A DNA stretch of 64,000 nucleotides from NCBI RefSeq assembly GCF_900188335.1, contig NZ_FZOY01000013.1, positions 1-64,000 of the forward strand. The letters run 5' to 3'. The notes beneath the pieces were generated by a model. That model made no database searches. It was not told the DNA's origin and saw only the letters and a list, made by a program, of their open reading frames with translations. Position 1 is the stretch's first letter, and each line of letters opens with the position of its first letter. Source of the stretch: Tropicimonas sediminicola. GTDB taxonomy: Bacteria; Pseudomonadota; Alphaproteobacteria; Rhodobacterales; Rhodobacteraceae. Of this stretch, positions 1 to 64,000 are shown one piece after another. A program made the position numbers and the translations under genes.

Positions 1-2258
1 CGAGCGACGACAGCGACAGCGAGGGCGCGGGCCTGGCCTATGCCATCACCGGCGGCGCGGATGCGGCGCTCTTCGCCATCGACCCCGCGACCGGCACGCT
101 GAGCTTCCTCGCGGCCCCGGACTACGAGAGCCCGGCCGATGCCGACGGCGACAATGCCTACCAGGTCCAGGTCACGGTGAGCGATTCCGGCGGCCTGACC
201 GATGTGCAGGACATCACCGTCACGGTCGTCGAGAGGACACCAATGGTCTTCGAGACCCGGGTGGCATCCGGAACCGACGACGCCGAGGAGCGCGGCAGTT
301 CGGGCCGGATGTATCTCGACAGCACGGATCTCGAACTGGCCACGGACGGCACGTCTGAGCAGACCGTCGGAATTCGGTTCACCGGCATCAATATTCCCCA
401 GGGCGCAACGATCACCAATGCTTACATCCAGTTCCAGTCCGACGAGGTGGATACCGGCCTCGTTTCCCTGACGATCCGGGGAGAGGACAGCGACAGCGCG
501 GCGGTGTTCGGCGCCGCTGACAACGATATCTCCACGCGCGCGACCACGGACGCCTCGGAGGCCTGGGCTCCGGTGGCGTGGACGACGGTTGGGGCCGCGG
601 GTCTCGACCAGCAAACACCGGATCTTGCGGCAATAGTGCAGGAGATCGTCGACCGGGCCGGCTGGGCGGCGCTGAACGACCTGGTCTTCGTGATAAGCGG
701 GAGCGGAACCCGCACGGCAGAGGCCTACGAGGGCGACGCCGATGGCGCCCCATTGCTGCATATCGAATGGATGCCGGCCGGGCCGATCACCGATCCGGTG
801 GTCTTCAATACTCCGGCCGACGGGGATCCTGACGCAAACCAGATCAGCGAAACGGCCTCCACAGGGGCGTTGGTCGGGATCACAGCCTCCGCCGCGGATC
901 CCGATCCCGACGACTCGGTCACCTTCAGTGTCGACGATCCCCGGTTCACGATCGATCCCGTCACCGGTGTCATTTCTCGATCCGGCTCAGGGGAACTGGA
1001 TGCCTTGTCGGAGCCCTCGATCACGCTCCAGGTGACGGCGAACTCGTCGGACTTCAGCACCGCCGTCGAGACCTTCGACCTGACCGTACTGGACGCCCCG
1101 GAGCCTGTGGCCTTTGACTCGCCGCCGGACGCCAACCCCGCCGCCGATCGCATTCTCGCGGACGCGGCCGCCGGGACCTCGGTGGGGATCACCGCCTCCG
1201 CGTCCGATCCCGACCTTGGCGACACGGTCACCTACAGTATCGACGATTCCCGCTTCTCGATTGATCCGGTTAGCGGCGTCATCACCCGTTCCAATACCGG
1301 GAGTCTCGACGCCCTGTCGGAGCCCACGATCACGGTCAGCGTGACGGCGAGCTCGTCGGATGGCAGCAGCGCCACAGAAGCCTTCAGCCTCAGCGTCGTG
1401 AGCCAGCTCCTGCCGACAGGGTTGGCATGGGTCAATTCCGTCGATGCGTCGCAATGGTCGCCACCGGCCCCGGACACCTCCGGCATCGTCTTTATCGACC
1501 ATCTGGGAACGCTGCTCGTCTCGGATTCCGAGGTCAATGAAATCCAGAGCCTGTTTACCGGCGACAACCTGTTCCAGATGGATCTCGACGGCACTCTGCG
1601 CAGTACGCTCACGACCATCGGATTCTCGGATGAACCAGCGGGGGTGACGTACAACCCGGCCAACCGTCACCTCTTTTTCTCGGACGATTCCGGGCCCAGA
1701 GGTGTCTACGAGCTCGATCCCGGGGCTGATGGAGCCTACGACACAGCCGACGACATCGTGACCTACTGGTCTTCGGGCGCGTTCGGCAGCACCGATCCGG
1801 AAGGCATCGCCTACGACACCACGCGTGATGTCCTTTACATCGTGGACGGGGTAACTTCGACGATCTTTACCGTCGATCCCGGGCCGAACGACATCTTCGA
1901 CGGCATAGCATCAGAGGGTGGCGATGATTTCGTGTTCAGCTTTGATGGGCAGCCCCTCGGGATCTCCGATCCGGAAGGCATTGCCTACGATCCGGTTCTC
2001 GATGTCTTGTTCGTGACCGCGTCGGACGACGCGGTGGCAATGATCACGACGAGCGGCGAACTGCTCGGGTCGTTCGACATATCAGCGGTGGATGTATCCA
2101 ACGCCGCCGGATTGACGATGGGACCGAGCAGCGAGGATCTGACCCAGAGCAGCCTGTATTTGGTTGCGCGGGGTGTGGATAACGACACGGACCCGACTGA
2201 AAATGACGGCATGGTCTACGAGTTCAGGCTGGTGTTCGAGGAGCCGCTGATTGCCTGA
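1..2258 (+). CDS. Cadherin-repeat / beta-propeller surface protein, 3' part
   Basis: The frame is open from base 3 through the left edge, so only the last 751 residues are visible. Visible residues 1-75 form a cadherin-like repeat (FAIDPATGTLSFL, then YQVQVTVSDSGG). Residues about 79-255 resemble an all-beta jelly-roll (GRMYLDSTDLEL, then LLHIEW). Two near-identical cadherin-like repeats follow at about 266-465 (ITASAADPDPDDSVTFSVDD and ITASASDPDLGDTVTYSIDD). The C-terminal 280 residues carry propeller-like blades with DPEGIAYD repeated twice. Such multidomain proteins are usually secreted calcium-dependent adhesins or surface layers. No RTX nonapeptides are seen in the visible part. The N-terminus and export signal lie outside the window. 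Confidence 0.75.
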   Translation, partial: SDDSDSEGAGLAYAITGGADAALFAIDPATGTLSFLAAPDYESPADADGDNAYQVQVTVSDSGGLTDVQDITVTVVERTPMVFETRVASGTDDAEERGSSGRMYLDSTDLELATDGTSEQTVGIRFTGINIPQGATITNAYIQFQSDEVDTGLVSLTIRGEDSDSAAVFGAADNDISTRATTDASEAWAPVAWTTVGAAGLDQQTPDLAAIVQEIVDRAGWAALNDLVFVISGSGTRTAEAYEGDADGAPLLHIEWMPAGPITDPVVFNTPADGDPDANQISETASTGALVGITASAADPDPDDSVTFSVDDPRFTIDPVTGVISRSGSGELDALSEPSITLQVTANSSDFSTAVETFDLTVLDAPEPVAFDSPPDANPAADRILADAAAGTSVGITASASDPDLGDTVTYSIDDSRFSIDPVSGVITRSNTGSLDALSEPTITVSVTASSSDGSSATEAFSLSVVSQLLPTGLAWVNSVDASQWSPPAPDTSGIVFIDHLGTLLVSDSEVNEIQSLFTGDNLFQMDLDGTLRSTLTTIGFSDEPAGVTYNPANRHLFFSDDSGPRGVYELDPGADGAYDTADDIVTYWSSGAFGSTDPEGIAYDTTRDVLYIVDGVTSTIFTVDPGPNDIFDGIASEGGDDFVFSFDGQPLGISDPEGIAYDPVLDVLFVTASDDAVAMITTSGELLGSFDISAVDVSNAAGLTMGPSSEDLTQSSLYLVARGVDNDTDPTENDGMVYEFRLVFEEPLIA

Positions 2259-2687
2259 TCCGGTCGAGCTCGACGCCCGCGGTGGCGGTGTCAGAGGGTG
2301 GCAGGTCGGGGTGGGGCCGGGCTGTCGTGCGACCCGAGACCGGCCCGTTTCTGTCTGACATCTTCGCCACGCAACTGCGATCCCGTTTCGCCCGGTGCCG
2401 CCGGCAACTCGGAGCGATCGCAGGAGGGGCGGCCGAACGATCACGGGGGAGGGAACCGGTCGCGGCCGCTCGCCCGTTGATCGCGACGTTGCATGTGGCA
2501 TGCCTTTCGGACGGAAAACGCCGTCGGCTTCACGAGCCTCATGGGCTTCCTGCCCCCGTCCTCATCGAACTGCCCGGGGATGCCGGGGCCGAAAAAAAGG
2601 CGCGGGGGTGCGTGCGGGTTTTGCACTCCAACCCTTTGTCGGGCAAAACTCCTTCAACAACAGTCCGTCCCCGACAAAGCGATTTTC
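2259..2687. other. Intergenic region without recognisable gene
   Basis: These 429 bases separate the surface protein from the AraC-type gene. Open frames run through part of it but show no family resemblance and no ribosome binding site. A start at 2493 in frame with the regulator would add 65 residues of low-complexity, cysteine-rich sequence, which is implausible. It presumably holds the regulator's promoter. Confidence 0.5.
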
Positions 2688-3698
2688 ATGCCCAAGACGA
2701 TACCCCTGATCCGCGCTGCCAATGTCCTTCCGCTGGTCCGGTTCCTCGAGGCCAACGGAAACGGCAGTGCGACGTTTCTCGAAGCGGTCGACCTCGGGTA
2801 CTGGTTCGCGCTCGCGCCGGAGGATCCGGTGCCGATGCTGAACGCCATCGAACTCCTGCGCGACATGTCGCGCGCCTTTGGGACGGATGTCGGGGCCGCG
2901 ATCGTGTCGCAGGCGAGTATCGGCGAACTCGCCTTCATCGGGCAGGTGGCGCTCGGCGCGCGGACACCGGCGGAGGCGCTTCGGCGGGTGGCCATGGCGC
3001 TGCCGTTCCATTGCAGCCACGAGATGCTCCGGGTCGAGGAGACCCGCGGCGGACTGTCGATCATCCATACGCTGTCGGTCAGGATCGAGCCGGAATCGCT
3101 CCACGCGATCCATGTGCTCTTCTGCTCGATGATGGCGCAGCTCTGCCGGTTCACCGGCCTGCAGCCGCCGCTGCTCGCCCGGATCGCGGTGGTGCCGCAC
3201 CCCGAGACGGGGCTGGACGCCCTGGTGACGCATTTCGGCGATTGCGTGGTGCCCAGCCCGGATCACAGCCTGCGGATCACGATGGACGCCCATGTCGCGC
3301 TGAATCCCTTTCGCGTTGTCGCGCGCGACAGGCTCGCCAATGCCGCCGGCATCACGGTTCCGCCTCTGGCCGAGGATTCGAGCCTCGCGGCCTCTGTGCG
3401 GCCGGTGATCGCTGCCATGCTGCACGGCGGCGAGCCGACGATCGAACGGGTGGCGCGGGCAGGGGGCATGAGCGTCCGGACCCTGCAACGGCGGCTGACG
3501 GAGGAGGGCACCTCGTTCTCGGCGGAGCTCGACCGGGTTCGGCGCCAGCTCGCGGTGGCATTGCTGAGGACGCCCGATGTCGACCTCTCGGATCTGTCCG
3601 AACGGCTGGGCTATTCCAGCACCTCGACGCTGTCGCGGGCGGTGCGCAGGCTGGTCGGCAACAGCCCGTCGGGGGCGCGGGCCGGGCTGGCCGGCTGA
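2688..3698 (+). CDS. AraC-family transcriptional regulator
   Basis: A 336-residue protein with the OruR/ArgR-like layout: an N-terminal arabinose-binding-like domain (residues about 15-200, beginning MPKTIPLIRAANVLPLVRFL) and a C-terminal double helix-turn-helix (about 235-330). The HTH shows GGMSVRTLQRRLTEEGTSFS and then LGYSSTSTLSRAVRRL, the classical second AraC helix. The ATG at 2688 is preferred over an in-frame start at 2493 because homology-like sequence begins there. It lies directly upstream of the three-gene envelope operon and is its likely regulator, though this is inferred from position only. Confidence 0.85.
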   Translation: MPKTIPLIRAANVLPLVRFLEANGNGSATFLEAVDLGYWFALAPEDPVPMLNAIELLRDMSRAFGTDVGAAIVSQASIGELAFIGQVALGARTPAEALRRVAMALPFHCSHEMLRVEETRGGLSIIHTLSVRIEPESLHAIHVLFCSMMAQLCRFTGLQPPLLARIAVVPHPETGLDALVTHFGDCVVPSPDHSLRITMDAHVALNPFRVVARDRLANAAGITVPPLAEDSSLAASVRPVIAAMLHGGEPTIERVARAGGMSVRTLQRRLTEEGTSFSAELDRVRRQLAVALLRTPDVDLSDLSERLGYSSTSTLSRAVRRLVGNSPSGARAGLAG

Positions 3699-3753
3699 AC
3701 CGTCCCGAGAAAGTGGCGCGCAAAGCAAAACCACCCTGCAAAGCTCCCTGTAA

Positions 3754-3777
3754 TGTTCTGTAAACACATTCAGAACA
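3754..3777. promoter_or_regulatory. Inverted repeat before the envelope operon
   Basis: Perfect 7-base arms TGTTCTG and CAGAACA are separated by 10 bases. They lie between the AraC-type gene and the next start, and the right arm touches the AGGAG ribosome binding site (3777-3781). This could be an operator for the upstream regulator or an RNA hairpin near the RBS. There is no T-run, so it is not a terminator. Confidence 0.4.
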
Positions 3778-3790
3778 GGAGCCGGACGCC

Positions 3791-5323
3791 ATGCCGGGAC
3801 GTCGTCTTTTCAGCCTTTGCGCGTTTATCGCGGCCAGCGCGGCCTTTGCCCAGGACGAGGGGCCGGGACCGATTCCGCCGGAGCTGGGGCGCATCGCGGA
3901 CGAATGGGCCTGCGCCCAATCGCGCGAGACGCCGGGCTATTTCGCCTCGCTGAACGGCGCCGAGGTGAGCGACGCGGAGCGCAGCCAGCTTTATGCCTGT
4001 GCGAGCTTCCTGGGGAACTTCGAGGGCGGCAACACCGTCTATGCCTCGCCGAGCGCCGACAGCTACCAGGGCGTCCTGTTCATGAACAACCGGCGGCCGG
4101 GCGAGCTCTATCTCACCGGGGGCAACAACCCGCCGCCGCAGGGCAAGGTGCCGCCCGGACCCTACGTGGCGCGGGCCGACGACACCACCGGGCGCGAGAT
4201 CTGGCGCACCTACCTGCAGAACGGAAACGTCAGCGGCGAATGGGTCGGCGCGGCCAACCTCAACATCCTGCCGGACGGTGCGATCGTCGTGGCCTTCGGC
4301 AATCACCTCGTGAAGCTCGACGGCGACACCGGCCGCATCCTCCAACATGCCGCCCTGACGCCCGACGCGCCGCTCGAGGGGAGCAATTTCAAGCATCTGA
4401 CCATCGCCCCGGACGGCACCCTGATCGTCAAGAACCAGACGCGAGCGACGCCTTGCGATATCCAGGGCACGCTGGCGGCATTCCAGTGCCCGGGCGGCGT
4501 CGCGGCCTCTCCCGGTTCGACGATCCTCGCCGTGGATCCGGACACATTCGAGGTGCTGGCCCGGGTAAGCGTGCCGGAAAACGCGGTGGTGCCGCACACG
4601 ATCACCAGCTTCGACGGCCGCATCGCGATCTACGCGCCCTCGATCCTGAAAGCCTACAGGTTCTTCTGGGACCCGGAAACCAGGACCCTGTCGCAGGACG
4701 CGGACTGGGCGACGCCCTACCTCGAGCCGGGACAGACCACGGGCGACGCCCCGGCGATCCTCGGCGACTGGGTGGTGTTCCAGACAAACGGCCTGCCGAC
4801 CGACAAGGCGGCGTCCTCGATCACCGCGATCAATCAGCACGACGCCACACAGATCACCCGCGTCTATCCCTTCGGAGAGGACCTGCCTACCGGGCAGAGC
4901 TGGGCGCCGCCCAAGTCCGCGGTGGACACCGAGAACGGCCTGGTCTTCTCCGCCGACCAGAACATGATGAAGATCGGCGCGGTGCGGCTGGACCAGGACA
5001 GTGGCGAGATGGAGGTCGTCTGGACTCTGGATGGCGCGACCACTGCGCTTCAGGCGCTCTATGGCCCGGCGGATGCGCGGGTGCTCGGCACCGCGCGCGC
5101 CGCGGCCGGGACGACGCTGGCGGAACTCAACCAGACCAATGCGCCGACTTACACGCAGACGGCGCTCTGGCTGAATGCGCTGACGGGCGAGGTGCTTGCG
5201 GAATCCGATCCCTTGCCGCCGATGAACTTCAACACCTTGCTCTCGCCCGGTTACGGCGGGCGGTTCTACTACATGCACGATCAGGGGTTCTACGTGCTCA
5301 AGGTCCTGCCCGAGCGTCCATGA
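3791..5323 (+). CDS. Secreted PQQ-like beta-propeller protein
   Basis: A 510-residue protein with a cleavable signal peptide (hydrophobic residues 6-19, FSLCAFIAASAAFAQ, cleavage after AFA). The remainder has propeller-type repeats such as GDTGRILQHAAL, ILAVDPDTFEVLARVSV and RLDQDSGEMEVVWTL, typical of PQQ-like folds. No W-motif cofactor set or catalytic signature was recognised, so it may be a structural or binding propeller rather than a quinoprotein dehydrogenase. AGGAG sits 9 bases before the ATG. The stop overlaps or nearly overlaps the next gene, and it forms a tight operon with the small secreted protein and the porin. Confidence 0.65.
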   Translation: MPGRRLFSLCAFIAASAAFAQDEGPGPIPPELGRIADEWACAQSRETPGYFASLNGAEVSDAERSQLYACASFLGNFEGGNTVYASPSADSYQGVLFMNNRRPGELYLTGGNNPPPQGKVPPGPYVARADDTTGREIWRTYLQNGNVSGEWVGAANLNILPDGAIVVAFGNHLVKLDGDTGRILQHAALTPDAPLEGSNFKHLTIAPDGTLIVKNQTRATPCDIQGTLAAFQCPGGVAASPGSTILAVDPDTFEVLARVSVPENAVVPHTITSFDGRIAIYAPSILKAYRFFWDPETRTLSQDADWATPYLEPGQTTGDAPAILGDWVVFQTNGLPTDKAASSITAINQHDATQITRVYPFGEDLPTGQSWAPPKSAVDTENGLVFSADQNMMKIGAVRLDQDSGEMEVVWTLDGATTALQALYGPADARVLGTARAAAGTTLAELNQTNAPTYTQTALWLNALTGEVLAESDPLPPMNFNTLLSPGYGGRFYYMHDQGFYVLKVLPERP

Positions 5324-5361
5324 ACATGACCGCGGTCACAGCCGACACCATAGGAAACACA

Positions 5362-6051
5362 ATGGATACCATGAAGATTGCCATTCTTGCCGCCGCGCTT
5401 GCCTGCCTTGGAGCGCCGCTTGCCGCACAATCGCCGAAGCCGGTGGAGCCGGTGACGATCTCCGACATGCGCGGGATGCGGTTCTGCGAGTTCCTGCTGA
5501 TCTACGAGGACCACGTGGACATCTACAACACTTCCGCCTCCGACGGGTGCCCGGAAGACCTCTGGGCCAGCATGGACACTGCGGCGATTGCCGAGGCGCA
5601 TGGCGCGAAAATGGCGCAGCTGAACGGGCCGCATTTCTGGGCGATGGACGGCCAGACGCTTGGCCTTGGCGAGACGGCGGATTTCGGCGGCATGGCGGCG
5701 CGCTATGCCGCGACGCTGCCGCTCGCAGCGCTTGGCTCCGGCAAGGGTGCCGATCCCTACAAGCCCTATGTCAGCGCCAAGCTGCAGACGATGGTCTTCG
5801 AATCCGGAAAGCCGGTCTACCAGCTCGTCGGACCGGACGGCGGCGTCTATATTCTCAACGCCTATGGCGAAGAGGTGCAGGGCGGCGACCCGGCGAACCT
5901 CGCCACGCAACTTTCGCCGGCGGAGGGGTGGAGCTTCCGGACCGAGACCCCGGCGCAGGACCTGACGATCGAGGGCACCTCGGAGACACCGGTCGACATG
6001 GTGGGCGATGACCTCCACCAGTACTACACCCGCATGCAGGGCGCCCAATGA
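5362..6051 (+). CDS. Secreted protein of unknown function
   Basis: A 229-residue protein with a signal peptide (MKIAILAAALACLGAPLAAQ, cleavage after LAA). Its mature part begins with FCEFLLIYEDHVDIYNT, which contains a conserved-looking Cys and acidic residues, with a second Cys in the DGCPEDLW segment. The start at 5362 has AGGA six bases upstream; a further ATG at 5320 overlaps the previous stop codon. No family was recognised. Its stop overlaps the next start (ATGA), so it is translationally coupled to the outer-membrane porin and is probably a periplasmic or exported partner. Confidence 0.6.
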   Translation: MDTMKIAILAAALACLGAPLAAQSPKPVEPVTISDMRGMRFCEFLLIYEDHVDIYNTSASDGCPEDLWASMDTAAIAEAHGAKMAQLNGPHFWAMDGQTLGLGETADFGGMAARYAATLPLAALGSGKGADPYKPYVSAKLQTMVFESGKPVYQLVGPDGGVYILNAYGEEVQGGDPANLATQLSPAEGWSFRTETPAQDLTIEGTSETPVDMVGDDLHQYYTRMQGAQ

Positions 6052-7352
6052 CCGGCGCCCGCGGGCTCCGCCGGCATGCCGCCGGGACGGCCGCTGCGCT
6101 CTGCGCTGTTCTCGGGGCCGGGTCGGCGATGGCGCAATACGTGGACCCGGCGACGCCGACCTATTCGGGCTATGCGGGCGAGCCGAAGAACCTCGAAGGC
6201 GGCGACAGCGTCACCGAGGATCTTTCGCAAGACGACGTCGATGTGGGCGGGGTGCTCGAGTTTCCCAAGGTCGAGGCGTTCTTCCAGCCGTTCTTTGACT
6301 GGAAGAAACGGCTCAACGAGCGCACCGGTCTGCAGCTTCAGTTCAGCTACCAGACCCTCTACCAGACCACCGATGACGACGGCGTGCCGTATTCCGACGC
6401 CTTCGCCGGGCGCGCCCAGGTGCAGGGCGCCTGGACGCTCTTCGACCGGGGCGGCCGCAACCCCGGCAAGCTCACGTTCCGGATCGAGAACCGTTACACC
6501 ATCGACAGCGAAATCCCGCCCAGCCAGTTCGGCTACCAGTTCGGCAGCGTCACCCCATCCGGCACCGGCTTCAGCGATTTCGGCTCGGCGCTGACGGAAC
6601 TTGCCTGGCGGCAGACGCTGGCCGACGGAAAGTTCAAGTTCATCCTCGGCAAGATCAGCGCCATCTCCTGGTACAACGTCCATGCGCTGTCCTCCTCCAT
6701 GCGCGGTTTCCAGAACACGGGCCTGCAAAGCTCGCTCTCCAAGCCTGCGCCGGGGCGCGGGATCGGCGGCGGGTTCGGCTACGAGTTCAGCCCGAAATTC
6801 GTGATGGTCGCCGGCATCCACGATGCCAACGCCAGGACGCCGGACGACCCGTTCGACACGATCGGCGAGGGAGAGTTCTATCGTTCGGTCGAGTTCCGCT
6901 ACTATCCGACCACGCCCGATCGCTGGCGGTACGACCAGGTCCGGCTGCAGTTCTGGCAGCAGGACGCGCTCAGCGAGAGCGGCACCCCGGCCGATCAGGG
7001 CGTCACGATCTCGGCCAGCCGGCTGTTCGAGGACCGCTACTTCGTGTTTGGCTTCGGCGGGATGTCCGAAGGCAAGGCCACGCTGTTCGAGGCCGATGCC
7101 GCGGCGGGATTCGGGATCGCCTTCGACACCCGCCACCGCGCCGCCCGCGATGCGCTCGGGATAGGGATCGCCTGGGGACGGCCGTCGAACGACAGGCTGC
7201 AGGAGCAATATACCGGCGAGATGTTCTACCGGTTCCAGCTCGTGGATCGCGTGGCTCTGACCCCGTCGATCCAATACGTGAAGAACCCGGCAGCGAATCC
7301 CAACAGGGAGGATGCGGTGATCTTCGGGCTGCGTACGCGGATCACGTTCTGA
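6048..7352 (+). CDS. OprB-like outer-membrane carbohydrate porin
   Basis: A 434-residue protein with a signal peptide ending at AMAQ (residues about 8-30). The mature part alternates amphipathic beta-strands with aromatic girdles (LQLQFSYQTLYQTTDDD, KLTFRIENRYTIDS, YDQVRLQFWQQDAL, YFVFGFGGMSEG). It ends in a C-terminal phenylalanine (RTRITF), the BAM recognition signature. The SISWYNVHAL-like and RDALGIGIAWGRPS segments fit OprB-type carbohydrate-selective porins. The start overlaps the preceding stop (ATGA). It probably takes up a sugar or sugar acid, and its location beside an AraC regulator fits an inducible uptake system. Confidence 0.7.
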   Translation: MTGARGLRRHAAGTAAALCAVLGAGSAMAQYVDPATPTYSGYAGEPKNLEGGDSVTEDLSQDDVDVGGVLEFPKVEAFFQPFFDWKKRLNERTGLQLQFSYQTLYQTTDDDGVPYSDAFAGRAQVQGAWTLFDRGGRNPGKLTFRIENRYTIDSEIPPSQFGYQFGSVTPSGTGFSDFGSALTELAWRQTLADGKFKFILGKISAISWYNVHALSSSMRGFQNTGLQSSLSKPAPGRGIGGGFGYEFSPKFVMVAGIHDANARTPDDPFDTIGEGEFYRSVEFRYYPTTPDRWRYDQVRLQFWQQDALSESGTPADQGVTISASRLFEDRYFVFGFGGMSEGKATLFEADAAAGFGIAFDTRHRAARDALGIGIAWGRPSNDRLQEQYTGEMFYRFQLVDRVALTPSIQYVKNPAANPNREDAVIFGLRTRITF

Positions 7353-7389
7353 GGCGTCAAAGCCGCCGCCTCACGCGCGGTTGCGCTGG

Positions 7390-7833
7390 TCAGGCTGCGT
7401 CGCTCCAGAAGTCGCAGAGATAGGCGAGCGCCCCGTCCATGCCGTCGCGGGCGCAGCGGTCCTGGAAATGGGCCTCGCCGAGGTCGGCAAAGGCAGGGTG
7501 GGCCTGCAGCTCGGCTTGCTTGATCGACTTGTAGGCCATCGACCAGTCCGGAAAATCGCGCCCGGCCTTCGTGCCGCGTTCCAGCACGATCTTGGTGTGG
7601 TGGCGCGGGTCGGAGAAGATGCGTTTCCGCAGGCGCTCGATCTCGATCTCGTCGCCCTCCAGAAGCTGCATGAAGCTGCCCCGGTTGCGGCCCTCACCCT
7701 CGACATAGAGCAGGATCCCGGTGATCCCCTTGCCCGGATTGTAGGTTCGCGCTTCGGTCAGGATGTTCTCCAGGTCCGCGACATCGAGGTCGGAGGCGGC
7801 CTGGCTGACATAGACGAGGTAATGGGTGCTCAC
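7390..7833 (-). CDS. BLUF blue-light sensor protein
   Basis: A 147-residue stand-alone BLUF domain that binds FAD non-covalently and senses blue light. Counting from the GTG at 7833, the photocycle residues are in place: Tyr8 (YLVYVS), Asn32 (ARTYNPGKGITG), Gln56 (SFMQLLEG), Trp97 and Met99 (DWSMAY). The usual phosphate/ribityl contact segment DPRHH is also present. A longer in-frame ATG at 7896 exists, but its extension is proline-rich and not family-like. About six extra residues (EGRNRG) separate strand 2 from the Gln. No effector domain is attached, so it must act through a partner protein. It is divergent from the IclR gene. Confidence 0.9.
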   Translation of the reverse strand: MSTHYLVYVSQAASDLDVADLENILTEARTYNPGKGITGILLYVEGEGRNRGSFMQLLEGDEIEIERLRKRIFSDPRHHTKIVLERGTKAGRDFPDWSMAYKSIKQAELQAHPAFADLGEAHFQDRCARDGMDGALAYLCDFWSDAA

Positions 7834-7921
7834 GGGCGGGCTCCGGTCTGCGGGAACGGGAATACTAGTTGGCGGTATAATCCGAGGTCGGGTCAAGTCA
7901 AGCGTGGATCTGGCCGCTAAT

Positions 7922-7949
7922 TTGACAATATGAAATTGCGTTCAATATT
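7922..7949 (+). promoter_or_regulatory. Putative sigma-70 promoter of the IclR gene
   Basis: A perfect -35 hexamer TTGACA (7922-7927) is followed after 16 bases by AATATT (7944-7949, 4 of 6 matches to the -10 consensus). The surrounding 60 bases are conspicuously AT-rich for this genome. Its position supports translation starting at the GTG at 7996 rather than at the ATG at 7930. Confidence 0.45.
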
Positions 7950-7995
7950 TGCAAAATTGCTTGATCGCTGTCCGATATTGAGGCAGCGTTGCGGT

Positions 7996-8859
7996 GTGAC
8001 CGACAGCAAACCATATCCCGCTTCCCGGGCCCACAGCCTGGAGGACATCCCCCCCGAAACGTTGGGCGGCGGGTCCGAGACGGCCGAGAAATCGGTGCGC
8101 CGGATCCAGTCGGTGGAGCGGGCGCTGACGATCCTGGAAATCCTCGCTGCCGCCCCCGATGCGCTGGCGCTCGGGGATATCGCGGAGCGTGCGGGGCTCA
8201 ACGCATCGACCTGCCATCACCTGGTGGCGACGCTGGTCGAGCGCGGCTACGTGCTCAATGCCGGTCGGAACCGGGGCTACATGCTGAGTTCCCGGCTGCA
8301 GGAACTGACCGATGTGAGTGAGCGCAAGACCGACCTGTCGGATTTCGCGCGCTCCGACCTGGTAGATCTGTCGGGCCGGCTCGGGCTCTCGGTGCAGCTG
8401 GCCGAGATGCAGGGGACCTCGCTGGTCACCCGTTTCAAGACGAACGTCGCGGGGCTGCATGTCATCGAGGCCGATGAAGTGGTCAAGATGCGCGCCTCGC
8501 ACGCCACGGCGACCGGCAAGGCGATCCTCGCCTGGCTGCCGGAATCGCAGATCCTGAAGGTGATCTCGGAGAATGGGCTGGAGCGCTTCACCGAGCACAC
8601 GATCACCAGCGTGGTCGACCTGATGGAGGACCTGCGGTGGGTGCGCCGCAACGGATTTGCAGTCGACAACGAGGAGTTGCGGCTGGGCGTGGTCTGCTAC
8701 GGCGCCGCGCTGCGGGACGAGAAGGGAACGGTGGTCGCCTCGGTGTCGGCCTCGTTCCCGGTCGAACTGGCGAAGGAGGAGTATCGCGAACACGTGGTGC
8801 AGGAGGTGACGGCATGCGCGCGCAAGCTGTCGGACCGTCTGCGCCTCGGGAGGTCATGA
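7996..8859 (+). CDS. IclR-family transcriptional regulator
   Basis: A 287-residue regulator from GTG 7996 (an ATG at 7930 would add 22 residues but lies inside the likely promoter). The winged HTH spans about residues 37-95 (RIQSVERALTILEILAAAP, then DIAERAGLNASTCHHLVATL). The effector domain spans about 110-280 and includes HATATGKAILAWLP and FAVDNEELRLGVVCYGAAL, both hallmarks of IclR ligand domains. IclR proteins usually control adjacent catabolic operons in response to a pathway metabolite. The next gene begins 72 bases downstream and starts an eleven-gene catabolic run, so this is its presumed regulator. Confidence 0.92.
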   Translation: MTDSKPYPASRAHSLEDIPPETLGGGSETAEKSVRRIQSVERALTILEILAAAPDALALGDIAERAGLNASTCHHLVATLVERGYVLNAGRNRGYMLSSRLQELTDVSERKTDLSDFARSDLVDLSGRLGLSVQLAEMQGTSLVTRFKTNVAGLHVIEADEVVKMRASHATATGKAILAWLPESQILKVISENGLERFTEHTITSVVDLMEDLRWVRRNGFAVDNEELRLGVVCYGAALRDEKGTVVASVSASFPVELAKEEYREHVVQEVTACARKLSDRLRLGRS

Positions 8860-8931
8860 GGGAGACGCGAAACGCAACCGACATGACCTGAAGGCAACAA
8901 GACCTGACTGGAATCTAGGGAGGACACCCAG

Positions 8932-10095
8932 ATGGCAATGCCTCAAGGCGTAAAGACGGATCCGAGCCATCCGATCCCCGAAACCATGAAAGCATGGGTT
9001 CTGGGAGATCCTGGCGAGTTGAAGCTGACGGACAAGCCGGTGCCGGTGCCGAAGAAGGCCGAGGTGCTGGTGAGGATCGACGCGGTGGCGATCTGCGCGA
9101 CCGATCTGGAGATCATCTATCACGGCCCCCCGGCGCAGATCGAAGGCGGCGAGCCCTTCAACAAGAATTTCACCCCCGGACATGAATACATGGGCACCGT
9201 CGTGGCGCTCGGGCCGGGCGTGGACGAATACAAGATCGGCGAGCGGGTGACTGTCGAGATCCACGCCGGCTGCGGCCAGTGCAAGCGCTGCCGGCAGGGC
9301 ATGTACACCTCCTGCCACAATTACGGAAAGAACTACGGCGATGTCGACAAGGGCCATCGGGCCAATGGCTTCACCACCGACGGCGGCTTCTGCGAATACC
9401 AGGTCAACAATATCAACACGTTGATCCACGTCGACGATAGCATGTCCGACGAGGAGGCGACGCTGGTGGTGACCGCGGGCACCTCGATGTACGGCCTCAC
9501 GGAGCTTGGCGGGCTGGTCGCCGGCGAAAGCGTGGTGGTGACCGGGCCGGGGCCGATCGGGCTGCTGGGCGTGGCCGTGGCCAAGGCGCTCGGGGCGCAA
9601 CCGGTGATCCTGACGGGCACCCGCGACAACCGGCTCGAGATCGGCAAGAAGCTCGGCGCCGACCACGTGGTCAACATCCGCAAGGAAGACCCGGTGGAGG
9701 CCGTGAAACGGATCAACGGCGGGATCGGCGTGGACTACGTGGTCGAATGCTCCGCCGCGCCCAACGCGGTCAACGAGGCCTGCCAGATGGTGAACCGCGG
9801 CGGCAAGGTCTGCCTCGCTGCCTTCCCCGGCGAGCCGCCGACGGTGGATGTGGCGCATCTCGTGCGCAACAACATCTACGTCTACGGGATCCGCGGCGAG
9901 GGCAAGTCCGCGACGCACCGGGCCGAGGCCTTCATGCGGCAGAAACGGTTCGACGCGACGCTGATCCACACCCACACATTCGAGATGGGCGACCTGCTGG
10001 AAGCCATCCGCTACGCCAAGGATCGGGTCGAGGATGCGATCAAGGTGGTGGTGAAGAACAAGCACAGCGCTGAAGGCCGGGTGGCCGCCGAATAG
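8932..10095 (+). CDS. Zinc-dependent alcohol/polyol dehydrogenase (MDR family)
   Basis: A 387-residue medium-chain dehydrogenase of the sorbitol/threonine dehydrogenase type. Catalytic zinc ligands are Cys55 (AICATDLE), His84 and Glu85 (PGHEYMG). The structural zinc site is Cys114, Cys117, Cys120 and Cys128 (CGQCKRCRQGMYTSC). The NAD(P)-binding Rossmann loop is VTGPGPIGLLGVAVA. It probably oxidises a secondary hydroxyl of a polyol or sugar acid. A strong AGGGAGGA lies upstream of the ATG. It is the first enzyme gene after the IclR regulator; the exact substrate cannot be read from sequence. Confidence 0.88.
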   Translation: MAMPQGVKTDPSHPIPETMKAWVLGDPGELKLTDKPVPVPKKAEVLVRIDAVAICATDLEIIYHGPPAQIEGGEPFNKNFTPGHEYMGTVVALGPGVDEYKIGERVTVEIHAGCGQCKRCRQGMYTSCHNYGKNYGDVDKGHRANGFTTDGGFCEYQVNNINTLIHVDDSMSDEEATLVVTAGTSMYGLTELGGLVAGESVVVTGPGPIGLLGVAVAKALGAQPVILTGTRDNRLEIGKKLGADHVVNIRKEDPVEAVKRINGGIGVDYVVECSAAPNAVNEACQMVNRGGKVCLAAFPGEPPTVDVAHLVRNNIYVYGIRGEGKSATHRAEAFMRQKRFDATLIHTHTFEMGDLLEAIRYAKDRVEDAIKVVVKNKHSAEGRVAAE

Positions 10096-10127
10096 GCGGC
10101 CCCGGGCAGCCGGAGGAGGGCTGCTTA

Positions 10128-11045
10128 ATGCTGACTTGCCAACGATACGAGACCCCGCGGACGCTGGCCGAAGCGCTGGCGCTGTGGGAAAGTGCGCCGG
10201 ACGGCGCGCGGCTGATCGCCGGCGCCACCGACGTGCTGCCCTGGGCACGAGACGGGCGCGCCGGCGACGTCGACCTGCCGATGATGATCGACCTCAGCCG
10301 CGTCTCGGAGCTTTCGGGCTACGAGCGCCACGGCGGGCGGGTGCGGCTCGGCGCCAACGTGGTCTTCCAGGACTTCCTGGAGGACCCGTCGCTGGCGGCC
10401 TGGCTACCGGTGATGCCCTATTGCTCGGTCTGGTTCGCCGATGACCAGATCCGCCAGCAGGCGACGCTTGCCGGCAACCTGGTGAACGCCTCGCCGGCCG
10501 CCGACGGCACGCCTCCGGTGATCGCGCTCGATGGCGAGATCGAGCTCTGCCGGATCTCCAATGGCGCCGTCATGTGTCACACGATGCCGGTGGCGGAGTT
10601 CGTGACCGGGCCGGGCCGGACCCGGCTTGCCCCGAACGAGCTGGTCAGCGCGGTGACGCTCGATGTGGCCGAGGGCTACGGCGCCTCGTTCCAGAAGGTC
10701 GGGCAGCGCCGTTCGCTGGTGATCTCGGTGGCCTGCGTCGCGGCGCTGGTCAAGACCGACCCAACCGGCACCCGCTTCGAGGACGTGCGGATCGCGCTCG
10801 GCGGCGTCGGGCCGGTGCCGCAGCGCCTCGGCGATGTCGAGGAACGGCTCAAGGGCGAGGTGATCGACGCCGGACTGATCGCCGATGTCGCGGCGGTCAC
10901 TGCTGACCGCGTCGCCTCGCGCTCCCGCGTCGAATACCGCCGCCGCGTGGTGCCGGGCTTTGTCCGCGCCGCGCTGGAAGAAGCCGTGGACCGGGCGCGC
11001 AGCGACCGGCCGGCGGCTGCAAACAAGGAGGCTGTCAATGCCTGA
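10128..11045 (+). CDS. FAD-binding subunit of a molybdenum hydroxylase (CoxM/XdhB type)
   Basis: A 305-residue subunit of the xanthine dehydrogenase / CO dehydrogenase superfamily. It passes electrons from the iron-sulfur clusters to FAD. The first FAD motif is LIAGATDVLPWARDG (a variant of the usual AGGTD), and the second is QQATLAGNLVNASPAADGTP. The C-terminal CO_deh_flav_C-like part follows (about 170-280, FQKVGQRRSLVISV). The stop overlaps the next start by 8 bases. It belongs with the two following genes, which supply the [2Fe-2S] and molybdopterin parts. Confidence 0.9.
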   Translation: MLTCQRYETPRTLAEALALWESAPDGARLIAGATDVLPWARDGRAGDVDLPMMIDLSRVSELSGYERHGGRVRLGANVVFQDFLEDPSLAAWLPVMPYCSVWFADDQIRQQATLAGNLVNASPAADGTPPVIALDGEIELCRISNGAVMCHTMPVAEFVTGPGRTRLAPNELVSAVTLDVAEGYGASFQKVGQRRSLVISVACVAALVKTDPTGTRFEDVRIALGGVGPVPQRLGDVEERLKGEVIDAGLIADVAAVTADRVASRSRVEYRRRVVPGFVRAALEEAVDRARSDRPAAANKEAVNA

Positions 11046-12915
11046 GATCGATCTCTCCCTGCAGGTCAACGGCCGCAAGGTGACGCGCCGGGCCGATCCC
11101 GGCCAGCGCCTGCTGGACTTCCTGCGCGACGAGTTGAACCTGACAGGAACCAAGGAAGGCTGCGGGGCCGGCGAGTGCGGCACCTGTTCGGTGTTCGTGG
11201 ACGGCAAGCTGGTGAAATCCTGCCTGATGCCCGCGGCCAAGGCCGATGGCGCGGTGATCGAAACCGTCGAGGGGCTGGCGAAGCCGGGCACCCTGGAGGT
11301 GATCCAGCGCGCCTTCCACAAGACCGGCGCCAGCCAGTGCGGCTATTGCATCCCCGGCATGGTCATGGCCGCGACCTCGGTGCTGCGCGAGGCGCCGGAG
11401 GCGAGCCTGGACGAGATCAAGGAGCGCATGGGCGGAAATATCTGCCGGTGCACCGGCTATTCCAAGATCATCGAGGCGGTCGAGCTGGCCCGCGACGTGG
11501 TGAGCGGCAAGGCGACGCCTGCCGCGCTGGAAGAGGATGGGCCGGGCGAGTCCTATATCGGGACCAACGTGCGGCGGCTCGATGCCCCGTCGAAGGTGAC
11601 CGGGCGGCTCAAGTATGCCGGCGACATGGTGATGCCGGACATGCTCCACATGGCGGTGCTGCGCTCGCCCCATGCCCATGCCGAGATCCTGTCGATCGAC
11701 ACCTCCGAGGCCGAGGCAATGGAGGGGGTGGCCTGCGTCATCACCTCCGAGGACGTGCCCGGCACCGACGGTTTCGGCGTCTTCGTGCATGACCAGCCGA
11801 TCATGGCGCGCGGCAAGGTACGGCACGTCGGCGAGGCGGTGGCGGCTGTGGCCGCCGAGACCGAGACGCTCGCCCGCCTGGCGGCCAGGAAGATCAAGGT
11901 GGAATACCGCGAGCTTCCGGGCCTCTTCTCTCCGGAGGACGCGCTCAAGGACGGCGCGCCGGTGATCCACGACTATGCGCCCGACAACCTCGTGAAGCAC
12001 ATCCCGATCCGCAAGGGCGACGTGGACAAGGGCTTTGCCGAAGCCGACCTGATCATCGAGGACGAATTCTCGACCCAGCAGGTCGAGCACGCCTATCTCG
12101 AGCCAGAAGCCGGGCTCGCCTATGTCGATGCCGATGACGTGGTCACGGTGATTTCGCCCAGCCAGAACATCACCCACCACCGGCACATGCTGTCCGAGAT
12201 CATCGCCAAGCCGATCAACAAGGTGCGGTTCATCATGTCGCCCGTGGGCGGCGGCTTCGGCGGCAAGGAGGACATGATCTACCAGGGCATGCTGGCGCTG
12301 GCCGCGATGAAGACCTTCCGCCCGGTGCGGCTCGTCTTTACCCGCGAGGAATCGATCATCGCCTCGGCCAAGCGGCATCCCTCAAAGGTCCGCTACCGGA
12401 TGGGGCTCAAGAGCGACGGTCGCATCACCGCGATCAAGTTCGAGATGCTGTCCGACGGCGGTGCCTATGGCATGTCGTCCGAAGGGGTGATGCGCAAGGC
12501 GGCGATCCTGTCCTGCGGCCCCTACGAGGTCGACAACATCCAGGTCGACACGCGCGCTGTCTATACCAACAACACGCCCTCCGGCGCGTTCCGAACCTTT
12601 GGCGGGATGCAGGCGCAGTTCGCGACCGAGAGCATGGTGGACATTGCCGCCGAGCGGCTCGGGCTCGATCCCTTCGAGATCCGGCGGCGCAACATGATGC
12701 GGGCGGGCTCTCTGACCCACACGCAGCAGCGGCTCGACTCCGCGTCGATCGACCGGGTGCTGGAGGCCGCCGAGCGCGCCTCCAATTGGGAAGCCGGCGC
12801 CGTTGGGATGCGCGGCCCCGAGCGCGGAGACCTGAACGGCCCCGGCACGCGGGCGCCTTGCACGCTCGGCGCCCGGTTCGAGCGCCCGGCCGGCGGAAAG
12901 GAGAAGGTGGCATGA
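11038..12915 (+). CDS. Fused [2Fe-2S] subunit and N-terminal molybdopterin domain of a molybdenum hydroxylase
   Basis: A 625-residue protein. Residues 1-160 are a complete CoxS-type ferredoxin subunit: plant-type cluster Cys42, 47, 50 and 62, and the second cluster Cys101, 104, 136 and 138 (CGYC and CRCTGY). From about 175 it continues into the a/b hammerhead (RRLDAPSKVTGRLKYAGDM) and the first molybdopterin-binding domain (about 290-590), with VGGGFGGKE and PSGAFRTFGGMQ, matching the XDH-type GAFRGFG signature. It ends before the second Mo-binding domain, which is encoded by the next gene. The last 35 residues (from about 590) are a linker-like tail unlike the family. The architecture appears to be a fusion plus a split. 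Confidence 0.85.
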   Translation: MPEIDLSLQVNGRKVTRRADPGQRLLDFLRDELNLTGTKEGCGAGECGTCSVFVDGKLVKSCLMPAAKADGAVIETVEGLAKPGTLEVIQRAFHKTGASQCGYCIPGMVMAATSVLREAPEASLDEIKERMGGNICRCTGYSKIIEAVELARDVVSGKATPAALEEDGPGESYIGTNVRRLDAPSKVTGRLKYAGDMVMPDMLHMAVLRSPHAHAEILSIDTSEAEAMEGVACVITSEDVPGTDGFGVFVHDQPIMARGKVRHVGEAVAAVAAETETLARLAARKIKVEYRELPGLFSPEDALKDGAPVIHDYAPDNLVKHIPIRKGDVDKGFAEADLIIEDEFSTQQVEHAYLEPEAGLAYVDADDVVTVISPSQNITHHRHMLSEIIAKPINKVRFIMSPVGGGFGGKEDMIYQGMLALAAMKTFRPVRLVFTREESIIASAKRHPSKVRYRMGLKSDGRITAIKFEMLSDGGAYGMSSEGVMRKAAILSCGPYEVDNIQVDTRAVYTNNTPSGAFRTFGGMQAQFATESMVDIAAERLGLDPFEIRRRNMMRAGSLTHTQQRLDSASIDRVLEAAERASNWEAGAVGMRGPERGDLNGPGTRAPCTLGARFERPAGGKEKVA

Positions 12916-13931
12916 TGCAGCGCAAGATGCGAGGCCGCGGCGTGGCCGCGAGCTGGTACGGCATCGCCCGCACGGCAACGGTCGACCGGGCAGGGGCCTG
13001 GGCCGAACTCGACGATGGCGGCACCGCCAAGGTGGTGACCGGCGTGACCGAGATCGGCGAGGGCATCCTGACGGTGCTGGCGCAGATCGCGGCGGAGGAA
13101 ACCGGCGTGCGCCCCGAGGACGTGACGATCGGCGACAACGACACCGCCCGCTCGCCCGAGGCCGCCCATGCCGGCGCGACGCGCCAGACCTATATGATCG
13201 GCAACTCGGTGGCGCTCGCCTGCCGCGAGGCGCGCGAGAAGCTCTTTACCGAGATCGCCGCGCACTGGGATGTCGAGGCCGCGACGCTGGTGGCCTTCGA
13301 TGGCGTCCTGCGGGCCGAGGGCACCAACCTCGCCATGTCGATGGCGGAGGCGGTGGACATCTGCAAGAAGCGCGGCGTGGTGCCGGTCGGCTCCGGCCAT
13401 TTCACCTCCCACGGCACCGGGCTCGATCCGGTCGACGGCTCCGGCCGGCCCTGGCAGGCCTATGTCTTCGGCACCCAGGTGGCGGAGGTGGAGGTCGACA
13501 CGGTCACCGGTGAAGTCCAGGTGCTGGGTATCTGGGCGGCGCACGACATCGGCCGCGTCATCAACCCCCGCGGGGTCGAGGGCCAGATCGAGGGCGGCGT
13601 GGTGCAGGGCCTCGGCCAGGCGCTGATGGAGGATTACCAGACCGTCAACGGCCACACCACGACCCATGGCTTCGCCAAGTACATCCTGCCGACCTCGCTC
13701 GACGTGCCCGAAATCACCTCGGTCCTCGTCGAGGATCCCGACCCGCTCAGCCCGCTCGGGGCCAAGGGGATCGGCGAGCCGGCGCTGGTGCCGACCGCGC
13801 CCGCGATCATGAACGCGATCCACGACGCCATCGGCGTCCGCATCAAGTCGCTGCCGGCGTCCCCGGAGAAGGTGCTGGCGGCGCTGGCCGAGGAGGAGGC
13901 CCGGCAGGACGGGGCCGTCGCCGCCGAGTAG
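12912..13931 (+). CDS. C-terminal molybdopterin-binding domain of the split molybdenum hydroxylase
   Basis: A 339-residue protein corresponding to only the second Mo-cofactor-binding domain of XDH-family large subunits. It contains VTGVTEIGEGILTVLAQIAA, IGDNDTARSP, the cofactor loop EGGVVQGLGQALMED and the catalytic segment GAKGIGEP with the expected active-site Glu289. The ATG overlaps the previous stop (ATGATG) and has its own AAAGGAG about seven bases upstream. This points to a genuine split gene rather than a frameshift. It must assemble with the preceding fusion protein to make a complete active site. Confidence 0.85.
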   Translation: MMQRKMRGRGVAASWYGIARTATVDRAGAWAELDDGGTAKVVTGVTEIGEGILTVLAQIAAEETGVRPEDVTIGDNDTARSPEAAHAGATRQTYMIGNSVALACREAREKLFTEIAAHWDVEAATLVAFDGVLRAEGTNLAMSMAEAVDICKKRGVVPVGSGHFTSHGTGLDPVDGSGRPWQAYVFGTQVAEVEVDTVTGEVQVLGIWAAHDIGRVINPRGVEGQIEGGVVQGLGQALMEDYQTVNGHTTTHGFAKYILPTSLDVPEITSVLVEDPDPLSPLGAKGIGEPALVPTAPAIMNAIHDAIGVRIKSLPASPEKVLAALAEEEARQDGAVAAE

Positions 13932-14017
13932 CGGCGCGGCCTGACGAAGGAAGAGGGAGGTCCGCGAGGCGCAGGTCAGCCGTGCCTTGCGGTTGGAACG
14001 GAGGGGAGAGAGACCGG

Positions 14018-14950
14018 ATGGAAACATCTATGTACAGCGCGATGCGGGTGGGCGTCGTTCACTTCAAGGCCTTTCCGGGGCTCGAGACGGGGGTTGGCCC
14101 CCTGGTCGAGACGCTGGAGAAGATCTGCGCCGACGAGTTCTGGACCGCGGTCGAGGTCGGCTGGATGAAGGATTACCGGGTGCGCAACACCGCCCGGCAC
14201 CTGCTGGACCAGAGCCACCTGTCGGTGGCCTACGCGACCCAGCCCAAGGTGCTCTCGAACAAGTTCAACCTCAATCACTTCGACAAGGGCGAGCGGATGA
14301 AGGCGGTCGAGGCGATCAAGTCCGCCGTCGACGAGGCGCGCCATCTCGGGGCCGAGGTCGTGCGGCTGATCGCCGGCAAGGACCCCGGCGACGAGAAGCG
14401 CGAGGAGGCCAAGAAGCTGCTGATCGACTCGCTGCACCAGATCCTCGACTATGCCGCCGAGGAGAAGGACGGTCTGGCCTTCACCCTGAAGCTCTTCGAC
14501 CGCGCCATCGACAAGAAGAACCTGATCGGCCCGGCGCCGGATGGCATCGACATCGCCAAGGCGATCCGGCCCGAGTATCCGCATTTCGGGCTGCTGAGCG
14601 ATCTCAGCCACTTCCCGCTGCTGAACGAGACGCCGGAGGAAGCAGTTCCGATGCTGGCTCCGTATCTGGACGCGGTTCACCTCGGGAACTGCGTCTTCCG
14701 CGACAAGTCGCACCCGGCCTACGGCGACATCCAGCCGCGTTTCGGGGTGCCGGGCGGCGAGACCGACACGCCCGAGGTCGTGACCTTCTTCCGCGAACTC
14801 AGGAAGTGCGGCTTCTTCGACAAGCCGGTGCGGCCGATGGTCAGCGCCGAGGTGCGGCCGGTTCTGGCCGGTGAGATTTCCGACGTGATCCTGGCCAATG
14901 CCAAGCGCGTCATCCGCGATGCCTGGGCGCTGTCGCAGCGCCCGGAGTAA
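14018..14950 (+). CDS. Sugar phosphate isomerase/epimerase-like TIM-barrel protein
   Basis: A 310-residue protein resembling the xylose-isomerase-like (AP endonuclease 2 fold) TIM-barrel family. Features are VEVGWMKD near strand 2, GAEVVRLIAGKDPGDEK, FTLKLFDRAIDKKNLIG, FGLLSDLSHFPLLNE (putative metal-ligand Asp and His) and the C-terminal VSAEVRPVLAG. GAGGGGAGAG lies just before the ATG at 14018. In the operon it sits between the hydroxylase and the transporter genes and may isomerise, epimerise or dehydrate the transported compound. The precise reaction is unknown. Confidence 0.7.
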   Translation: METSMYSAMRVGVVHFKAFPGLETGVGPLVETLEKICADEFWTAVEVGWMKDYRVRNTARHLLDQSHLSVAYATQPKVLSNKFNLNHFDKGERMKAVEAIKSAVDEARHLGAEVVRLIAGKDPGDEKREEAKKLLIDSLHQILDYAAEEKDGLAFTLKLFDRAIDKKNLIGPAPDGIDIAKAIRPEYPHFGLLSDLSHFPLLNETPEEAVPMLAPYLDAVHLGNCVFRDKSHPAYGDIQPRFGVPGGETDTPEVVTFFRELRKCGFFDKPVRPMVSAEVRPVLAGEISDVILANAKRVIRDAWALSQRPE

Positions 14951-15068
14951 GTGCCGAAAGGCAGGGGCGCGCGCCACGTGGAGGACGACGGCGCGCGCCC
15001 GCAAACCTGGCAGGGGAAACTGCCGAACCCCGCCGGCAGGCGGACACATCGAAGGGGAGGAACCAGTT

Positions 15069-16040
15069 ATGAAGACAAGGACACTCACATCCGCCTTGCT
15101 GAGCTCCGTGATCGCGGTCGGGCTCGTCGGAACCGGCAGCCAGGCGCGCGCCGAGTTCCCGGAAAAGCCGGTCGAGATGACGATCCTGTTCGGCAGCACC
15201 GCCCAGACCATCGGGCAGCTTCTGGCCGACCTGATGTCCAAGAACCTGCCGGAGCCGGTCGTGCCGGTCTCGCGGGCGGGCGGCGGCGGCGCCGTGGGCT
15301 ACCAGTATGTCCAGAGCACCGACGCGGACGGCTACAACATCGTCTGGAACTCGAACTCGATCAGCACCAGCTACCACGGCGGCCGGATCGACTTCGACTA
15401 CACGGCCTTCGAGCCGATCGCCAAGATCAGCGTCGAGGTTCCCGCCATCGCCGTGCGCGCCGATTCCGGATGGGACTCGCTGACCGACATGGCGGCCGAC
15501 ATCAAGGAGAAGGGCACCAAGCTCAAGGTCGGCGCCTCGGGCAAGGGCTCGTTCACCCACCTGACGACCGAGGCGATCCTGGCTTCGCAGGGCCTCACGG
15601 ACATGGCCGTGCATGTGCCCTATGACCAGGGCCGGGCACCGGTGGAGCTGATCGCCGGGCGGCTGGATGCGGCGGTGCAATGGCCGGGCCAGTTCATCTC
15701 GCACCACGAGGCGGGAACGCTCAAGATCCTCTGCGTGACCTCGGCCAAGCGCATCGGCCAGCTCCCCGATGTGCCCACCTGCGAGGAGAGCGGCGCCGAG
15801 GGCATGGACATCACCATGTGGCGCGGCCTGGCTGCGCCGGCGGGAACGCCGATGGAGGTGATCACCAAGCTCGAGGCCGCGGCCAAGGCGGCGGCGGAAA
15901 GCGACGAGTTCAAGGAAGCCGCGCAAACCATTGGGTTTGAACTCGACTTTGCCGACCACGCAACGTTCGGAGAGCTGATCGCCCGCGACGATGCGGACAT
16001 CGCGAAGCTGCTCGAAGACGTCGGGCTCAAGGCTCAATAA
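15069..16040 (+). CDS. Tripartite tricarboxylate transporter substrate-binding protein (TctC/Bug)
   Basis: A 323-residue periplasmic receptor. It has a signal peptide (residues 1-28, cleavage after ARA in SQARAEFPEKP), then the family segments VSRAGGGGAVGYQYVQ and GASGKGSFTHLTTEAIL, AVHVPYDQGRAPVELIAGRL and LPDVPTCEESGAEGMD. Bug proteins bind carboxylates and other small organic acids. The transporter probably imports the operon's substrate, favouring an acid such as an aldonate. GGGGAGG precedes the ATG. Confidence 0.93.
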   Translation: MKTRTLTSALLSSVIAVGLVGTGSQARAEFPEKPVEMTILFGSTAQTIGQLLADLMSKNLPEPVVPVSRAGGGGAVGYQYVQSTDADGYNIVWNSNSISTSYHGGRIDFDYTAFEPIAKISVEVPAIAVRADSGWDSLTDMAADIKEKGTKLKVGASGKGSFTHLTTEAILASQGLTDMAVHVPYDQGRAPVELIAGRLDAAVQWPGQFISHHEAGTLKILCVTSAKRIGQLPDVPTCEESGAEGMDITMWRGLAAPAGTPMEVITKLEAAAKAAAESDEFKEAAQTIGFELDFADHATFGELIARDDADIAKLLEDVGLKAQ

Positions 16041-16043
16041 GCC

Positions 16044-16559
16044 GTGGCGAAACCCGCTCATGATCCCGAGCGCCGCCAGGACGTGATCGCGGGGAGCATC
16101 CTGTTGCTCTTCGCGCTCGCCTGGACGGTCACTGTCTGGCTGACTGTGCCGGACGGCTACGGCGTGGGGCCGCGCGCCTTCCCGCTGTGGCTGGGCGTGG
16201 CGCTGGCCGTGCTGTCGGCGCTGCTTCTGCTCAAGGGCATGATCGGGGTCTACGAGCCGCCCCTGGGCGAGAAACAGCCGGACGAGGATGCGCCCGACCG
16301 GATCCGGCTGCGGATGCGGCTTGGCGTGGTGGCGACGGTGACCGTGATCATCGCGGCCTTCGGCTGGCTGATGCCAAAGATCGGCTTCGTGCCCGCCACC
16401 GCGCTCACCGTCGCGGTAACGCTGGTGGGCCCCCTGGGCGAACGGCGGTGGCTGCTGGTGCTCGGCATGGCGCTCGGCATCGCGGTCGGGGCCTGGCTCG
16501 CCTTTGGCCAGATCCTCGGTGCCTACATGCCTTCGGGATCCTGGATCTCGATTTTCTGA
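16044..16559 (+). CDS. Tripartite tricarboxylate transporter small membrane subunit (TctB)
   Basis: A 171-residue membrane protein with four predicted transmembrane segments (about residues 15-33, 45-63, 92-112 and 135-155) and the family pattern GPRAFPLWLGVALAVLSALLL. It starts at a GTG only 3 bases after the TctC stop. It pairs with TctA to form the membrane part of the secondary transporter. Confidence 0.88.
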   Translation: MAKPAHDPERRQDVIAGSILLLFALAWTVTVWLTVPDGYGVGPRAFPLWLGVALAVLSALLLLKGMIGVYEPPLGEKQPDEDAPDRIRLRMRLGVVATVTVIIAAFGWLMPKIGFVPATALTVAVTLVGPLGERRWLLVLGMALGIAVGAWLAFGQILGAYMPSGSWISIF

Positions 16560-16615
16560 ACCTCCCGGTACGGCCCCGAGGCCCGGGGCCGGCCGGATGA
16601 CGACGGGACTGGAAA

Positions 16616-18148
16616 ATGGACTTATTGCTGTCGGCAGCCCAGGTCATCCTGGCGCCGGATGCCCTTCTGGCGGTTCTCGCAGGGTCCCTTTTGGGGGTGG
16701 TCTTCGGGGCGATCCCGGGGCTGACCTTCACCGTGGCGATGGCGCTGGTGGTGCCGATGTCGTTCTCGCTGGCGGCCGCGCCCGCGATTGCGCTGCTGCT
16801 CGGGACCTACATCGGCGGCATGACCGGCGGTTCGGTCTCGGCGATCCTGCTGGGCATTCCCGGCACGCCCTCGGCGGCGGCGACGGTGCTCGATGGCTAC
16901 CAGCTTACCCGGCGGGGCAAGGCCTCGCTCGCGCTCGGCACGGCGGTCGTGGCCTCGGCCTTCGGCGGCATCGTCAGCCTGCTGGTCATGGTGGCCTCGG
17001 TCGACACCGTCGCGAAGCTCGCGCTGCGGTTCGGACCGGCCGAGACCTTCGGCCTGCTGCTCTTCGGCCTGTCGACGATCTGCGGCCTGGCGCAGAAATC
17101 GCTGCTGAAAGGGCTGATCGCCGGCGTTCTGGGCCTGCTGGTCATGACGGTGGGCATCGACGAGATGGAAGGCGTGCAGCGCCTGACCTTCGGTACCATC
17201 GTGCTGCAGCAGGGGATCAGCCTGCTGGTCGCGATGATCGCGCTCTTCGCGGTGCCGCATGTGATCGACGCCTTCGTGACCCACTACACGGAAGACCGGC
17301 GCCCTGAGGCGATAGCCGACGTGCGGGCGGAACTGCCGACGCTGCGGGACCTCGCCAAGCATTTCTGGCTGATGCTGCGCTGTGCGCTGCTCGGCACCGG
17401 AATCGGCTCGATCCCCGGCACCGGCGGCCCGATCGCGGCCTTCCTCGCCTATGCCCATGCGCGCAAGTCCTCGAAGACGCCCGAGCGTTTCGGCCGCGGC
17501 GACATGGGCGGCGTCGTGGCCCCCGAGACCGCCAACAACGCGGTCACCGGCGGGGCGATGATCCCGCTGCTCTCGCTCGGCATTCCCGGCGATCCGGCTA
17601 CGGCCATCCTGCTCTCGGGCCTGCTGATCCACGGGCTGATCCCCGGACCGATGCTGTTCATCGAACACCCGGGCGAGATCTACCAGATCTACCTGGCGAT
17701 CATCATCGCATATGCGGCCGTGGTTGCGATCCAGCTGCTCGGCATCCGGTTCTTCGTGCAGCTCCTGCGCGTGCCGGCACATCTGCTGGCGGTGGGCATC
17801 ATCATCATGTGCGCCTACGGGGCCTTCGCGATCCGCAACTCGGTCTTCGACGTGGTGATGGTCGCGCTGCTCGGCGCGCTGGCCTACGGGCTGCAGCGGG
17901 TGTCGATCCCGTTGACGCCGATCATTCTCGGGCTGGTGCTCGGCCCCTCCATCGAGCGGGAGTTCCGCACCGCGCTGATCCTGTCGGACGGCGATCCGTC
18001 CATATTCGTCGCCTCGATCCCCGGCGTCATCTTCATCGGGCTGACCGCCCTGATCGTCGGGGCCCAGATACTCCGCGCCACGCGCGCATCCCTCAACGCC
18101 CGCAGAACGGAGGAGAACAGCCATGCTTCAGTCACCTCGTCAGAATGA
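16616..18148 (+). CDS. Tripartite tricarboxylate transporter large membrane subunit (TctA)
   Basis: A 510-residue polytopic protein with the TctA signature blocks: FGAIPGLTFTVAMALVVPMS, YIGGMTGGSVSAILLGIPGT, GTGIGSIPGTGGPIAAFLAY and APETANNAVTGGAMIPLLSL followed by GIPGDPATAILLSGLLIHGL. About 11-12 membrane segments are apparent. Its 3' end overlaps the next gene by 26 bases, so transporter and ThDP enzyme are probably co-translated. Confidence 0.95.
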   Translation: MDLLLSAAQVILAPDALLAVLAGSLLGVVFGAIPGLTFTVAMALVVPMSFSLAAAPAIALLLGTYIGGMTGGSVSAILLGIPGTPSAAATVLDGYQLTRRGKASLALGTAVVASAFGGIVSLLVMVASVDTVAKLALRFGPAETFGLLLFGLSTICGLAQKSLLKGLIAGVLGLLVMTVGIDEMEGVQRLTFGTIVLQQGISLLVAMIALFAVPHVIDAFVTHYTEDRRPEAIADVRAELPTLRDLAKHFWLMLRCALLGTGIGSIPGTGGPIAAFLAYAHARKSSKTPERFGRGDMGGVVAPETANNAVTGGAMIPLLSLGIPGDPATAILLSGLLIHGLIPGPMLFIEHPGEIYQIYLAIIIAYAAVVAIQLLGIRFFVQLLRVPAHLLAVGIIIMCAYGAFAIRNSVFDVVMVALLGALAYGLQRVSIPLTPIILGLVLGPSIEREFRTALILSDGDPSIFVASIPGVIFIGLTALIVGAQILRATRASLNARRTEENSHASVTSSE

Positions 18149-20018
18149 GACCAACGACACGCCCGAGCTGGCCGCGATGCGGGAGCGTGCGCGGGCGCTG
18201 GTGGCGGCCGGCGGGCCGGCCGAGGCGATCGCCGCCGGCGCCTTGCCGGCGCAGGAGCGGCTGACGCTATCCGAGGGGCTGGTGCTCGGCCTGCTGCGGC
18301 AGGGGGTCCGGACCTGGTTCGCGATCTTCGGGCATGGCTCGACCGACCTCGGCAACGTGCTGCGGATCTACGAGGAGGAGGCGGCGCTCTCGGTGGTCAA
18401 CTGCCGCAACGAGGTGGAGATGGCCCATGCTGCCACCGCCCATGCCTGGGTCTACGGCGAGACGCCGGCGGTTGTGACCTCCATCGGGCCGGGCGGGCTG
18501 CAGGCGATGGCGGGATCGCTGGCCGCGGCCTCGAACGGGGTCGGCGTCTACCACATCTACGGCGACGAGACGACCTGGGGCGAAGGCTACAACATGCAGC
18601 AGGTGCCCAAGCCCGAGCAGGGCCTGTTCGGCCGGATCGCCGCGCTGATGGGCCATGCCTACACGCTGCACACGCCGGAGGCGCTGCGCGAATGCCTGCG
18701 GCGCGGCACGGCGACGGTGCATCACCCCTACAGGGCGGGGCCGTTCTACATCCTGCTGCCGATCAACACCCAGCCGCAGCAGGCCGAGGTCAACCTCGCC
18801 ACGCTGCCCGGCAGGATGGAGATCCCGCGGCTCGCGCCCGCCGACGCCGGCAGCTTCGAACAGGCGGCCTCGCTGCTGGGGAGCGCCGAGCGCCCGGTGA
18901 TCAAGGCCGGTGGCGGCACCCGCGGCGCAGCCGCGCAGATCTGCCGGCTGGCCGAACACATCGGCGCAGCGGTCGTGCTTTCGCCTGGCTCGACCGGCGT
19001 GCTGCCGGACGCACACCCGCAGAACATGCATGTCGGCGGCTCCAAGGGCTCGATCAGCGGCAATTTCGCGATGGAGGAAGCGGACCTGGTGATCTTCGCG
19101 GGCTCGCGCGGGGTCTGCCAGGCGGATTGCTCCGGCGTCGGTTATCCCAAGGCCCGCGCGGTCATCAACATCAACGGCGATTTCGACGACGTCAGCCATT
19201 ACGCCAACACGGTGACCCTGCCGGGAGACATCGCGGCGGTCGCCGAGCGCCTGATCGCCGCCACGCCAGCGACGGAGCGCAGCGCCTGGCTCTCCGCCTG
19301 TGCCGGGAAGAAGGTCGAGTGGGGCGCGTTCCGGAAGCAACGCCTGTCGGCCCCGCCGATGATGGACGCGGCCTGGGGGCGCGAGGTGCTGACCCAGCCG
19401 GCGGCGATCGGGGTCGTCTCGGCCTTCGCCAAGGCGCAGGGCGCGATCAAGTTCTTCGATGCCGGGGACGTGCAGGCCAATGGCTTCCAGATCGTCGAGG
19501 ACGAGGCGCCCTTCGAGACCTTCACCGAGACCGGCGCCTCCTACATGGGCTATGCCGTGTCGGCGCTGCTCGGCGCGGCCGGGGCGCGGGCGCCGAAATA
19601 CGGGGTCGCCTTCACCGGCGACGGCTCGTTCATGATGAATCCGCAGATCCTGATCGACGCGGTCGAGCATTCGGTCAGGGGCATGATCGCGCTGTTCGAC
19701 AACCGCCGGATGGCGGCGATCACCGGGCTGCAATACGCGCAATACGGCGTCGAGTTCCGCACCAACGACAGCGTCGCGGTGGATTACGTCCAGATGGCGA
19801 GCTCGGTCTCGGGGGTGAAGGCGGTCTACGGCGGGCACAGCGCGGGGGAGCTTCGGGCGGCGCTGGAGACAGCGCATGCCCATGACGGGCTCTCGCTGGT
19901 CCACATCCCCGTCTACAACGGCCGCGATCCGATCTCGGAGATGGGCGCCTATGGCAGCTGGAACGTCGGCAACTGGGTCGACGACGTCCAGTCCCGCTAC
20001 CTGCAGCAGACAATCTGA
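18123..20018 (+). CDS. Thiamine-diphosphate-dependent enzyme, IolD-like
   Basis: A 631-residue ThDP enzyme. The N-terminal PYR domain has the catalytic Glu97 (VVNCRNEVEMAHAATA) preceded by WFAIFGHGSTDLG and followed by VTSIGPGGLQAMAGSLAAAS, all reminiscent of IolD, the trihydroxycyclohexane-1,2-dione hydrolase of inositol catabolism. The central domain follows, and the C-terminal PP domain carries GDGSFMMN and ALFDNRR, the GDG-to-N cofactor motif, near residue 500. IolD normally sits with other iol genes, which are absent here, so this is more likely a paralogue acting on another diketone or alpha-keto intermediate. It overlaps tctA. Confidence 0.75.
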   Translation: MLQSPRQNETNDTPELAAMRERARALVAAGGPAEAIAAGALPAQERLTLSEGLVLGLLRQGVRTWFAIFGHGSTDLGNVLRIYEEEAALSVVNCRNEVEMAHAATAHAWVYGETPAVVTSIGPGGLQAMAGSLAAASNGVGVYHIYGDETTWGEGYNMQQVPKPEQGLFGRIAALMGHAYTLHTPEALRECLRRGTATVHHPYRAGPFYILLPINTQPQQAEVNLATLPGRMEIPRLAPADAGSFEQAASLLGSAERPVIKAGGGTRGAAAQICRLAEHIGAAVVLSPGSTGVLPDAHPQNMHVGGSKGSISGNFAMEEADLVIFAGSRGVCQADCSGVGYPKARAVININGDFDDVSHYANTVTLPGDIAAVAERLIAATPATERSAWLSACAGKKVEWGAFRKQRLSAPPMMDAAWGREVLTQPAAIGVVSAFAKAQGAIKFFDAGDVQANGFQIVEDEAPFETFTETGASYMGYAVSALLGAAGARAPKYGVAFTGDGSFMMNPQILIDAVEHSVRGMIALFDNRRMAAITGLQYAQYGVEFRTNDSVAVDYVQMASSVSGVKAVYGGHSAGELRAALETAHAHDGLSLVHIPVYNGRDPISEMGAYGSWNVGNWVDDVQSRYLQQTI

Positions 20019-20029
20019 AGAGGCTTTTC

Positions 20030-21478
20030 ATGTATCACGATCTCGACCTGTTCATCGCAGGCGATTGGCGGGCGGCGAGCGACGGGGCGACCAAGGCCGT
20101 CCAGGACCCTGCCACCGAGGAACATCTCGGCACCATCGCGACCGCGACCGAAGCCGATATCGACGCGGCCCTCGATGCGGCCAAGGCGGGCTTCGCCGAC
20201 TGGCGGCGTCGGGGCACCTGGGAGCGTGCCGCGATCCTGCGCAAGGCGGCGGACCTGATCCGAGAGCGGCAGGAAGAGATCGCGACGCTGATGTCGCTGG
20301 AGACCGGCAAGCCGATTGCCGAGGCGCGGGGCGAGACCGGCGCCGCAGCGGACCAGTTCGAGTGGTATTCGGAGGAAACCAAGCGCATCTACGGCCAGAT
20401 CATCGAGGCCCGCACCGCCGACAGCCGCATGGCGGTGATCTATCAGCCGGTGGGCGTCGTCGCGGCCTTCTCGGCGTGGAACTTCCCGGCGCTGCTGCCG
20501 GCGCGCAAGCTTGCCGCCGCGTTGGCGGCCGGCTGCTCGATCATCATCAAGCCGGCGGGCGAGGCCCCGGCCTGCTGCGCGGCGCTGGTGCGCGCCTGTC
20601 ACGACGCCGGGGTTCCGGCGGGGGCGGTCAACTTCCTGACCGGCAATTCCGGCATGATCGCCCGGCGCCTGATCGCTTCGCCCATCGTCCGCAAGGTTTC
20701 CTTGACCGGCTCCGTTCCGGTGGGCAAGGAGATCCTGCGCCTCGCGGCCGACGGCGTGAAGAAGGTGTCTATGGAGCTCGGCGGGCATGGCCCGGTGCTG
20801 ATCTTCGACGATGTCGATGCCGAGGCCGCTGCCGAGACCTGTGCGGCGACGAAGTTCCGCAATTGCGGGCAGGTTTGCATCTCGCCTTCGCGCTTCTTCG
20901 TCCACGAAAGCCAGTACGACCGCTTCGCCAACCGCTTCGCCGAGGTCGCGCGCAGCCTGAAACTCGGCCGCGGGCTCGACGATGGCGTGCAGATGGGGCC
21001 GATGGCGAACGCGCGCGGGCTTGCCACGGTACAGGAGCTTGTCGCCGACGCGACCGAGCGCGGTGCCGACCTGCTGGCCGGTGGCGGACGGCCCGACGGC
21101 ATCAACCGCGGGTTCTTCTTCTCGCCGACGGTCCTGGGCAACGTGCCGGACGAGGCGCGCATCATGCAGGAGGAGCCCTTTGGTCCCGTCGCGCCGATCA
21201 CGCCGTTCCGCGATTATGACGAGGTGATCGAGCGCGCCAATGCGCTGCCCTTCGGGCTTGCGGGCTACGTCTTCTCCAACAACCTCGGCGTCGCGACCCG
21301 CGCCTACGAGGACCTGGAATGCGGCATGGTCGGCGTCAACGAAATGCTGCTCGCCACCGCCGAGGCCCCGTTTGGCGGCGTCAAGGAGAGCGGCATGGGG
21401 CGCGAGGGGGGATCGATCGGGATTCTTGACTACCTCGACCCGAAATACGTCAAGATCAAGCTGAACGCCGATAAGTAA
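20030..21478 (+). CDS. NAD(P)-dependent aldehyde dehydrogenase (SSADH/KGSADH type)
   Basis: A 482-residue aldehyde dehydrogenase. The catalytic Cys283 (FRNCGQVCIS) and general-base Glu249 (SMELGGHGP) are 34 residues apart as usual. The nucleotide-binding segment AFSAWNFPALLPARKLAAAL and the SLTGSVPVGKEIL motif are intact. The size and PFGGVKESGMGREGG tail fit succinate-semialdehyde or ketoglutarate-semialdehyde dehydrogenases. In sugar-acid catabolism such enzymes oxidise the terminal semialdehyde. It starts 11 bases after the ThDP gene. Confidence 0.9.
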   Translation: MYHDLDLFIAGDWRAASDGATKAVQDPATEEHLGTIATATEADIDAALDAAKAGFADWRRRGTWERAAILRKAADLIRERQEEIATLMSLETGKPIAEARGETGAAADQFEWYSEETKRIYGQIIEARTADSRMAVIYQPVGVVAAFSAWNFPALLPARKLAAALAAGCSIIIKPAGEAPACCAALVRACHDAGVPAGAVNFLTGNSGMIARRLIASPIVRKVSLTGSVPVGKEILRLAADGVKKVSMELGGHGPVLIFDDVDAEAAAETCAATKFRNCGQVCISPSRFFVHESQYDRFANRFAEVARSLKLGRGLDDGVQMGPMANARGLATVQELVADATERGADLLAGGGRPDGINRGFFFSPTVLGNVPDEARIMQEEPFGPVAPITPFRDYDEVIERANALPFGLAGYVFSNNLGVATRAYEDLECGMVGVNEMLLATAEAPFGGVKESGMGREGGSIGILDYLDPKYVKIKLNADK

Positions 21479-21487
21479 GGGACGAGC

Positions 21488-23206
21488 ATGAGTGACACCA
21501 AAGCCGGCCGGGGCCTCGCCCGCGGCCTCACGAACTACGGCGATCCGGATTTCTCCGTCTACCTGCGCAACTCCTTCGCCGCCTCGATGGGCTATTCCCG
21601 GGAGGTCCTGCAGAAGCCCATCGTCGGCATCGCCAACAGCGCTTCGGGCTTCAACAACTGCCACCGGCATTTTCCCGAACTGATCGATGCGGTGAAGCGC
21701 GGGGTGCTGCTCGGGGGCGGCCTGCCGATCGAGTTCCCGACGATCTCGCTGGGCGAGGTGTTCCTGAACCCGACGAGCCTCAAGTTCCGAAACCTGATGG
21801 CGATGGATACCGAGGAGATGGTCCGCGCCCAGCCGATGGATGCCGTCGTTCTGGTGGGCGGCTGCGACAAGACCGTGCCGGCCCAGCTCATGGGCGCCGC
21901 CTCGGCCGACCTGCCGGCGGTGCAGCTGGTGGCCGGCCCGATGATGACCTCGCGCTACGGCACCGAGCGGCTCGGCGCCTGCACCGATTGCCGCCGCTTC
22001 TGGGGCAAGTACCGTGCCGGCGAGATCAGCACCGAGCAGATCAACGACATCGAGGGCCGGCTGGCGACGACGGCCGGCACCTGCGCAGTGATGGGCACCG
22101 CTTCGACCATGGCCTGCATCGCCGAGACGCTGGGCATGTCGTTGCCCGGCACGGCGGCGATCCCGGCGGTCCATGCCGACCGCCTGCGCGCCGCCGAGGC
22201 CTCGGGCCTGGCCGCCGCCCGGATGATCGATCACCCGATCCGGCCGAGCGAGGTGATAACCGCGAAGTCGGTGGAGAACGCCATCCGCGTGCTGCTGGCC
22301 CTCGGCGGTTCCACCAATGCGATCATCCACCTGACGGCCGTTGCGGGGCGGCTCGGGATCGATATCGGGCTTGAACGTCTGAATGCGCTCTCCGACGAGA
22401 CGCCGGTGCTGGTGAACCTGAAACCGGTGGGCGAGTACTACATGGAAGATTTCTTCTTCGCCGGCGGCGTCGGCGCCGTGTTGCGCGAGCTGAAACCGCT
22501 CCTTCATCTCGACACGATCTCGGTGACGGGCGAGACCCTCGGTGACAGGTTGGAGCAGGATCCCGGATATGTGGACCGCCGTGTGATCGCTTCCGCCGAC
22601 GCGCCCCTGGAGCCGCAGGGCGGGCTGGTCGCGCTCTTCGGCAACCTCGCGCCGCGTGGTGCGATCCTCAAACGCTCCGCCGCCGACAAGACGCTGTTCG
22701 AACACGAGGGCAGGGCGATCGTGTTCTCCTCGCTGGCCGATCTCGCCGCCCGTGTCGACGACCCGGATCTCGATATCACCGCCGACGACATCATGGTGCT
22801 GCAGAACGCGGGCCCGAAGAGCGCCTCCGGCATGCCGGAGGCCGGCTACCTGCCGATCCCAAGGAAGCTCTCGTCCAAGGGCGTGAAGGACATGATCCGG
22901 GTCTCCGACGCCCGCATGTCCGGCACCGCATTCGGCACCATCGTGCTCCACGTCACCCCCGAAGCGGCGGTGGGCGGCACTCTGGCGCTCGTTCGGACCG
23001 GGGATCGCATCCGGCTCTCTGTCAGCGAGAAACGGATCGAACTGCTCGTCGACGACGCGGAACTGGAACGGCGAAAGGCGGAGCGGCAGCCAGAAACCGT
23101 GCCGCTCGACCAGCGCCGCGGCTACGACTGGCTCTACGCCTCCGAGGTTCTGCAGGCCGACGAGGGCTGCGATTTCGGCTTTCTCAAGCCAAGGCCAGAA
23201 GGCTGA
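21488..23206 (+). CDS. IlvD/Edd-family dehydratase, sugar-acid type
   Basis: A 572-residue iron-sulfur dehydratase. The three cluster cysteines are Cys58 (SGFNNCHRHFPEL), Cys126 (VGGCDKTVPAQLMG) and Cys199 (TTAGTCAVMGTASTMA), with the CDKT lysine as Mg ligand. This spacing is almost exactly that of [2Fe-2S] L-arabinonate/xylonate dehydratases rather than [4Fe-4S] IlvD. The active-site segment SDARMSGTAFG is present. It probably dehydrates an aldonic acid to a 2-keto-3-deoxy acid. It is the last gene of the operon, 9 bases after the aldehyde dehydrogenase. Confidence 0.88.
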   Translation: MSDTKAGRGLARGLTNYGDPDFSVYLRNSFAASMGYSREVLQKPIVGIANSASGFNNCHRHFPELIDAVKRGVLLGGGLPIEFPTISLGEVFLNPTSLKFRNLMAMDTEEMVRAQPMDAVVLVGGCDKTVPAQLMGAASADLPAVQLVAGPMMTSRYGTERLGACTDCRRFWGKYRAGEISTEQINDIEGRLATTAGTCAVMGTASTMACIAETLGMSLPGTAAIPAVHADRLRAAEASGLAAARMIDHPIRPSEVITAKSVENAIRVLLALGGSTNAIIHLTAVAGRLGIDIGLERLNALSDETPVLVNLKPVGEYYMEDFFFAGGVGAVLRELKPLLHLDTISVTGETLGDRLEQDPGYVDRRVIASADAPLEPQGGLVALFGNLAPRGAILKRSAADKTLFEHEGRAIVFSSLADLAARVDDPDLDITADDIMVLQNAGPKSASGMPEAGYLPIPRKLSSKGVKDMIRVSDARMSGTAFGTIVLHVTPEAAVGGTLALVRTGDRIRLSVSEKRIELLVDDAELERRKAERQPETVPLDQRRGYDWLYASEVLQADEGCDFGFLKPRPEG

Positions 23207-23802
23207 CGCAGAGCCGCCGCCGCAGACCCGGCAGTTTCGCCCGAACCTCGCCTATCACGGAAAGCGCGACCCGGCGAGAGTCACCGGTGTCTGTGCGCAT
23301 TTCATGATGTGGTCCCGGCGCGGCATCTTCCGCATCTCGACTCCGAGACGGGCACAAGATATCCGCACATTGGCACGGCACCGCCCGAGCAAGCCGAACG
23401 ACACCCGCACCGGACGACCGTTCAAGTCATCGAAGAGCCCTTCCTGCCGGAACGCCAGTTGGTTGTCTGTCAAACGGTTGGGCTAAAGTTCGCTCAGAAC
23501 CGCCCGCGTCACGGCATGCCGAAACAGATACCCGTCGCGCAGACGAACCCTTACGATCGCAGATGCCAATCCTACACGGCTATCCAACACCCTGCATGCG
23601 CCGTTCCTGGCGCCCTACGACTGTCGTTGGAGTCGGCCTGCACATCATCGGGCAGGAAGGAGATAGGGTGCTACAACGCCCCCGTTTGAACGCTGCCAGC
23701 AACAGATCTGTTGCGCCGAGTGCAGAGAAGCGCGGCCAACCGTCAAACGCCACAGAACGGCAACACCAATCGCGTTCGACTAAGCGTTTGAATGCACTCG
23801 AA
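23207..23802. other. Gene-poor junction upstream of the integrated island
   Basis: About 600 bases without a convincing gene. On the minus strand an open stretch ending near 23480 reads RLRDGYLFRHAVTRAVLSEL then stop, which might be the decayed end of a gene, but it could not be assigned to a family. No transposon ends or terminator were recognised. Its right border is the left attachment repeat of the island. Confidence 0.4.
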
Positions 23803-23854
23803 TTTTGGCTCCGGCGGTAGGGATCGAACCTACGACCAATTGATTAACAGTCAA
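23803..23854. repeat. Left attachment site (tRNA-Asn 3' fragment)
   Basis: A 52-base exact copy of 34353-34404. On the minus strand it holds the tRNA-Asn sequence from the anticodon stem-loop (TTGACTGTTAATCAA) through the T arm to CCA. Past 23854 the sequence diverges, so this copy is not a functional tRNA. It lies 150 bases before the integrase start. Confidence 0.9.
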
Positions 23855-24004
23855 GATTTTCGGCACAACGAGACCTCACGATGTAAAACTGTCGCTCGGC
23901 GTAAGTTCAATGTATCTATTGCATTTTTGTGTGAAAGTGGCCATGGTTCCTAACGTGGGGTAACGGTCCTTAACCGGGCAATCTGTTACCCCTGTGTTAC
24001 CCCG

Positions 24005-25276
24005 ATGGACAAATTGACTATGGCAAGAGCGCTCACGACCAAGGCAGTTGAAGCCCTGAAGCCCGACCCCGAGCGGCGCTTCGAAATGCCAGATCCGGCC
24101 TTGTCGGGCCTTTATCTGGTGGTGCAGCCGAGCGGCGCGAAGTCCTGGGCACTACGCTATCGCTATGGCGGGAAGCCCAAGAAGCTGACGCTTGGGAAAT
24201 GGCCTGTCATGGGCGTTGCCGATGCGCGTGCTGCTGCGACGGATGCAATCGACACGCTGGAGCACGGCAAAGACCCGAGCGCAGCCAAGAAGAGGACAAG
24301 GGCCGCACGACTGGAAGCGCAGCTATCGGAACGGGACAAGCTAAAGACGCTGGTGGAGCAATACGCCAAGCGGCATCTTTCGACCCTCAAGACCGGCGCA
24401 ACCGTGAAGCGCGAACTTGAACGCCATGTAGTCAGCCAATGGGGCGACCGGGACATTCACGATCTTGCAAAGCGAGACATAATCGACCTGCTTGACGGGA
24501 TCGCGGATAGTGGGCGCGTCGTGACCGCAAATCGCGTTCGGGCCTACCTCTCGAAGTTCCTTAGCTGGTGCGTGGAAAGGGATATTCTGGACGCATCCCC
24601 GGCGACGGGCGTAAAGCCGATTGCGAAGGAGGCCAGCCGGGATCGCGTGCTGAGCGACGATGAAATTCGCTGGCTCTGGCTAGCCTGCGAAGCAGTGGGG
24701 CAACCTTGGGGGCCGCTCGGCAAAGTGTTGTTGCTGACCGGCCAGCGTTTGGGCGAGGTTGTCGGCATGACCGACAGCGAGATTGACGGAGACCTGTGGC
24801 ACCTTCCTGCGGCAAGGGTGAAGAATGGCAGAGCGCACGACGTGCCACTGTCAGCCGCCGTGTGCGACGTTCTGGCGGGCATTGAACGCATCGACGGGCC
24901 AGCGGGCCTCTACCACACGACGAACGGCACAACGCCACTGAGCGGCTTCCACAAGGGCAGGGGGCACCTTGCCGAACGGATGGCTGAGATTGCCAGTCAG
25001 GAAGCCGGCCAGCCTGTCGAAGTTCCGCATTGGACCTTCCATGATCTGCGCCGCACAGCCGCAACCGGTATGGCCCGGCTCGGCATTCCCGTGCGCGTGA
25101 CGGAGGCAGTTCTAAACCACGTCAGCGGCACCGGTGGCGGCATCGTGGCTGTTTATCAACGCCACGACTATGCCGACGAAAAGCGGGCCGCACTGGACGC
25201 CTGGGCGCGGTCCGTGATGGATCTGGTGGAGGGCAGTGCGGACAACGTGGTGCAAATCGGGAACCTAAGGCAATGA
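24005..25276 (+). CDS. int: Tyrosine-recombinase integrase
   Basis: A 423-residue P4-type integrase. The N-terminal DUF4102-like arm-binding domain (residues about 8-95) shows YLVVQPSGAKSWALRYRYGG and KKLTLGKWPVMGVADARAAA. A core-binding SAM-like domain spans about 115-205. The catalytic domain has Arg248 (LTGQRLGEVVG), Lys in RVKNGRAHDVPLS, His346 and Arg349 (FHDLRRTAATGMA), His372 (VLNHVSG) and nucleophile Tyr384 (VAVYQRHDY). It should integrate and excise the island at the tRNA-Asn gene. It lies at the end opposite the intact tRNA. The stop overlaps the next start (ATGA). Confidence 0.95.
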   Translation: MDKLTMARALTTKAVEALKPDPERRFEMPDPALSGLYLVVQPSGAKSWALRYRYGGKPKKLTLGKWPVMGVADARAAATDAIDTLEHGKDPSAAKKRTRAARLEAQLSERDKLKTLVEQYAKRHLSTLKTGATVKRELERHVVSQWGDRDIHDLAKRDIIDLLDGIADSGRVVTANRVRAYLSKFLSWCVERDILDASPATGVKPIAKEASRDRVLSDDEIRWLWLACEAVGQPWGPLGKVLLLTGQRLGEVVGMTDSEIDGDLWHLPAARVKNGRAHDVPLSAAVCDVLAGIERIDGPAGLYHTTNGTTPLSGFHKGRGHLAERMAEIASQEAGQPVEVPHWTFHDLRRTAATGMARLGIPVRVTEAVLNHVSGTGGGIVAVYQRHDYADEKRAALDAWARSVMDLVEGSADNVVQIGNLRQ

Positions 25277-25935
25277 CCGGTCACAAATACAGCGTTCATC
25301 TGACTATGGCCGAATGGCGGATCGCTACGAGCGAAGAGATCGATATCGAGCAATTTCTCTGGGAATCCGCCGAACCAAATAGCGAGCTGGAACGTCGGGA
25401 GCTGGCGTCGGCGCGAGAGGCGCTCCGGTCTATCGACCTGTTAAAAACCACAGGTCGATACAACGATGAAAGGTCGCGCCTCAAGAAGGCGCTAGACGAA
25501 GATGATGCAGCGGCTGCCGAGGAATTTCGCAAGGCGAACCCAAGCTTGATCCTACGCTCCGAGGGGGTGCCGAGCCGAAGTTCGATAGGCGCGCTTGCGA
25601 ACTTGTTTGCTGGTATGGATAGCCCCGACCGCGACCAACAGGCGCGTTTTCAAGCACATTACGATGCGACTGGCATAGCATCCGAGACGCTTGCGAAGGC
25701 GATGCCGAAGATCGCAGCCCTGGAGCCTGCCAAGAGGAGGCGTGGGCGTTCCAAGGTTTCTCCGCCTTGGCGGAATGTGAATCTGCATCTGGACGCCATA
25801 AGACTTGCGGTGGCCGGCGGTTCTTCTGTGGCGCAGGCGGCAAGACAGGTGGCCGCGCAAGAGGCGTTCATTCGGGCTGATTGGGCCAATGACCTAGCGA
25901 AGCTGTACCGGAAGAAATTGAAGCTTCGGGAATAA
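25273..25935 (+). CDS. Unknown protein with C-terminal HTH-like region
   Basis: A 220-residue protein translationally coupled to the integrase (ATGA). It is acidic and helical in the N-terminal half (ELERRELASAREALRSIDLL). The C-terminal 45 residues read as a helix-turn-helix-like segment followed by a basic helix (LAVAGGSSVAQAARQVAAQE, then KLYRKKLKLRE). No family was recognised. Its position suggests an early regulator or a DNA-binding packaging factor, possibly a replacement for the small terminase, which is otherwise missing from the island. Base composition looks more AT-rich than the host core genes. Confidence 0.6.
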   Translation: MTGHKYSVHLTMAEWRIATSEEIDIEQFLWESAEPNSELERRELASAREALRSIDLLKTTGRYNDERSRLKKALDEDDAAAAEEFRKANPSLILRSEGVPSRSSIGALANLFAGMDSPDRDQQARFQAHYDATGIASETLAKAMPKIAALEPAKRRRGRSKVSPPWRNVNLHLDAIRLAVAGGSSVAQAARQVAAQEAFIRADWANDLAKLYRKKLKLRE

Positions 25936-26021
25936 ATTAAGCCCGATTTTTCCCCCTGCGACATGCGACGGGAAATGTGAATATTGGGAAGCACCTCACG
26001 TTCTAACGAAGGTGCAACCCA

Positions 26022-26210
26022 ATGGAACACAAGCGAATCCCGGCGAAAGATGTGCGCGCCATGTGCGGCGGCGTGTCCGACATGTCGCTCTGGCGCTGGT
26101 TGAATGACCCGACGCTGAATTTCCCGAAGCCAATCTATATCGCCCGTCGCCGCTACTGGCGTGAGGCCGATGTGATCGCGTGGCTCGACGCTCGCGAGGT
26201 GGCGGCGTGA
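26022..26210 (+). CDS. AlpA-family HTH regulator/excisionase
   Basis: A 62-residue AlpA/MerR-like winged HTH: VRAMCGGVSDMSLWRWLNDP, then FPKPIYIARRRYWREADVIA and WLDAREVAA. This matches the AlpA consensus in which the wing arginine-rich segment precedes the W-E-ADV-AW helix. AlpA proteins activate integrase expression in P4-like satellites and PICIs. The stop overlaps the GTG of the following small gene. Confidence 0.88.
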   Translation: MEHKRIPAKDVRAMCGGVSDMSLWRWLNDPTLNFPKPIYIARRRYWREADVIAWLDAREVAA

Positions 26211-26548
26211 GAGATCATCTAGCGGGACAAGAAAACCCCGGTGCGGCGGCAACCGCGACCGGGGCTGAAAACTGTGAAGAAGCTTCTCGACTTCGCCGCC
26301 AATGTACCCCGAAACGGCGCCGAAACGCAATGTCCTTGTACGCCGAACCGGCCCACAAGGCGGCGGCTCGGATGGTCGGATATGCGCTGACCCTCCGCAG
26401 CGATTACGGCAACGCGGCTGCTGCTTTGGTGTTTCGTCACCGGCTCGACGCGGCCGACCGGATGGTGCTGGTTACGGCAATTCTCGACAGCCTGAGCGAC
26501 CAGGAATTCGCCGGCGTGATCCGGCATTTCTTGGAGGGCGCCGCGTGA
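26207..26548 (+). CDS. Small island protein of unknown function
   Basis: Up to 113 residues from the GTG at 26207, which overlaps the AlpA stop (GTGA). A shorter start at ATG 26330 would give 72 residues beginning MSLYAEPAHKAAARMVGYAL. The C-terminal part (ALVFRHRLDAADRMVLVTAI, then FAGVIRHFLEGAA) is helical and looks like an ordinary small phage protein. The stop overlaps the start of the ATPase gene. No function is assigned. Confidence 0.55.
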   Translation: MRDHLAGQENPGAAATATGAENCEEASRLRRQCTPKRRRNAMSLYAEPAHKAAARMVGYALTLRSDYGNAAAALVFRHRLDAADRMVLVTAILDSLSDQEFAGVIRHFLEGAA

Positions 26549-27960
26549 TGGCTGACGGCGGAGCATTCACCCCGGCGGCGCCGGATGACGAGTACATCAA
26601 GCCTGTCTCGATCCCGTTCATGGATGAAGATGGCACCTTCTGGCTGACTGCTGGCACTGACTACCTCGACAGGCGGGAGTTTCGCCCCTGTATCTTGCTC
26701 GGGGGCAGTAGCCCGGAGCGTTGGGACTTCGACAGGGAGATCTCGGTTCCTACGTCGATGGAGCGAATGGAATACTTCGCGCGCGCCCGCGTGCGATGGT
26801 TGGATGGCTCCGAAGGCTTGGTGCCGGGTGCCTGCCTCGTTGGCTTCACCGAAGACGCCGATAACCTCGACCCGCCGCCGCTCACAATTCTGAGCTATGA
26901 CGACATGTTGGCGATGCCGGACCCGGCATGGCTGGTTCAGGGCGTGATCCAAGAGGCAACCTCGGCGCTTCTGTTTGGCAAGTCGAATGCCTTCAAGTCC
27001 TTCCTGGGCATTGACCTCGGCTGTTCGGTGGCAACCGGGACACCGTGGCATGAGCAGGCAGTAAGCGGGCCGGCTCCGGTTCTCTACGTTGCCACCGAAG
27101 GTTCGCGGGGCGTGGGCAAGCAACGCATTCCCGGCTGGATGGAAGCGCACCAGATCCCGGCCGACCTCCGCAAAAACATGTTCCTCTATCCGCAGGAGAT
27201 CGCACTGGATGACGACAAGGCCGTGTCGGACCTCCTGCAGACATGCGCGCACGTAAATGCAAGCCGAGTTCTGGCTAGGGGCGGTCGCGTTGGGAACCTC
27301 AAAGATCCGAAGGGCGCCTTCGCGCTGGTGGTGGTGGATATCTTCGGCGCGTCCATGATGGGGCCGGAGACTTCGGACGAAACCGCCCGCGCCTGGGTGC
27401 GCAATATCAACCGCATCATGCGCGAGGTTGGTTGTGCGGTCCTGACAGTAGCGCACACCGGATGGGCCGATGACAGCCGCGCCCGGATGCACACGCACTT
27501 CTGGGGCAGCTTCGACAGCCGCATGAAGGCCGAAGGCGACAAGGCTAGCCTAACCACTGTGTTGCGCATCGACCGCCACAAGGACGAGGACAGCACGGGC
27601 GAATGGGGCTTCCAGCTTGAGAAGGTTGCCACGCCAAGCGGCCGAACAACGCTGGTTCCGCGCCTGTCCAGCGACGTGAAGACGACCAAGGGCAATCGCC
27701 TGAAAGGGCAACAGCACACAGCCATGCAAGCGCTCTCCGAAGCGCTGATCGAGCACGGCACGCGCGTCACCGCGCCGAGCTTGCCGTCCTGCCCGATTGT
27801 CACCATCGACCAGTGGCAGACCATGTGCGAGCGCCACGGCCTGACCGACAGCACGGACAAGCAGACAGTCGGACGTGTCTTCCGGCGGAACCGGGATGCG
27901 CTCCGCGACAAGGGCTTGATCAAGATCTTCGACGGATTCGTTTGGAAGGTGGATCAATGA
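26548..27960 (+). CDS. RepA-like AAA ATPase (replication helicase type)
   Basis: A 470-residue protein with a RecA/AAA_25-type core. The Walker A is in SALLFGKSNAFKSFLGIDLG (near residue 140) and the Walker B in GAFALVVVDIFGASMMGPET. VLTVAHTGWADDS follows, a sensor-like segment. The fold fits plasmid RepA/RSF1010-type hexameric helicases used by phages and satellites for replication initiation. The C-terminal 80 residues are winged-helix-like (CERHGLTDSTDKQTVGRVFR, then KGLIKIFDGFVWKV). It overlaps the previous gene and is directly followed by the repeat-rich segment that may be its origin. Confidence 0.8.
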   Translation: MADGGAFTPAAPDDEYIKPVSIPFMDEDGTFWLTAGTDYLDRREFRPCILLGGSSPERWDFDREISVPTSMERMEYFARARVRWLDGSEGLVPGACLVGFTEDADNLDPPPLTILSYDDMLAMPDPAWLVQGVIQEATSALLFGKSNAFKSFLGIDLGCSVATGTPWHEQAVSGPAPVLYVATEGSRGVGKQRIPGWMEAHQIPADLRKNMFLYPQEIALDDDKAVSDLLQTCAHVNASRVLARGGRVGNLKDPKGAFALVVVDIFGASMMGPETSDETARAWVRNINRIMREVGCAVLTVAHTGWADDSRARMHTHFWGSFDSRMKAEGDKASLTTVLRIDRHKDEDSTGEWGFQLEKVATPSGRTTLVPRLSSDVKTTKGNRLKGQQHTAMQALSEALIEHGTRVTAPSLPSCPIVTIDQWQTMCERHGLTDSTDKQTVGRVFRRNRDALRDKGLIKIFDGFVWKVDQ

Positions 27961-28196
27961 CTTGGCTGCGGACGGACAACGGACAATCGCGGACACGTCC
28001 GGACTATCCGCACGCGGACGGACACGGACACCCCCTTATAAGGGTGTCCGCTGTCCGGGCCTGCAGTCCTGGCAGGGAAGCGGACAGAACTGTCCGTGCC
28101 AATCTGGTCCCAATGCCTCCTTTGCCAAGAAGGGGGGAAACCGCCCACCCAACTGTTGCGTTCTCTCTCCCGAAAAAATTCTGGGGGGTGATCTGA
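27957..28196 (+). CDS. Doubtful small open frame over the GGAC repeats
   Basis: A 79-codon frame beginning with an ATG that overlaps the ATPase stop (ATGA) and ending on the A of the terminase start. The coupling at both ends is suggestive, but the translation is dominated by Arg, Pro, Gly and His produced by the GGAC repeats and resembles no protein. The region may instead be a non-coding replication or packaging site. Confidence 0.25.
   Translation: MTWLRTDNGQSRTRPDYPHADGHGHPLIRVSAVRACSPGREADRTVRANLVPMPPLPRRGETAHPTVAFSLPKKFWGVI
27970..28095. repeat. Cluster of GGAC/GTCC repeats with a hairpin, candidate origin or packaging site
   Basis: Within about 125 bases GGAC occurs nine times on the plus strand (27970, 27974, 27981, 27991, 28001, 28016, 28020, 28026, 28082) and GTCC five times (27997, 28046, 28053, 28066, 28092). 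At 28025-28050 the arms CGGACACCC and GGGTGTCCG flank an AT-rich centre (CCTTATAA), a strong hairpin. It lies between the RepA-like gene and terL, where a replication origin or pac/cos site would be expected. Confidence 0.5.
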
Positions 28197-29728
28197 TGGC
28201 TCGGGCATCCAAAGAGGCGGCGGCGGCGCTCCGGTTCCTTCCCAAGCTGATCGTTCCCGAGGGCCGGACGGCCGGGAAGCCGTTGAAGCTGGCCGGCTAC
28301 CAGAAGGACTTTGTTCGGGGCGCCTTCGCCAAGGACATTGCGGCGGGCGTTCTCAGCATTGGCCGGGGCAACGCCAAGACGGCGCTCTCGGCGGGCATCG
28401 CGCTCGGGCATCTGATGGGCGAGATTGCCCCTCAGCCGAAACGCGAGATCATCTTCGCGGCTCGGAACCGGGATCAAGCCAAAATTGCCTTCGGCTTCCT
28501 GGTCGGGTTCATCGAGGGCTTGCCGGAGGAAGACCGGGAGCAATTCACCATCCGGCGCGGCTCCAAGTTGGAAGTCGAGACAGCCGAGAATGGCGGCGGG
28601 CTGGCGCGGGTGATCGCGGCCGATGGCAAGTCGATCCTCGGCGGCGCTCCGACGCTGGCAATCCTTGACGAGCGGGCAGCGTGGGAACGTGAGAAGGGCG
28701 ACAGCCTGGAAAACGCGATCCTCTCCGGCCTGGGCAAGCGAGACGGCCGCGCGCTTATCATCTCGACCTCGGCGCCGGACGACGCGAACACCTTCAGCCG
28801 GTGGCTCGATGAACCCCCGCCCGGAACATATGTGCAGGAACACCGGCCGGAACCGGGCTTGCCGCCCGACGACCTGGAAAGCCTCCTGATCGCCAATCCC
28901 GGCGCCCGTGAGGGTATCGGTTCGACGCCCGAATGGCTGGTGGCGCAGGCGCGGCGGGCAATCGCCCGTGGTGGCTCGGCGCTGTCTTCCTTCCGCAACC
29001 TCAACCGCAACGAGCGTGTTGCCTCGGATGATCGGTCGGTGCTGGTCACGGTGGACGAGTGGTTGGCGGCTGAGGCATCGCCCGACGAGCTGCCAGAGCG
29101 TGGCGGGCCGGTGATCCTCGGCGTGGATCTCGGCGGTTCCCGCTCCATGTCTGCAGCGGCGCTCTACTGGCCGGAAACGGGCCGTCTAGAGGTGATGGGG
29201 GCATTCCCGACGCAACCGGGACTTGGCGACCGTGGGGCCGCTGACGGCGTTTCCGGGCGCTACATCGAAATGGCCGAGCGCGGCGAGCTGGTGACGATGG
29301 GCGAGACGACCGTGCCTGTTGATCGGTTCCTCGCAGACGTGGCGGCAAGGCTCGATGGGCAGACACCGGCGGCGATCTGTGGCGACCGGTTCCGGCACGC
29401 GGAATTCCTTGAGGCGCTTCGCGGTGCCGGTCTCGACAAGGTGCCGGCTGTCTGGCGCGGCATGGGCTGGAAGGACGGCTCCGAGGACGTGGAGCGGTTC
29501 CGGCGGGCGTTGTTCGAGCAGAAGGTGCAGACCCTTCCGTCGCTGCTGCTGCGGTCTGCCTTCGCTGACGCAATCACCATCGTTGATCCGGCTGGCAACC
29601 ACAAACTCGCCAAGGGCCGCTCGACCGGCCGCATAGACGCGGCGGCGGCGACTGTCCTGGCGGTGGCGCAGGGCATTCGGATGACGAGCGCACCCAAGGG
29701 CAACGGGGGGCGCATCGCATGGGGCTGA
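28196..29728 (+). CDS. terL: Phage terminase large subunit
   Basis: A 510-residue HK97-type (Terminase_1) large terminase. The ATPase domain has a Walker A-like loop (VLSIGRGNAKTALSAGI, near residue 55), Walker B with catalytic Glu (LAILDERAAW) and coupling motif (LIISTSAPDD). The RNase H-like nuclease domain starts near 305 (VILGVDLGGSRSMSAAAL) and has a second acidic site in AICGDRFRHAEF. It would cut and pump DNA into proheads. A GGGGGGTGAT precedes the ATG at 28196. No recognisable small terminase gene is adjacent. Confidence 0.92.
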   Translation: MARASKEAAAALRFLPKLIVPEGRTAGKPLKLAGYQKDFVRGAFAKDIAAGVLSIGRGNAKTALSAGIALGHLMGEIAPQPKREIIFAARNRDQAKIAFGFLVGFIEGLPEEDREQFTIRRGSKLEVETAENGGGLARVIAADGKSILGGAPTLAILDERAAWEREKGDSLENAILSGLGKRDGRALIISTSAPDDANTFSRWLDEPPPGTYVQEHRPEPGLPPDDLESLLIANPGAREGIGSTPEWLVAQARRAIARGGSALSSFRNLNRNERVASDDRSVLVTVDEWLAAEASPDELPERGGPVILGVDLGGSRSMSAAALYWPETGRLEVMGAFPTQPGLGDRGAADGVSGRYIEMAERGELVTMGETTVPVDRFLADVAARLDGQTPAAICGDRFRHAEFLEALRGAGLDKVPAVWRGMGWKDGSEDVERFRRALFEQKVQTLPSLLLRSAFADAITIVDPAGNHKLAKGRSTGRIDAAAATVLAVAQGIRMTSAPKGNGGRIAWG

Positions 29729-30057
29729 GAGAGAAATGGGACCGGCCGTCACGGGCTGTCACGCGCACCCAGCGGTGGAAGGCGCTGCGGATGCAGGCGC
29801 TAGAGCGCGACGACTGGCGCTGTGTTCGCTGCGGCGAGCGGCGGCGCCTCGAAGTGGATCATATCGAACCGGTGCGCACGCGCCCGGATCTCGCTTTCGA
29901 CCTGGGCAACCTGCAGGTGCTTTGCGGCCGCTGCCATGCCCGGAAGACCAGAATTGAGGTTGGCCTGGGCCAGCCCAATCCCGCCCGCGAGGCGTGGAAC
30001 AACCTGCTGCGGGAAATGCAGCGAAACCCTTCGAGCTACGGAGACAAAAATGCTTGA
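29719..30057 (+). CDS. HNH endonuclease
   Basis: A 112-residue HNH nuclease with two CxxC zinc knuckles around the active site: RCVRCGERRRLEVDHIEPV and LQVLCGRCHARKT. It overlaps terL by 10 bases. In HK97-type phages and in cf-PICIs an HNH protein next to terminase assists cos cleavage, so its location fits a packaging role. Confidence 0.92.
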   Translation: MGLREKWDRPSRAVTRTQRWKALRMQALERDDWRCVRCGERRRLEVDHIEPVRTRPDLAFDLGNLQVLCGRCHARKTRIEVGLGQPNPAREAWNNLLREMQRNPSSYGDKNA

Positions 30058-31348
30058 ATCGAAGAAACTGGAGCTTCGCCGCTCCGAGATCCGGCAGGAG
30101 CTGGCCGTGCTGGCAGCCAAGCCGGAGCCGACCGAGGACGAAGTGCGCAGCATGGAAAACCTCGACAAGGAATATCGGACTGCCGAGGTGCGCTTCCGCG
30201 CGGCTCTGACGGCCGAAGACACCGAACGCCGCGAGGCGGGTGCCGAACTTGAAACCCGCTCCGGCAAGGAATGGGCCGAGATGATGGGCCGTTTCGAGAT
30301 GCGGCAGGTTGCGCTTGCTCTCGATGAGGGCAGGGCGCTTGATGGCGCAACGGCCGAGATCGTGACCGAACTGCGCGAACAGGGCGGCTACCGTGGCATT
30401 CCGGTGCCGTGGGCGGCTCTGGAAAAACGGGCCGGCGAGACTGTCGCCAGCGGCACGCCCGACCCGATCAGCACCCGACCCGTGATTGACCGGCTGTTCC
30501 CTGACAGCGTGGCCGGCAAGATGGGCGCTCAGATGATTACCATCGAGAGCGGCGCGACCGAATGGCCGGTGGTTACTTCCAGCGTCTCGGCGGGCTGGGC
30601 CGATGGCGAGACCGCCAACGTTGCGGGGCCGTCTGTCTTCGCCACGACCGACAAGGCGCTCAAGCCCGAGCAGAACCTGGGCATTCAGATGCGGATCACC
30701 CGCAAGGCGCTCAAGCAATCCGGCGCCGCTCTGGAACAGGCTGTCCGGCGCGACATGAACTCTGCCATGCAGGCGGAACTCGACAAGGCGATCTTCCTTG
30801 GCACGGGCGCCAACGGGCAACCGCTCGGCGTTGTGGCGGGCGCCTCGACCTACGGCATCAATGACACCGACCTTTCGGCGGTGCCGACCTATGCCCACTT
30901 CCTGGCCGAAGTGGTGGCGTTCATGTCTGCCAACACCATCACTTCGCCGGAGCAGATCCGGGCGCTTCTGCGTCCTGAGCTGTTCGGCTACCTCGAAGGG
31001 CAGGTGAACGCGGATCTGCAGATTACCGAGTATCACCGCTTTGCGTGGCTGCTGGCCGGCCGGCAGGCAGCGCCGGGAACCTTCCCGAGCAACATCACCA
31101 CCACGTCGAACGCCCTGGCAACCCCGAGCGGATCGCCGGAGGAAACCTCGATGCTGCTGACCACCAGCACCGGCGGCGTTGCTCCGATCTTCTGCGGTCT
31201 CTGGGGCGCGGTGGACATGATCCGCGATCCGTTCTCCGACGCTCAGTCGGGCGGGCTGCGGATCACGGCGCTTGCCACGGCAGACGTGACGGTTGCACGT
31301 CCGGCGCAGCTCCGGCTGCTGTCCGGCATCCAACTCTCGGCGTCCTAA
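30050..31348 (+). CDS. HK97-family major capsid protein
   Basis: A 432-residue protein. Residues 1-110 form a charged coiled coil (KKLELRRSEIRQELAVLAAK), the delta/scaffold domain removed by the prohead protease in HK97-like phages. The capsid fold follows, with MRITRKALKQSGAALEQAVR, LDKAIFLGTGANGQPLGVVA and the C-terminal strand LRITALATADVTVARPAQLR. The start at 30050 follows GGAG and overlaps the HNH stop. Together with the following protease it should assemble a procapsid encoded by the island itself. Confidence 0.9.
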   Translation: MLESKKLELRRSEIRQELAVLAAKPEPTEDEVRSMENLDKEYRTAEVRFRAALTAEDTERREAGAELETRSGKEWAEMMGRFEMRQVALALDEGRALDGATAEIVTELREQGGYRGIPVPWAALEKRAGETVASGTPDPISTRPVIDRLFPDSVAGKMGAQMITIESGATEWPVVTSSVSAGWADGETANVAGPSVFATTDKALKPEQNLGIQMRITRKALKQSGAALEQAVRRDMNSAMQAELDKAIFLGTGANGQPLGVVAGASTYGINDTDLSAVPTYAHFLAEVVAFMSANTITSPEQIRALLRPELFGYLEGQVNADLQITEYHRFAWLLAGRQAAPGTFPSNITTTSNALATPSGSPEETSMLLTTSTGGVAPIFCGLWGAVDMIRDPFSDAQSGGLRITALATADVTVARPAQLRLLSGIQLSAS

Positions 31349-31349
31349 G

Positions 31350-31922
31350 ATGCTTTGGGCCGGTTCCAAAGGCGGGCTTGAGGTCCGCACCTCTGCGGAC
31401 GGGGCAACCCGTCTGCGGGGCCGGTTCCCGTATTCGACCCCGACCGTTCTTCGCGGCGGTCGGGAGCCGAGGCGGGAAGTATTCGAGGCGCGGGCGTTCG
31501 GCGCGTCGGTGGCTGACGGGGGCGATATTCACCTCCTGGTGCACCACGACTTCGACCGGCCGCTCGCATCGCGGTCGGCGGGAAGCCTTGAGATCCGGGA
31601 CGGCGACGACGCCTTGACCTTCGAGGCGGTGATCGCGCCGGAAATGCGTGAGGTGTCCTACGTTGCTGACTTCCTCGGCACCCTCGCGGCCGGGCTGGTC
31701 GGCGGCATCTCTCCGGGCTTCCGGGTGCCGGAAGGCGGCGACCGTGTGAAGCGGGACGGGCAGGGCCTTATGCGCGTGGTGAAAACGGCCGATCTGATCG
31801 AGGTCTCTGCCGTCACCAAGCCTGCCTACCCCGACGCTCAGGTTGAGGCGCGAAACTGGGGCAGAGCGGCGCCGGAAGGGGCCGTGAACCGCCAAGCGGC
31901 AATGCTGCGGTGGAGGGCATGA
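31350..31922 (+). CDS. HK97-family prohead protease
   Basis: A 190-residue S78-type protease that cleaves the capsid scaffold domain. The catalytic His lies in HLLVHHDFDRPLASR, followed by GSLEIRDGDDALTFEAVIAP and the Ser in IEVSAVTKPAYPDAQV. Only one base separates it from the capsid stop, and its stop overlaps the next start. The order capsid then protease is the reverse of the usual portal-protease-capsid order in HK97-like phages. Confidence 0.88.
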   Translation: MLWAGSKGGLEVRTSADGATRLRGRFPYSTPTVLRGGREPRREVFEARAFGASVADGGDIHLLVHHDFDRPLASRSAGSLEIRDGDDALTFEAVIAPEMREVSYVADFLGTLAAGLVGGISPGFRVPEGGDRVKRDGQGLMRVVKTADLIEVSAVTKPAYPDAQVEARNWGRAAPEGAVNRQAAMLRWRA

Positions 31923-32464
31923 TGATTGACGTTCTGGAACGAACCGAGGCGATCCCGGCCAGCTATCCGGCCGTGACGACCTATGCGCACCTTGAGCAAT
32001 ACACCGGCGACATGTTCCCGACGCTCGACCCGGATGAGATTTGGCAGCGCATCGAGGCTTACACCGCATTCCGGTGGAGCGAGCGCGAAGTCACCTGGAT
32101 CATCGAAGGCTCCGGCCAGTGGAAGCCGGATCTAACCCCGGCGACTGTGACGGCAACTGAGGTTTGGTTTGCCGATGCATGGGCGCCGGTGGAACTGACA
32201 CCTTCCGCGGTTGGCGGCTACGTCTTTGCCGGTGATGGGCCGTATCGGATCACGGCGACCGTGGGCGGGGGCACCGTTCCCAAGGCCGTCGAGGAAGCAT
32301 GGCGGCGGCTTCACGAATACAGCCGGGGCGTGGCTGACGCCTACCTCGGCTCACAGGCGCTTCGCTCGCGAGGCGACAGCGAAACAATCACCGGCTGGGC
32401 GGGCAAGGCGCTGCAACTGAGCGGTGCTGCTGACCTTCTGCGGCCTTACAGGAGGGCGCCGTGA
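31919..32464 (+). CDS. Phage head-tail connector protein
   Basis: A 181-residue protein that starts at ATG 31919 or 31922, with GGAGGG just upstream. It has the pattern of gp6-like/DUF-type connectors: a first helical part (PDEIWQRIEAYTAFRWSERE), a beta-rich insertion (EVWFADAWAPVELTP, then GPYRITATVGGG) and a final helical part (VEEAWRRLHEYSRGVADAYL). It overlaps the portal gene (GTGATG). It would close the head at the portal and offer the docking surface for a tail. Confidence 0.7.
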   Translation: MMIDVLERTEAIPASYPAVTTYAHLEQYTGDMFPTLDPDEIWQRIEAYTAFRWSEREVTWIIEGSGQWKPDLTPATVTATEVWFADAWAPVELTPSAVGGYVFAGDGPYRITATVGGGTVPKAVEEAWRRLHEYSRGVADAYLGSQALRSRGDSETITGWAGKALQLSGAADLLRPYRRAP

Positions 32465-33513
32465 TGTGGTGGCCATTCAAGAAACGACCGGAGGCCGAAA
32501 CCCGTTCGGCCGGCTCCGGGTTCACTGCCGAGATCATGGCGGCGCGGGAGGCGTATATCTCCGGCCGCCAGGGCGTGGGCGAACTGACGGGCACCGTGCA
32601 AGCCTGTGTAAGCCTCTGGGAAGGCGGTCTCGGGCTGGCCGATGTGGCGGGCACCGACATACTAGACCGGCGCACGCTGGCGCTCTGTGGGCGCTCTCTG
32701 GCGCTTCGTGGGGAAGCGGTGTTCCTGATCCGGGACGATATGTTGGTGCCGTGTTCCGATTGGGATTTGCGCACCCGCAACGGCAAGCCGACAGCCTATC
32801 GGCTCTCGGTTTCCGAGGCTGGCGGCGGCAGGACGCAGACCGCGCTTGCGGGCGAGGTGCTGCACTTCCGAACCGGAGTTGATCCGGTGGCGCCCTGGGC
32901 GGGGCAGGCGCCGCTGCGGCGGGCGCAGCTTACGGCCGGGATGCTGCAGGCAGTCGAGGCGGCACTGGCGGAGGTTTACGAGTATGCCCCGCTTGGATCT
33001 CAGGTGATCCCGTTTCCCGAGGCGCCCGATACGGACATGACCAGCCTTGCCCGTGGGTTCCGTGGCTACCGGGGGCGGGTGCAGATCCGCGAGTCGGTCA
33101 ACGTCACTGCGGCCGGTGGACCGGCGCCGACACAGGACTGGAAGCCTTCCGACCTAACCCCGGATCTCAGCCGAGCCATGACGGCGCAAAGCCTCGATGC
33201 CGCCCGCGACTCCGTGTGCATGGTGTTCGGTGTGCTGCCGGCAATGGTCAACCCGTCTGCCACGGGGCCGCTGATCCGCGAGGGCCAGCGACACCTCGCT
33301 CAATGGATGCTGCAGCCAATCGCGGCGGCGATGGCCGACGAGATCTCCGACAAGCTCGGCGCCTCGGTGGCAATCGACGTGATGCGGCCGCTGCAGGCGT
33401 TCGACGCGGGGGGCAGGGCGCGGGCACTGACATCGATTGTGAACGCCCTGGCGCAAGCCAAGGAAGCCGAGGTCGATCTGGGGCCAGCGATGAAGCTGGT
33501 CGATTGGGACTAG
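32461..33513 (+). CDS. Phage portal protein (HK97 type)
   Basis: A 350-residue portal protein starting at GTG 32461 or ATG 32464. Recognisable segments are VQACVSLWEGGLGLADV, RTLALCGRSLALRGEAVFLI, PLRRAQLTAGMLQAVEAALA and the clip/stem region SVCMVFGVLPAMVNPSATGP followed by LIREGQRHLAQWMLQPIAAA. It is slightly shorter than the 400-residue HK97 average. It is the last gene of the head module. Confidence 0.85.
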   Translation: MMWWPFKKRPEAETRSAGSGFTAEIMAAREAYISGRQGVGELTGTVQACVSLWEGGLGLADVAGTDILDRRTLALCGRSLALRGEAVFLIRDDMLVPCSDWDLRTRNGKPTAYRLSVSEAGGGRTQTALAGEVLHFRTGVDPVAPWAGQAPLRRAQLTAGMLQAVEAALAEVYEYAPLGSQVIPFPEAPDTDMTSLARGFRGYRGRVQIRESVNVTAAGGPAPTQDWKPSDLTPDLSRAMTAQSLDAARDSVCMVFGVLPAMVNPSATGPLIREGQRHLAQWMLQPIAAAMADEISDKLGASVAIDVMRPLQAFDAGGRARALTSIVNALAQAKEAEVDLGPAMKLVDWD

Positions 33514-33944
33514 GGCTGGTGTTGTCCTAGGGCCGGCCGCTCGCCTCAGAAGGGGCCGAAGGTGGCAAGCGTCACTCCGGTTTCGGCAGCAGCAAAAACA
33601 GCGCGATTACAGAGAGAAACACGACCAACTCGATACCAATAAAACCAAACATACAGACCCCCATGCCTACAACTCACTCCGACAGGATGAAGGAGATCAC
33701 TGCCCGATGCACCATGACCAAAGGCTCAGTGTCGTGTTCGACTTGGGCGACAATCAATCGATTTGGCCCGGAGTTGCTCGTGTCGCGGGACAAGTAGGCC
33801 GGTTGCGCTGATCGCGCGCGGAATCATGACGCCAAGCGATCCGGTATAGTCGGGCAGTCACGTCAGAACCCCGACAGCGCGCGGCCCTTTTCTGTGAGGG
33901 GGCGCGGCGCGCACATCAATAGACCTTAGCGAGAGATACCGAAA
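33514..33944. other. Mostly non-coding segment near the right end of the island
   Basis: About 430 bases with no large gene. It contains one credible small minus-strand peptide gene (33572-33652). The rest shows no family-like frame or hairpin terminator. This is where a tail module would begin in a complete prophage. Confidence 0.5.
33572..33652 (-). CDS. Small hydrophobic membrane peptide
   Basis: A 26-residue frame, with one membrane helix running from FIGIELVVFLSVIALFLLL and a short charged tail (PKPE). GGGGG lies six bases upstream of the ATG on the minus strand. It is the only minus-strand frame of the island and could be a holin-like, toxin-like or regulatory peptide; nothing more can be said from sequence. 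Confidence 0.4.
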   Translation of the reverse strand: MFGFIGIELVVFLSVIALFLLLPKPE

Positions 33945-34175
33945 ATGACCGACAAGCCAAACAATCGTGAACTCAAGGTGCTGGATTATCTGTGCCTCGG
34001 CAACGTGGAGGAACTGGCAGCGATGCCACATATCGGCATGGGCACCATTGCGCCGATGATCCAGAAAGGTTGGATCGAGGAAGCTCACGACGCTTACTAC
34101 GGGCGCCACGGCTATAAGATCACGCAGAAAGGGAGCGAAGTGTTCGAAGTGTTCTTCCGGCGGCTCAAGCGCTGA
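33945..34175 (+). CDS. Small winged-helix-like protein
   Basis: A 76-residue protein. NRELKVLDYLCLGNVEELAA and GWIEEAHDAYYGRHGYKITQ followed by KGSEVFEVFFRRL read as a compact winged helix ending in a basic helix. No family was recognised with certainty. A good intrinsic terminator follows at 34229. Its place at the tRNA-proximal end suggests a regulatory or superinfection-type accessory gene. Confidence 0.55.
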   Translation: MTDKPNNRELKVLDYLCLGNVEELAAMPHIGMGTIAPMIQKGWIEEAHDAYYGRHGYKITQKGSEVFEVFFRRLKR

Positions 34176-34228
34176 TACCGTGGCGGCGCAGCGCATCGAG
34201 CGGAAAGCGAAGGTGCCGAACAACTCAG

Positions 34229-34258
34229 GGCCGAAGGCAATTGCTTTCGGCCTTTTTT
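34229..34258 (+). terminator. Intrinsic terminator at the right end of the island
   Basis: Arms GGCCGAAGGC and GCTTTCGGCC (one G-T wobble) with an AATT loop are followed by six T residues. It ends rightward transcription before the minus-strand tRNA-Asn. Confidence 0.85.
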
Positions 34259-34352
34259 GCCTCGAATGCGTTACCCCAAACGTTACCCCTGCGCGGATCT
34301 GCGCTAAGTGATATCTGGTGGGTAGCTTTCAAATCTCTGTTATTGTGAGATT

Positions 34353-34404
34353 TTTTGGCTCCGGCGGTAGGGATCGAACCTACGACCAATTGATTAACAG
34401 TCAA
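34353..34404. repeat. Right attachment site within tRNA-Asn
   Basis: Identical 52 bases to 23803-23854. This copy restores a complete tRNA-Asn, so the island integrated at the 3' part of the gene including the anticodon loop. Confidence 0.9.
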
Positions 34405-34430
34405 CTGCTCTACCGCTGAGCTACGCCGGA
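34356..34430 (-). tRNA. tRNA-Asn (GTT)
   Basis: A 75-nt cloverleaf on the minus strand. The acceptor stem TCCGGCG pairs with CGCCGGA, followed by G and an encoded CCA. The D arm is GCTC/GAGC, the anticodon arm GTTGA-CTGTTAA-TCAAT has anticodon GTT, and the T arm is GTAGG/CCTAC with TTCGATC. The island lies at its 3' side. Confidence 0.97.
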
Positions 34431-34441
34431 ACACGGGTGGC

Positions 34442-34470
34442 GATATAGCAACGGGGTCTGGGGGCGTCCA
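34442..34470 (-). promoter_or_regulatory. Probable promoter of tRNA-Asn
   Basis: On the minus strand TGGACG (34465-34470) and TATATC (34442-34447) are separated by exactly 17 bases and end about 12 bases before the tRNA 5' end. Each hexamer matches 4 of 6 consensus bases. Confidence 0.5.
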
Positions 34471-34510
34471 GAGGAAATTTCACATTTCCTTCGTGCTTCG
34501 CCGACGCGGT

Positions 34511-35407
34511 TCACGCGATGCGAAAACGTGCGGTTTCGGAGGGGTTACCGTCGCAGATGACTTCGCCGCGGGACATGAGATCCAGCAGGTGGGCGAAGAC
34601 GTTGCGGGCGGCGGCGGGCAGGAGAGCGGGCGGTGTGTCGGTGTAGATTCGGCGGGTGAGGGTGTCGATTGCCAGCGGGTCAGTCCCGAGTTCCTCGAGC
34701 AGGCGGGCCTCCCGGCTGCGGCGATGGGCGACCAGCCAGGCGAGGCGGGCGGCCGGATCTTCCACCGGGGCACCGTGGCCCGGATAATAGATTCGGTCAT
34801 TTCGCCGAGCCAGGCGGGCGCAGGTGGCCATGAAGGCCGTCAGGTCGCCGTCGGGCGGGGAGACCATCGAAGAGGCCCAGCCCATCACGTGATCGCCGGT
34901 GAAAAGCGCATCTCCCAAGGCAAAGGCAAGGTGGTTTGACGCATGGCCGGGCGTGTGAAGGGCGCGCAGGGTCCAGCCGGCGCCCTGGATCTCGTCGCCG
35001 TCGGCCAGCAGGCGGCCGGGCTCGAAGTCGAGGTCGGCGCCTTCGCCGCCGCCAGAGAGGCCGTCCGCCGCCAGTTGCGCCATCATCGGGGAGCGTCCGG
35101 CCTCGTGGCGCCCGAACCCCAGCACCTCCGCGCCCGTGGTTTCCGCCAGCCGGCGGGCGAGGGAGGAGTGGTCCAGGTGGGAGTGGGTGACCAGAATATG
35201 CGAGATGCGCTCGCCTGGCCGCAGCGCAGCCAGTATCGCCGCGTGGTGTGCCTCGAGGTCCGGGCCGGGGTCGATCACCGCCACCTCTCCCTCGCCGACG
35301 ATGTAGCTGTTGGTGCCCTGATAGGTCATCGGAGAGGGATTGGGCGCCAGCACGCGGCGCAGCCCGGGCTCGAGGCGGGAGAGAGCGTTGGAGGCGGGAT
35401 CGGACAT
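34511..35407 (-). CDS. Metallo-beta-lactamase-fold hydrolase
   Basis: A 298-residue MBL-fold protein of the LACTB2/glyoxalase II-like group. Metal motif THSHLDHSS (HxHxDH), the later ligand His in LHTPGHASNHLAF, Asp in LFTGDHVMGW and His in YYPGHGAPVEDP are all present. The N-terminal MTYQGTNSYIVGEGEVAVID is typical of this subgroup. The C-terminal 60 residues are a winged-helix-like extension (AARNVFAHLLDLMSRGEVIC). The start at 35407 is chosen over much longer upstream frames, which are non-coding. It diverges from the histidine kinase gene. Confidence 0.85.
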   Translation of the reverse strand: MSDPASNALSRLEPGLRRVLAPNPSPMTYQGTNSYIVGEGEVAVIDPGPDLEAHHAAILAALRPGERISHILVTHSHLDHSSLARRLAETTGAEVLGFGRHEAGRSPMMAQLAADGLSGGGEGADLDFEPGRLLADGDEIQGAGWTLRALHTPGHASNHLAFALGDALFTGDHVMGWASSMVSPPDGDLTAFMATCARLARRNDRIYYPGHGAPVEDPAARLAWLVAHRRSREARLLEELGTDPLAIDTLTRRIYTDTPPALLPAAARNVFAHLLDLMSRGEVICDGNPSETARFRIA

Positions 35408-35449
35408 TTCGGCATTTCTCTCGGCATGGCGGGGCGCTAGCGTTGTGCC

Positions 35450-36772
35450 ATGAATTTCAGCTGGCTCAAACGTTCGATGCCGATGGGCCTGTATGGCCGG
35501 GCGGCGCTTATCCTCGTGATCCCGGTCGCGGTCCTCGTGGTCGTGGTGTCGCTCGTGTTCATCCAGCGGCATTTCGAGGATGTGACGCAGCAGTTGACCC
35601 GGGGGATCGTTCTGGAGCTGCGCGAGGCGGTCGAGCTGATCGAGGCCGAGCCGGATCTCGATGCCGGGCTCTTCGCCGTGCAGCCACTGGCGACGACCCT
35701 CGGGTTCTCTGTCAGGCCGGTGACGGAGCCGCAACTGGGCGACCGGCGGGTGTTCTACGACGTTTCCGGGCGGACGGTTATCGACACGCTGCGCGACGGG
35801 CTACCGGGGGTGCAGGCGATCAATCTGGTGGAATCGAGCCGCCGGGTGATCGTGCAGCTCGACACCGCCAACGGGCCGGTCGAGGCCAGCATCGACCGGC
35901 GGCGGGCCTCGGCCTCCAATCCGCACCAGTTTCTGGTGCTGATGGCGACGATCGGCGTCCTGATGACCGGGATCGCCTTTCTCTACCTGCGCAACCAGCT
36001 CCGGCCGATCACCCGGCTGGCGGATGCGGCCGAGGCTTTCGGCAAGGGGCGGCTCGTGCCCTACAAACCCTCGGGGGCGCTCGAGGTCAGGGCCGCCGGC
36101 CGGGCCTTTCTCGACATGCGGGCGCGGATCGAGCGGCAGATCGAACAGCGGACCCTGATGCTGTCCGGGGTGAGCCACGACCTCAGGACGCCGCTGACCC
36201 GGATGAAGCTGGCGCTCTCCATGATGGAGGACAGCGAGGACGTGCGGGAGATGCAGCGCGACGTGCAGGACATGGAAGGGTTGATCGATGCCTTCCTCGA
36301 CTTCGCGCGCTCAGATCAGCAGGAGGACCCGCAACTCATCGCACCCGGCGACATCGCGCGTAAGGTCGTGGAATGGGCGCAGCGCACCGGAGGCGAGGTC
36401 GATCTGACCGTGCCGGAAGAGGCCGAGGAAGCCGTGCACCTGCGGGGCCCGTCGGTGGAGCGGGCGCTGAGCAACCTTGTCGGCAATGCGCTGCGTTATG
36501 GCAGCCGGGCCGAGGTCTCGGTGCGTATGCTGCCACGGTCGGTGGTCTTCACGGTCGAGGACGACGGGCCGGGCATTCCGGAGGCGGACAGGGAGCGCGC
36601 GACGCGGCCCTTCACCCGGCTCGACGCGGCCCGCAACCAGGACAGGGGCACGGGCGTCGGCCTCGGGCTCTCCATCGCCCGCGACATCGCGCGGCGCCAC
36701 GGCGGAACGCTCAACCTCCACGACAGCGAGCGCCTCGGCGGTCTCCGCGCGGAACTGGTTCTGGCGCGCTAG
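35450..36772 (+). CDS. EnvZ/OmpB-type sensor histidine kinase
   Basis: A 440-residue kinase. Two membrane segments (about 19-37 and 160-178) flank a 120-residue periplasmic domain, followed by HAMP (QLRPITRLADAAEAFGKGRL), a HisKA dimerisation domain with phospho-acceptor His243 (LSGVSHDLRTPLTRMKLALS) and an HATPase domain (SNLVGNALRYGSRAEVSV, then DDGPGIPEADRERATRPFTR and GTGVGLGLSIARDIARRHGG). The sequence closely fits EnvZ-like kinases. No response-regulator gene is adjacent within the window, so its OmpR partner is presumably elsewhere. Confidence 0.92.
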   Translation: MNFSWLKRSMPMGLYGRAALILVIPVAVLVVVVSLVFIQRHFEDVTQQLTRGIVLELREAVELIEAEPDLDAGLFAVQPLATTLGFSVRPVTEPQLGDRRVFYDVSGRTVIDTLRDGLPGVQAINLVESSRRVIVQLDTANGPVEASIDRRRASASNPHQFLVLMATIGVLMTGIAFLYLRNQLRPITRLADAAEAFGKGRLVPYKPSGALEVRAAGRAFLDMRARIERQIEQRTLMLSGVSHDLRTPLTRMKLALSMMEDSEDVREMQRDVQDMEGLIDAFLDFARSDQQEDPQLIAPGDIARKVVEWAQRTGGEVDLTVPEEAEEAVHLRGPSVERALSNLVGNALRYGSRAEVSVRMLPRSVVFTVEDDGPGIPEADRERATRPFTRLDAARNQDRGTGVGLGLSIARDIARRHGGTLNLHDSERLGGLRAELVLAR

Positions 36773-37103
36773 CCGAAAAGGTTTACGCTCATGATATTGC
36801 CGCTCAGATGTGCGGACCGAGCGCGACAGATCGTCCGCCGCCTTCCAGTCAGCGGTTCCGTCCTCAGCCTCCGGAAGCGCAGTGCTGCCAAGTTATTCCG
36901 GGAAACGGCGGTGCCAGAGGCACGAATGACCTGTTTGCGTTAACATTCCGGCGCTTCGAACGCGTGGCGGTTCGAGCCCGCGTCTTCGCAGCTGCAAGCC
37001 GGGCATGCCGTCTGGGAGGTTGACGGGTGCAGCCCGGCGGATCATTCACGGAACGAGAGGGCGCTGTCGGGCGCCAAGTCCCATTCGCATCAGGACCATT
37101 TGC
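36773..37103. other. Intergenic region between kinase and transporter genes
   Basis: 331 bases without a credible gene, clear terminator or conserved RNA. It should contain the promoter of the transporter gene, but no convincing -35/-10 pair stands out. Confidence 0.5.
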
Positions 37104-38774
37104 ATGACCGCAATGCTGTCGTCCCTCAACGAAGTCGCCCTGACGGTGATCGCGATCTCGATCAGCGGGGCGCTCGGGCTTTTGTTCGGCCGGATCCACG
37201 TGCGCGGCGTGGGGCTCGGGATCGGCGGTGTGCTTTTCGCAGGTATTGCGCTCGGGGATATCTCCTCGCGCCTTGGGCTGCATTACAGCGCCGAGATGAT
37301 GGAGTTCGTCCGCGAGTTCGGACTGATCCTGTTCGTCTTCACAATCGGCATCCAGGTCGGGCCGGGCTTCTTTGCATCGCTGCGGAAGTCCGGCATGCAG
37401 CTCAACATCGCGGCGGCGTCCATCGTCTGCCTTGGCGTCCTGGTGACGGTGGCGATCCACTACGCCTTCGGGGTGCCGGTTCCGGCGCTGGTGGGGCTCA
37501 TGTCCGGGGCGGTGACGAACACGCCGGGGCTCGGCGCCGCGACGCAGGCGCTGACCGACATGGGGGCCGGCCCGGGCGCCGTTGCCCAGCCTTCGCTCGG
37601 CTATGCCGTGGCCTATCCCTTCGGTATCCTCGGCATCCTGCTGACCATGCTGCTGGTACGCTTCGTTACCCGGGTGGACGTCGATGCGGAGGCCGCTGCC
37701 TATGACGCCGAGCGGCGCAAGGGAGCGAGCGCGCTGCCCTCGATCAACGTTGTGATCCGCAACCCGAACCTCGACGGGCTGGAGCTTCGCGCAGTGCCCG
37801 GGCTCTACGATCAAGGTGTCGTTGCCTCCCGGATGAAGTCGGGGGGCGAGCTGATCCTGCCGCGCCGCGAGACGCGGGTCCGGGTCGGCGACATGCTGCA
37901 CCTCGTGGGCACGCCGGAGCGCCTCGAGGCGATGCGGCTGATCCTCGGCGAGGAGACCGACGCGGAACTGACCACCAAGGGCACCCAGATGGCATGGGCG
38001 CGCGTCGTGGTGACGGATCGCAAGGTCGTCGGGCACCGGCTGCGCTCGCTCGGGCTGGAGGAAGCCCACGGGGTGACCGTCTCGCGCATCCTGCGAGCCG
38101 GGCTGGAGCTGCCCGTGCAGGCCGACACCACGCTGGAGTTCGGCGATATCGTCACCGTGGTAGGCAGCAAGGAGACGGTACAGGACGTGCGGGGCGTGCT
38201 GGGGGACCAGTCGAAGCGCCTCGACGAGGTGGACTTCCCGGGGCTCTTCGTGGGTCTCGCGCTCGGCGTGCTGCTGGGAAGTATCCCGCTTGCGGTGCCC
38301 GGCCTGCCGGCGCCTCTGAAACTCGGGCTGGCCGGCGGGCCGCTGGTCGTCGCGATCCTGCTCGGCCGGCTGGGCCATTGGGGCCCGTTCATGTGGTTCA
38401 TGCCGCCGGTCGCAAACCACGCGATGCGCGAGTTCGGGATCATCCTGTTCCTCGCGGTGGTCGGCCTGAAGGCGGGGGACCAGTTTCTCGATACGCTGCT
38501 GAACGGCGACGGCGTGGCCTGGGTCGGCTACGGGGTGCTGATCACGCTGATCCCGCTGGTCGTGGTCGGATTCGTGGCGCGGCTGGTCTTCAACTTCAAC
38601 TACCTGACGCTGTGCGGCGTGCTGTCGGGCTCGATGACCGACCCGCCGGCCCTCGCTTTCGCCAACGCGCAGAGTTCCTCGCCTGCGTCGTCCATCGCCT
38701 ATGCGACGGTTTATCCGCTGGTCATGGGCCTGAGGATCTTTGCGCCCCAGCTCATCGTCCTGTTGTTGCTCTAG
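37104..38774 (+). CDS. AspT/YidE-type putative transporter with two TrkA-C domains
   Basis: A 556-residue protein of the aspartate:alanine exchanger family. It has two membrane halves, each of about five helices (residues 5-195 and 375-556), separated by tandem RCK_C/TrkA-C domains (about 205-290 and 295-370) with RVRVGDMLHLVGTPERLEAM and LEFGDIVTVVGSKETVQDVR. The duplicated membrane motif FGLILFVFTIGIQVGPGFF and FGIILFLAVVGLKAGDQFL is diagnostic. The transported substrate is unknown. The start at ATG 37104 is the first that gives a family-like N-terminus. A structured repeat follows immediately after the stop. Confidence 0.88.
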   Translation: MTAMLSSLNEVALTVIAISISGALGLLFGRIHVRGVGLGIGGVLFAGIALGDISSRLGLHYSAEMMEFVREFGLILFVFTIGIQVGPGFFASLRKSGMQLNIAAASIVCLGVLVTVAIHYAFGVPVPALVGLMSGAVTNTPGLGAATQALTDMGAGPGAVAQPSLGYAVAYPFGILGILLTMLLVRFVTRVDVDAEAAAYDAERRKGASALPSINVVIRNPNLDGLELRAVPGLYDQGVVASRMKSGGELILPRRETRVRVGDMLHLVGTPERLEAMRLILGEETDAELTTKGTQMAWARVVVTDRKVVGHRLRSLGLEEAHGVTVSRILRAGLELPVQADTTLEFGDIVTVVGSKETVQDVRGVLGDQSKRLDEVDFPGLFVGLALGVLLGSIPLAVPGLPAPLKLGLAGGPLVVAILLGRLGHWGPFMWFMPPVANHAMREFGIILFLAVVGLKAGDQFLDTLLNGDGVAWVGYGVLITLIPLVVVGFVARLVFNFNYLTLCGVLSGSMTDPPALAFANAQSSSPASSIAYATVYPLVMGLRIFAPQLIVLLLL

Positions 38775-38835
38775 GCCGGGGACGGGCGCGCGATACGCGC
38801 CCGCGATTTTTCGTACGAAAAATCCTGTCCCCGGC
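38775..38835. repeat. Three-way-junction palindrome containing GATTTTTCGTACGAAAAATC
   Basis: A perfect 9-base outer stem (GCCGGGGAC 38775-38783 with GTCCCCGGC 38827-38835) encloses two hairpins: GGGCGCG/CGCGCCC at 38784-38802 and the 20-base perfect palindrome at 38805-38824. It occupies the gap between two convergent genes, starting at the base after the transporter stop. It could act as a bidirectional terminator or as a repetitive extragenic element. Confidence 0.7.
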
Positions 38836-38843
38836 GTCGGCGC

Positions 38844-40022
38844 CTAACCCGCCAGGAACTCTTCCATGCGGTCGAGCGCACGGGAGATATTCTCCCGGCT
38901 GTTGGCGTAGCTCAGGCGGATATAACCTTCGCCCAGGATCCCGAAGTCCGGGCCGCCGATCGTCGCCACGCCCGCCTTTTCCAGCAATTCCGAGGCCAGC
39001 GGCTTTGCCTTCCAGCCGGTCTCGCGGATATTCGGAAAGGCGTAGAATGCCCCCTTGGGCGTGGCGCAGGTGACGCCGGGCAGGGCGTTCAGCCCCTCGA
39101 CGACGAGCCTCCTCCGCGCATCGAACTCCGCGACCATGGCGGCCACCGCGTCCTGCGGGCCGGTCAGCGCCTCGATCGCGGCGTATTGCGCCGGGGCGTT
39201 CACGCAGGACCAGGCATTGACCGCCAGCTTGCGCGCCTTGTCGTAAAGCCCGTCGGGCCAGACCGAATACCCGAGCCGCCAGCCGGTCATGGCATAGGTC
39301 TTGGACCAGCCGTTCAGCAGGATCAGCCGGTCGCGGATCTCGGGGAAGGTCAGCAGGCTGACGTGTTCCTCGCCATCGTAGAGCAGCTGGTCGTAGATCT
39401 CGTCCGACATCACGGCGACATGGGGATGCTCGGCCAGCCCGGCGACGAGCGTCTCGATCTCGCCGCGCGGGGTCACGCCACCGCAGGGGTTGGCTGGGGA
39501 ATTGAGGATCAGGAGCCGCGTGCGGGACGTGATCAGCGAGAGCGTCTCCTCGGCCGAAACCGCAAAGCCGTTCTCCTCGCGGATCGGCACCGGCACCGGC
39601 GTGGCGCCGGTGAACTCGATCATCGAGCGGTAGATCGGAAAGCCAGGGTCCGGGTAGAGGATCTCCGCACCGGGTTCGCCGAACATCAGGATCGCCGCGA
39701 ACATCGTCACCTTGCCGCCCGGCACCACCAGCACGCGGTCCGGGTCGACCTGCGCGCCGAGCCGCCGGTCGAGATCTGCCGCCACCGCCTCGCGCAGGGC
39801 CGGCAGGCCGGTGGCGGGGGTGTAGCCGTGATGGCCGTCACGCAGCGCCTTGATCGCGGCCTCGACGATGTTCGGCGGGGTCGGGAAATCCGGCTGGCCG
39901 ATGCCGAGGTTGATCACGTCCATCCCGCCGGCCGCGAGCGCACCAGCCCGGGCCAGGACGGCAAAGGCGTTCTCCTCGCCGATACGGTCGAACCCGGCGA
40001 TGGTCTGAAGGACGGCGCTCAT
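38844..40022 (-). CDS. PLP-dependent aminotransferase (class I/II)
   Basis: A 392-residue fold-type I aminotransferase. It has VINLGIGQPDFPTPPNIVEA, YTPATGLPALREAVAADL, the cofactor Asp/Tyr segment AVMSDEIYDQLLYDGEEHVS, the PLP lysine in LNGWSKTYAMTGWRLGY and the carboxylate-binding Arg in YIRLSYANSRENI. It fits the aspartate/aromatic-type subgroup I-gamma. The start at 40022 overlaps the stop of the upstream FAH-family gene (ATGA), so the two are co-translated. Substrate is undetermined. Confidence 0.92.
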   Translation of the reverse strand: MSAVLQTIAGFDRIGEENAFAVLARAGALAAGGMDVINLGIGQPDFPTPPNIVEAAIKALRDGHHGYTPATGLPALREAVAADLDRRLGAQVDPDRVLVVPGGKVTMFAAILMFGEPGAEILYPDPGFPIYRSMIEFTGATPVPVPIREENGFAVSAEETLSLITSRTRLLILNSPANPCGGVTPRGEIETLVAGLAEHPHVAVMSDEIYDQLLYDGEEHVSLLTFPEIRDRLILLNGWSKTYAMTGWRLGYSVWPDGLYDKARKLAVNAWSCVNAPAQYAAIEALTGPQDAVAAMVAEFDARRRLVVEGLNALPGVTCATPKGAFYAFPNIRETGWKAKPLASELLEKAGVATIGGPDFGILGEGYIRLSYANSRENISRALDRMEEFLAG

Positions 40023-40861
40023 GCTTCCCACGCCCGCGCCAGCTGGCGCTGCTCGCCCAGCCCCTGCACGCCAAGGCGCATCTCGTCGCCCGGTTGCAGG
40101 TAGCGCGGCGGTTTCATCCCCATGCCGACGCCCGGCGGTGTGCCGGTGGAGATCAGATCACCCGGCTCGAGCGTCAGGAAGCGGCTGAGATGGGAGATGA
40201 TCTCGGCCACCGAGAAGATCATCTTGGAAGTGCTCCCGGTCTGGACCCGCTCGCCGTTGAGATCGAGAAACAGGTCCAGCGCCTGCGGGTCCGGCACTTC
40301 TTCCGGGGTCACCAGCCAGGGGCCGACCGGAGCGAAGCTGTCGCAGGACTTTCCCTTGACCCACTGGCCGCCCATCTCGATCTGGAAGGCGCGTTCGGAG
40401 ACGTCGTTGACCACGCAATACCCCGCCACGCAGTCCAGCGCCTTCTCCACGCTGACATGCTGCGCACGCCGGCCGATCACCACGCCGAGTTCGACCTCCC
40501 AGTCGGTCTTCTCGGAACCCTTCGGGATGACGACAGCATCGTTCGCGCCGGAGGCCGGGCACATCTTCATGAACAGGATCGGCTGCTCGGGGATGGGCAG
40601 GCCGGATTCCTTCGCGTGGTCGGAATAATTCAGCCCGATGCCGAAGATCCTCCGGATATCCGCGAGAATCGGGGCGTAGTCGGTTTCGTCGAGCAGCGGG
40701 AGATCGGCCAGTTCCAGAGCCTCGAGCGGCGCGAGCCCGCCATAGGCAATGCTGTCGCAGGTGAAATCGCCGATATGGCCCTCGAGGCTGCGCAGGCGGC
40801 CTTCGGCGTCGACGGCGGCCGGCACGATGCCATCCGCGGTCCGTATGCGGCAGAGTTTCAT
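40019..40861 (-). CDS. Fumarylacetoacetate hydrolase-family protein
   Basis: A 280-residue FAH-fold enzyme. Recognisable are IFGIGLNYSDHAKESGLPIP, the metal-binding DWEVELGVVIGRRA (the E-x-E pair), YCVVNDVSERAFQI, KGKSCDSFAPVGPWLV and DLISTGTPPGVGMGMKPP. The family includes ureidoglycolate lyase, 2-keto-3-deoxy-acid hydrolases and oxaloacetate decarboxylase; the sequence does not settle which. It is the first gene of a two-gene operon with the aminotransferase. Confidence 0.9.
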   Translation of the reverse strand: MKLCRIRTADGIVPAAVDAEGRLRSLEGHIGDFTCDSIAYGGLAPLEALELADLPLLDETDYAPILADIRRIFGIGLNYSDHAKESGLPIPEQPILFMKMCPASGANDAVVIPKGSEKTDWEVELGVVIGRRAQHVSVEKALDCVAGYCVVNDVSERAFQIEMGGQWVKGKSCDSFAPVGPWLVTPEEVPDPQALDLFLDLNGERVQTGSTSKMIFSVAEIISHLSRFLTLEPGDLISTGTPPGVGMGMKPPRYLQPGDEMRLGVQGLGEQRQLARAWEA

Positions 40862-42725
<1,864 letters not shown>

Positions 42726-42893
42726 GTGGATTGTGGGTCGGGGCCATTTAGACCCCGCAACGTGCATATCCTTTGTATGACACGAGGGGTGTTCTTGGAC
42801 TGGTGTACGTGTGTCCGTCAGGTCAGAGACCGGACGGAGCAGACATCGGCTCGGATCGCCGCCCTTTCGACGAATGCCACTTAGAGGATGAGC

Positions 42894-43721
42894 ATGATCC
42901 CGGACCGATACCTGTCAGTTTTCGGGGCGAAGGACCCTGTGCCATTGGCCGAGACGCCACGGGCACATCTTTGGCGCGTGAACACGGCCGGAGGACCGGC
43001 GGTGCTGAAAGTGCTGACGGACAGGGGCGCAAAGGTCGGGGACATGATCGGCGCCGAAATCCTGAGCCTCTGGGATGGCAACGGCGCTGTGAAACTCATC
43101 GATCGGACCGGCAACGCCATGTTGTTGGAGTGGCTGCCGGGGCCGTCGTTGCGGGAGAAAGCGCCGTGTGGGCAGGACCAAATGGCGGCGAAGGTCATTT
43201 CCGAGCTGTCGTTGAAGCTGCGGCTTTCGAAAGCTGATGGTTTCATTGAGCTGAAGGATCACTTTGGCGGCGCACTCCCCAAAGCGGAGATTTCCGGTTT
43301 TCCGGAACCCTACCGCGATGCTTTCGGGCGGGCGCAGACCATGTGGCAGGCCTTGCTGCGAACCACGGAAGAAATGTGCCTGATGCACGGCGATCTGAAC
43401 CATGACAACATCCTCTGGTCAGACCGTGGCTGGGTCGTCATTGATCCCAAGGGCGTCGTCGCGGACCCTTGCTACGAGTTCAGCGTCGTCTTTCGCGGCC
43501 CGGTTGGCGAAGAAGCGCGGGCAGCCAAACCCGAGAGAATTCTGGAACTGGCCGAGCTTCTGGCAAGGGGCGCAAACCTGGACAGGACACGGATCCTTCA
43601 ATTCGGCTTTGTGCATGTCGCAATGTCACTGGCGTATCATTTCACCCGAGGGTCCATTTCCGAAACCGACATGGCCATCTTTCAGGCCTTTGACAGCTTG
43701 CAACTTCCGGTTCCCGGTTGA
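42894..43721 (+). CDS. APH(6)/Hur-type small-molecule phosphotransferase
   Basis: A 275-residue kinase of the aminoglycoside/hydroxyurea phosphotransferase family. The ATP-lobe segment AVLKVLTDRGAKVGDMIGAE and SLWDGNGAVKLIDRTGNAML are followed by the catalytic loop CLMHGDLNHDNILWSDRGWV and metal-binding VIDPKGVVADPCYEFSVVF. These match APH(6) streptomycin kinases in order and spacing. GAGG lies six bases before the ATG at 42894 (an ATG at 42888 is also possible). The gene is enclosed by the duplicated guaB 3' end and is probably acquired. Actual resistance activity is not shown by sequence. Confidence 0.8.
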   Translation: MIPDRYLSVFGAKDPVPLAETPRAHLWRVNTAGGPAVLKVLTDRGAKVGDMIGAEILSLWDGNGAVKLIDRTGNAMLLEWLPGPSLREKAPCGQDQMAAKVISELSLKLRLSKADGFIELKDHFGGALPKAEISGFPEPYRDAFGRAQTMWQALLRTTEEMCLMHGDLNHDNILWSDRGWVVIDPKGVVADPCYEFSVVFRGPVGEEARAAKPERILELAELLARGANLDRTRILQFGFVHVAMSLAYHFTRGSISETDMAIFQAFDSLQLPVPG

Positions 43722-43817
43722 GGATAGACAGCGGCCCGGTGGAGTGCGGGGGACCGTGGCAACTGAAGCAAGAATGCCATTTCGTTCAGGAAAAAAAGGT
43801 GCATGAGGCTCAACAGG

Positions 43818-43874
43818 AGCCATGTCCACGATGTCCAGATGACGCGCGAGAGCCCGAACTATCGCCTGGGGTGA
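43818..43874 (+). pseudogene. Displaced 3' end of guaB
   Basis: Reads [18 protein letters not shown] then stop, in frame, matching the last codons of guaB. It uses the host-like codons AAC, CGC and CTG and is followed by the hairpin expected behind guaB. It is probably the original host tail, separated from the gene by insertion of the kinase segment. Confidence 0.75.
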
Positions 43875-43910
43875 CCAGACACCTTCACGAAGCATCCCAG
43901 TTCAGCACGA

Positions 43911-43941
43911 AGAAGGGCGGCCAGTTTTGGCCGCCCCTTCT
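43911..43941 (+). terminator. Probable guaB terminator hairpin
   Basis: Arms AGAAGGGCGGCCA and TGGCCGCCCCTTCT (one bulged C) with a short T-rich loop follow the displaced guaB tail by 37 bases. There is no clear T-run after the hairpin, so efficiency is uncertain. Confidence 0.45.
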
Positions 43942-43971
43942 CTTGACGATCCGTCGCTCCACCGGGCCAAC

Positions 43972-43991
43972 GATCTTTCGTACGAAAAATC
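43972..43991. repeat. Second copy of the TTTCGTACGAAA palindrome
   Basis: GATCTTTCGTACGAAAAATC differs at one position from the perfect palindrome at 38805-38824. It also lies between convergent genes, here the guaB tail and ubiV. Confidence 0.65.
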
Positions 43992-44023
43992 GGCGTCGCA
44001 CCGCTCGTCGGAGGGTGACCGGT

Positions 44024-44947
44024 TCAGGCGAGCGCGCGGGCCCCGGCCTCGATCCGGCGATGGCCGGCCTCGCCGTGCCAGAAGCCGTTTGAGAAGGGGG
44101 CTTCCATGACGATCGCCCCGAACCTCGCATCAGCCTCGGCCGCCTCGATGGCGCCATGTCTGAGCGCATCGAACACGTTCGCCACCGCGACCATGTCCGT
44201 ATCCTGCGGCATCAGGCGCAGATCGCTTACGCCCATCTCCGCCATCGCCGGCACCTCCCCGGCGAGGTTGACATAGGAATGCGACAGGGTCTGGATTCCG
44301 TTCACGCGCAGGAAGGACTCCCCGTTGCGGGTGTCGAGCGGCAGCCCGTCCGCATGGTCGCCACAGACGAACTGGCAATTGTCCTTGGTCCGTCCGAAGG
44401 CCCGCGCATGGTAGCACCGCGCCGAAGTGGCAAGCCCCGCCCGGCCGAAGACCTGCACTTCGAGCCCGACGCCAAGCTTGCCGGCCTCCGCGGCCATCAG
44501 TTCCACCGATGCAGCCGGCAGCTCCACCGGTACGGTCACATGGGTCGCGCCGCGGGCCGCCATGTGGGCCATCGTCTCGGCGTTGTAGACGTTCATGAAC
44601 GGCCCGATGCGGTGATGCCGGCCCGGCTCGAGGTGGAAGAGGCCCGCGGCATTGTTGATCTCGATCTCGAACTCGCCCTGTTGCACCAGATCGGCGCAGG
44701 CCTTGCGTTCGCGCTTCAGCATCACCTCTGCCAGCCCGCAGAGCACGACACGTTTGCCGGCCCGGGTCAGCCGCTCGGCGACCACGTCGATGTGCTGGTC
44801 GAAAAAGGGTTGCCGCTTGGAGCAGATCACCTCGCCGAGGTAGACCGTGTCCACCGGCGCCTCGTCGGCGATCCGGGCATAGAAATCGAGCTTGCGTTCC
44901 TCGCTCCAGAAATACTGGATCGGTCCGATCGTCAGTCTCGGGGTCAT
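44024..44947 (-). CDS. ubiV: Oxygen-independent ubiquinone hydroxylation protein UbiV
   Basis: A 307-residue U32-peptidase-family protein. Cys42 (YLGEVICSKRQPFF), Cys178 (TSARCYHARAF), Cys191 and Cys195 (KDNCQFVCGD) reproduce the spacing of the four [4Fe-4S] ligands of E. coli UbiV. The UbiU-UbiV heterodimer hydroxylates ubiquinone precursors without O2. It lies 4 bases after ubiU in a ubiT-ubiU-ubiV operon, implying that this organism makes ubiquinone anaerobically. Confidence 0.92.
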   Translation of the reverse strand: MTPRLTIGPIQYFWSEERKLDFYARIADEAPVDTVYLGEVICSKRQPFFDQHIDVVAERLTRAGKRVVLCGLAEVMLKRERKACADLVQQGEFEIEINNAAGLFHLEPGRHHRIGPFMNVYNAETMAHMAARGATHVTVPVELPAASVELMAAEAGKLGVGLEVQVFGRAGLATSARCYHARAFGRTKDNCQFVCGDHADGLPLDTRNGESFLRVNGIQTLSHSYVNLAGEVPAMAEMGVSDLRLMPQDTDMVAVANVFDALRHGAIEAAEADARFGAIVMEAPFSNGFWHGEAGHRRIEAGARALA

Positions 44948-44951
44948 GGTT

Positions 44952-45950
44952 TCACCGCCATTTCTTGGTCTGGAAGGCGCCTTCGGTCTGTTTCTGGCCC
45001 TCGGTCAGGGCAGCCAGATCGGCAAGGGCGGGCTCACGCCCGGCCCGGACATCGTCGACCGCGGCCCGGAAGGCCGCCACGACCTTCTTCACATAGGCGC
45101 GGCTGCGCTGCCGGCCTTCGATCTTGAATGCATCGACTCCGGCGTCCATCAGGGCCGGCAACAGGCGCGACAGGTTCAGGCTGATCGGTTCCTCGAAGGC
45201 GTAGTAGCCATCCGGATGCTCCGAGTTGACATAACGGCCCTTGCAGATCGTCGGATAGCCGGCGCTCTCCTGCGGTCCGAAGCGGTCGATGGTGAAGGGG
45301 CCAAGGCGGGTCGACATGCCATCGTCGGCGTCCCGCCGGTACTCGACAAGATGGGCGGGCGAGCAGACACCGTCCATGTTGGTGGAAAGCCCGGTCGCGT
45401 AGTTTGTCAGCGAGCAGCGTCCTTCGACCATCAGCCCATGGTTGCCGAAGATGAAGGTCTCGATCTCGCAGGGAATCTCGGCCTTGATCTCGCGGATCTC
45501 GGGGATCGTCAGAATGCGCGGCAGAACCACGCGTTTCACGCCGAATTCCCGCACGTAGTAGCAGATCGCGTCGGGGCTGGCGGCGGCCGCCTGGACCGAG
45601 AGGTGGAGGCGGATGTCGGGATGGGTCTTGGCGATGTAGGCGGCAACGCCCATGTCGGCCACGATAAAGGCATCCACCCCGAGGTCGGCGCCCAGGTCGG
45701 CCGCCTCGCGCCACAGGCCGAACTTGCCCGCCGGCGGATAGGTGTTGAGCGCGAGCAGAATGCGCGCGCCCTTGGAATGCGCATATTCAACCGACTTGCC
45801 AAGCTCTTGCGGCGTGAAATTCAGGCCGGGAAAGTTCCGCGCATTGGTCGCGTTCTGAAATCCGCAATAGATCGAATCCGCTCCCGCATCGACCGCCGTC
45901 CGCAACGCGGCGGGGGTCCCGGCGGGGCAGACGAGTTCACCTGCTGTCAT
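44952..45950 (-). CDS. ubiU: Oxygen-independent ubiquinone hydroxylation protein UbiU
   Basis: A 332-residue U32-family protein starting at ATG 45950 (a TTG at 45968 would add six residues). It has MTAGELVCPAGTPAALRTAV, DSIYCGFQNATNARNFPGLN and the cluster region HGLMVEGRCSLTNY, NMDGVCSPAHLVEY and YPTICKGRYVN. Cys179, Cys196 and Cys236 are clear cluster ligands; the fourth is less certain (Cys161 is a candidate). It is the partner of UbiV and is followed by it after 4 bases. Confidence 0.92.
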   Translation of the reverse strand: MTAGELVCPAGTPAALRTAVDAGADSIYCGFQNATNARNFPGLNFTPQELGKSVEYAHSKGARILLALNTYPPAGKFGLWREAADLGADLGVDAFIVADMGVAAYIAKTHPDIRLHLSVQAAAASPDAICYYVREFGVKRVVLPRILTIPEIREIKAEIPCEIETFIFGNHGLMVEGRCSLTNYATGLSTNMDGVCSPAHLVEYRRDADDGMSTRLGPFTIDRFGPQESAGYPTICKGRYVNSEHPDGYYAFEEPISLNLSRLLPALMDAGVDAFKIEGRQRSRAYVKKVVAAFRAAVDDVRAGREPALADLAALTEGQKQTEGAFQTKKWR

Positions 45951-45954
45951 GTCG

Positions 45955-46473
45955 TCATACACTCTCAAGTTGTGGCCCGTGGGCCATGTCTCGCATCCGG
46001 CGAAGCGCCATGCGGCCGGCGGCGCCGAACATCGCGGCGACGTCCTCGGCGATCGAGCCCTCGACGTCGTCGAGCGCGTTGCGCAGGGTCACGATGGCCT
46101 CGGTGTCGCCGGTGATCTCCAGCTCGCGGGAAAAGAAGATCGCGTCGCCGTCGACCTCGGCATCCAGCATCCGCAGAAGCGTCAGCACGTCGCCCGCGAT
46201 ATGGGCGTCATGCCTCGGCAGCCGATCCTTGCGCACAGCCCGGAAAACCAGCGCCCGCGGGTTCGGCCGCAGGTGCAGCGCGAGCGGCAGGTCCGTGAGA
46301 TCGATGATGAAATTTGTGCGCTGGTGCGGGCCGAGGCGGTCGAACAGTTCCGGATGCCGCGCGGCGATCCGTCGGACGATCCGGTAAAGCACAGGTTGCA
46401 GGGGCAGCAGCGGGACCGGCAGGTCGGCAAACCGGCCCCACAAGGCCGCGAAGGTTTCTCTTGGATCGCTCAT
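45955..46473 (-). CDS. ubiT: Ubiquinone anaerobic biosynthesis accessory protein UbiT
   Basis: A 172-residue SCP2-domain protein. PHQRTNFIIDLTDLPLALHL, ARLVF-like RALVFRAVRKD and the C-terminal EGSIAEDVAAMFGAAGRMAL are typical of UbiT, which binds isoprenoid quinone intermediates for anaerobic synthesis. It is the first gene of the ubiT-ubiU-ubiV operon; its stop lies just before the ubiU start. Confidence 0.88.
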   Translation of the reverse strand: MSDPRETFAALWGRFADLPVPLLPLQPVLYRIVRRIAARHPELFDRLGPHQRTNFIIDLTDLPLALHLRPNPRALVFRAVRKDRLPRHDAHIAGDVLTLLRMLDAEVDGDAIFFSRELEITGDTEAIVTLRNALDDVEGSIAEDVAAMFGAAGRMALRRMRDMAHGPQLESV

Positions 46474-46707
46474 GACGCGTCTTTCCACCCGGTTTCCTGG
46501 GGCGGTCGCCCGGTCTGGCACACCGTGGCGAAGTGTCGGCATTCAGGGCGAATGGGGACACCGCGGGCAGCGGCGCAGCGTGAGTGATCGGGCCGGGCGG
46601 CGGCCGATGACCAGAGGTCTAGACCCGGCCGGGGGACCGGGACAACCCGAAGATGGGCGCAGGATCAGGGATGAACGAAGGCAAATCGTCGCGCGTACGG
46701 CACGGTG

Positions 46708-47154
46708 TCAGGCGGCCTCGACCGCCGCGGCCAACGCCTCTGCCGTTGCCTCGAAGGCCAGCAGGATGGAGGCATGCCGGTTGGTGAACTCGCGTGCCGG
46801 CAGAAGCACTTCGAGATCGTCGAACGGCGCGTCGGGGACCGGGCCATTCTCCCGGAGCATGGCGGCGAGCTGGTCCCGGCCGCGGTCGATCTCCTCGCGG
46901 CTGCGCCCGATGACGTGGGCGCCAAGCACCGACGCCGCGGCCTGGCCAAGCGCGCAGGCCTTCACGTCCTGGGCGAAGTCGACGATGCGCCCGTTCTCGA
47001 TGCGGAGGTCCACGGTGACGGTCGACCCACAGAGCGGGGAGCGCCGCCGTGCGGTCGCAGAGGGTGCGTCCAGACGCCCGACATGCGGGATGTCCGCTGC
47101 AAGCGCCAGAATGCGCCCGGAATAGAGCTTGACGAGGTCTTTGTCGCTGGCCAT
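46708..47154 (-). CDS. IscU/NifU-like iron-sulfur scaffold protein
   Basis: A 148-residue NifU-N/IscU-family protein. The first two cluster cysteines are present: Cys42 ([16 protein letters not shown]) and Cys67 ([16 protein letters not shown]). At the position of the third, the usual R-x-x-C segment reads [10 protein letters not shown], with Ser or Ala instead of Cys. It may bind a cluster differently or hand clusters to a partner. It diverges from hisI, with starts about 70 bases apart. Confidence 0.82.
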
Positions 47155-47221
47155 TCCCTGTCCTCCGTGGCGCCTCTTTGAGTACATACTCCGCATGGGG
47201 CAAATTGCAAAGGAGCATCCC

Positions 47222-47581
47222 ATGGCCTTCGATACGCAGAGCCTGCGCTTTGACGCACAGGGGCTGATCCCCGCCATTGCCCAGCAGGAAGGTACCGGCG
47301 AGGTGCTGATGATGGCCTGGATGAATGCCGAGGCGGTTGCGAAGACGCTCGAAACCGGACGCGTAACCTATTGGTCTCGATCCCGGAAATCCTTCTGGGT
47401 CAAGGGCGAGACCTCCGGCCATGTGCAGGAACTGGTCGAACTGCGTGTCGATTGCGACCGGGATTGCCTGTTGGTGATCGTGCGCCAGAGCGGGCCGGCC
47501 TGCCACACGATGCGGCGGAGTTGCTTCTACACGGCGGTCCGCAATGGGGACGAGGTCGAAATCCTCTCTCCAATGGTCTGA
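47222..47581 (+). CDS. hisI: Phosphoribosyl-AMP cyclohydrolase
   Basis: A 119-residue HisI, the third step of histidine biosynthesis. Signature segments are [40 protein letters not shown] and the Mg/Zn ligands in [11 protein letters not shown] and [13 protein letters not shown]. HisE is not fused. The start at 47222 is supported by the family N-terminus and an AAGGAG about ten bases upstream. Confidence 0.95.
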
Positions 47582-47614
47582 TTTTACGAGGAATTTGACG
47601 GGAGGCGAGCGCGC

Positions 47615-48466
47615 CTACAGCCCCACCATCGCACGGATGTCGTCCGGCGTGAGGCCCTCGGCGCGATAGGTTGCGATGGCGCGGGCGTCGTCGCGTTTGG
47701 CGAGCCGTTTGCCATCCGCGTCCCGGATCAACTTGTGGTGATGGTAGAGCGGCGTCGGAAGCCCGAGAAGCCTCTGCAATACCACATGAATCGACGTCGC
47801 CTCGAACAGGTCCCGACCGCGCACGACGTGCGTGATGGACTGCGCCGCATCGTCGACCACCACGGAAAGGTGGTACGACGTGCCCATGTCGCGCCGGGCG
47901 ACGACGATATCGCCGACACCGGTCACCAGGGCCTCGGGCGACAGGCTGATCCGTCCGGATTCACCGTCCGGCCCCGCGCCGATCTCCGTGAACTCAATCG
48001 TATCAATGCCTTGCAGCGCTCTTCGCATATCCAGCCGCAAGGCATCCGCAGGCAGAGCGCCGGTGCGAGGGACGCCACGGCAGGTGCCCGGATAAACGAT
48101 CCCGTCCGGACCATAGACCGGCTCGCCGCCTTCCTGCGGCGCACTGGCGGCCTCGAGAATGTCACGCCGGCGGCAGGTGCAGGGATAAAGCAGGCCACGC
48201 CGCCAAAGCAGTTCCAGGGCCGCGCGATACTCCGCCAGACGCTCGGATTGCCGCATCACCGGCTCCGGCCACTCGAGCCCGAGCCAATGCAGATCCTCGT
48301 AGATCTGCGCCTCCCATTGCGGCCGGGCCCGACCCTGGTCGATATCCTCGATGCGCAACAGGAAAGTGCCGCCCGCCGACGCGGCCAGGTCCGACGCCAG
48401 CATGGCGGAATAGGCGTGACCGAGGTGCAACGGCCCCGTGGGAGACGGCGCGAACCGGGTTCTCAC
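47615..48466 (-). CDS. gluQ: Glutamyl-Q tRNA(Asp) synthetase
   Basis: A 283-residue truncated glutamyl-tRNA synthetase paralogue that glutamylates queuosine in tRNA-Asp. It has the HIGH-type motif SPTGPLHLGHAYSAML, IEDIDQGRARPQWEAQI, the zinc site CTC and the later YPGTC, and the KMSKS-like ADGKRLAKRDDA. The anticodon-binding domain of GltX is absent as expected. It overlaps the upstream membrane cNMP-binding gene by 4 bases. Confidence 0.93.
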   Translation of the reverse strand: MRTRFAPSPTGPLHLGHAYSAMLASDLAASAGGTFLLRIEDIDQGRARPQWEAQIYEDLHWLGLEWPEPVMRQSERLAEYRAALELLWRRGLLYPCTCRRRDILEAASAPQEGGEPVYGPDGIVYPGTCRGVPRTGALPADALRLDMRRALQGIDTIEFTEIGAGPDGESGRISLSPEALVTGVGDIVVARRDMGTSYHLSVVVDDAAQSITHVVRGRDLFEATSIHVVLQRLLGLPTPLYHHHKLIRDADGKRLAKRDDARAIATYRAEGLTPDDIRAMVGL

Positions 48467-49110
48467 ACCTGCGCCCCGACAGGATCACTCCCGAACTGGT
48501 GGCGAAAGACTTCCGGGTTTCGCTCGACGGTCTGGATCAGCCGCCGGGTGATGATTTTCATGATCGCCATGCCGAACGCCGGATCCTGAAAGTGGAGCCG
48601 CAGGAAGGTGGATTCATCGACGACGTGGATCCGCCCCGGCACCACGCAGCGTGCCGTCGCCGTTCGGGCCTTGGCATCGGTGAAAAAGGCGATCTCGCCG
48701 AAAACATCTCCGGATGAAAGAGTTATCCCGAGCTCTTCGAGCAAAACCTCGCCGGACTCGATGTAGTAAAGCGCATCGGGCTTGTCGCCGATGGAGAAGA
48801 TCGTCTCATCCGCGTCGAACGGCCGGGGGCGGCTGTGCGACGTCAGGACGGAGAAATCGGGCGGATCGTCGCTGCGCACGGATTCGACCCGCTTGCGCAT
48901 CGACAGGATCTGGAAGGTCCGCCAGAGATTGAACGGCAGCAGGATCAGGTCGAGAAACAGCATCGGCCAGAGGCCGAGCATGGTCGAGTAGCAGATGAAA
49001 AGGACGTTCGATGCAATCGCCGCCAGCCGGAGCGGGAGCATCGTCTTCATCGAATAGGCTGCCAGCGTGGCCGCCGAACCGGCCCAGCCAAAGATTTCCG
49101 CGATTTCCAT
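48463..49110 (-). CDS. Membrane protein with cyclic-nucleotide-binding domain
   Basis: A 215-residue protein. Two or three membrane segments lie in residues 5-70 (FGWAGSAATLAAYSMKTMLP, then LGLWPMLFLDLILLPFNLW). A cNMP-binding fold follows (about 90-200) with ETIFSIGDKPDALYYIESGE and LSSGDVFGEIAFFTDAKART, close to the phosphate-binding cassette consensus FGExA. It resembles small CRP-domain membrane proteins of unknown role. The stop overlaps the gluQ start. Confidence 0.78.
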   Translation of the reverse strand: MEIAEIFGWAGSAATLAAYSMKTMLPLRLAAIASNVLFICYSTMLGLWPMLFLDLILLPFNLWRTFQILSMRKRVESVRSDDPPDFSVLTSHSRPRPFDADETIFSIGDKPDALYYIESGEVLLEELGITLSSGDVFGEIAFFTDAKARTATARCVVPGRIHVVDESTFLRLHFQDPAFGMAIMKIITRRLIQTVERNPEVFRHQFGSDPVGAQV

Positions 49111-49183
49111 GGGTTCCTCCCGTCGCCTGGGGGACGGTAGCGATCAATCGCAGCGCAGCAAACAGGTTTGCAGGGCCGGTCCG

Positions 49184-49372
49184 TCAGTTACCGCGGCGGA
49201 TGTTGCCCTGGTGAATCAGCAGCCATGCCAGAATGATGAACATCGGGTGGGTGAGACCGCCCGAGAAAAGGAGCGCCGGCACCCAGATGAAAAAGATGAC
49301 GATGCCGAGGATCGGCCGGCCCGCGATCATGATCGACAGTGGCGGCAGCAGTATTGCGAGGACGTAGTTCAT
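49184..49372 (-). CDS. YqaE/Pmp3-family small membrane protein
   Basis: A 62-residue protein with two hydrophobic helices: [19 protein letters not shown], then [20 protein letters not shown] polar end follows ([15 protein letters not shown]). The LPPLS motif in the first helix is typical of the Pmp3/UPF0057 family, linked to membrane potential and stress. Its ATG overlaps the stop of trmFO. Confidence 0.75.
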
Positions 49373-50742
49373 GGTGCCTCCGCAACGGCCAGTTCGGGCG
49401 CCGGGATGCCCAGCCAACCGGCCCAGGCCGCCTTGGCCCGGTCGGTGTAGAGTTTGTAGCGCACCTTGCGCCCCTTTCGGCCGCCCTTTGCATCCACCGG
49501 GCGGAAGAGCCCGAAGTTGACGTTCATCGGCTGGAAGGTCTTGGCCTCCGCACCGCCGGTGATGTGGGTAAGCAGGGCACCCATCGCAGTGTCGACGGGC
49601 ACCGGCGGCAGAGGCCGGCCCAGCACCTCGGCGGCGGCCATCCGGCCGGCCAGAAGGCCCATCGCGGCGCTCTCCACGTAGCCCTCGACGCCGGTGATCT
49701 GGCCGGCGAAGCGGATGTGCGGCTTTGCACGCAGCCGCATCTGGTCGTCGAGCAGCGTGGGAGAGTTGATGAACGTATTGCGGTGGATCCCGCCAAGACG
49801 CGCGAAACGGGCGTTCTCCAGCCCCGGAATCATCCGGAACACAGAGGTTTGCGAGCCGTACTTCATCTTGGTCTGGAAGCCGACGATGTTGTAGAGCGTT
49901 CCGAGCGCGTTGTCGCGGCGCAGCTGGACGACGGCGTAGGCCTTTTCCTCCGGCTTGTGGCGGTTGGTCAGCCCGACTGGCTTCATCGGCCCGTGGCGCA
50001 GGGTTTCGCGACCGCGCTCCGCCATCACTTCGATCGGCAGGCAGCCGTCGAAATAGCCTGCCGTCTCGCCCGGCTTGAACTCGGTCTTCTCGGCGGCCAG
50101 CAGCGCGTCGATGAAGGCCTCGTACTGCTCGCGGTTCATCGGGCAGTTGAGATAGGCGGTGCGTTCTTCCTCGGTGTCGCCCTTGTCGTAGCGCGACTGC
50201 ATCCAGGCCACGTCCATGTCGACGGAGTCAAAATAGACGATGGGAGCGATGGCGTCGAAGAAGGCGAGGCTGTCCTGGCCGGTCTCGGCGGCGATCGCCT
50301 CGGCCAGCGCTCCGGAGGTCAGCGGGCCGGTGGCGATGATCCAGGGGCCATCCTCGGGACCGGGCAGGGCGGTGATCTCGCCCTCGACCACCGTGACCAG
50401 CGGATGTGCCCGGAGCTTTTCCGTCACGGCCTCGGAGAACGGATCGCGGTCGACGGCAAGCGCGCCGCCGGCGGGCAGGGCGTGGGCATCGGCGGTGGTC
50501 ATGATCAGTCCGCCTGCGGCCCGCATTTCCCAGTGGAGCAGGCCGACGGCGTTGTTCTCGTCGTCATCCGAGCGGAAGGAATTGGAGCAGACCATCTCGG
50601 CAAGATTGCCGGTGCGGTGGGCGAAGGTGCCGACCTTGGGCCGCATCTCGTGCAGCACCACGGGAACGCCCATGTTGGCGGCCTGCCAGGCGGCTTCGGA
50701 GCCGGCCATGCCGCCCCCGACGATATGAATTGCGCGTGTCAT
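49369..50742 (-). CDS. trmFO: Methylenetetrahydrofolate-tRNA (uracil-5-)-methyltransferase TrmFO
   Basis: A 457-residue FAD and folate-dependent enzyme making m5U54 in tRNA. It has the FAD loop [20 protein letters not shown], the catalytic-Cys region [20 protein letters not shown], and [20 protein letters not shown] followed by [20 protein letters not shown], all TrmFO hallmarks. It is co-transcribed with the downstream Pmp3-like gene through a 4-base overlap. Confidence 0.96.
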
Positions 50743-50847
50743 GGGCGCGATTTAAGGGCTTCCGCCGGGTTTGGAAAGGCGCCTCACGCATAACATGACC
50801 GCCGCATCCTCGGGAAAGGAGCGACGGTGGTATCGGACGATGTGCGA

Positions 50848-51429
50848 TCAGTTGGAGCGCGCGAGTTCGAATTCCTCTCGGAAGATGGTCTCCATCTCTT
50901 CCACCGATACCGGTTCGCGCGACGAGGCCCGCTTGGAGGACGGCCGGCGCTTGCCCGAGAGAGGCCGTACCGTGGCATCGAGGGCGTCCGCCTTCCGGGG
51001 CACGATCTTGCGGGGAACGATCTTCTTGCGGACAGGTGTGCGTTTCGCCAGGGCGCGGGCGTCCGTTTCGACATAGGTCAGCATCAGCGCGGCGATCAGG
51101 GCGAGATCGCGCCAGAAGGTGCCAAGCTCATCGGCCACGCCGAGGTCCAGCATCCGCAGGTAACTCGACCAGAAGGTGAGGATTCCCAAGGTGAGCGCGG
51201 CACCGCGCAGCCAGACACCGATCATCACCATATAGGCGAGCATGAAGACGAGGAAGCCGCTCGCGGCCCCGGCGAAGGGCTGCGGCACCACCCGGATGAA
51301 CATGGGGGCAAGATCGGTGCCCGGAATCATTCCGACTGCGCCGGCGAGAAAGTAGGAGGCGATCAGGATTCGCAGGAGGTTCTGGCCTGCGGAACTCAGC
51401 ACCAGGCGTTCCCTCGTCACATCGCGCAT
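50848..51429 (-). CDS. DoxX-like membrane protein with basic C-terminal tail
   Basis: A 193-residue protein. Four hydrophobic segments cover residues about 15-125 (LLRILIASYFLAGAVGMIPG, GFLVFMLAYMVMIGVWLRGA and LGILTFWSSYLRML), fitting the DoxX/DoxD-like fold. The last 60 residues are cytoplasmic and very basic, with a tandem KKIVPRKIVPRK repeat. The ATG at 51429 matches the family N-terminus. No enzymatic residues were recognised. Confidence 0.65.
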   Translation of the reverse strand: MRDVTRERLVLSSAGQNLLRILIASYFLAGAVGMIPGTDLAPMFIRVVPQPFAGAASGFLVFMLAYMVMIGVWLRGAALTLGILTFWSSYLRMLDLGVADELGTFWRDLALIAALMLTYVETDARALAKRTPVRKKIVPRKIVPRKADALDATVRPLSGKRRPSSKRASSREPVSVEEMETIFREEFELARSN

Positions 51430-51666
51430 AATTGGTTTCCTGCTTTTCGCCGCCCGGGGCAAACCACGCGCTTGCCTACTAACCTGCATCCCCTGGCGAC
51501 AATTCTTGTCTGGTCGCAGAATTGTTCCGAACTGCGGCGCGGTGAGGGACAAAAATGGGTAATTCGCGTGAATGAATGTGGTCGATCATCGGGAGGGATT
51601 GCTTCCCGATGGTCGGAGTGTGGCGCCGGAACGCCCTGATTTTAAGAAAAAATCAACCAAGCGGCA

Positions 51667-51696
51667 GCTTCGGGGGCACAATTGCGCCCCCGAAGC
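51667..51696 (-). terminator. gyrA terminator
   Basis: Perfect 11-base arms GCTTCGGGGGC and GCCCCCGAAGC with an 8-base spacer lie 7 bases beyond the gyrA stop. A T-run on the minus strand (51645-51655) follows after about a dozen bases. Confidence 0.7.
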
Positions 51697-51703
51697 GCCT
51701 GAT

Positions 51704-54463
<2,760 letters not shown>

Positions 54464-54620
54464 TCTCTGCCTGCGATTTGTGCGCACCGCTATATCTAGT
54501 TGGCGCATCTTAGCCGATCCGCGAGATCAGGTGCAATGCCGGTGGCGAAAAACCCCTGTCAGCCGGGCCGCCAGAGTGCCAACAGATTGTTTTCTTTGGA
54601 GAAGATATCGAAGGGTGCAT

Positions 54621-54640
54621 CATTGCCTGCACAGGCAATG
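54621..54640. promoter_or_regulatory. Perfect inverted repeat upstream of usg
   Basis: CATTGCCTG and CAGGCAATG are separated by CA and lie 17 bases before the likely usg start. It is a good candidate operator; no T-run follows. Confidence 0.45.
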
Positions 54641-54657
54641 CAATGGAGACGCCGAGA

Positions 54658-54921
54658 ATGCGCGAGACCGAACTCATGTTGGCGGGCTACGGGCTGACCA
54701 CCGCCGAGATGTTCTATCGTATGCCCGACTACCAGAACGTGCTGAATTCCTTCATCTGGCAGGATTACGACCTGGCGCCGGACCACCCACGTCTGTTCCG
54801 CTTCATCGAGTTCTGGCAGGAGGAGATCGAAGGGCCGCTCCACTCGGTGCGCTTCGTGCACCGCAAGGAGATCGCCCCCGGCGAATGGCGCAATGTGAAG
54901 GGCGAATTCTACCTTCAGTGA
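54658..54921 (+). CDS. usg: Usg family protein
   Basis: An 87-residue alphaproteobacterial Usg protein: ELMLAGYGLTTAEMFYRMPD, then FIWQDYDLAPDHPRLFRFIE and FWQEEIEGPLHSVRFVH. GGAGA sits nine bases before the ATG at 54658; a start five codons earlier at 54643 is less well placed. The molecular function is unknown; the family was named for a Caulobacter gene. Confidence 0.9.
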   Translation: MRETELMLAGYGLTTAEMFYRMPDYQNVLNSFIWQDYDLAPDHPRLFRFIEFWQEEIEGPLHSVRFVHRKEIAPGEWRNVKGEFYLQ

Positions 54922-54934
54922 TCCGGCGGCGGGC

Positions 54935-56233
54935 CTAGCCGGCTTCGTCCAGCGCTACCTGTGCGTCCTGGCCCTTGCTCTTGTGCTCGGCCACGCCCTT
55001 GACCTGCTCCAGACCGGCAATCGCCCCGACGTCGGAGGCGGACCGGTTGTTGACGATATGCGCGCCATGGCCGGTGGCCTTGGTTACGTGGACCGCATGG
55101 GCCAGCAGCGCCTGGTCGATCCACCAGTTCTGGCCCTGCGGATCGAAGAGCGCGTCGAACAGGCGGGAGAAGACCGCCATGAAGTTCTCCGCCGCCGGCG
55201 TGTCGCACATGGTGACGACCTGCGCGTTGCAATGGTTCCAGAACAGCTGCGAGGGGTATTCGTAGAACACGGTGAGGCCCATGTCCTTTCCCTCGAGATA
55301 GGCGCTGTAATCCGCCGGGTCGGTGGTGAACACCTTGTCCGCATCGATCGCCGTGATCCGCGGGGCGCCGTGGTGGCGCAGGATCTCGGACATCCTGAGG
55401 AAGCGCATGGAGGCGTAATAGGCCGTGTCATGCGGCGCGGTCTCAAAGGAGTAGCGAATGTTCCCGGCAGTGGGGCGCGGGCTGTCGGTCGGGTTGGCGA
55501 TGTGGAAGTGCAGGTTCACCCGGCCGTTGGCCGAGGCGATCAGACCCTCGGAAAAGAGGTCGAAATACTTCTGGTCGACACCGACAAGGAACAGCGGCTT
55601 GTCCTCGGCAAAGCTGCGGTCGCTGTCGAAGGTGACCGGAGACCGCAGCGGCGCATCGGCCGCGGTGCCGAGCGTTACCAGTTCGTCCAGCGTTCGGGCC
55701 ATCGCGAGCCCGGTGTGCATATGCGGGAAGCGGCCGATCGCGAGTTGGGCGCGGCGGCTCCGGTCGAAGGCATCGTAGGCTTCGGGCACGTTACGCATCG
55801 CGTAGTGCAAGGAGCCGAGATAGAGCGTGCGGATTTCCTCCGGACGGCTGTTCAGGTAGGCGCCGACGGGATCTTTCGCGCGGGCGCGGTCGCCGTCGGG
55901 ATCGAGCGCGCGCAGGCGCATGGAATTGAGGTCGGGCTCGTCGAAGATCTCGGGCGCGTTGCGGAACACCAGCGAGACGAGAAACCGGTCGAGAACGTCG
56001 CGCAGCCCGGGCGACAGCTCCTCCGCCTCCATGATCTCCAGCATCAGTTTCGGACGCAGACGGGGCCTGTGGCGCGGATAGGCCTTGAGCTTGCGCTCCA
56101 GCCGGCGGTGGATCCGGTCGATCCGGGCAGGGGTGTCGGACGGCAGCTTGAGGGCTTCCTCGAGCGCCTGCCGATTCATCCCGTTGCGCTTCGCTTCGCC
56201 GCGTTTGCCCTTCTTGCGTAGACGTTCTTCCAT
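54935..56233 (-). CDS. Unknown protein, possible GT-A-type glycosyltransferase
   Basis: A 432-residue protein starting at ATG 56233 (ATG 56266 is also possible). The first 150 residues are helical and basic (LERKLKAYPRHRPRLRPKLM). The second half has LFLVGVDQKYFDLFSEGLIA, a DxD-like segment RITAIDADKVFTTDP and NWWIDQALLAHAVHV, a DQ-type motif. Together these recall nucleotide-sugar transferases of the GT-A fold. No family match is certain and the N-terminal part is unfamiliar. It stands alone, convergent with usg. Confidence 0.55.
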   Translation of the reverse strand: MEERLRKKGKRGEAKRNGMNRQALEEALKLPSDTPARIDRIHRRLERKLKAYPRHRPRLRPKLMLEIMEAEELSPGLRDVLDRFLVSLVFRNAPEIFDEPDLNSMRLRALDPDGDRARAKDPVGAYLNSRPEEIRTLYLGSLHYAMRNVPEAYDAFDRSRRAQLAIGRFPHMHTGLAMARTLDELVTLGTAADAPLRSPVTFDSDRSFAEDKPLFLVGVDQKYFDLFSEGLIASANGRVNLHFHIANPTDSPRPTAGNIRYSFETAPHDTAYYASMRFLRMSEILRHHGAPRITAIDADKVFTTDPADYSAYLEGKDMGLTVFYEYPSQLFWNHCNAQVVTMCDTPAAENFMAVFSRLFDALFDPQGQNWWIDQALLAHAVHVTKATGHGAHIVNNRSASDVGAIAGLEQVKGVAEHKSKGQDAQVALDEAG

Positions 56234-56341
56234 CTCTGCCTGCCTTGCCCTCCCGACGGACGGCATTCTGCGATGCCCCGAAGCCGGGCGGGTTCTATCG
56301 CCCCGCGTGGGGGAGGGTCAACTCGATGTCAGGGACGGGGC

Positions 56342-56803
56342 TCAGCTGCGGCGCGCGGCGAGCAGCCACACGACAATCAGCCCCAGCGAAAGCAGCACGT
56401 TCATGTTGGCGAAAGAGAGCCCGAGGATCGAATAGGAGATCTCGTCGCAGCGCACGATGCCGACGGTGAAATCGGTGCTCAGCAGGTCCGACCCCGCGAG
56501 GTCGGACAGATCCTGCCCGCCGGTGCAGTCGGACGGCCCGGCCCAGAGCTTGCGTTCCACGCCGCTGTGATACACCGCAAGCCCAAGGCTCACGGTAGCG
56601 ACCAGCGCCCCGAGATACGCCAGCAGCCGGTGCGGCAAGACCAGCGCCAAAGCCGCCAGCGCCGCCATGACCACATGCGGCCAGCGTTGCAGGATGCACA
56701 GATGGCAGGGCAGGATCGCCATGACATGCTGGAAGAAGAAGGCGCCGGCGAGGCTGCCGAGGGAGCCGAGCAGCGCCAGGAGGAGGAGCGTGTTTCGGGT
56801 CAC
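56342..56803 (-). CDS. DsbB-like disulfide bond formation protein
   Basis: A 153-residue membrane protein with four helices. The first periplasmic loop carries the CxxC pair in MAILPCHLCILQRWPHVVMA. The second loop has Cys in GPSDCTGGQDLSDL and VGIVRCDEISYSI, the second redox pair. It should oxidise a DsbA partner and pass electrons to quinone. Translation starts at GTG 56803, overlapping the stop of the upstream YqaA-type gene (GTGA). Confidence 0.88.
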   Translation of the reverse strand: MTRNTLLLLALLGSLGSLAGAFFFQHVMAILPCHLCILQRWPHVVMAALAALALVLPHRLLAYLGALVATVSLGLAVYHSGVERKLWAGPSDCTGGQDLSDLAGSDLLSTDFTVGIVRCDEISYSILGLSFANMNVLLSLGLIVVWLLAARRS

Positions 56804-57417
56804 AGGTATTTTACCAGGTAAACGCCGCCGAGGAGCATCGCGACGAAGAGCGTGAGCATCAGCCCGAGGCGCTTTTCGATGAACTCGCGGATCGGCGGTC
56901 CGTATTTCCACAGCAGCCCGGCCACCAGGAAGAAGCGTCCGCCACGGGCGAGGATCGAGGTGATCATGAAGGTCCAGAAGGGCATCCCGGTCCAGCCGGA
57001 CATGATGGTGATGACCTTGTAGGGGAAGGGCGTAAGCCCCGCGATCAGCACCGCCCAGAAGCCGACATCGTTGAAGCGCTCGTTGAAGGCTTCCATCTTG
57101 TCGGTCTTGCCGAGGTTCTCGAGGATCGGCTGGCCGATCTGTTCGAACGCGAAGGCGCCGATCGCGTATCCGAGCACCCCGCCCAGCACCGAGGCGACCA
57201 TGGCGACGCCCGCGATCCGGAAGGCCCGGTGCGGCGTGGCGAGGATCATCGGAATCATCAATACATCCGGGGGGATGGGGAAAAACGAGCTTTCAATGAA
57301 AGCGACGATTGCCAGGGCCCACATCGCGTGTTTTCCGGCGGCGAGGGAAATCGTCCAGTCGTAGAGTCCGCGAAGCAATGTCTGGTTTCCTGTAATGCTG
57401 CATTGTGCAAACATCAC
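56800..57417 (-). CDS. YqaA/DedA-family membrane protein
   Basis: A 205-residue SNARE-associated/DedA-type protein. IVAFIESSFFPIPPDVLMIP, then GGVLGYAIGAFAFEQIGQPI and FWAVLIAGLTPFPYKVITIM with SGWTGMPFWTFMITSILARG are diagnostic. A TTG at 57375 (reading LRGLYDWTISLAAG) preceded by AGGA may be the true start. The family has been linked to lipid scrambling and membrane integrity. It forms an operon with the DsbB-like gene. Confidence 0.88.
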   Translation of the reverse strand: MMFAQCSITGNQTLLRGLYDWTISLAAGKHAMWALAIVAFIESSFFPIPPDVLMIPMILATPHRAFRIAGVAMVASVLGGVLGYAIGAFAFEQIGQPILENLGKTDKMEAFNERFNDVGFWAVLIAGLTPFPYKVITIMSGWTGMPFWTFMITSILARGGRFFLVAGLLWKYGPPIREFIEKRLGLMLTLFVAMLLGGVYLVKYL

Positions 57418-57450
57418 GCTCAGGTTCCGGGGTCAAGCGGGGGATGCGGC

Positions 57451-58311
57451 ATGAAGTGGCAAGGGCGGCGCGGGAGTCGCAACATCGAGGATCGTCGTGG
57501 CCGCTCCGGTCCGGCACGCGCGGCAGGCGGAATCGGCGGTCTGGGGCTGCTGGTGATCGTCGTCCTCGGCTGGGTGCTGGGCATCGACCCGTCCTTCCTG
57601 ATCGGCGGTGGCCAGCAGACGTCGCCGGGAGGTTATTCCGGCGGCCAGGCGCCCAGCCAGGCGGAAGATGCGGCGGGCCAGTTCGTCTCGGTGGTGCTGG
57701 CCGACAACGAGGAGATCTGGGCGAACCTCTTTCAGACGCAGGTCGGACAACCCTACAACCCGCCGATCCTTGTGCTGTTCTCCGGCGTCACCCAGTCACC
57801 CTGCGGGAATGCCTCCGGGGCCACAGGTCCGTTCTACTGCCCGCTCGACAAGAAGGTCTATCTCGACACCGCTTTCTTCGCCGAGCTGCGGGACCGGTTC
57901 GGCGCGAGCGGTGATTTCGCGGCGGCCTACGTGGTGGCCCACGAGGTCGCGCACCACGTGCAGGACGAACTCGGCATCCTCGCGCAGGCCAACCGCATCC
58001 GGGCGCAGGTCGGGCAGGCGGAATCCAACGCGATCTCGGTCCGGATCGAGCTGCAGGCCGATTGCTATGCCGGGATCTGGGCGCGGCAGGTCCATGAACA
58101 GCTCGGCACGCTGGAATCGGGCGACCTCGACGAAGCGCTGGTCGCCGCGCGGGAGATCGGTGACGACACCCTTCAGCGCGAGGCCGGACGGGTGCCGCGG
58201 CCGCACACCTTTACCCACGGCACGTCGGAGCAGCGGCAGCGCTGGTTCGCGACCGGGGTGCAGTCGGGACAGCTGGCGTCCTGCGACACCTTCGGCACGG
58301 ACGCATTGTAG
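57451..58311 (+). CDS. YpfJ-family neutral zinc metallopeptidase
   Basis: A 286-residue protein with one N-terminal membrane anchor (residues about 27-48, GGIGGLGLLVIVVLGWVLGI) and the conserved YpfJ catalytic region. The zinc motif HEVAHH has His164, Glu165 and His168 (AYVVAHEVAHHVQDELG), with a third ligand in IELQADCYAGIWA. SPCGNASGATGPFYCPLDKK is the characteristic cysteine-bracketed segment. The substrate is unknown. Confidence 0.9.
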   Translation: MKWQGRRGSRNIEDRRGRSGPARAAGGIGGLGLLVIVVLGWVLGIDPSFLIGGGQQTSPGGYSGGQAPSQAEDAAGQFVSVVLADNEEIWANLFQTQVGQPYNPPILVLFSGVTQSPCGNASGATGPFYCPLDKKVYLDTAFFAELRDRFGASGDFAAAYVVAHEVAHHVQDELGILAQANRIRAQVGQAESNAISVRIELQADCYAGIWARQVHEQLGTLESGDLDEALVAAREIGDDTLQREAGRVPRPHTFTHGTSEQRQRWFATGVQSGQLASCDTFGTDAL

Positions 58312-58456
58312 GACGCGCCGCAGCTCCGACGGCAGCCTTGCAAGCAGCGCATGGGTGCGCCGGGACGGGCCATTCATTGGTTGCAAACCCTGACCGGACA
58401 GACGCATAGGAGGGCAGCACCTCCAAGAGCATCCAACCGCAACGGAGCCACGCCTG

Positions 58457-59746
58457 ATGACTGTCCTGATCTGCGGAGCCGGCATTTCCGGCCTCACCCT
58501 CGGCCTTTCGCTGCACCAGGTCGGAGTGCCGTTCCGGATCATCGAGGCCATCGCGGAGCTGCAGCCGCTCGGCTTCGGCATCAACCTGCAGCCGCACGCG
58601 GTGCGGGAGCTCTATGATCTCGGCCTGAAGGAGCACCTCGACAGGATCGGCCTGCGCACCGAGCGCATGGCGTATTTCAACGCCCAGGGGCAGGAGATCT
58701 GGTCGGAGCCGCGCGGGATTCAGGCGGGCTATCTCTATCCGCAATACTCGATCCATCGCGGCGGCCTGCAGATGATGCTGCATGAAACCCTGCTGGAGCG
58801 CTGCGGCCCGAGTGCGATCCTCGCGGGCGCCAAGGTCAGCAAATGGAAGGAAACCCCGCAGGGGCTCGAGGTTGTCCTGACGGACCGGAACTACGGCGTC
58901 GAGCTTGATCGGATCAAGGGCTCGGTCCTCGTCGCATGCGACGGCGCGCGGTCCTCGGTACGCAAGACCCTGTTCCCGGAGGTGAGTGCCCCGAACTTCC
59001 GTCACACGATGATGTGGCGCGGCGTATCGCACGGACCCCGATTCCTCGGCGGGCAGACGATGACGATTTCCGGCGAGAAGGGCCGTAAGTTCGTCGCCTA
59101 TCCCATCGCCCACAAGGGCAGGGACCAAAGCTTCATCCACTGGATCGCCGATATCGACAACGCGCCCAAGCGCGACATGGACAAGCAGGACTGGAGCCGG
59201 AACGGCGATATCGCCGACGTACTGCCGAGCTTCGAGGACTGGCACTTCGATTGGCTCGACGTGGCCGAGCTGATCCGCAGCACCGAGCTTTGCTGGGAAT
59301 GGCCGCTGGTCGACCGCGACCCGCTGCCGAGCTGGACACTCGGGCCGATCGCGCTCCTGGGCGACGCCGCGCATCCGATGTACCCGATCGGCTCCAACGG
59401 GGCCTCGCAGGGCATCCTCGATGCGCGTGTCATGGCCCGCGAGATCCGTGACCAGGGTGCGACGGCCTACGCGCTGGTCAGTTACGACGCGGCGCGGCGC
59501 GAGCCGGTGAACGCGATCATGGCCGCCAACCGCGGCGAAGGACCCGATGCGGTGCTCGACGCTGTGGCCGAACGCGCGCCGGACGGGTTCGACGATATCG
59601 ACAGCGTTCTGAGCGAGGACGAGCGCCGTGGCTATTCCGACCGCTACAAGCAGGCCGCCGGCCTGACGGTCGAGGAGATCAACGCCCAACCCTCGATCAT
59701 CGGCGCGGCACCAGCGGCGCCCACGCGCGGCCCGATCGGGGACTGA
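58457..59746 (+). CDS. FAD-dependent aromatic-type monooxygenase
   Basis: A 429-residue class A flavin hydroxylase resembling salicylate/3-hydroxybenzoate hydroxylases. It has the dinucleotide-binding loop VLICGAGISGLTLGLSLHQV, the DG-type motif VACDGARSSVRKTL and the third FAD motif IALLGDAAHPMYPIGSNGAS. It lies 3 bases before a TRAP transporter gene, suggesting that the transported substrate is an aromatic or cyclic acid. The precise substrate is not readable. Confidence 0.85.
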   Translation: MTVLICGAGISGLTLGLSLHQVGVPFRIIEAIAELQPLGFGINLQPHAVRELYDLGLKEHLDRIGLRTERMAYFNAQGQEIWSEPRGIQAGYLYPQYSIHRGGLQMMLHETLLERCGPSAILAGAKVSKWKETPQGLEVVLTDRNYGVELDRIKGSVLVACDGARSSVRKTLFPEVSAPNFRHTMMWRGVSHGPRFLGGQTMTISGEKGRKFVAYPIAHKGRDQSFIHWIADIDNAPKRDMDKQDWSRNGDIADVLPSFEDWHFDWLDVAELIRSTELCWEWPLVDRDPLPSWTLGPIALLGDAAHPMYPIGSNGASQGILDARVMAREIRDQGATAYALVSYDAARREPVNAIMAANRGEGPDAVLDAVAERAPDGFDDIDSVLSEDERRGYSDRYKQAAGLTVEEINAQPSIIGAAPAAPTRGPIGD

Positions 59747-59749
59747 CGC

Positions 59750-60334
59750 GTGACCGAGACAACGCTGGCGCCCGCGCGCCCGGAACACCTCGTGGAAAGG
59801 GCCGCGCGATGGCTGGCCTGGCTCGGCGGCGCGATCCTCGCGGCCCTGTCGGTGATGACCGTGGTTTCGATCGTCGGGCGCTCGCTCGACGGGGTCGGCC
59901 TCGGCGCCGTGCGCGGCGATTACGAGATGGTCGCCAACGGCTGCGCGCTCGCGGTTTTCTACTTCCTCCCGTGGTGCCAGCTAAGGCGCGGCCACGTCAC
60001 GGTCGACATCCTGACCAACACCTTTCCGGCCCGCATCCAGGCGATTTTCGGGCTGATCGGCGACCTGCTGATCACCATCGCCTCGGCGGTGATCCTGCGC
60101 CAGCTCTGGTTCGGCTTCGGCGAGAAGTTTCCCTATGGCTCCGACGCCTTCCGAGACGCGTTCGGGATGAGCTACAAGCCGTTCTTTCCCGAGACGACCT
60201 ACGAATTGCAGGTGCCGGTCTGGATCCTTTACGCGGCGGCGCTGCTCGGCGCGGCGATGATGGTGATCGTGGGCCTCTACACGGTCCGGCGATCCTGGGG
60301 CTGGGTCCGGGACGGGCGGGAGGGCGCGTTGTGA
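59750..60334 (+). CDS. TRAP transporter small membrane subunit (DctQ)
   Basis: A 194-residue four-helix protein with VMTVVSIVGRSLDGVGLGAV, then DYEMVANGCALAVFYFLPWC and LRRGHVTVDILTNTFPARIQ, all typical DctQ segments. It starts 3 bases after the monooxygenase and overlaps the large subunit (GTGA). Confidence 0.9.
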   Translation: MTETTLAPARPEHLVERAARWLAWLGGAILAALSVMTVVSIVGRSLDGVGLGAVRGDYEMVANGCALAVFYFLPWCQLRRGHVTVDILTNTFPARIQAIFGLIGDLLITIASAVILRQLWFGFGEKFPYGSDAFRDAFGMSYKPFFPETTYELQVPVWILYAAALLGAAMMVIVGLYTVRRSWGWVRDGREGAL

Positions 60335-61683
60335 CCGGGCTTCCGCTGGCCCTGACCGCGCTCGGTATGATGCTCGCCGCGGTGTTCCTCCGGGTGCCGA
60401 TCGCGCTGGCGATGGGCTTCGCGGGCTTCTTCGGCACCTGGTACGTGATCGGCACGCCGGACGGCTCGATGGCGCAACTCAAGACGCTGACCTACGAGAC
60501 CTTCTCCAACCAGGGCCTGGCGGTGGTGCCGCTGTTCCTGCTGATGGGCCAGATCGCGACCCGAACCGGCATGTCCTCGGCGCTGTTCGCCGCCGCGTCG
60601 GACTGGCTCGGCCATCGCCGCGGCGGGGTCGCCATGGCCTCGATCGGCGCCTGCGCGGGGTTCGGCGCGATCTGCGGCTCCTCTCTGGCGACCGCCTCGA
60701 CGATGGGGCAGGTGGCCCTGCCGGAGATGCGCGCGCGCGGTTATTCCGACGCGCTCTCGACCGGCGTTCTGGCCGCGGGCGGCACCCTCGGCATCCTCAT
60801 CCCGCCCTCGGTGATCCTGGTGATCTACGCGATCCTCGCCGAGCAGAACATCGTCAAGATGTTCATGGCCGCGTTGATACCGGGCGTTCTCGCCGCGCTC
60901 GGCTATATGCTGACAGTGGCGCTCTATGTCCGGCTGCGGCCCGGCGCAGGACCCGTCGGCCCGCGCAAGCCCTGGAGCGAACGCTGGGGCACCCTGCGCG
61001 CCACCTGGCCGGTGATCGCGATCTTCGGGCTCACCATGGGCGGCATCGTCGGCGACTGGGACTGGTCGCGCCCGGGCGACCAGGCGCTCTTCACGCCCAA
61101 CGAGGCGGCGGCCTTCGGCTGCACCGCGACGGCGCTTTACGGTTTCCTGCGCGGCCGCCTCTCGCTCGCCGGCTTGCTGGAATCCTTCCTCGAGACCGCC
61201 AAGGCCACGGGCATGATCTTCTTCATCTTGCTGGGCGCCGAGATCTTCAAGGGCTTCCTCGCGCTCACCCGCGCGCCGAACCTGCTGGCCGACTGGGTGC
61301 TGACGCAAGGCTATGCACCGATGCTGGTGCTGGTGGCGATGCTGCTGTGCTACCTGCTGTTCGGCTGCGTGATGGAGAGCCTGTCGATGATCCTGCTGAC
61401 GGTGCCGATCTTCCTGCCGGTGATCGAAGCGCTGGACTTCGGCATGTCCGCCGATCACACGGCGATCTGGTTCGGCATTCTCGCGCTGATCGTCGTCGAG
61501 GTCGGGCTGATCACGCCGCCGGTGGGGATGAATCTCTTCATCCTGAACGGCGTCGCACCGGACATCCGGATCGGCCGCACCTATGTCGGCGTGATGCCCT
61601 TCATCGTCTCGGACCTGCTGCGCGTCTGCCTTCTTGTGGCCTTCCCGGCCATCTCGCTCTGGCTCGTCACGCTGACCGGCTGA
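60331..61683 (+). CDS. TRAP transporter large membrane subunit (DctM)
   Basis: A 450-residue DctM with about 12 membrane segments. FLRVPIALAMGFAGFFGTWY, GFGAICGSSLATASTMGQVA, GTLGILIPPSVILVIYAILA and LITPPVGMNLFILNGVAP are family signatures. GTG 60331 overlaps the DctQ stop. No periplasmic DctP receptor gene is found before or after the pair in this window; a tRNA-Leu and a prophage follow directly. Confidence 0.95.
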   Translation: MTGLPLALTALGMMLAAVFLRVPIALAMGFAGFFGTWYVIGTPDGSMAQLKTLTYETFSNQGLAVVPLFLLMGQIATRTGMSSALFAAASDWLGHRRGGVAMASIGACAGFGAICGSSLATASTMGQVALPEMRARGYSDALSTGVLAAGGTLGILIPPSVILVIYAILAEQNIVKMFMAALIPGVLAALGYMLTVALYVRLRPGAGPVGPRKPWSERWGTLRATWPVIAIFGLTMGGIVGDWDWSRPGDQALFTPNEAAAFGCTATALYGFLRGRLSLAGLLESFLETAKATGMIFFILLGAEIFKGFLALTRAPNLLADWVLTQGYAPMLVLVAMLLCYLLFGCVMESLSMILLTVPIFLPVIEALDFGMSADHTAIWFGILALIVVEVGLITPPVGMNLFILNGVAPDIRIGRTYVGVMPFIVSDLLRVCLLVAFPAISLWLVTLTG

Positions 61684-61738
61684 GCCCGCCATTTGTGCTG
61701 GCGCCATGCGTTGAGTGGCGCTAAACAGGCGCTCGGTG

Positions 61739-61824
61739 GCCCGAGTGGCGGAATGGTAGACGCAGCGGATTCAAAATCCGCCGGTAGCAATATCGTGCGA
61801 GTTCGAGTCTCGCCTCGGGCACCA
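61739..61824 (+). tRNA. tRNA-Leu (CAA)
   Basis: An 86-nt class II tRNA. The acceptor stem GCCCGAG pairs with CTCGGGC, followed by A and encoded CCA. The anticodon arm GCGGA-TTCAAAA-TCCGC has anticodon CAA, a long variable arm follows, and the T arm contains TTCGAGT. Phage-like genes begin about 170 bases downstream, so it is a likely integration site. Confidence 0.96.
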
Positions 61825-61938
61825 ACAATTTCAAAGACTTACGCAGACCTCAGATCAGCCAAGCCGGCCGCGCCCAACGGAAAGTAAGCGATTTGTAAGC
61901 AGTCCAGCACGGGCCGCGATGACAACATGTCGCACCAT

Positions 61939-61967
61939 AAAAAATGCCCCGCACCGGAGTGCGAGGC
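61939..61967 (-). terminator. Intrinsic terminator of the minus-strand prophage operon
   Basis: On the minus strand GCCTCGCAC and GTGCGGGGC pair around TCCG with one mismatch and are followed by an A and then six T residues. It lies 24 bases beyond the stop of the 61991-62200 gene. Confidence 0.7.
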
Positions 61968-61990
61968 GAACTTGCCAGATCGGAATCGGC

Positions 61991-62200
61991 CTAGGCGGCG
62001 CGCTCTTCATCCAGTCGCTTGCCGTACTGCTCCACGTAGTCCTGCAGCGCCCGGATGATTGCCATCATGCCGACGGCCTCCGGGTGGGCGTGGTCAATGG
62101 CGGTGCTCTCGATGGTCATGTCATAGAGCGCTTGGGTCAGCCCCTCCGCCTGGATACGGGCTTGGTCGGTGTGGTCGGCGGCTTCGCGTCGGTTGGTCAT
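61991..62200 (-). CDS. Small prophage-region protein
   Basis: A 69-residue, mostly helical acidic protein (HPEAVGMMAIIRALQDYVEQ, YGKRLDEERAA). It starts one base after the stop of the next minus-strand gene and ends before a terminator, forming a two-gene operon. No family was recognised. Confidence 0.5.
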   Translation of the reverse strand: MTNRREAADHTDQARIQAEGLTQALYDMTIESTAIDHAHPEAVGMMAIIRALQDYVEQYGKRLDEERAA

Positions 62201-62201
62201 T

Positions 62202-62432
62202 TCACGCCCCTTTGAAGTTGATGCTGTCCAGATCGGAGGCGAGTTTGTTTGCCCGGTCCAGTGCCGCGATAGTCACCGCGGCAATCGCATTCCCGAAGCG
62301 CTCGCCTTCGTTCGCCATGAGGTCGATTGCCTCGACCATCCCGGCCAGGACGACGGCATCGGACTGGCAGTCGGAAACCCTCCGCTCGATGGTCAAGCCG
62401 GTATCGGTCGCGCAGGCGCGTTGTTCAGTCAT
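62202..62432 (-). CDS. Small prophage-region protein
   Basis: A 76-residue helical protein (VLAGMVEAIDLMANEGERFG and NAIAAVTIAALDRANKLASD). It is the first gene of the minus-strand pair, divergent from the HTH regulator across an operator region. No family was recognised. Confidence 0.5.
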   Translation of the reverse strand: MTEQRACATDTGLTIERRVSDCQSDAVVLAGMVEAIDLMANEGERFGNAIAAVTIAALDRANKLASDLDSINFKGA

Positions 62433-62456
62433 TGACTTGGTCCTTGTTAGGTTTTG

Positions 62457-62469
62457 GTAACGTCGTTAC
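62457..62469. promoter_or_regulatory. Operator-like palindrome, left site
   Basis: GTAACG-T-CGTTAC, a perfect 13-base palindrome. Extended to 18 bases it is the reverse complement, with one mismatch, of the right site at 62503-62520. It lies 25 bases upstream of the minus-strand gene start. Confidence 0.65.
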
Positions 62470-62503
62470 TCTGCCCCAAAGCCCCCGAAGGGGCAACGAA
62501 AAA

Positions 62504-62516
62504 GTAACGAGGTTAC
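62504..62516. promoter_or_regulatory. Operator-like palindrome, right site
   Basis: GTAAC-GAG-GTTAC overlaps the GAGG ribosome binding site of the HTH gene starting at 62521. Binding here would repress that gene. With the left site it forms a divergent control region. Confidence 0.65.
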
Positions 62517-62520
62517 CAAA

Positions 62521-62742
62521 TTGGACAGCGTGCAGTGCAAGATGGCGAGGGCCGCATTGGGGCTAGGCGTGCGAGATCTGGCGGAGAAGGCGAGCGTATC
62601 ACCCAATACCGTCGCACGGCTGGAGCGGGGAGAGGAATTGAAGCCCGCGACAGTTGCGACGATCCGCGCGGCGCTTGAAACCGCAGGGGTGATATTCATC
62701 GCGGAGAACGGTGGCGGGCCAGGTGTGAGGTTGAGGAAATGA
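62521..62742 (+). CDS. HTH (XRE/Cro-like) transcriptional regulator
   Basis: A 73-residue Cro/C1-type HTH: KMARAALGLGVRDLAEKASV followed by SPNTVARLERGEELKPATVA and the tail IFIAENGGGPGVRLRK, a signature of small phage-associated XRE regulators. The start is TTG 62521, with GAGG eight bases upstream; ATG 62542 would cut into helix 1. The two palindromes upstream are its likely operators. The stop overlaps the next start (ATGA). Confidence 0.88.
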   Translation: MDSVQCKMARAALGLGVRDLAEKASVSPNTVARLERGEELKPATVATIRAALETAGVIFIAENGGGPGVRLRK

Positions 62743-63212
62743 CTTTAGACATTCTAGCCCTAATCGTCTCCCTGGGCGCTGCAGTTGCTGCGTACTGGGC
62801 TGTCCGCGAGGCGAGATCCGCAAGGCGCCAAAACCTGCGGGTTGATGCCCGCCATGATGCCGAAGCCGCAATAGCCCTTGCCAAGCGACTGGCTCAAAAT
62901 TCCGGAAGGGCAATTTCCGAGACTAGGGCATCGCTGTCCGCATTTGGAGCTCATAACTCGGGGCGCGCCCGACTCACGATCGGAGAAATCGAAGAAAACG
63001 CCTCACGCGCTGAGCAGATTGCATCCGAGTTGGAAGGGCTGCTCAAGGGCATTGCGGGTCAATCCGGCGACGTATTGGAGAATGCCGCCGTGAGGATCCG
63101 CCGCCTGAAGAACGACGTCGACGCCATTCAGGACTTCTTTGACGAGAACCAAAGACATAACGAGCGTCTGTCAGACCTAAAGCACCAACAGATGGCATCC
63201 ATGAAACGTTAA
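62739..63212 (+). CDS. Membrane-anchored coiled-coil protein
   Basis: A 157-residue protein with an N-terminal membrane helix (LDILALIVSLGAAVAAYWAV) and a long helical, probably coiled-coil remainder (IGEIEENASRAEQIASELEG, IRRLKNDVDAIQDFFDENQR). Translationally coupled to the regulator. No family was recognised; an exclusion or lysogenic-conversion role is possible but unproven. Confidence 0.6.
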   Translation: MTLDILALIVSLGAAVAAYWAVREARSARRQNLRVDARHDAEAAIALAKRLAQNSGRAISETRASLSAFGAHNSGRARLTIGEIEENASRAEQIASELEGLLKGIAGQSGDVLENAAVRIRRLKNDVDAIQDFFDENQRHNERLSDLKHQQMASMKR

Positions 63213-63253
63213 GCCCGGCCTCGCGGCCAACCATTTCCAAGGAGTATTTCCCA

Positions 63254-63505
63254 ATGATCGAACCACTATATGCCGATATGACCGGCCGGCTGATGGCACA
63301 CAGGGTATTCATCGAACGACTAGTCTATCGGCTGCGCGAAGTAGAGGGTTTCCAATCATCGGGGCTGGTGAACGATATCGCCAGACTGGAAGCCGAAATC
63401 CACACGCAACTCGAAAACGCCGGATTGCCTGACAACTTGATCGAAGCTTGCGAGGACGAACTTCGGCAAATCGGAGCGTCCGCGAACGCTGGCCGGACGC
63501 GCTGA
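63254..63505 (+). CDS. Small prophage-region protein
   Basis: An 83-residue acidic helical protein (LYADMTGRLMAHRVFIERLV, DIARLEAEIHTQLENAGLPD) with AAGGAG about ten bases upstream of its ATG. No family was recognised. It is the last plus-strand gene before the convergent phage structural genes. Confidence 0.6.
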   Translation: MIEPLYADMTGRLMAHRVFIERLVYRLREVEGFQSSGLVNDIARLEAEIHTQLENAGLPDNLIEACEDELRQIGASANAGRTR

Positions 63506-63666
63506 CTGCAGCAAAGAGATAAGCCGGGAGACATGCTCCCGGCTTGTAGAGCGCCGCGCCCCGGAAAAGGTAGCCAGGGCCGCGCTCTGTCGGGGTTTTC
63601 CCACTCGCCGACTAACGGGGTGCTTCGCGGCGGCAAACGTTCCAAGTAGCCGCAGGCGCACCGGCC

Positions 63667-63945
63667 TTAATCAAAGATGGCAATCACCGTGGCCGTGGTG
63701 GCGGGCAGAACTCGCCGCACATTCACGTTCGTCGTGTAGCCAACCTCAGCCGTAACCGTGATGGTGTCGGCATCGTCGTTTTGGGTCGGCAGGAAAACCA
63801 GCGTTCCGGCGGCGATAACCTCGATGGCCTTCGCGTACTCCGGGAAGTCATCGTTGCTCGGGGTTACCACCGACGCCCGACTGCCAAGGCTGACTGGCGT
63901 GTCCATCCGGTTGGTCGGCTGGTCCTTGCGGTAGTCATACGGCAT
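63667..63945 (-). CDS. Phage spike-base-like protein (RCAP_rcc01079 type)
   Basis: A 92-residue all-beta protein. SRASVVTPSNDDFPEYAKAI and EVIAAGTLVFLPTQNDDADT followed by RRVLPATTATVIAIFD match the pattern of small spike base proteins found in the Rhodobacter capsulatus gene transfer agent and related phages (an aspartate-rich start, AGTL-V, then a final V-ATGTTAT-I-like strand). The start at 63945 is the first ATG giving this pattern. It is the first visible structural gene of the second prophage. Confidence 0.6.
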   Translation of the reverse strand: MPYDYRKDQPTNRMDTPVSLGSRASVVTPSNDDFPEYAKAIEVIAAGTLVFLPTQNDDADTITVTAEVGYTTNVNVRRVLPATTATVIAIFD

Positions 63946-63949
63946 CGGC

Positions 63950-64000
63950 TCAGACCTTCGACTTGAGGAACGCCAGCGGAACCGCCTTGCGCTCGACAAC
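63950..64000 (-). CDS. C-terminal fragment of a phage structural gene
   Basis: Sixteen codons (ending AVPLAFLKSKV) and a TGA stop at 63950-63952 run off the right edge, 4 bases upstream of the spike-base-like gene. Too short to identify. Confidence 0.4.
   Translation of the reverse strand, partial: VVERKAVPLAFLKSKV

Follow-up and report, generated by a model that had tools for sequence, protein, structure and literature searches.

A probable capsid-forming phage satellite at a tRNA-Asn gene of Tropicimonas sediminicola and its relatives in Alphaproteobacteria

A 10.6-kb island (23803-34404) in the window, the 64,000-nt stretch of the Tropicimonas sediminicola genome that was analyzed, is with a probability of roughly 85% a phage satellite in integrated form, one that builds heads of its own and obtains tails and lysis from a helper. 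We infer head production and tail borrowing by the island, and likewise the particles, their head size, the identity of the helper, the role of a 13-bp motif as cos site and every functional step of the cycle outlined below. The single island led to what appears to be a large and coherent family of satellites that make their own heads in Alphaproteobacterial hosts. The family offers a test of DNA selection by a TerL-HNH pair through the strictly positioned 13-bp motif, with no recognizable small terminase, and allows one to ask whose tails the heads take where phages and GTAs may both supply them.

Organization of the island

Both ends of the island are formed by 52-nt exact direct repeats, the only exact long repeat pair detected in a search of positions 22500-36500. 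The exact att repeats claimed from the sequence alone were thus confirmed, as a 52-bp pair at a tRNA-Asn gene. Because integrase and att sites are present, the island is integrated and not episomal. Gene families were assigned by Pfam and PHROG profile searches of the window proteins (Table 1). The integrase, AlpA regulator and RepA-like ATPase named in the sequence-only reading were all recovered, AlpA by a weak match, and two small open reading frames absent from it, orf220 and orf72, were added. A protein 41% identical to orf220 lies after the integrase gene in a different island (L277), and orf220 therefore probably belongs with the integration and regulation part rather than the head part.

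Table 1. Features of the island in window coordinates
Feature	Position	Strand	Evidence or remark
attL	23803..23854		52-bp exact copy of tRNA-Asn 3' half
Tyrosine integrase	24005..25276	+	phrog_1, 4e-64
orf220, no assigned function	25273..25935	+	homologue in island L277
AlpA/excisionase-like HTH (HTH_17-like)	26022..26210	+	weak: Pfam 0.0041, below cut-off; phrog_66, 9e-6
orf72, no assigned function	26330..26548	+	relatives in several family elements
RepA-like AAA_25 ATPase/helicase, replication	26548..27960	+	AAA_25, 1e-24
GGACA/TGTCC array, candidate iterons/origin	27961..28104		word count against shuffles
TGGTCCCAATGCC motif, candidate cos/packaging site	28105..28117	+	91 bp before terL
TerL, HK97 type	28196..29728	+	phrog_9, 9e-61
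HNH endonuclease	29719..30057	+	phrog_144, 1e-22
HK97-type major capsid protein (MCP)	30050..31348	+	PF05065, 5e-13
Prohead protease, S78 family	31350..31922	+	3e-17
Probable head-tail adaptor, neck type, 180 aa	31922..32464	+	fold only
Portal protein	32464..33513	+	PF04860, 5e-12
orf76, 76 aa, no assigned function	33945..34175	+	ORF call; adjoins attR
attR	34353..34404		52-bp exact repeat within tRNA-Asn; spans its 3' half
tRNA-Asn (gtt)	34356..34430	-	integration site, kept intact; site also compared in same-genus genomes

All head genes, from TerL through HNH, capsid, protease and adaptor to portal, are open, in line with the earlier claim of a module free of pseudogenes. The claim that this module is complete held by family for TerL, HNH, capsid, protease and portal, and for the connector by fold only. 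Of the capsid chains in the PDB, the capsid profile matched only one, 8gta. The 180-aa connector gave no Pfam or PHROG match. In a Foldseek search with its AlphaFold model (mean pLDDT 84.9), the first and third matches were neck proteins of two Agrobacterium phages, 7-7-1 and Milano (E 0.01 and 0.035, probability 0.97 and 0.92), and none of the matches reached E 0.001; the predicted fold makes a head-tail adaptor likely. Neck proteins in related elements comprised Hc1, Ad1, head-tail adaptor and tail completion/Neck1 types. No tail or lysis family was matched among the island proteins by Pfam or PHROG, as the sequence-only reading had stated.

A recurring tail-less unit

Capsid relatives were found in 57 of 394 same-family genomes, and in 40 of 394 at 52% identity or more, a count that includes the island's own genome and some matches covering part of the capsid protein. 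In a scan of named genomes 202 of 302 pattern matches were confirmed, and the best 80 of the 202 were retained; hosts among these 80 records were nearly all Alphaproteobacteria. IMG/VR yielded at least 503 capsid-family matches, of which the best 80 were retained. Among the strains with a member are Rhodobacter capsulatus DSM 1710, which carries L131, and Ruegeria pomeroyi SZCCDBG043, which carries L102. Most of the IMG/VR contigs listed with a family capsid do not exceed about 10 kb and might be mistaken for fragments of phages.

Of 163 distinct loci, 144 had the full set of head genes in one and the same order, terL, hnh, mcp, protease, (adaptor), portal; the head module is therefore more than a chance arrangement. 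Compared by head proteins and gene order, the island is one of hundreds and not isolated. Among 71 distinct, fully flanked elements, 64 had a bounding repeat (those below 20 bp counted without a shuffled control), which reached at least 40 bp in 34 of the 71, and 59 lay at a tRNA gene, with 13 tRNA types represented. The tRNA-anchored unit had a median length of 10,351 bp (range 8,076-11,750), so that the search for a unit of similar size elsewhere ended in units of about 10.35 kb in many genera. No account of satellites of this kind in Rhodobacterales or other Alphaproteobacteria was found in a literature search that was largely confined to papers outside subscription and did not extend to the primary cf-PICI papers, and an earlier listing is therefore possible. 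The marine elements of PMC12324425 are of another kind and unrelated to the island family.

That the island is the deletion remnant of an ordinary prophage, left after loss of tail and lysis genes, is suggested by its small size and missing modules, by the attR-side DNA, where orf76 is the sole callable gene after the portal and the rest is mostly non-coding, and by the window copy, in which no head-closure protein was recognized while some relatives carry one. Against this, the att repeat is perfect and the relatives share the tail-less build. In the 64 of 71 elements with a bounding repeat, the distance from portal to attR was only 273-4672 bp. Relatives with tail and lysis genes in that interval, named in the sequence-only reading as the mark of a remnant, were looked for and none was seen. 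In 30 bounded elements there were 191 non-core proteins, of which 116 were scanned with PHROG; among the 25 of 78 families listed, those of the tail side were of neck type only ("tail completion or Neck1" with two members), and neither tail tube nor tape measure appeared. PADLOC assigned five families with one or two members each to the same 116 proteins, and no clear defense cargo.

Head frames of relatives were open in 750 of 761 tests. Stops in some capsid matches do not reflect decay, as 159 of 160 capsid frames proved open on re-reading. Median dN/dS was 0.125 for terL (20 pairs) and, with 25 pairs each, 0.112 for mcp, 0.083 for portal, 0.119 for protease and 0.186 for hnh; as judged by these ratios, the head genes are under strong purifying selection. 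In tblastn searches of the island head proteins against 50,697 phage records, no match was obtained for the portal (E 1e-5) or the adaptor (E 0.01). The capsid matched 26 records, with at most about 29% identity among the 20 listed, and TerL matched 140, with about 31% identity among the 12 listed. IMG/VR records with a family capsid extend up to 26,790 bp. In the eight long records fetched, a set that left out L362 (25,864 bp) and L471 (20,479 bp), the surplus DNA fell outside the island-type unit. It held genes for type I restriction in G824 and G825, and in G823 and G828 another, unrelated set of head genes; 77 proteins were called in this surplus, and the 13 that were scanned matched no tail family. 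On these grounds the eight fetched records were rejected as complete phages. Neither intact tailed relatives nor gene decay, the signs of a defective prophage, were found. Recurrence, fixed size, the many tRNA sites and purifying selection led us to reject the remnant explanation as extremely improbable.

Candidate packaging motif, replication and possible sources of tails

With up to two mismatches allowed, 132 of 144 elements have TGGTCCCAATGCC ahead of terL on its coding strand, usually at a distance of about 70 bp; 12 of the 144 loci lacked it at this threshold. This conserved motif is a new observation. We propose that it marks the packaging (cos) site; it could instead serve as a promoter or as the site of a regulator. 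Two distant satellites, L069 and L070, had no copy with fewer than two mismatches, and the islands L277 and L278 no near-exact copy on the expected strand. A motif scan with two 15-mers led to 188 newly fetched loci, 137 with family head genes and 51 without, the latter probably by chance. In 282 IMG/VR loci, 202 exact copies were present. Two contigs (L239, L344) start exactly 25 nt upstream of an exact motif, one (L434) ends 24 nt downstream of one, and L249 starts 26 nt upstream of a copy with one mismatch; mapping cos by contig ends was dropped, the matching ends being too few.

Window proteins matched no TerS family except for a secondary match of the HNH protein to phrog_4581. PF05119 (TerS) occurred in 5 of 27 carrier genomes and was absent from the window's genome, and by coordinate comparison none of its 12 matches lay inside a carrier's element; a divergent TerS or one of another family may still be encoded. 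Since island L277, with its orf220 relative, already carries its own TerS, orf220 is unlikely to be a small terminase.

In the 235-bp gap at 27961-28195, nine GGACA/TGTCC words were counted, a number reached by none of 2000 dinucleotide shuffles. Two relatives (L091, L144) assemble as closed circles of 9.94 and 10.34 kb with no integrase detected and with D5-type primase or unassigned replication genes. These circles and the element's own replication gene would fit a plasmid-like element or an autonomous transfer particle that has no tail and can do without one. Such a way of life is hardly credible: the element has a portal and probably a neck adaptor, some relatives add head-closure proteins, all of these serve in tail docking, and there is no lysis gene.

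In the preferred reading, a satellite with its own heads and a helper's tails, a helper phage would switch on the AlpA-like regulator, and excision of the element by the integrase would follow at the two 52-bp att copies. The RepA-like ATPase, acting at the GGACA array, would replicate the circle. TerL with HNH may then cut and package the DNA at the site that TGGTCCCAATGCC indicates, a short distance ahead of terL. Capsid, protease and portal would form the head, and the adaptor would prepare the neck for a helper tail to dock. The particle would leave through helper lysis, and the injected DNA would integrate at tRNA-Asn.

A search for PF04860 portals, limited to that portal family, revealed no helper prophage in the island's own genome, its matches being the island and one further head-and-tail cluster (C14). 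By gene order we take this cluster to be GTA-like, of the RcGTA type, the portal alone having been tested by family. The island was rejected as a GTA locus, the GTA-like cluster lying elsewhere in the genome; a GTA would combine head and tail genes in a single locus without att bounds, and the island is not built in this way. The C14 cluster could itself supply the tails, in place of a phage. Its capsid gene was matched in 317 of 388 family genomes; as read from the list of matches, these include 38 of the 40 genomes with a close satellite (odds ratio 4.7, p 0.018, phylogeny ignored). However, a match was present in 18 of 24 chosen carriers, with at least 70% identity in just 10, and absent from six (Erythrobacter rubeus, Altererythrobacter, Reyranella soli and MAGs of Citromicrobium, Ponticaulis and Natronohydrobacter), so a GTA was rejected as general obligatory helper and kept for Rhodobacterales. 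The GTA-like stretch also had no TGGTCCCAATGCC copy with fewer than three mismatches, and no common neck protein was demonstrated. Tails from the host's chromosomal GTA rather than a phage are thus very unlikely. We give equally little credence to the fuller version, in which Rhodobacterales satellites ride the host GTA, their heads being packaged at TGGTCCCAATGCC without small terminase and fitted with GTA tails. If true, the element would spread between cells without any phage.

Comparison with known systems

RcGTA-type GTAs resemble the island in HK97-type head genes and hosts and differ in their tail genes and separate locus in the same genome. The HK97-like siphophages HK75, HK446 and HK633 have a TerL with about 31% identity to that of the island across 91% of the protein length; in contrast, these are complete phages of 36-42 kb with tails of their own. 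The Streptomyces phage satellites MulchRoom and MiniFlayer, as described in PMC10690885, likewise encode packaging and capsid genes, but have virulent helpers, direct terminal repeats and other hosts. The cf-PISP satellite-plasmids of Vibrio are, according to PMC13230959, circular, capsid-forming and tail-less, without integrase, 15.8 kb long and equipped with parA and repA; the same paper made use of about 900 cf-PICI capsids. L091 and L144 share the circular, capsid-forming, tail-less build without detected integrase but differ in size and replication genes, whereas the window element is integrated and thus neither episomal nor integrase-free.

The cf-PICIs, with EcCIEDL933 as prototype, are described in PMC10690885 and PMC11389934 as encoding their own capsid, protease, portal and connector, a TerL with an HNH protein, and no tail; the description includes a small terminase. 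Compared by description only, the island family differs in its hosts, nearly all Alphaproteobacteria among the 80 named records, its conserved TGGTCCCAATGCC and the small terminase, none having been found in the TerS scan (Pfam/PHROG, PF05119). Strict cf-PICI membership therefore fails, while the satellite interpretation of the sequence-only reading is supported. Shared with the cf-PICIs are the head genes (the connector by fold only), the lack of tail and lysis genes, and the integrase, replication gene, att sites and AlpA-type regulator, the last by a weak match; in EcCICFT073, a PICI of E. coli, AlpA acts as an activator that depends on a helper (PMC6092414). Judged by its genes, the island would work like a capsid-forming PICI.

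Borders, gene content and spread of the island

The island spans 10,602 bp and is delimited by an exact 52-bp repeat on both sides; its borders and gene series are given in the table together with other features. The genes from TerL to portal overlap or abut. The 180-aa protein between protease and portal had no match in family searches. In a Foldseek comparison its model (mean pLDDT 84.9) was similar to neck proteins from two Agrobacterium phages (E 0.01 and 0.035), a likeness of fold that is compatible with a role as head-tail adaptor. Among the island proteins, family searches gave no match to tail or lysis families. The repeat and family searches thus bore out the sequence-only reading, which had listed exact att repeats, integrase, AlpA, RepA-like ATPase and a head module with no tail or lysis genes, although the AlpA is only AlpA-like.

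Coordinates of the island, related islands and other features
Feature	Location	Strand	Description
Left att repeat	window 23803-23854		exact 52-bp copy
Right att repeat	window 34353-34404		exact 52-bp copy; 3' half of intact tRNA-Asn
Island genes, left to right		plus throughout	integrase, orf220 (unknown), AlpA-like, small unknown, RepA-like ATPase, TerL, HNH, HK97 capsid, S78 protease, 180-aa protein, portal, 76-aa unknown
Motif copy	window 28105-28117		TGGTCCCAATGCC
Other exact motif copy (L477)	G000:C11:23021-23033	minus	same genome as island
G801 island	L277 2244-11659 (G801:C12)		same genus, same tRNA-Asn
G800 island	L278 4217-14874 (G800:C150)	minus	third island at same tRNA-Asn
543-aa gene	L064 5250-6881	minus	within an element of 12.1 kb
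GTA-like head and tail cluster	L258 = G000:C14:97000-116500		same genome as island
Second head-gene unit	L486 1055-13413 (G823)		beside family member; also primase and integrase
Second head-gene unit	L492 11843-18858 (G828)	minus	beside family member

The island is a member of a large family and not a sole case. The sequence-only reading had proposed a comparison of head proteins and gene order with Rhodobacterales genomes. A search with the capsid protein recovered relatives in 57 of 394 same-family genomes; in 40 of these, among them the genome of the island itself, identity was at least 52%, in some cases along a part of the protein. In a class-wide draw, 9 of 385 genomes had a capsid match, own included, and one genome outside the family had a close match (63%). 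A capsid-profile scan of named genomes confirmed 202 relatives, of which the best 80 were retained. These 80 carriers were for the most part Rhodobacteraceae, e.g. Rhodobacter capsulatus, Ruegeria pomeroyi, Roseovarius and Thioclava, with further cases in Sphingobium, Erythrobacter, Aurantimonas, Chelativorans, Jiella and Reyranella and on one short contig of an Oceanospirillaceae MAG, which is possibly mis-binned. IMG/VR contained at least 503 capsid relatives, and the best 80 were retained. Because some of the 215 loci analyzed, all with a capsid match, come from the same genomes, they were clustered at 97% DNA identity, which gave 163 distinct loci. Three genomes (G094, G330 and G377) had two close capsid matches each; one host can therefore carry two such satellites.

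Constancy of the unit and its integration site

The complete order terL, hnh, mcp, protease, (adaptor), portal was present in 144 of the 163 distinct loci. Among the other 19, the metagenomic locus L091 is a circular permutation of this order, and the remainder had one or more genes absent, presumably at least in part through contig ends. The head genes of the family are maintained: with contig ends set aside, the frames of the five head genes stayed open in 750 of 761 tests, and median dN/dS was 0.08-0.19 (20 to 25 pairs per gene, 25 being the maximum used). Sufficient flank was available for 71 distinct elements. A direct repeat bounded 64 of these; it was at least 40 bp long in 34 of the 64 and touched a tRNA in 59, with 13 amino-acid types represented. 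The tRNA-anchored units had a median length of 10,351 bp; the shortest (8,076 bp) is defined by a repeat of 14 bp and is possibly false. The 543-aa gene in the 12.1-kb element is presumably an IS66-type transposase, which would account for the larger size.

Other parts varied. The end at which the integrase lay, left or right, differed between elements, and replication genes encoded AAA_25 ATPases, RepO-like proteins or primases. The adaptor took one of two places, between the protease and portal genes or to the left of terL, and two kinds of head-closure proteins occurred in a subset of elements only; the simple gene caller missed some genes where loci differed in composition. Two more distant tail-less elements, L069 and L070, whose capsids are 27-32% identical, match the unit in size, resemble it in head order and sit at tRNA-Thr and tRNA-Pro; they hint at a wider group. 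Two relatives assemble as closed circles, with units of 9,940 bp (L091) and 10,340 bp (L144, Gemmobacter serpentinus; coverage 941 per record title, a figure for that contig alone). No integrase was detected in either circle. In this they resemble the Vibrio satellite-plasmids described in PMC13230959, and they are possible satellite-plasmids.

The sequence-only reading had suggested looking for the same unit at tRNA-Asn in other strains. Within the genus, conserved genes to the right identify this site; no such conservation was seen in the left flank of the window. What was found were other islands in G801 and G800 and an apparently empty site in G802, G007, G798 and G804; window-type integration genes did recur in G801. 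The four sites look empty only because a second near-identical att copy was absent from the whole-genome match list (stretches of 7.5, 1.3, 8.1 and 15.6 kb past the tRNA were fetched, respectively). In G799 and G803 the second att copy sits on another contig. The G801 island has the integrase (79%), orf220 (41%) and AlpA (75%) of the window type, followed, in place of the head module, by a small terminase and one different capsid gene of HK97 type. This island is perhaps a capsid-redirecting satellite. The G800 island encodes capsid, portal, small terminase and a different integrase (30% identical). One integration unit can therefore carry different packaging genes.

A motif before terL and a candidate origin

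A new signal is present upstream of terL. Within the 900 bp before the gene, GGCATTGGGACC or its complement was common to 98 of 136 distinct regions, compared with at most 3 regions for any 12-mer once the sequences had been shuffled a single time in dinucleotide blocks. The 13-bp word TGGTCCCAATGCC was found at up to two mismatches in 132 of 144 elements (exact in 95), always on the coding strand. It lay 56-91 bp before the tblastn-placed terL start in 120 of the 132 and 287-612 bp before it in 12; at up to one mismatch, 117 of 132 loci had exactly one copy and 2 had two. Since TerL and HNH are encoded next to the motif and a small terminase was not found, we read the motif as a candidate site of packaging (cos); alternatively, it could be a promoter or operator. 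The metagenomic contigs L239, L344 and L249 start 25-26 nt before the motif and L434 ends 24 nt after it, which hints weakly at a physical end of the DNA there. Elsewhere in the genome of the window, one exact copy was found (control pattern: zero), about 250 bp after what we take to be a primase-like gene. No family head genes were seen beside it; the locus might be either a degenerate member or a target that the terminase of the satellite packages.

In the window, nine GGACA/TGTCC words lie in the 235-bp gap that follows the ATPase gene, a number matched by 0 of 2000 shuffles. An origin recognized by the element's own initiator would have this appearance, and the array is a candidate for one. 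In an uncontrolled count, 13 elements had a hexamer repeated at least six times in the corresponding stretch; 5 of the 13 had an ATPase match.

Helper, distance from phages and comparison with cf-PICIs

A PF04860 search of the window's genome found HK97-type portals in the island and in a GTA-like cluster only. We take this cluster to be RcGTA-like with tail genes, the gene names being assigned from gene order. The GTA capsid gene had a match in 317 of 388 family genomes and in 18 of 24 chosen carriers (at least 70% identity in 10). A GTA is therefore not needed everywhere, and a phage as helper is the simplest reading.

The head proteins are far from those of sequenced phages. In tblastn searches of 50,697 phage records, the portal had no match at E 1e-5 and the adaptor none at E 0.01; the capsid matched 26 records (up to about 29% identity among 20 listed) and TerL 140 (about 31% among 12 listed). 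The longest of 94 listed IMG/VR contigs with the family capsid was 21,088 bp, and the motif search led to longer ones, reaching 26,790 bp, that contain head genes of the family. Tailed relatives of the same unit, the counter-evidence named by the sequence-only reading, did not emerge from eight long records: their extra sequence lay outside the unit and gave no match to tail families in the 13 of 77 called surplus proteins scanned. It contained type I restriction genes in G824 and G825 and, in G823 and G828, a second, unrelated unit that combines a GpA-type terminase with a fused protease-capsid gene; this may be another kind of head-making satellite, placed in tandem.

By the definition in PMC10690885, cf-PICIs encode capsid, protease, portal and connectors together with HNH and both terminase subunits; according to a review (PMC11389934), their capsids fall into three clades. 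The small terminase, a defining part in PMC10690885, was not found in family searches of the island proteins and the genome, and because of this the island is not classed as a strict cf-PICI. The earlier assignment as a capsid-forming satellite holds for all defining genes but this one: the island shares capsid, protease, portal, probable connector, TerL and HNH with that definition, and by its anatomy it would work like a capsid-forming PICI.
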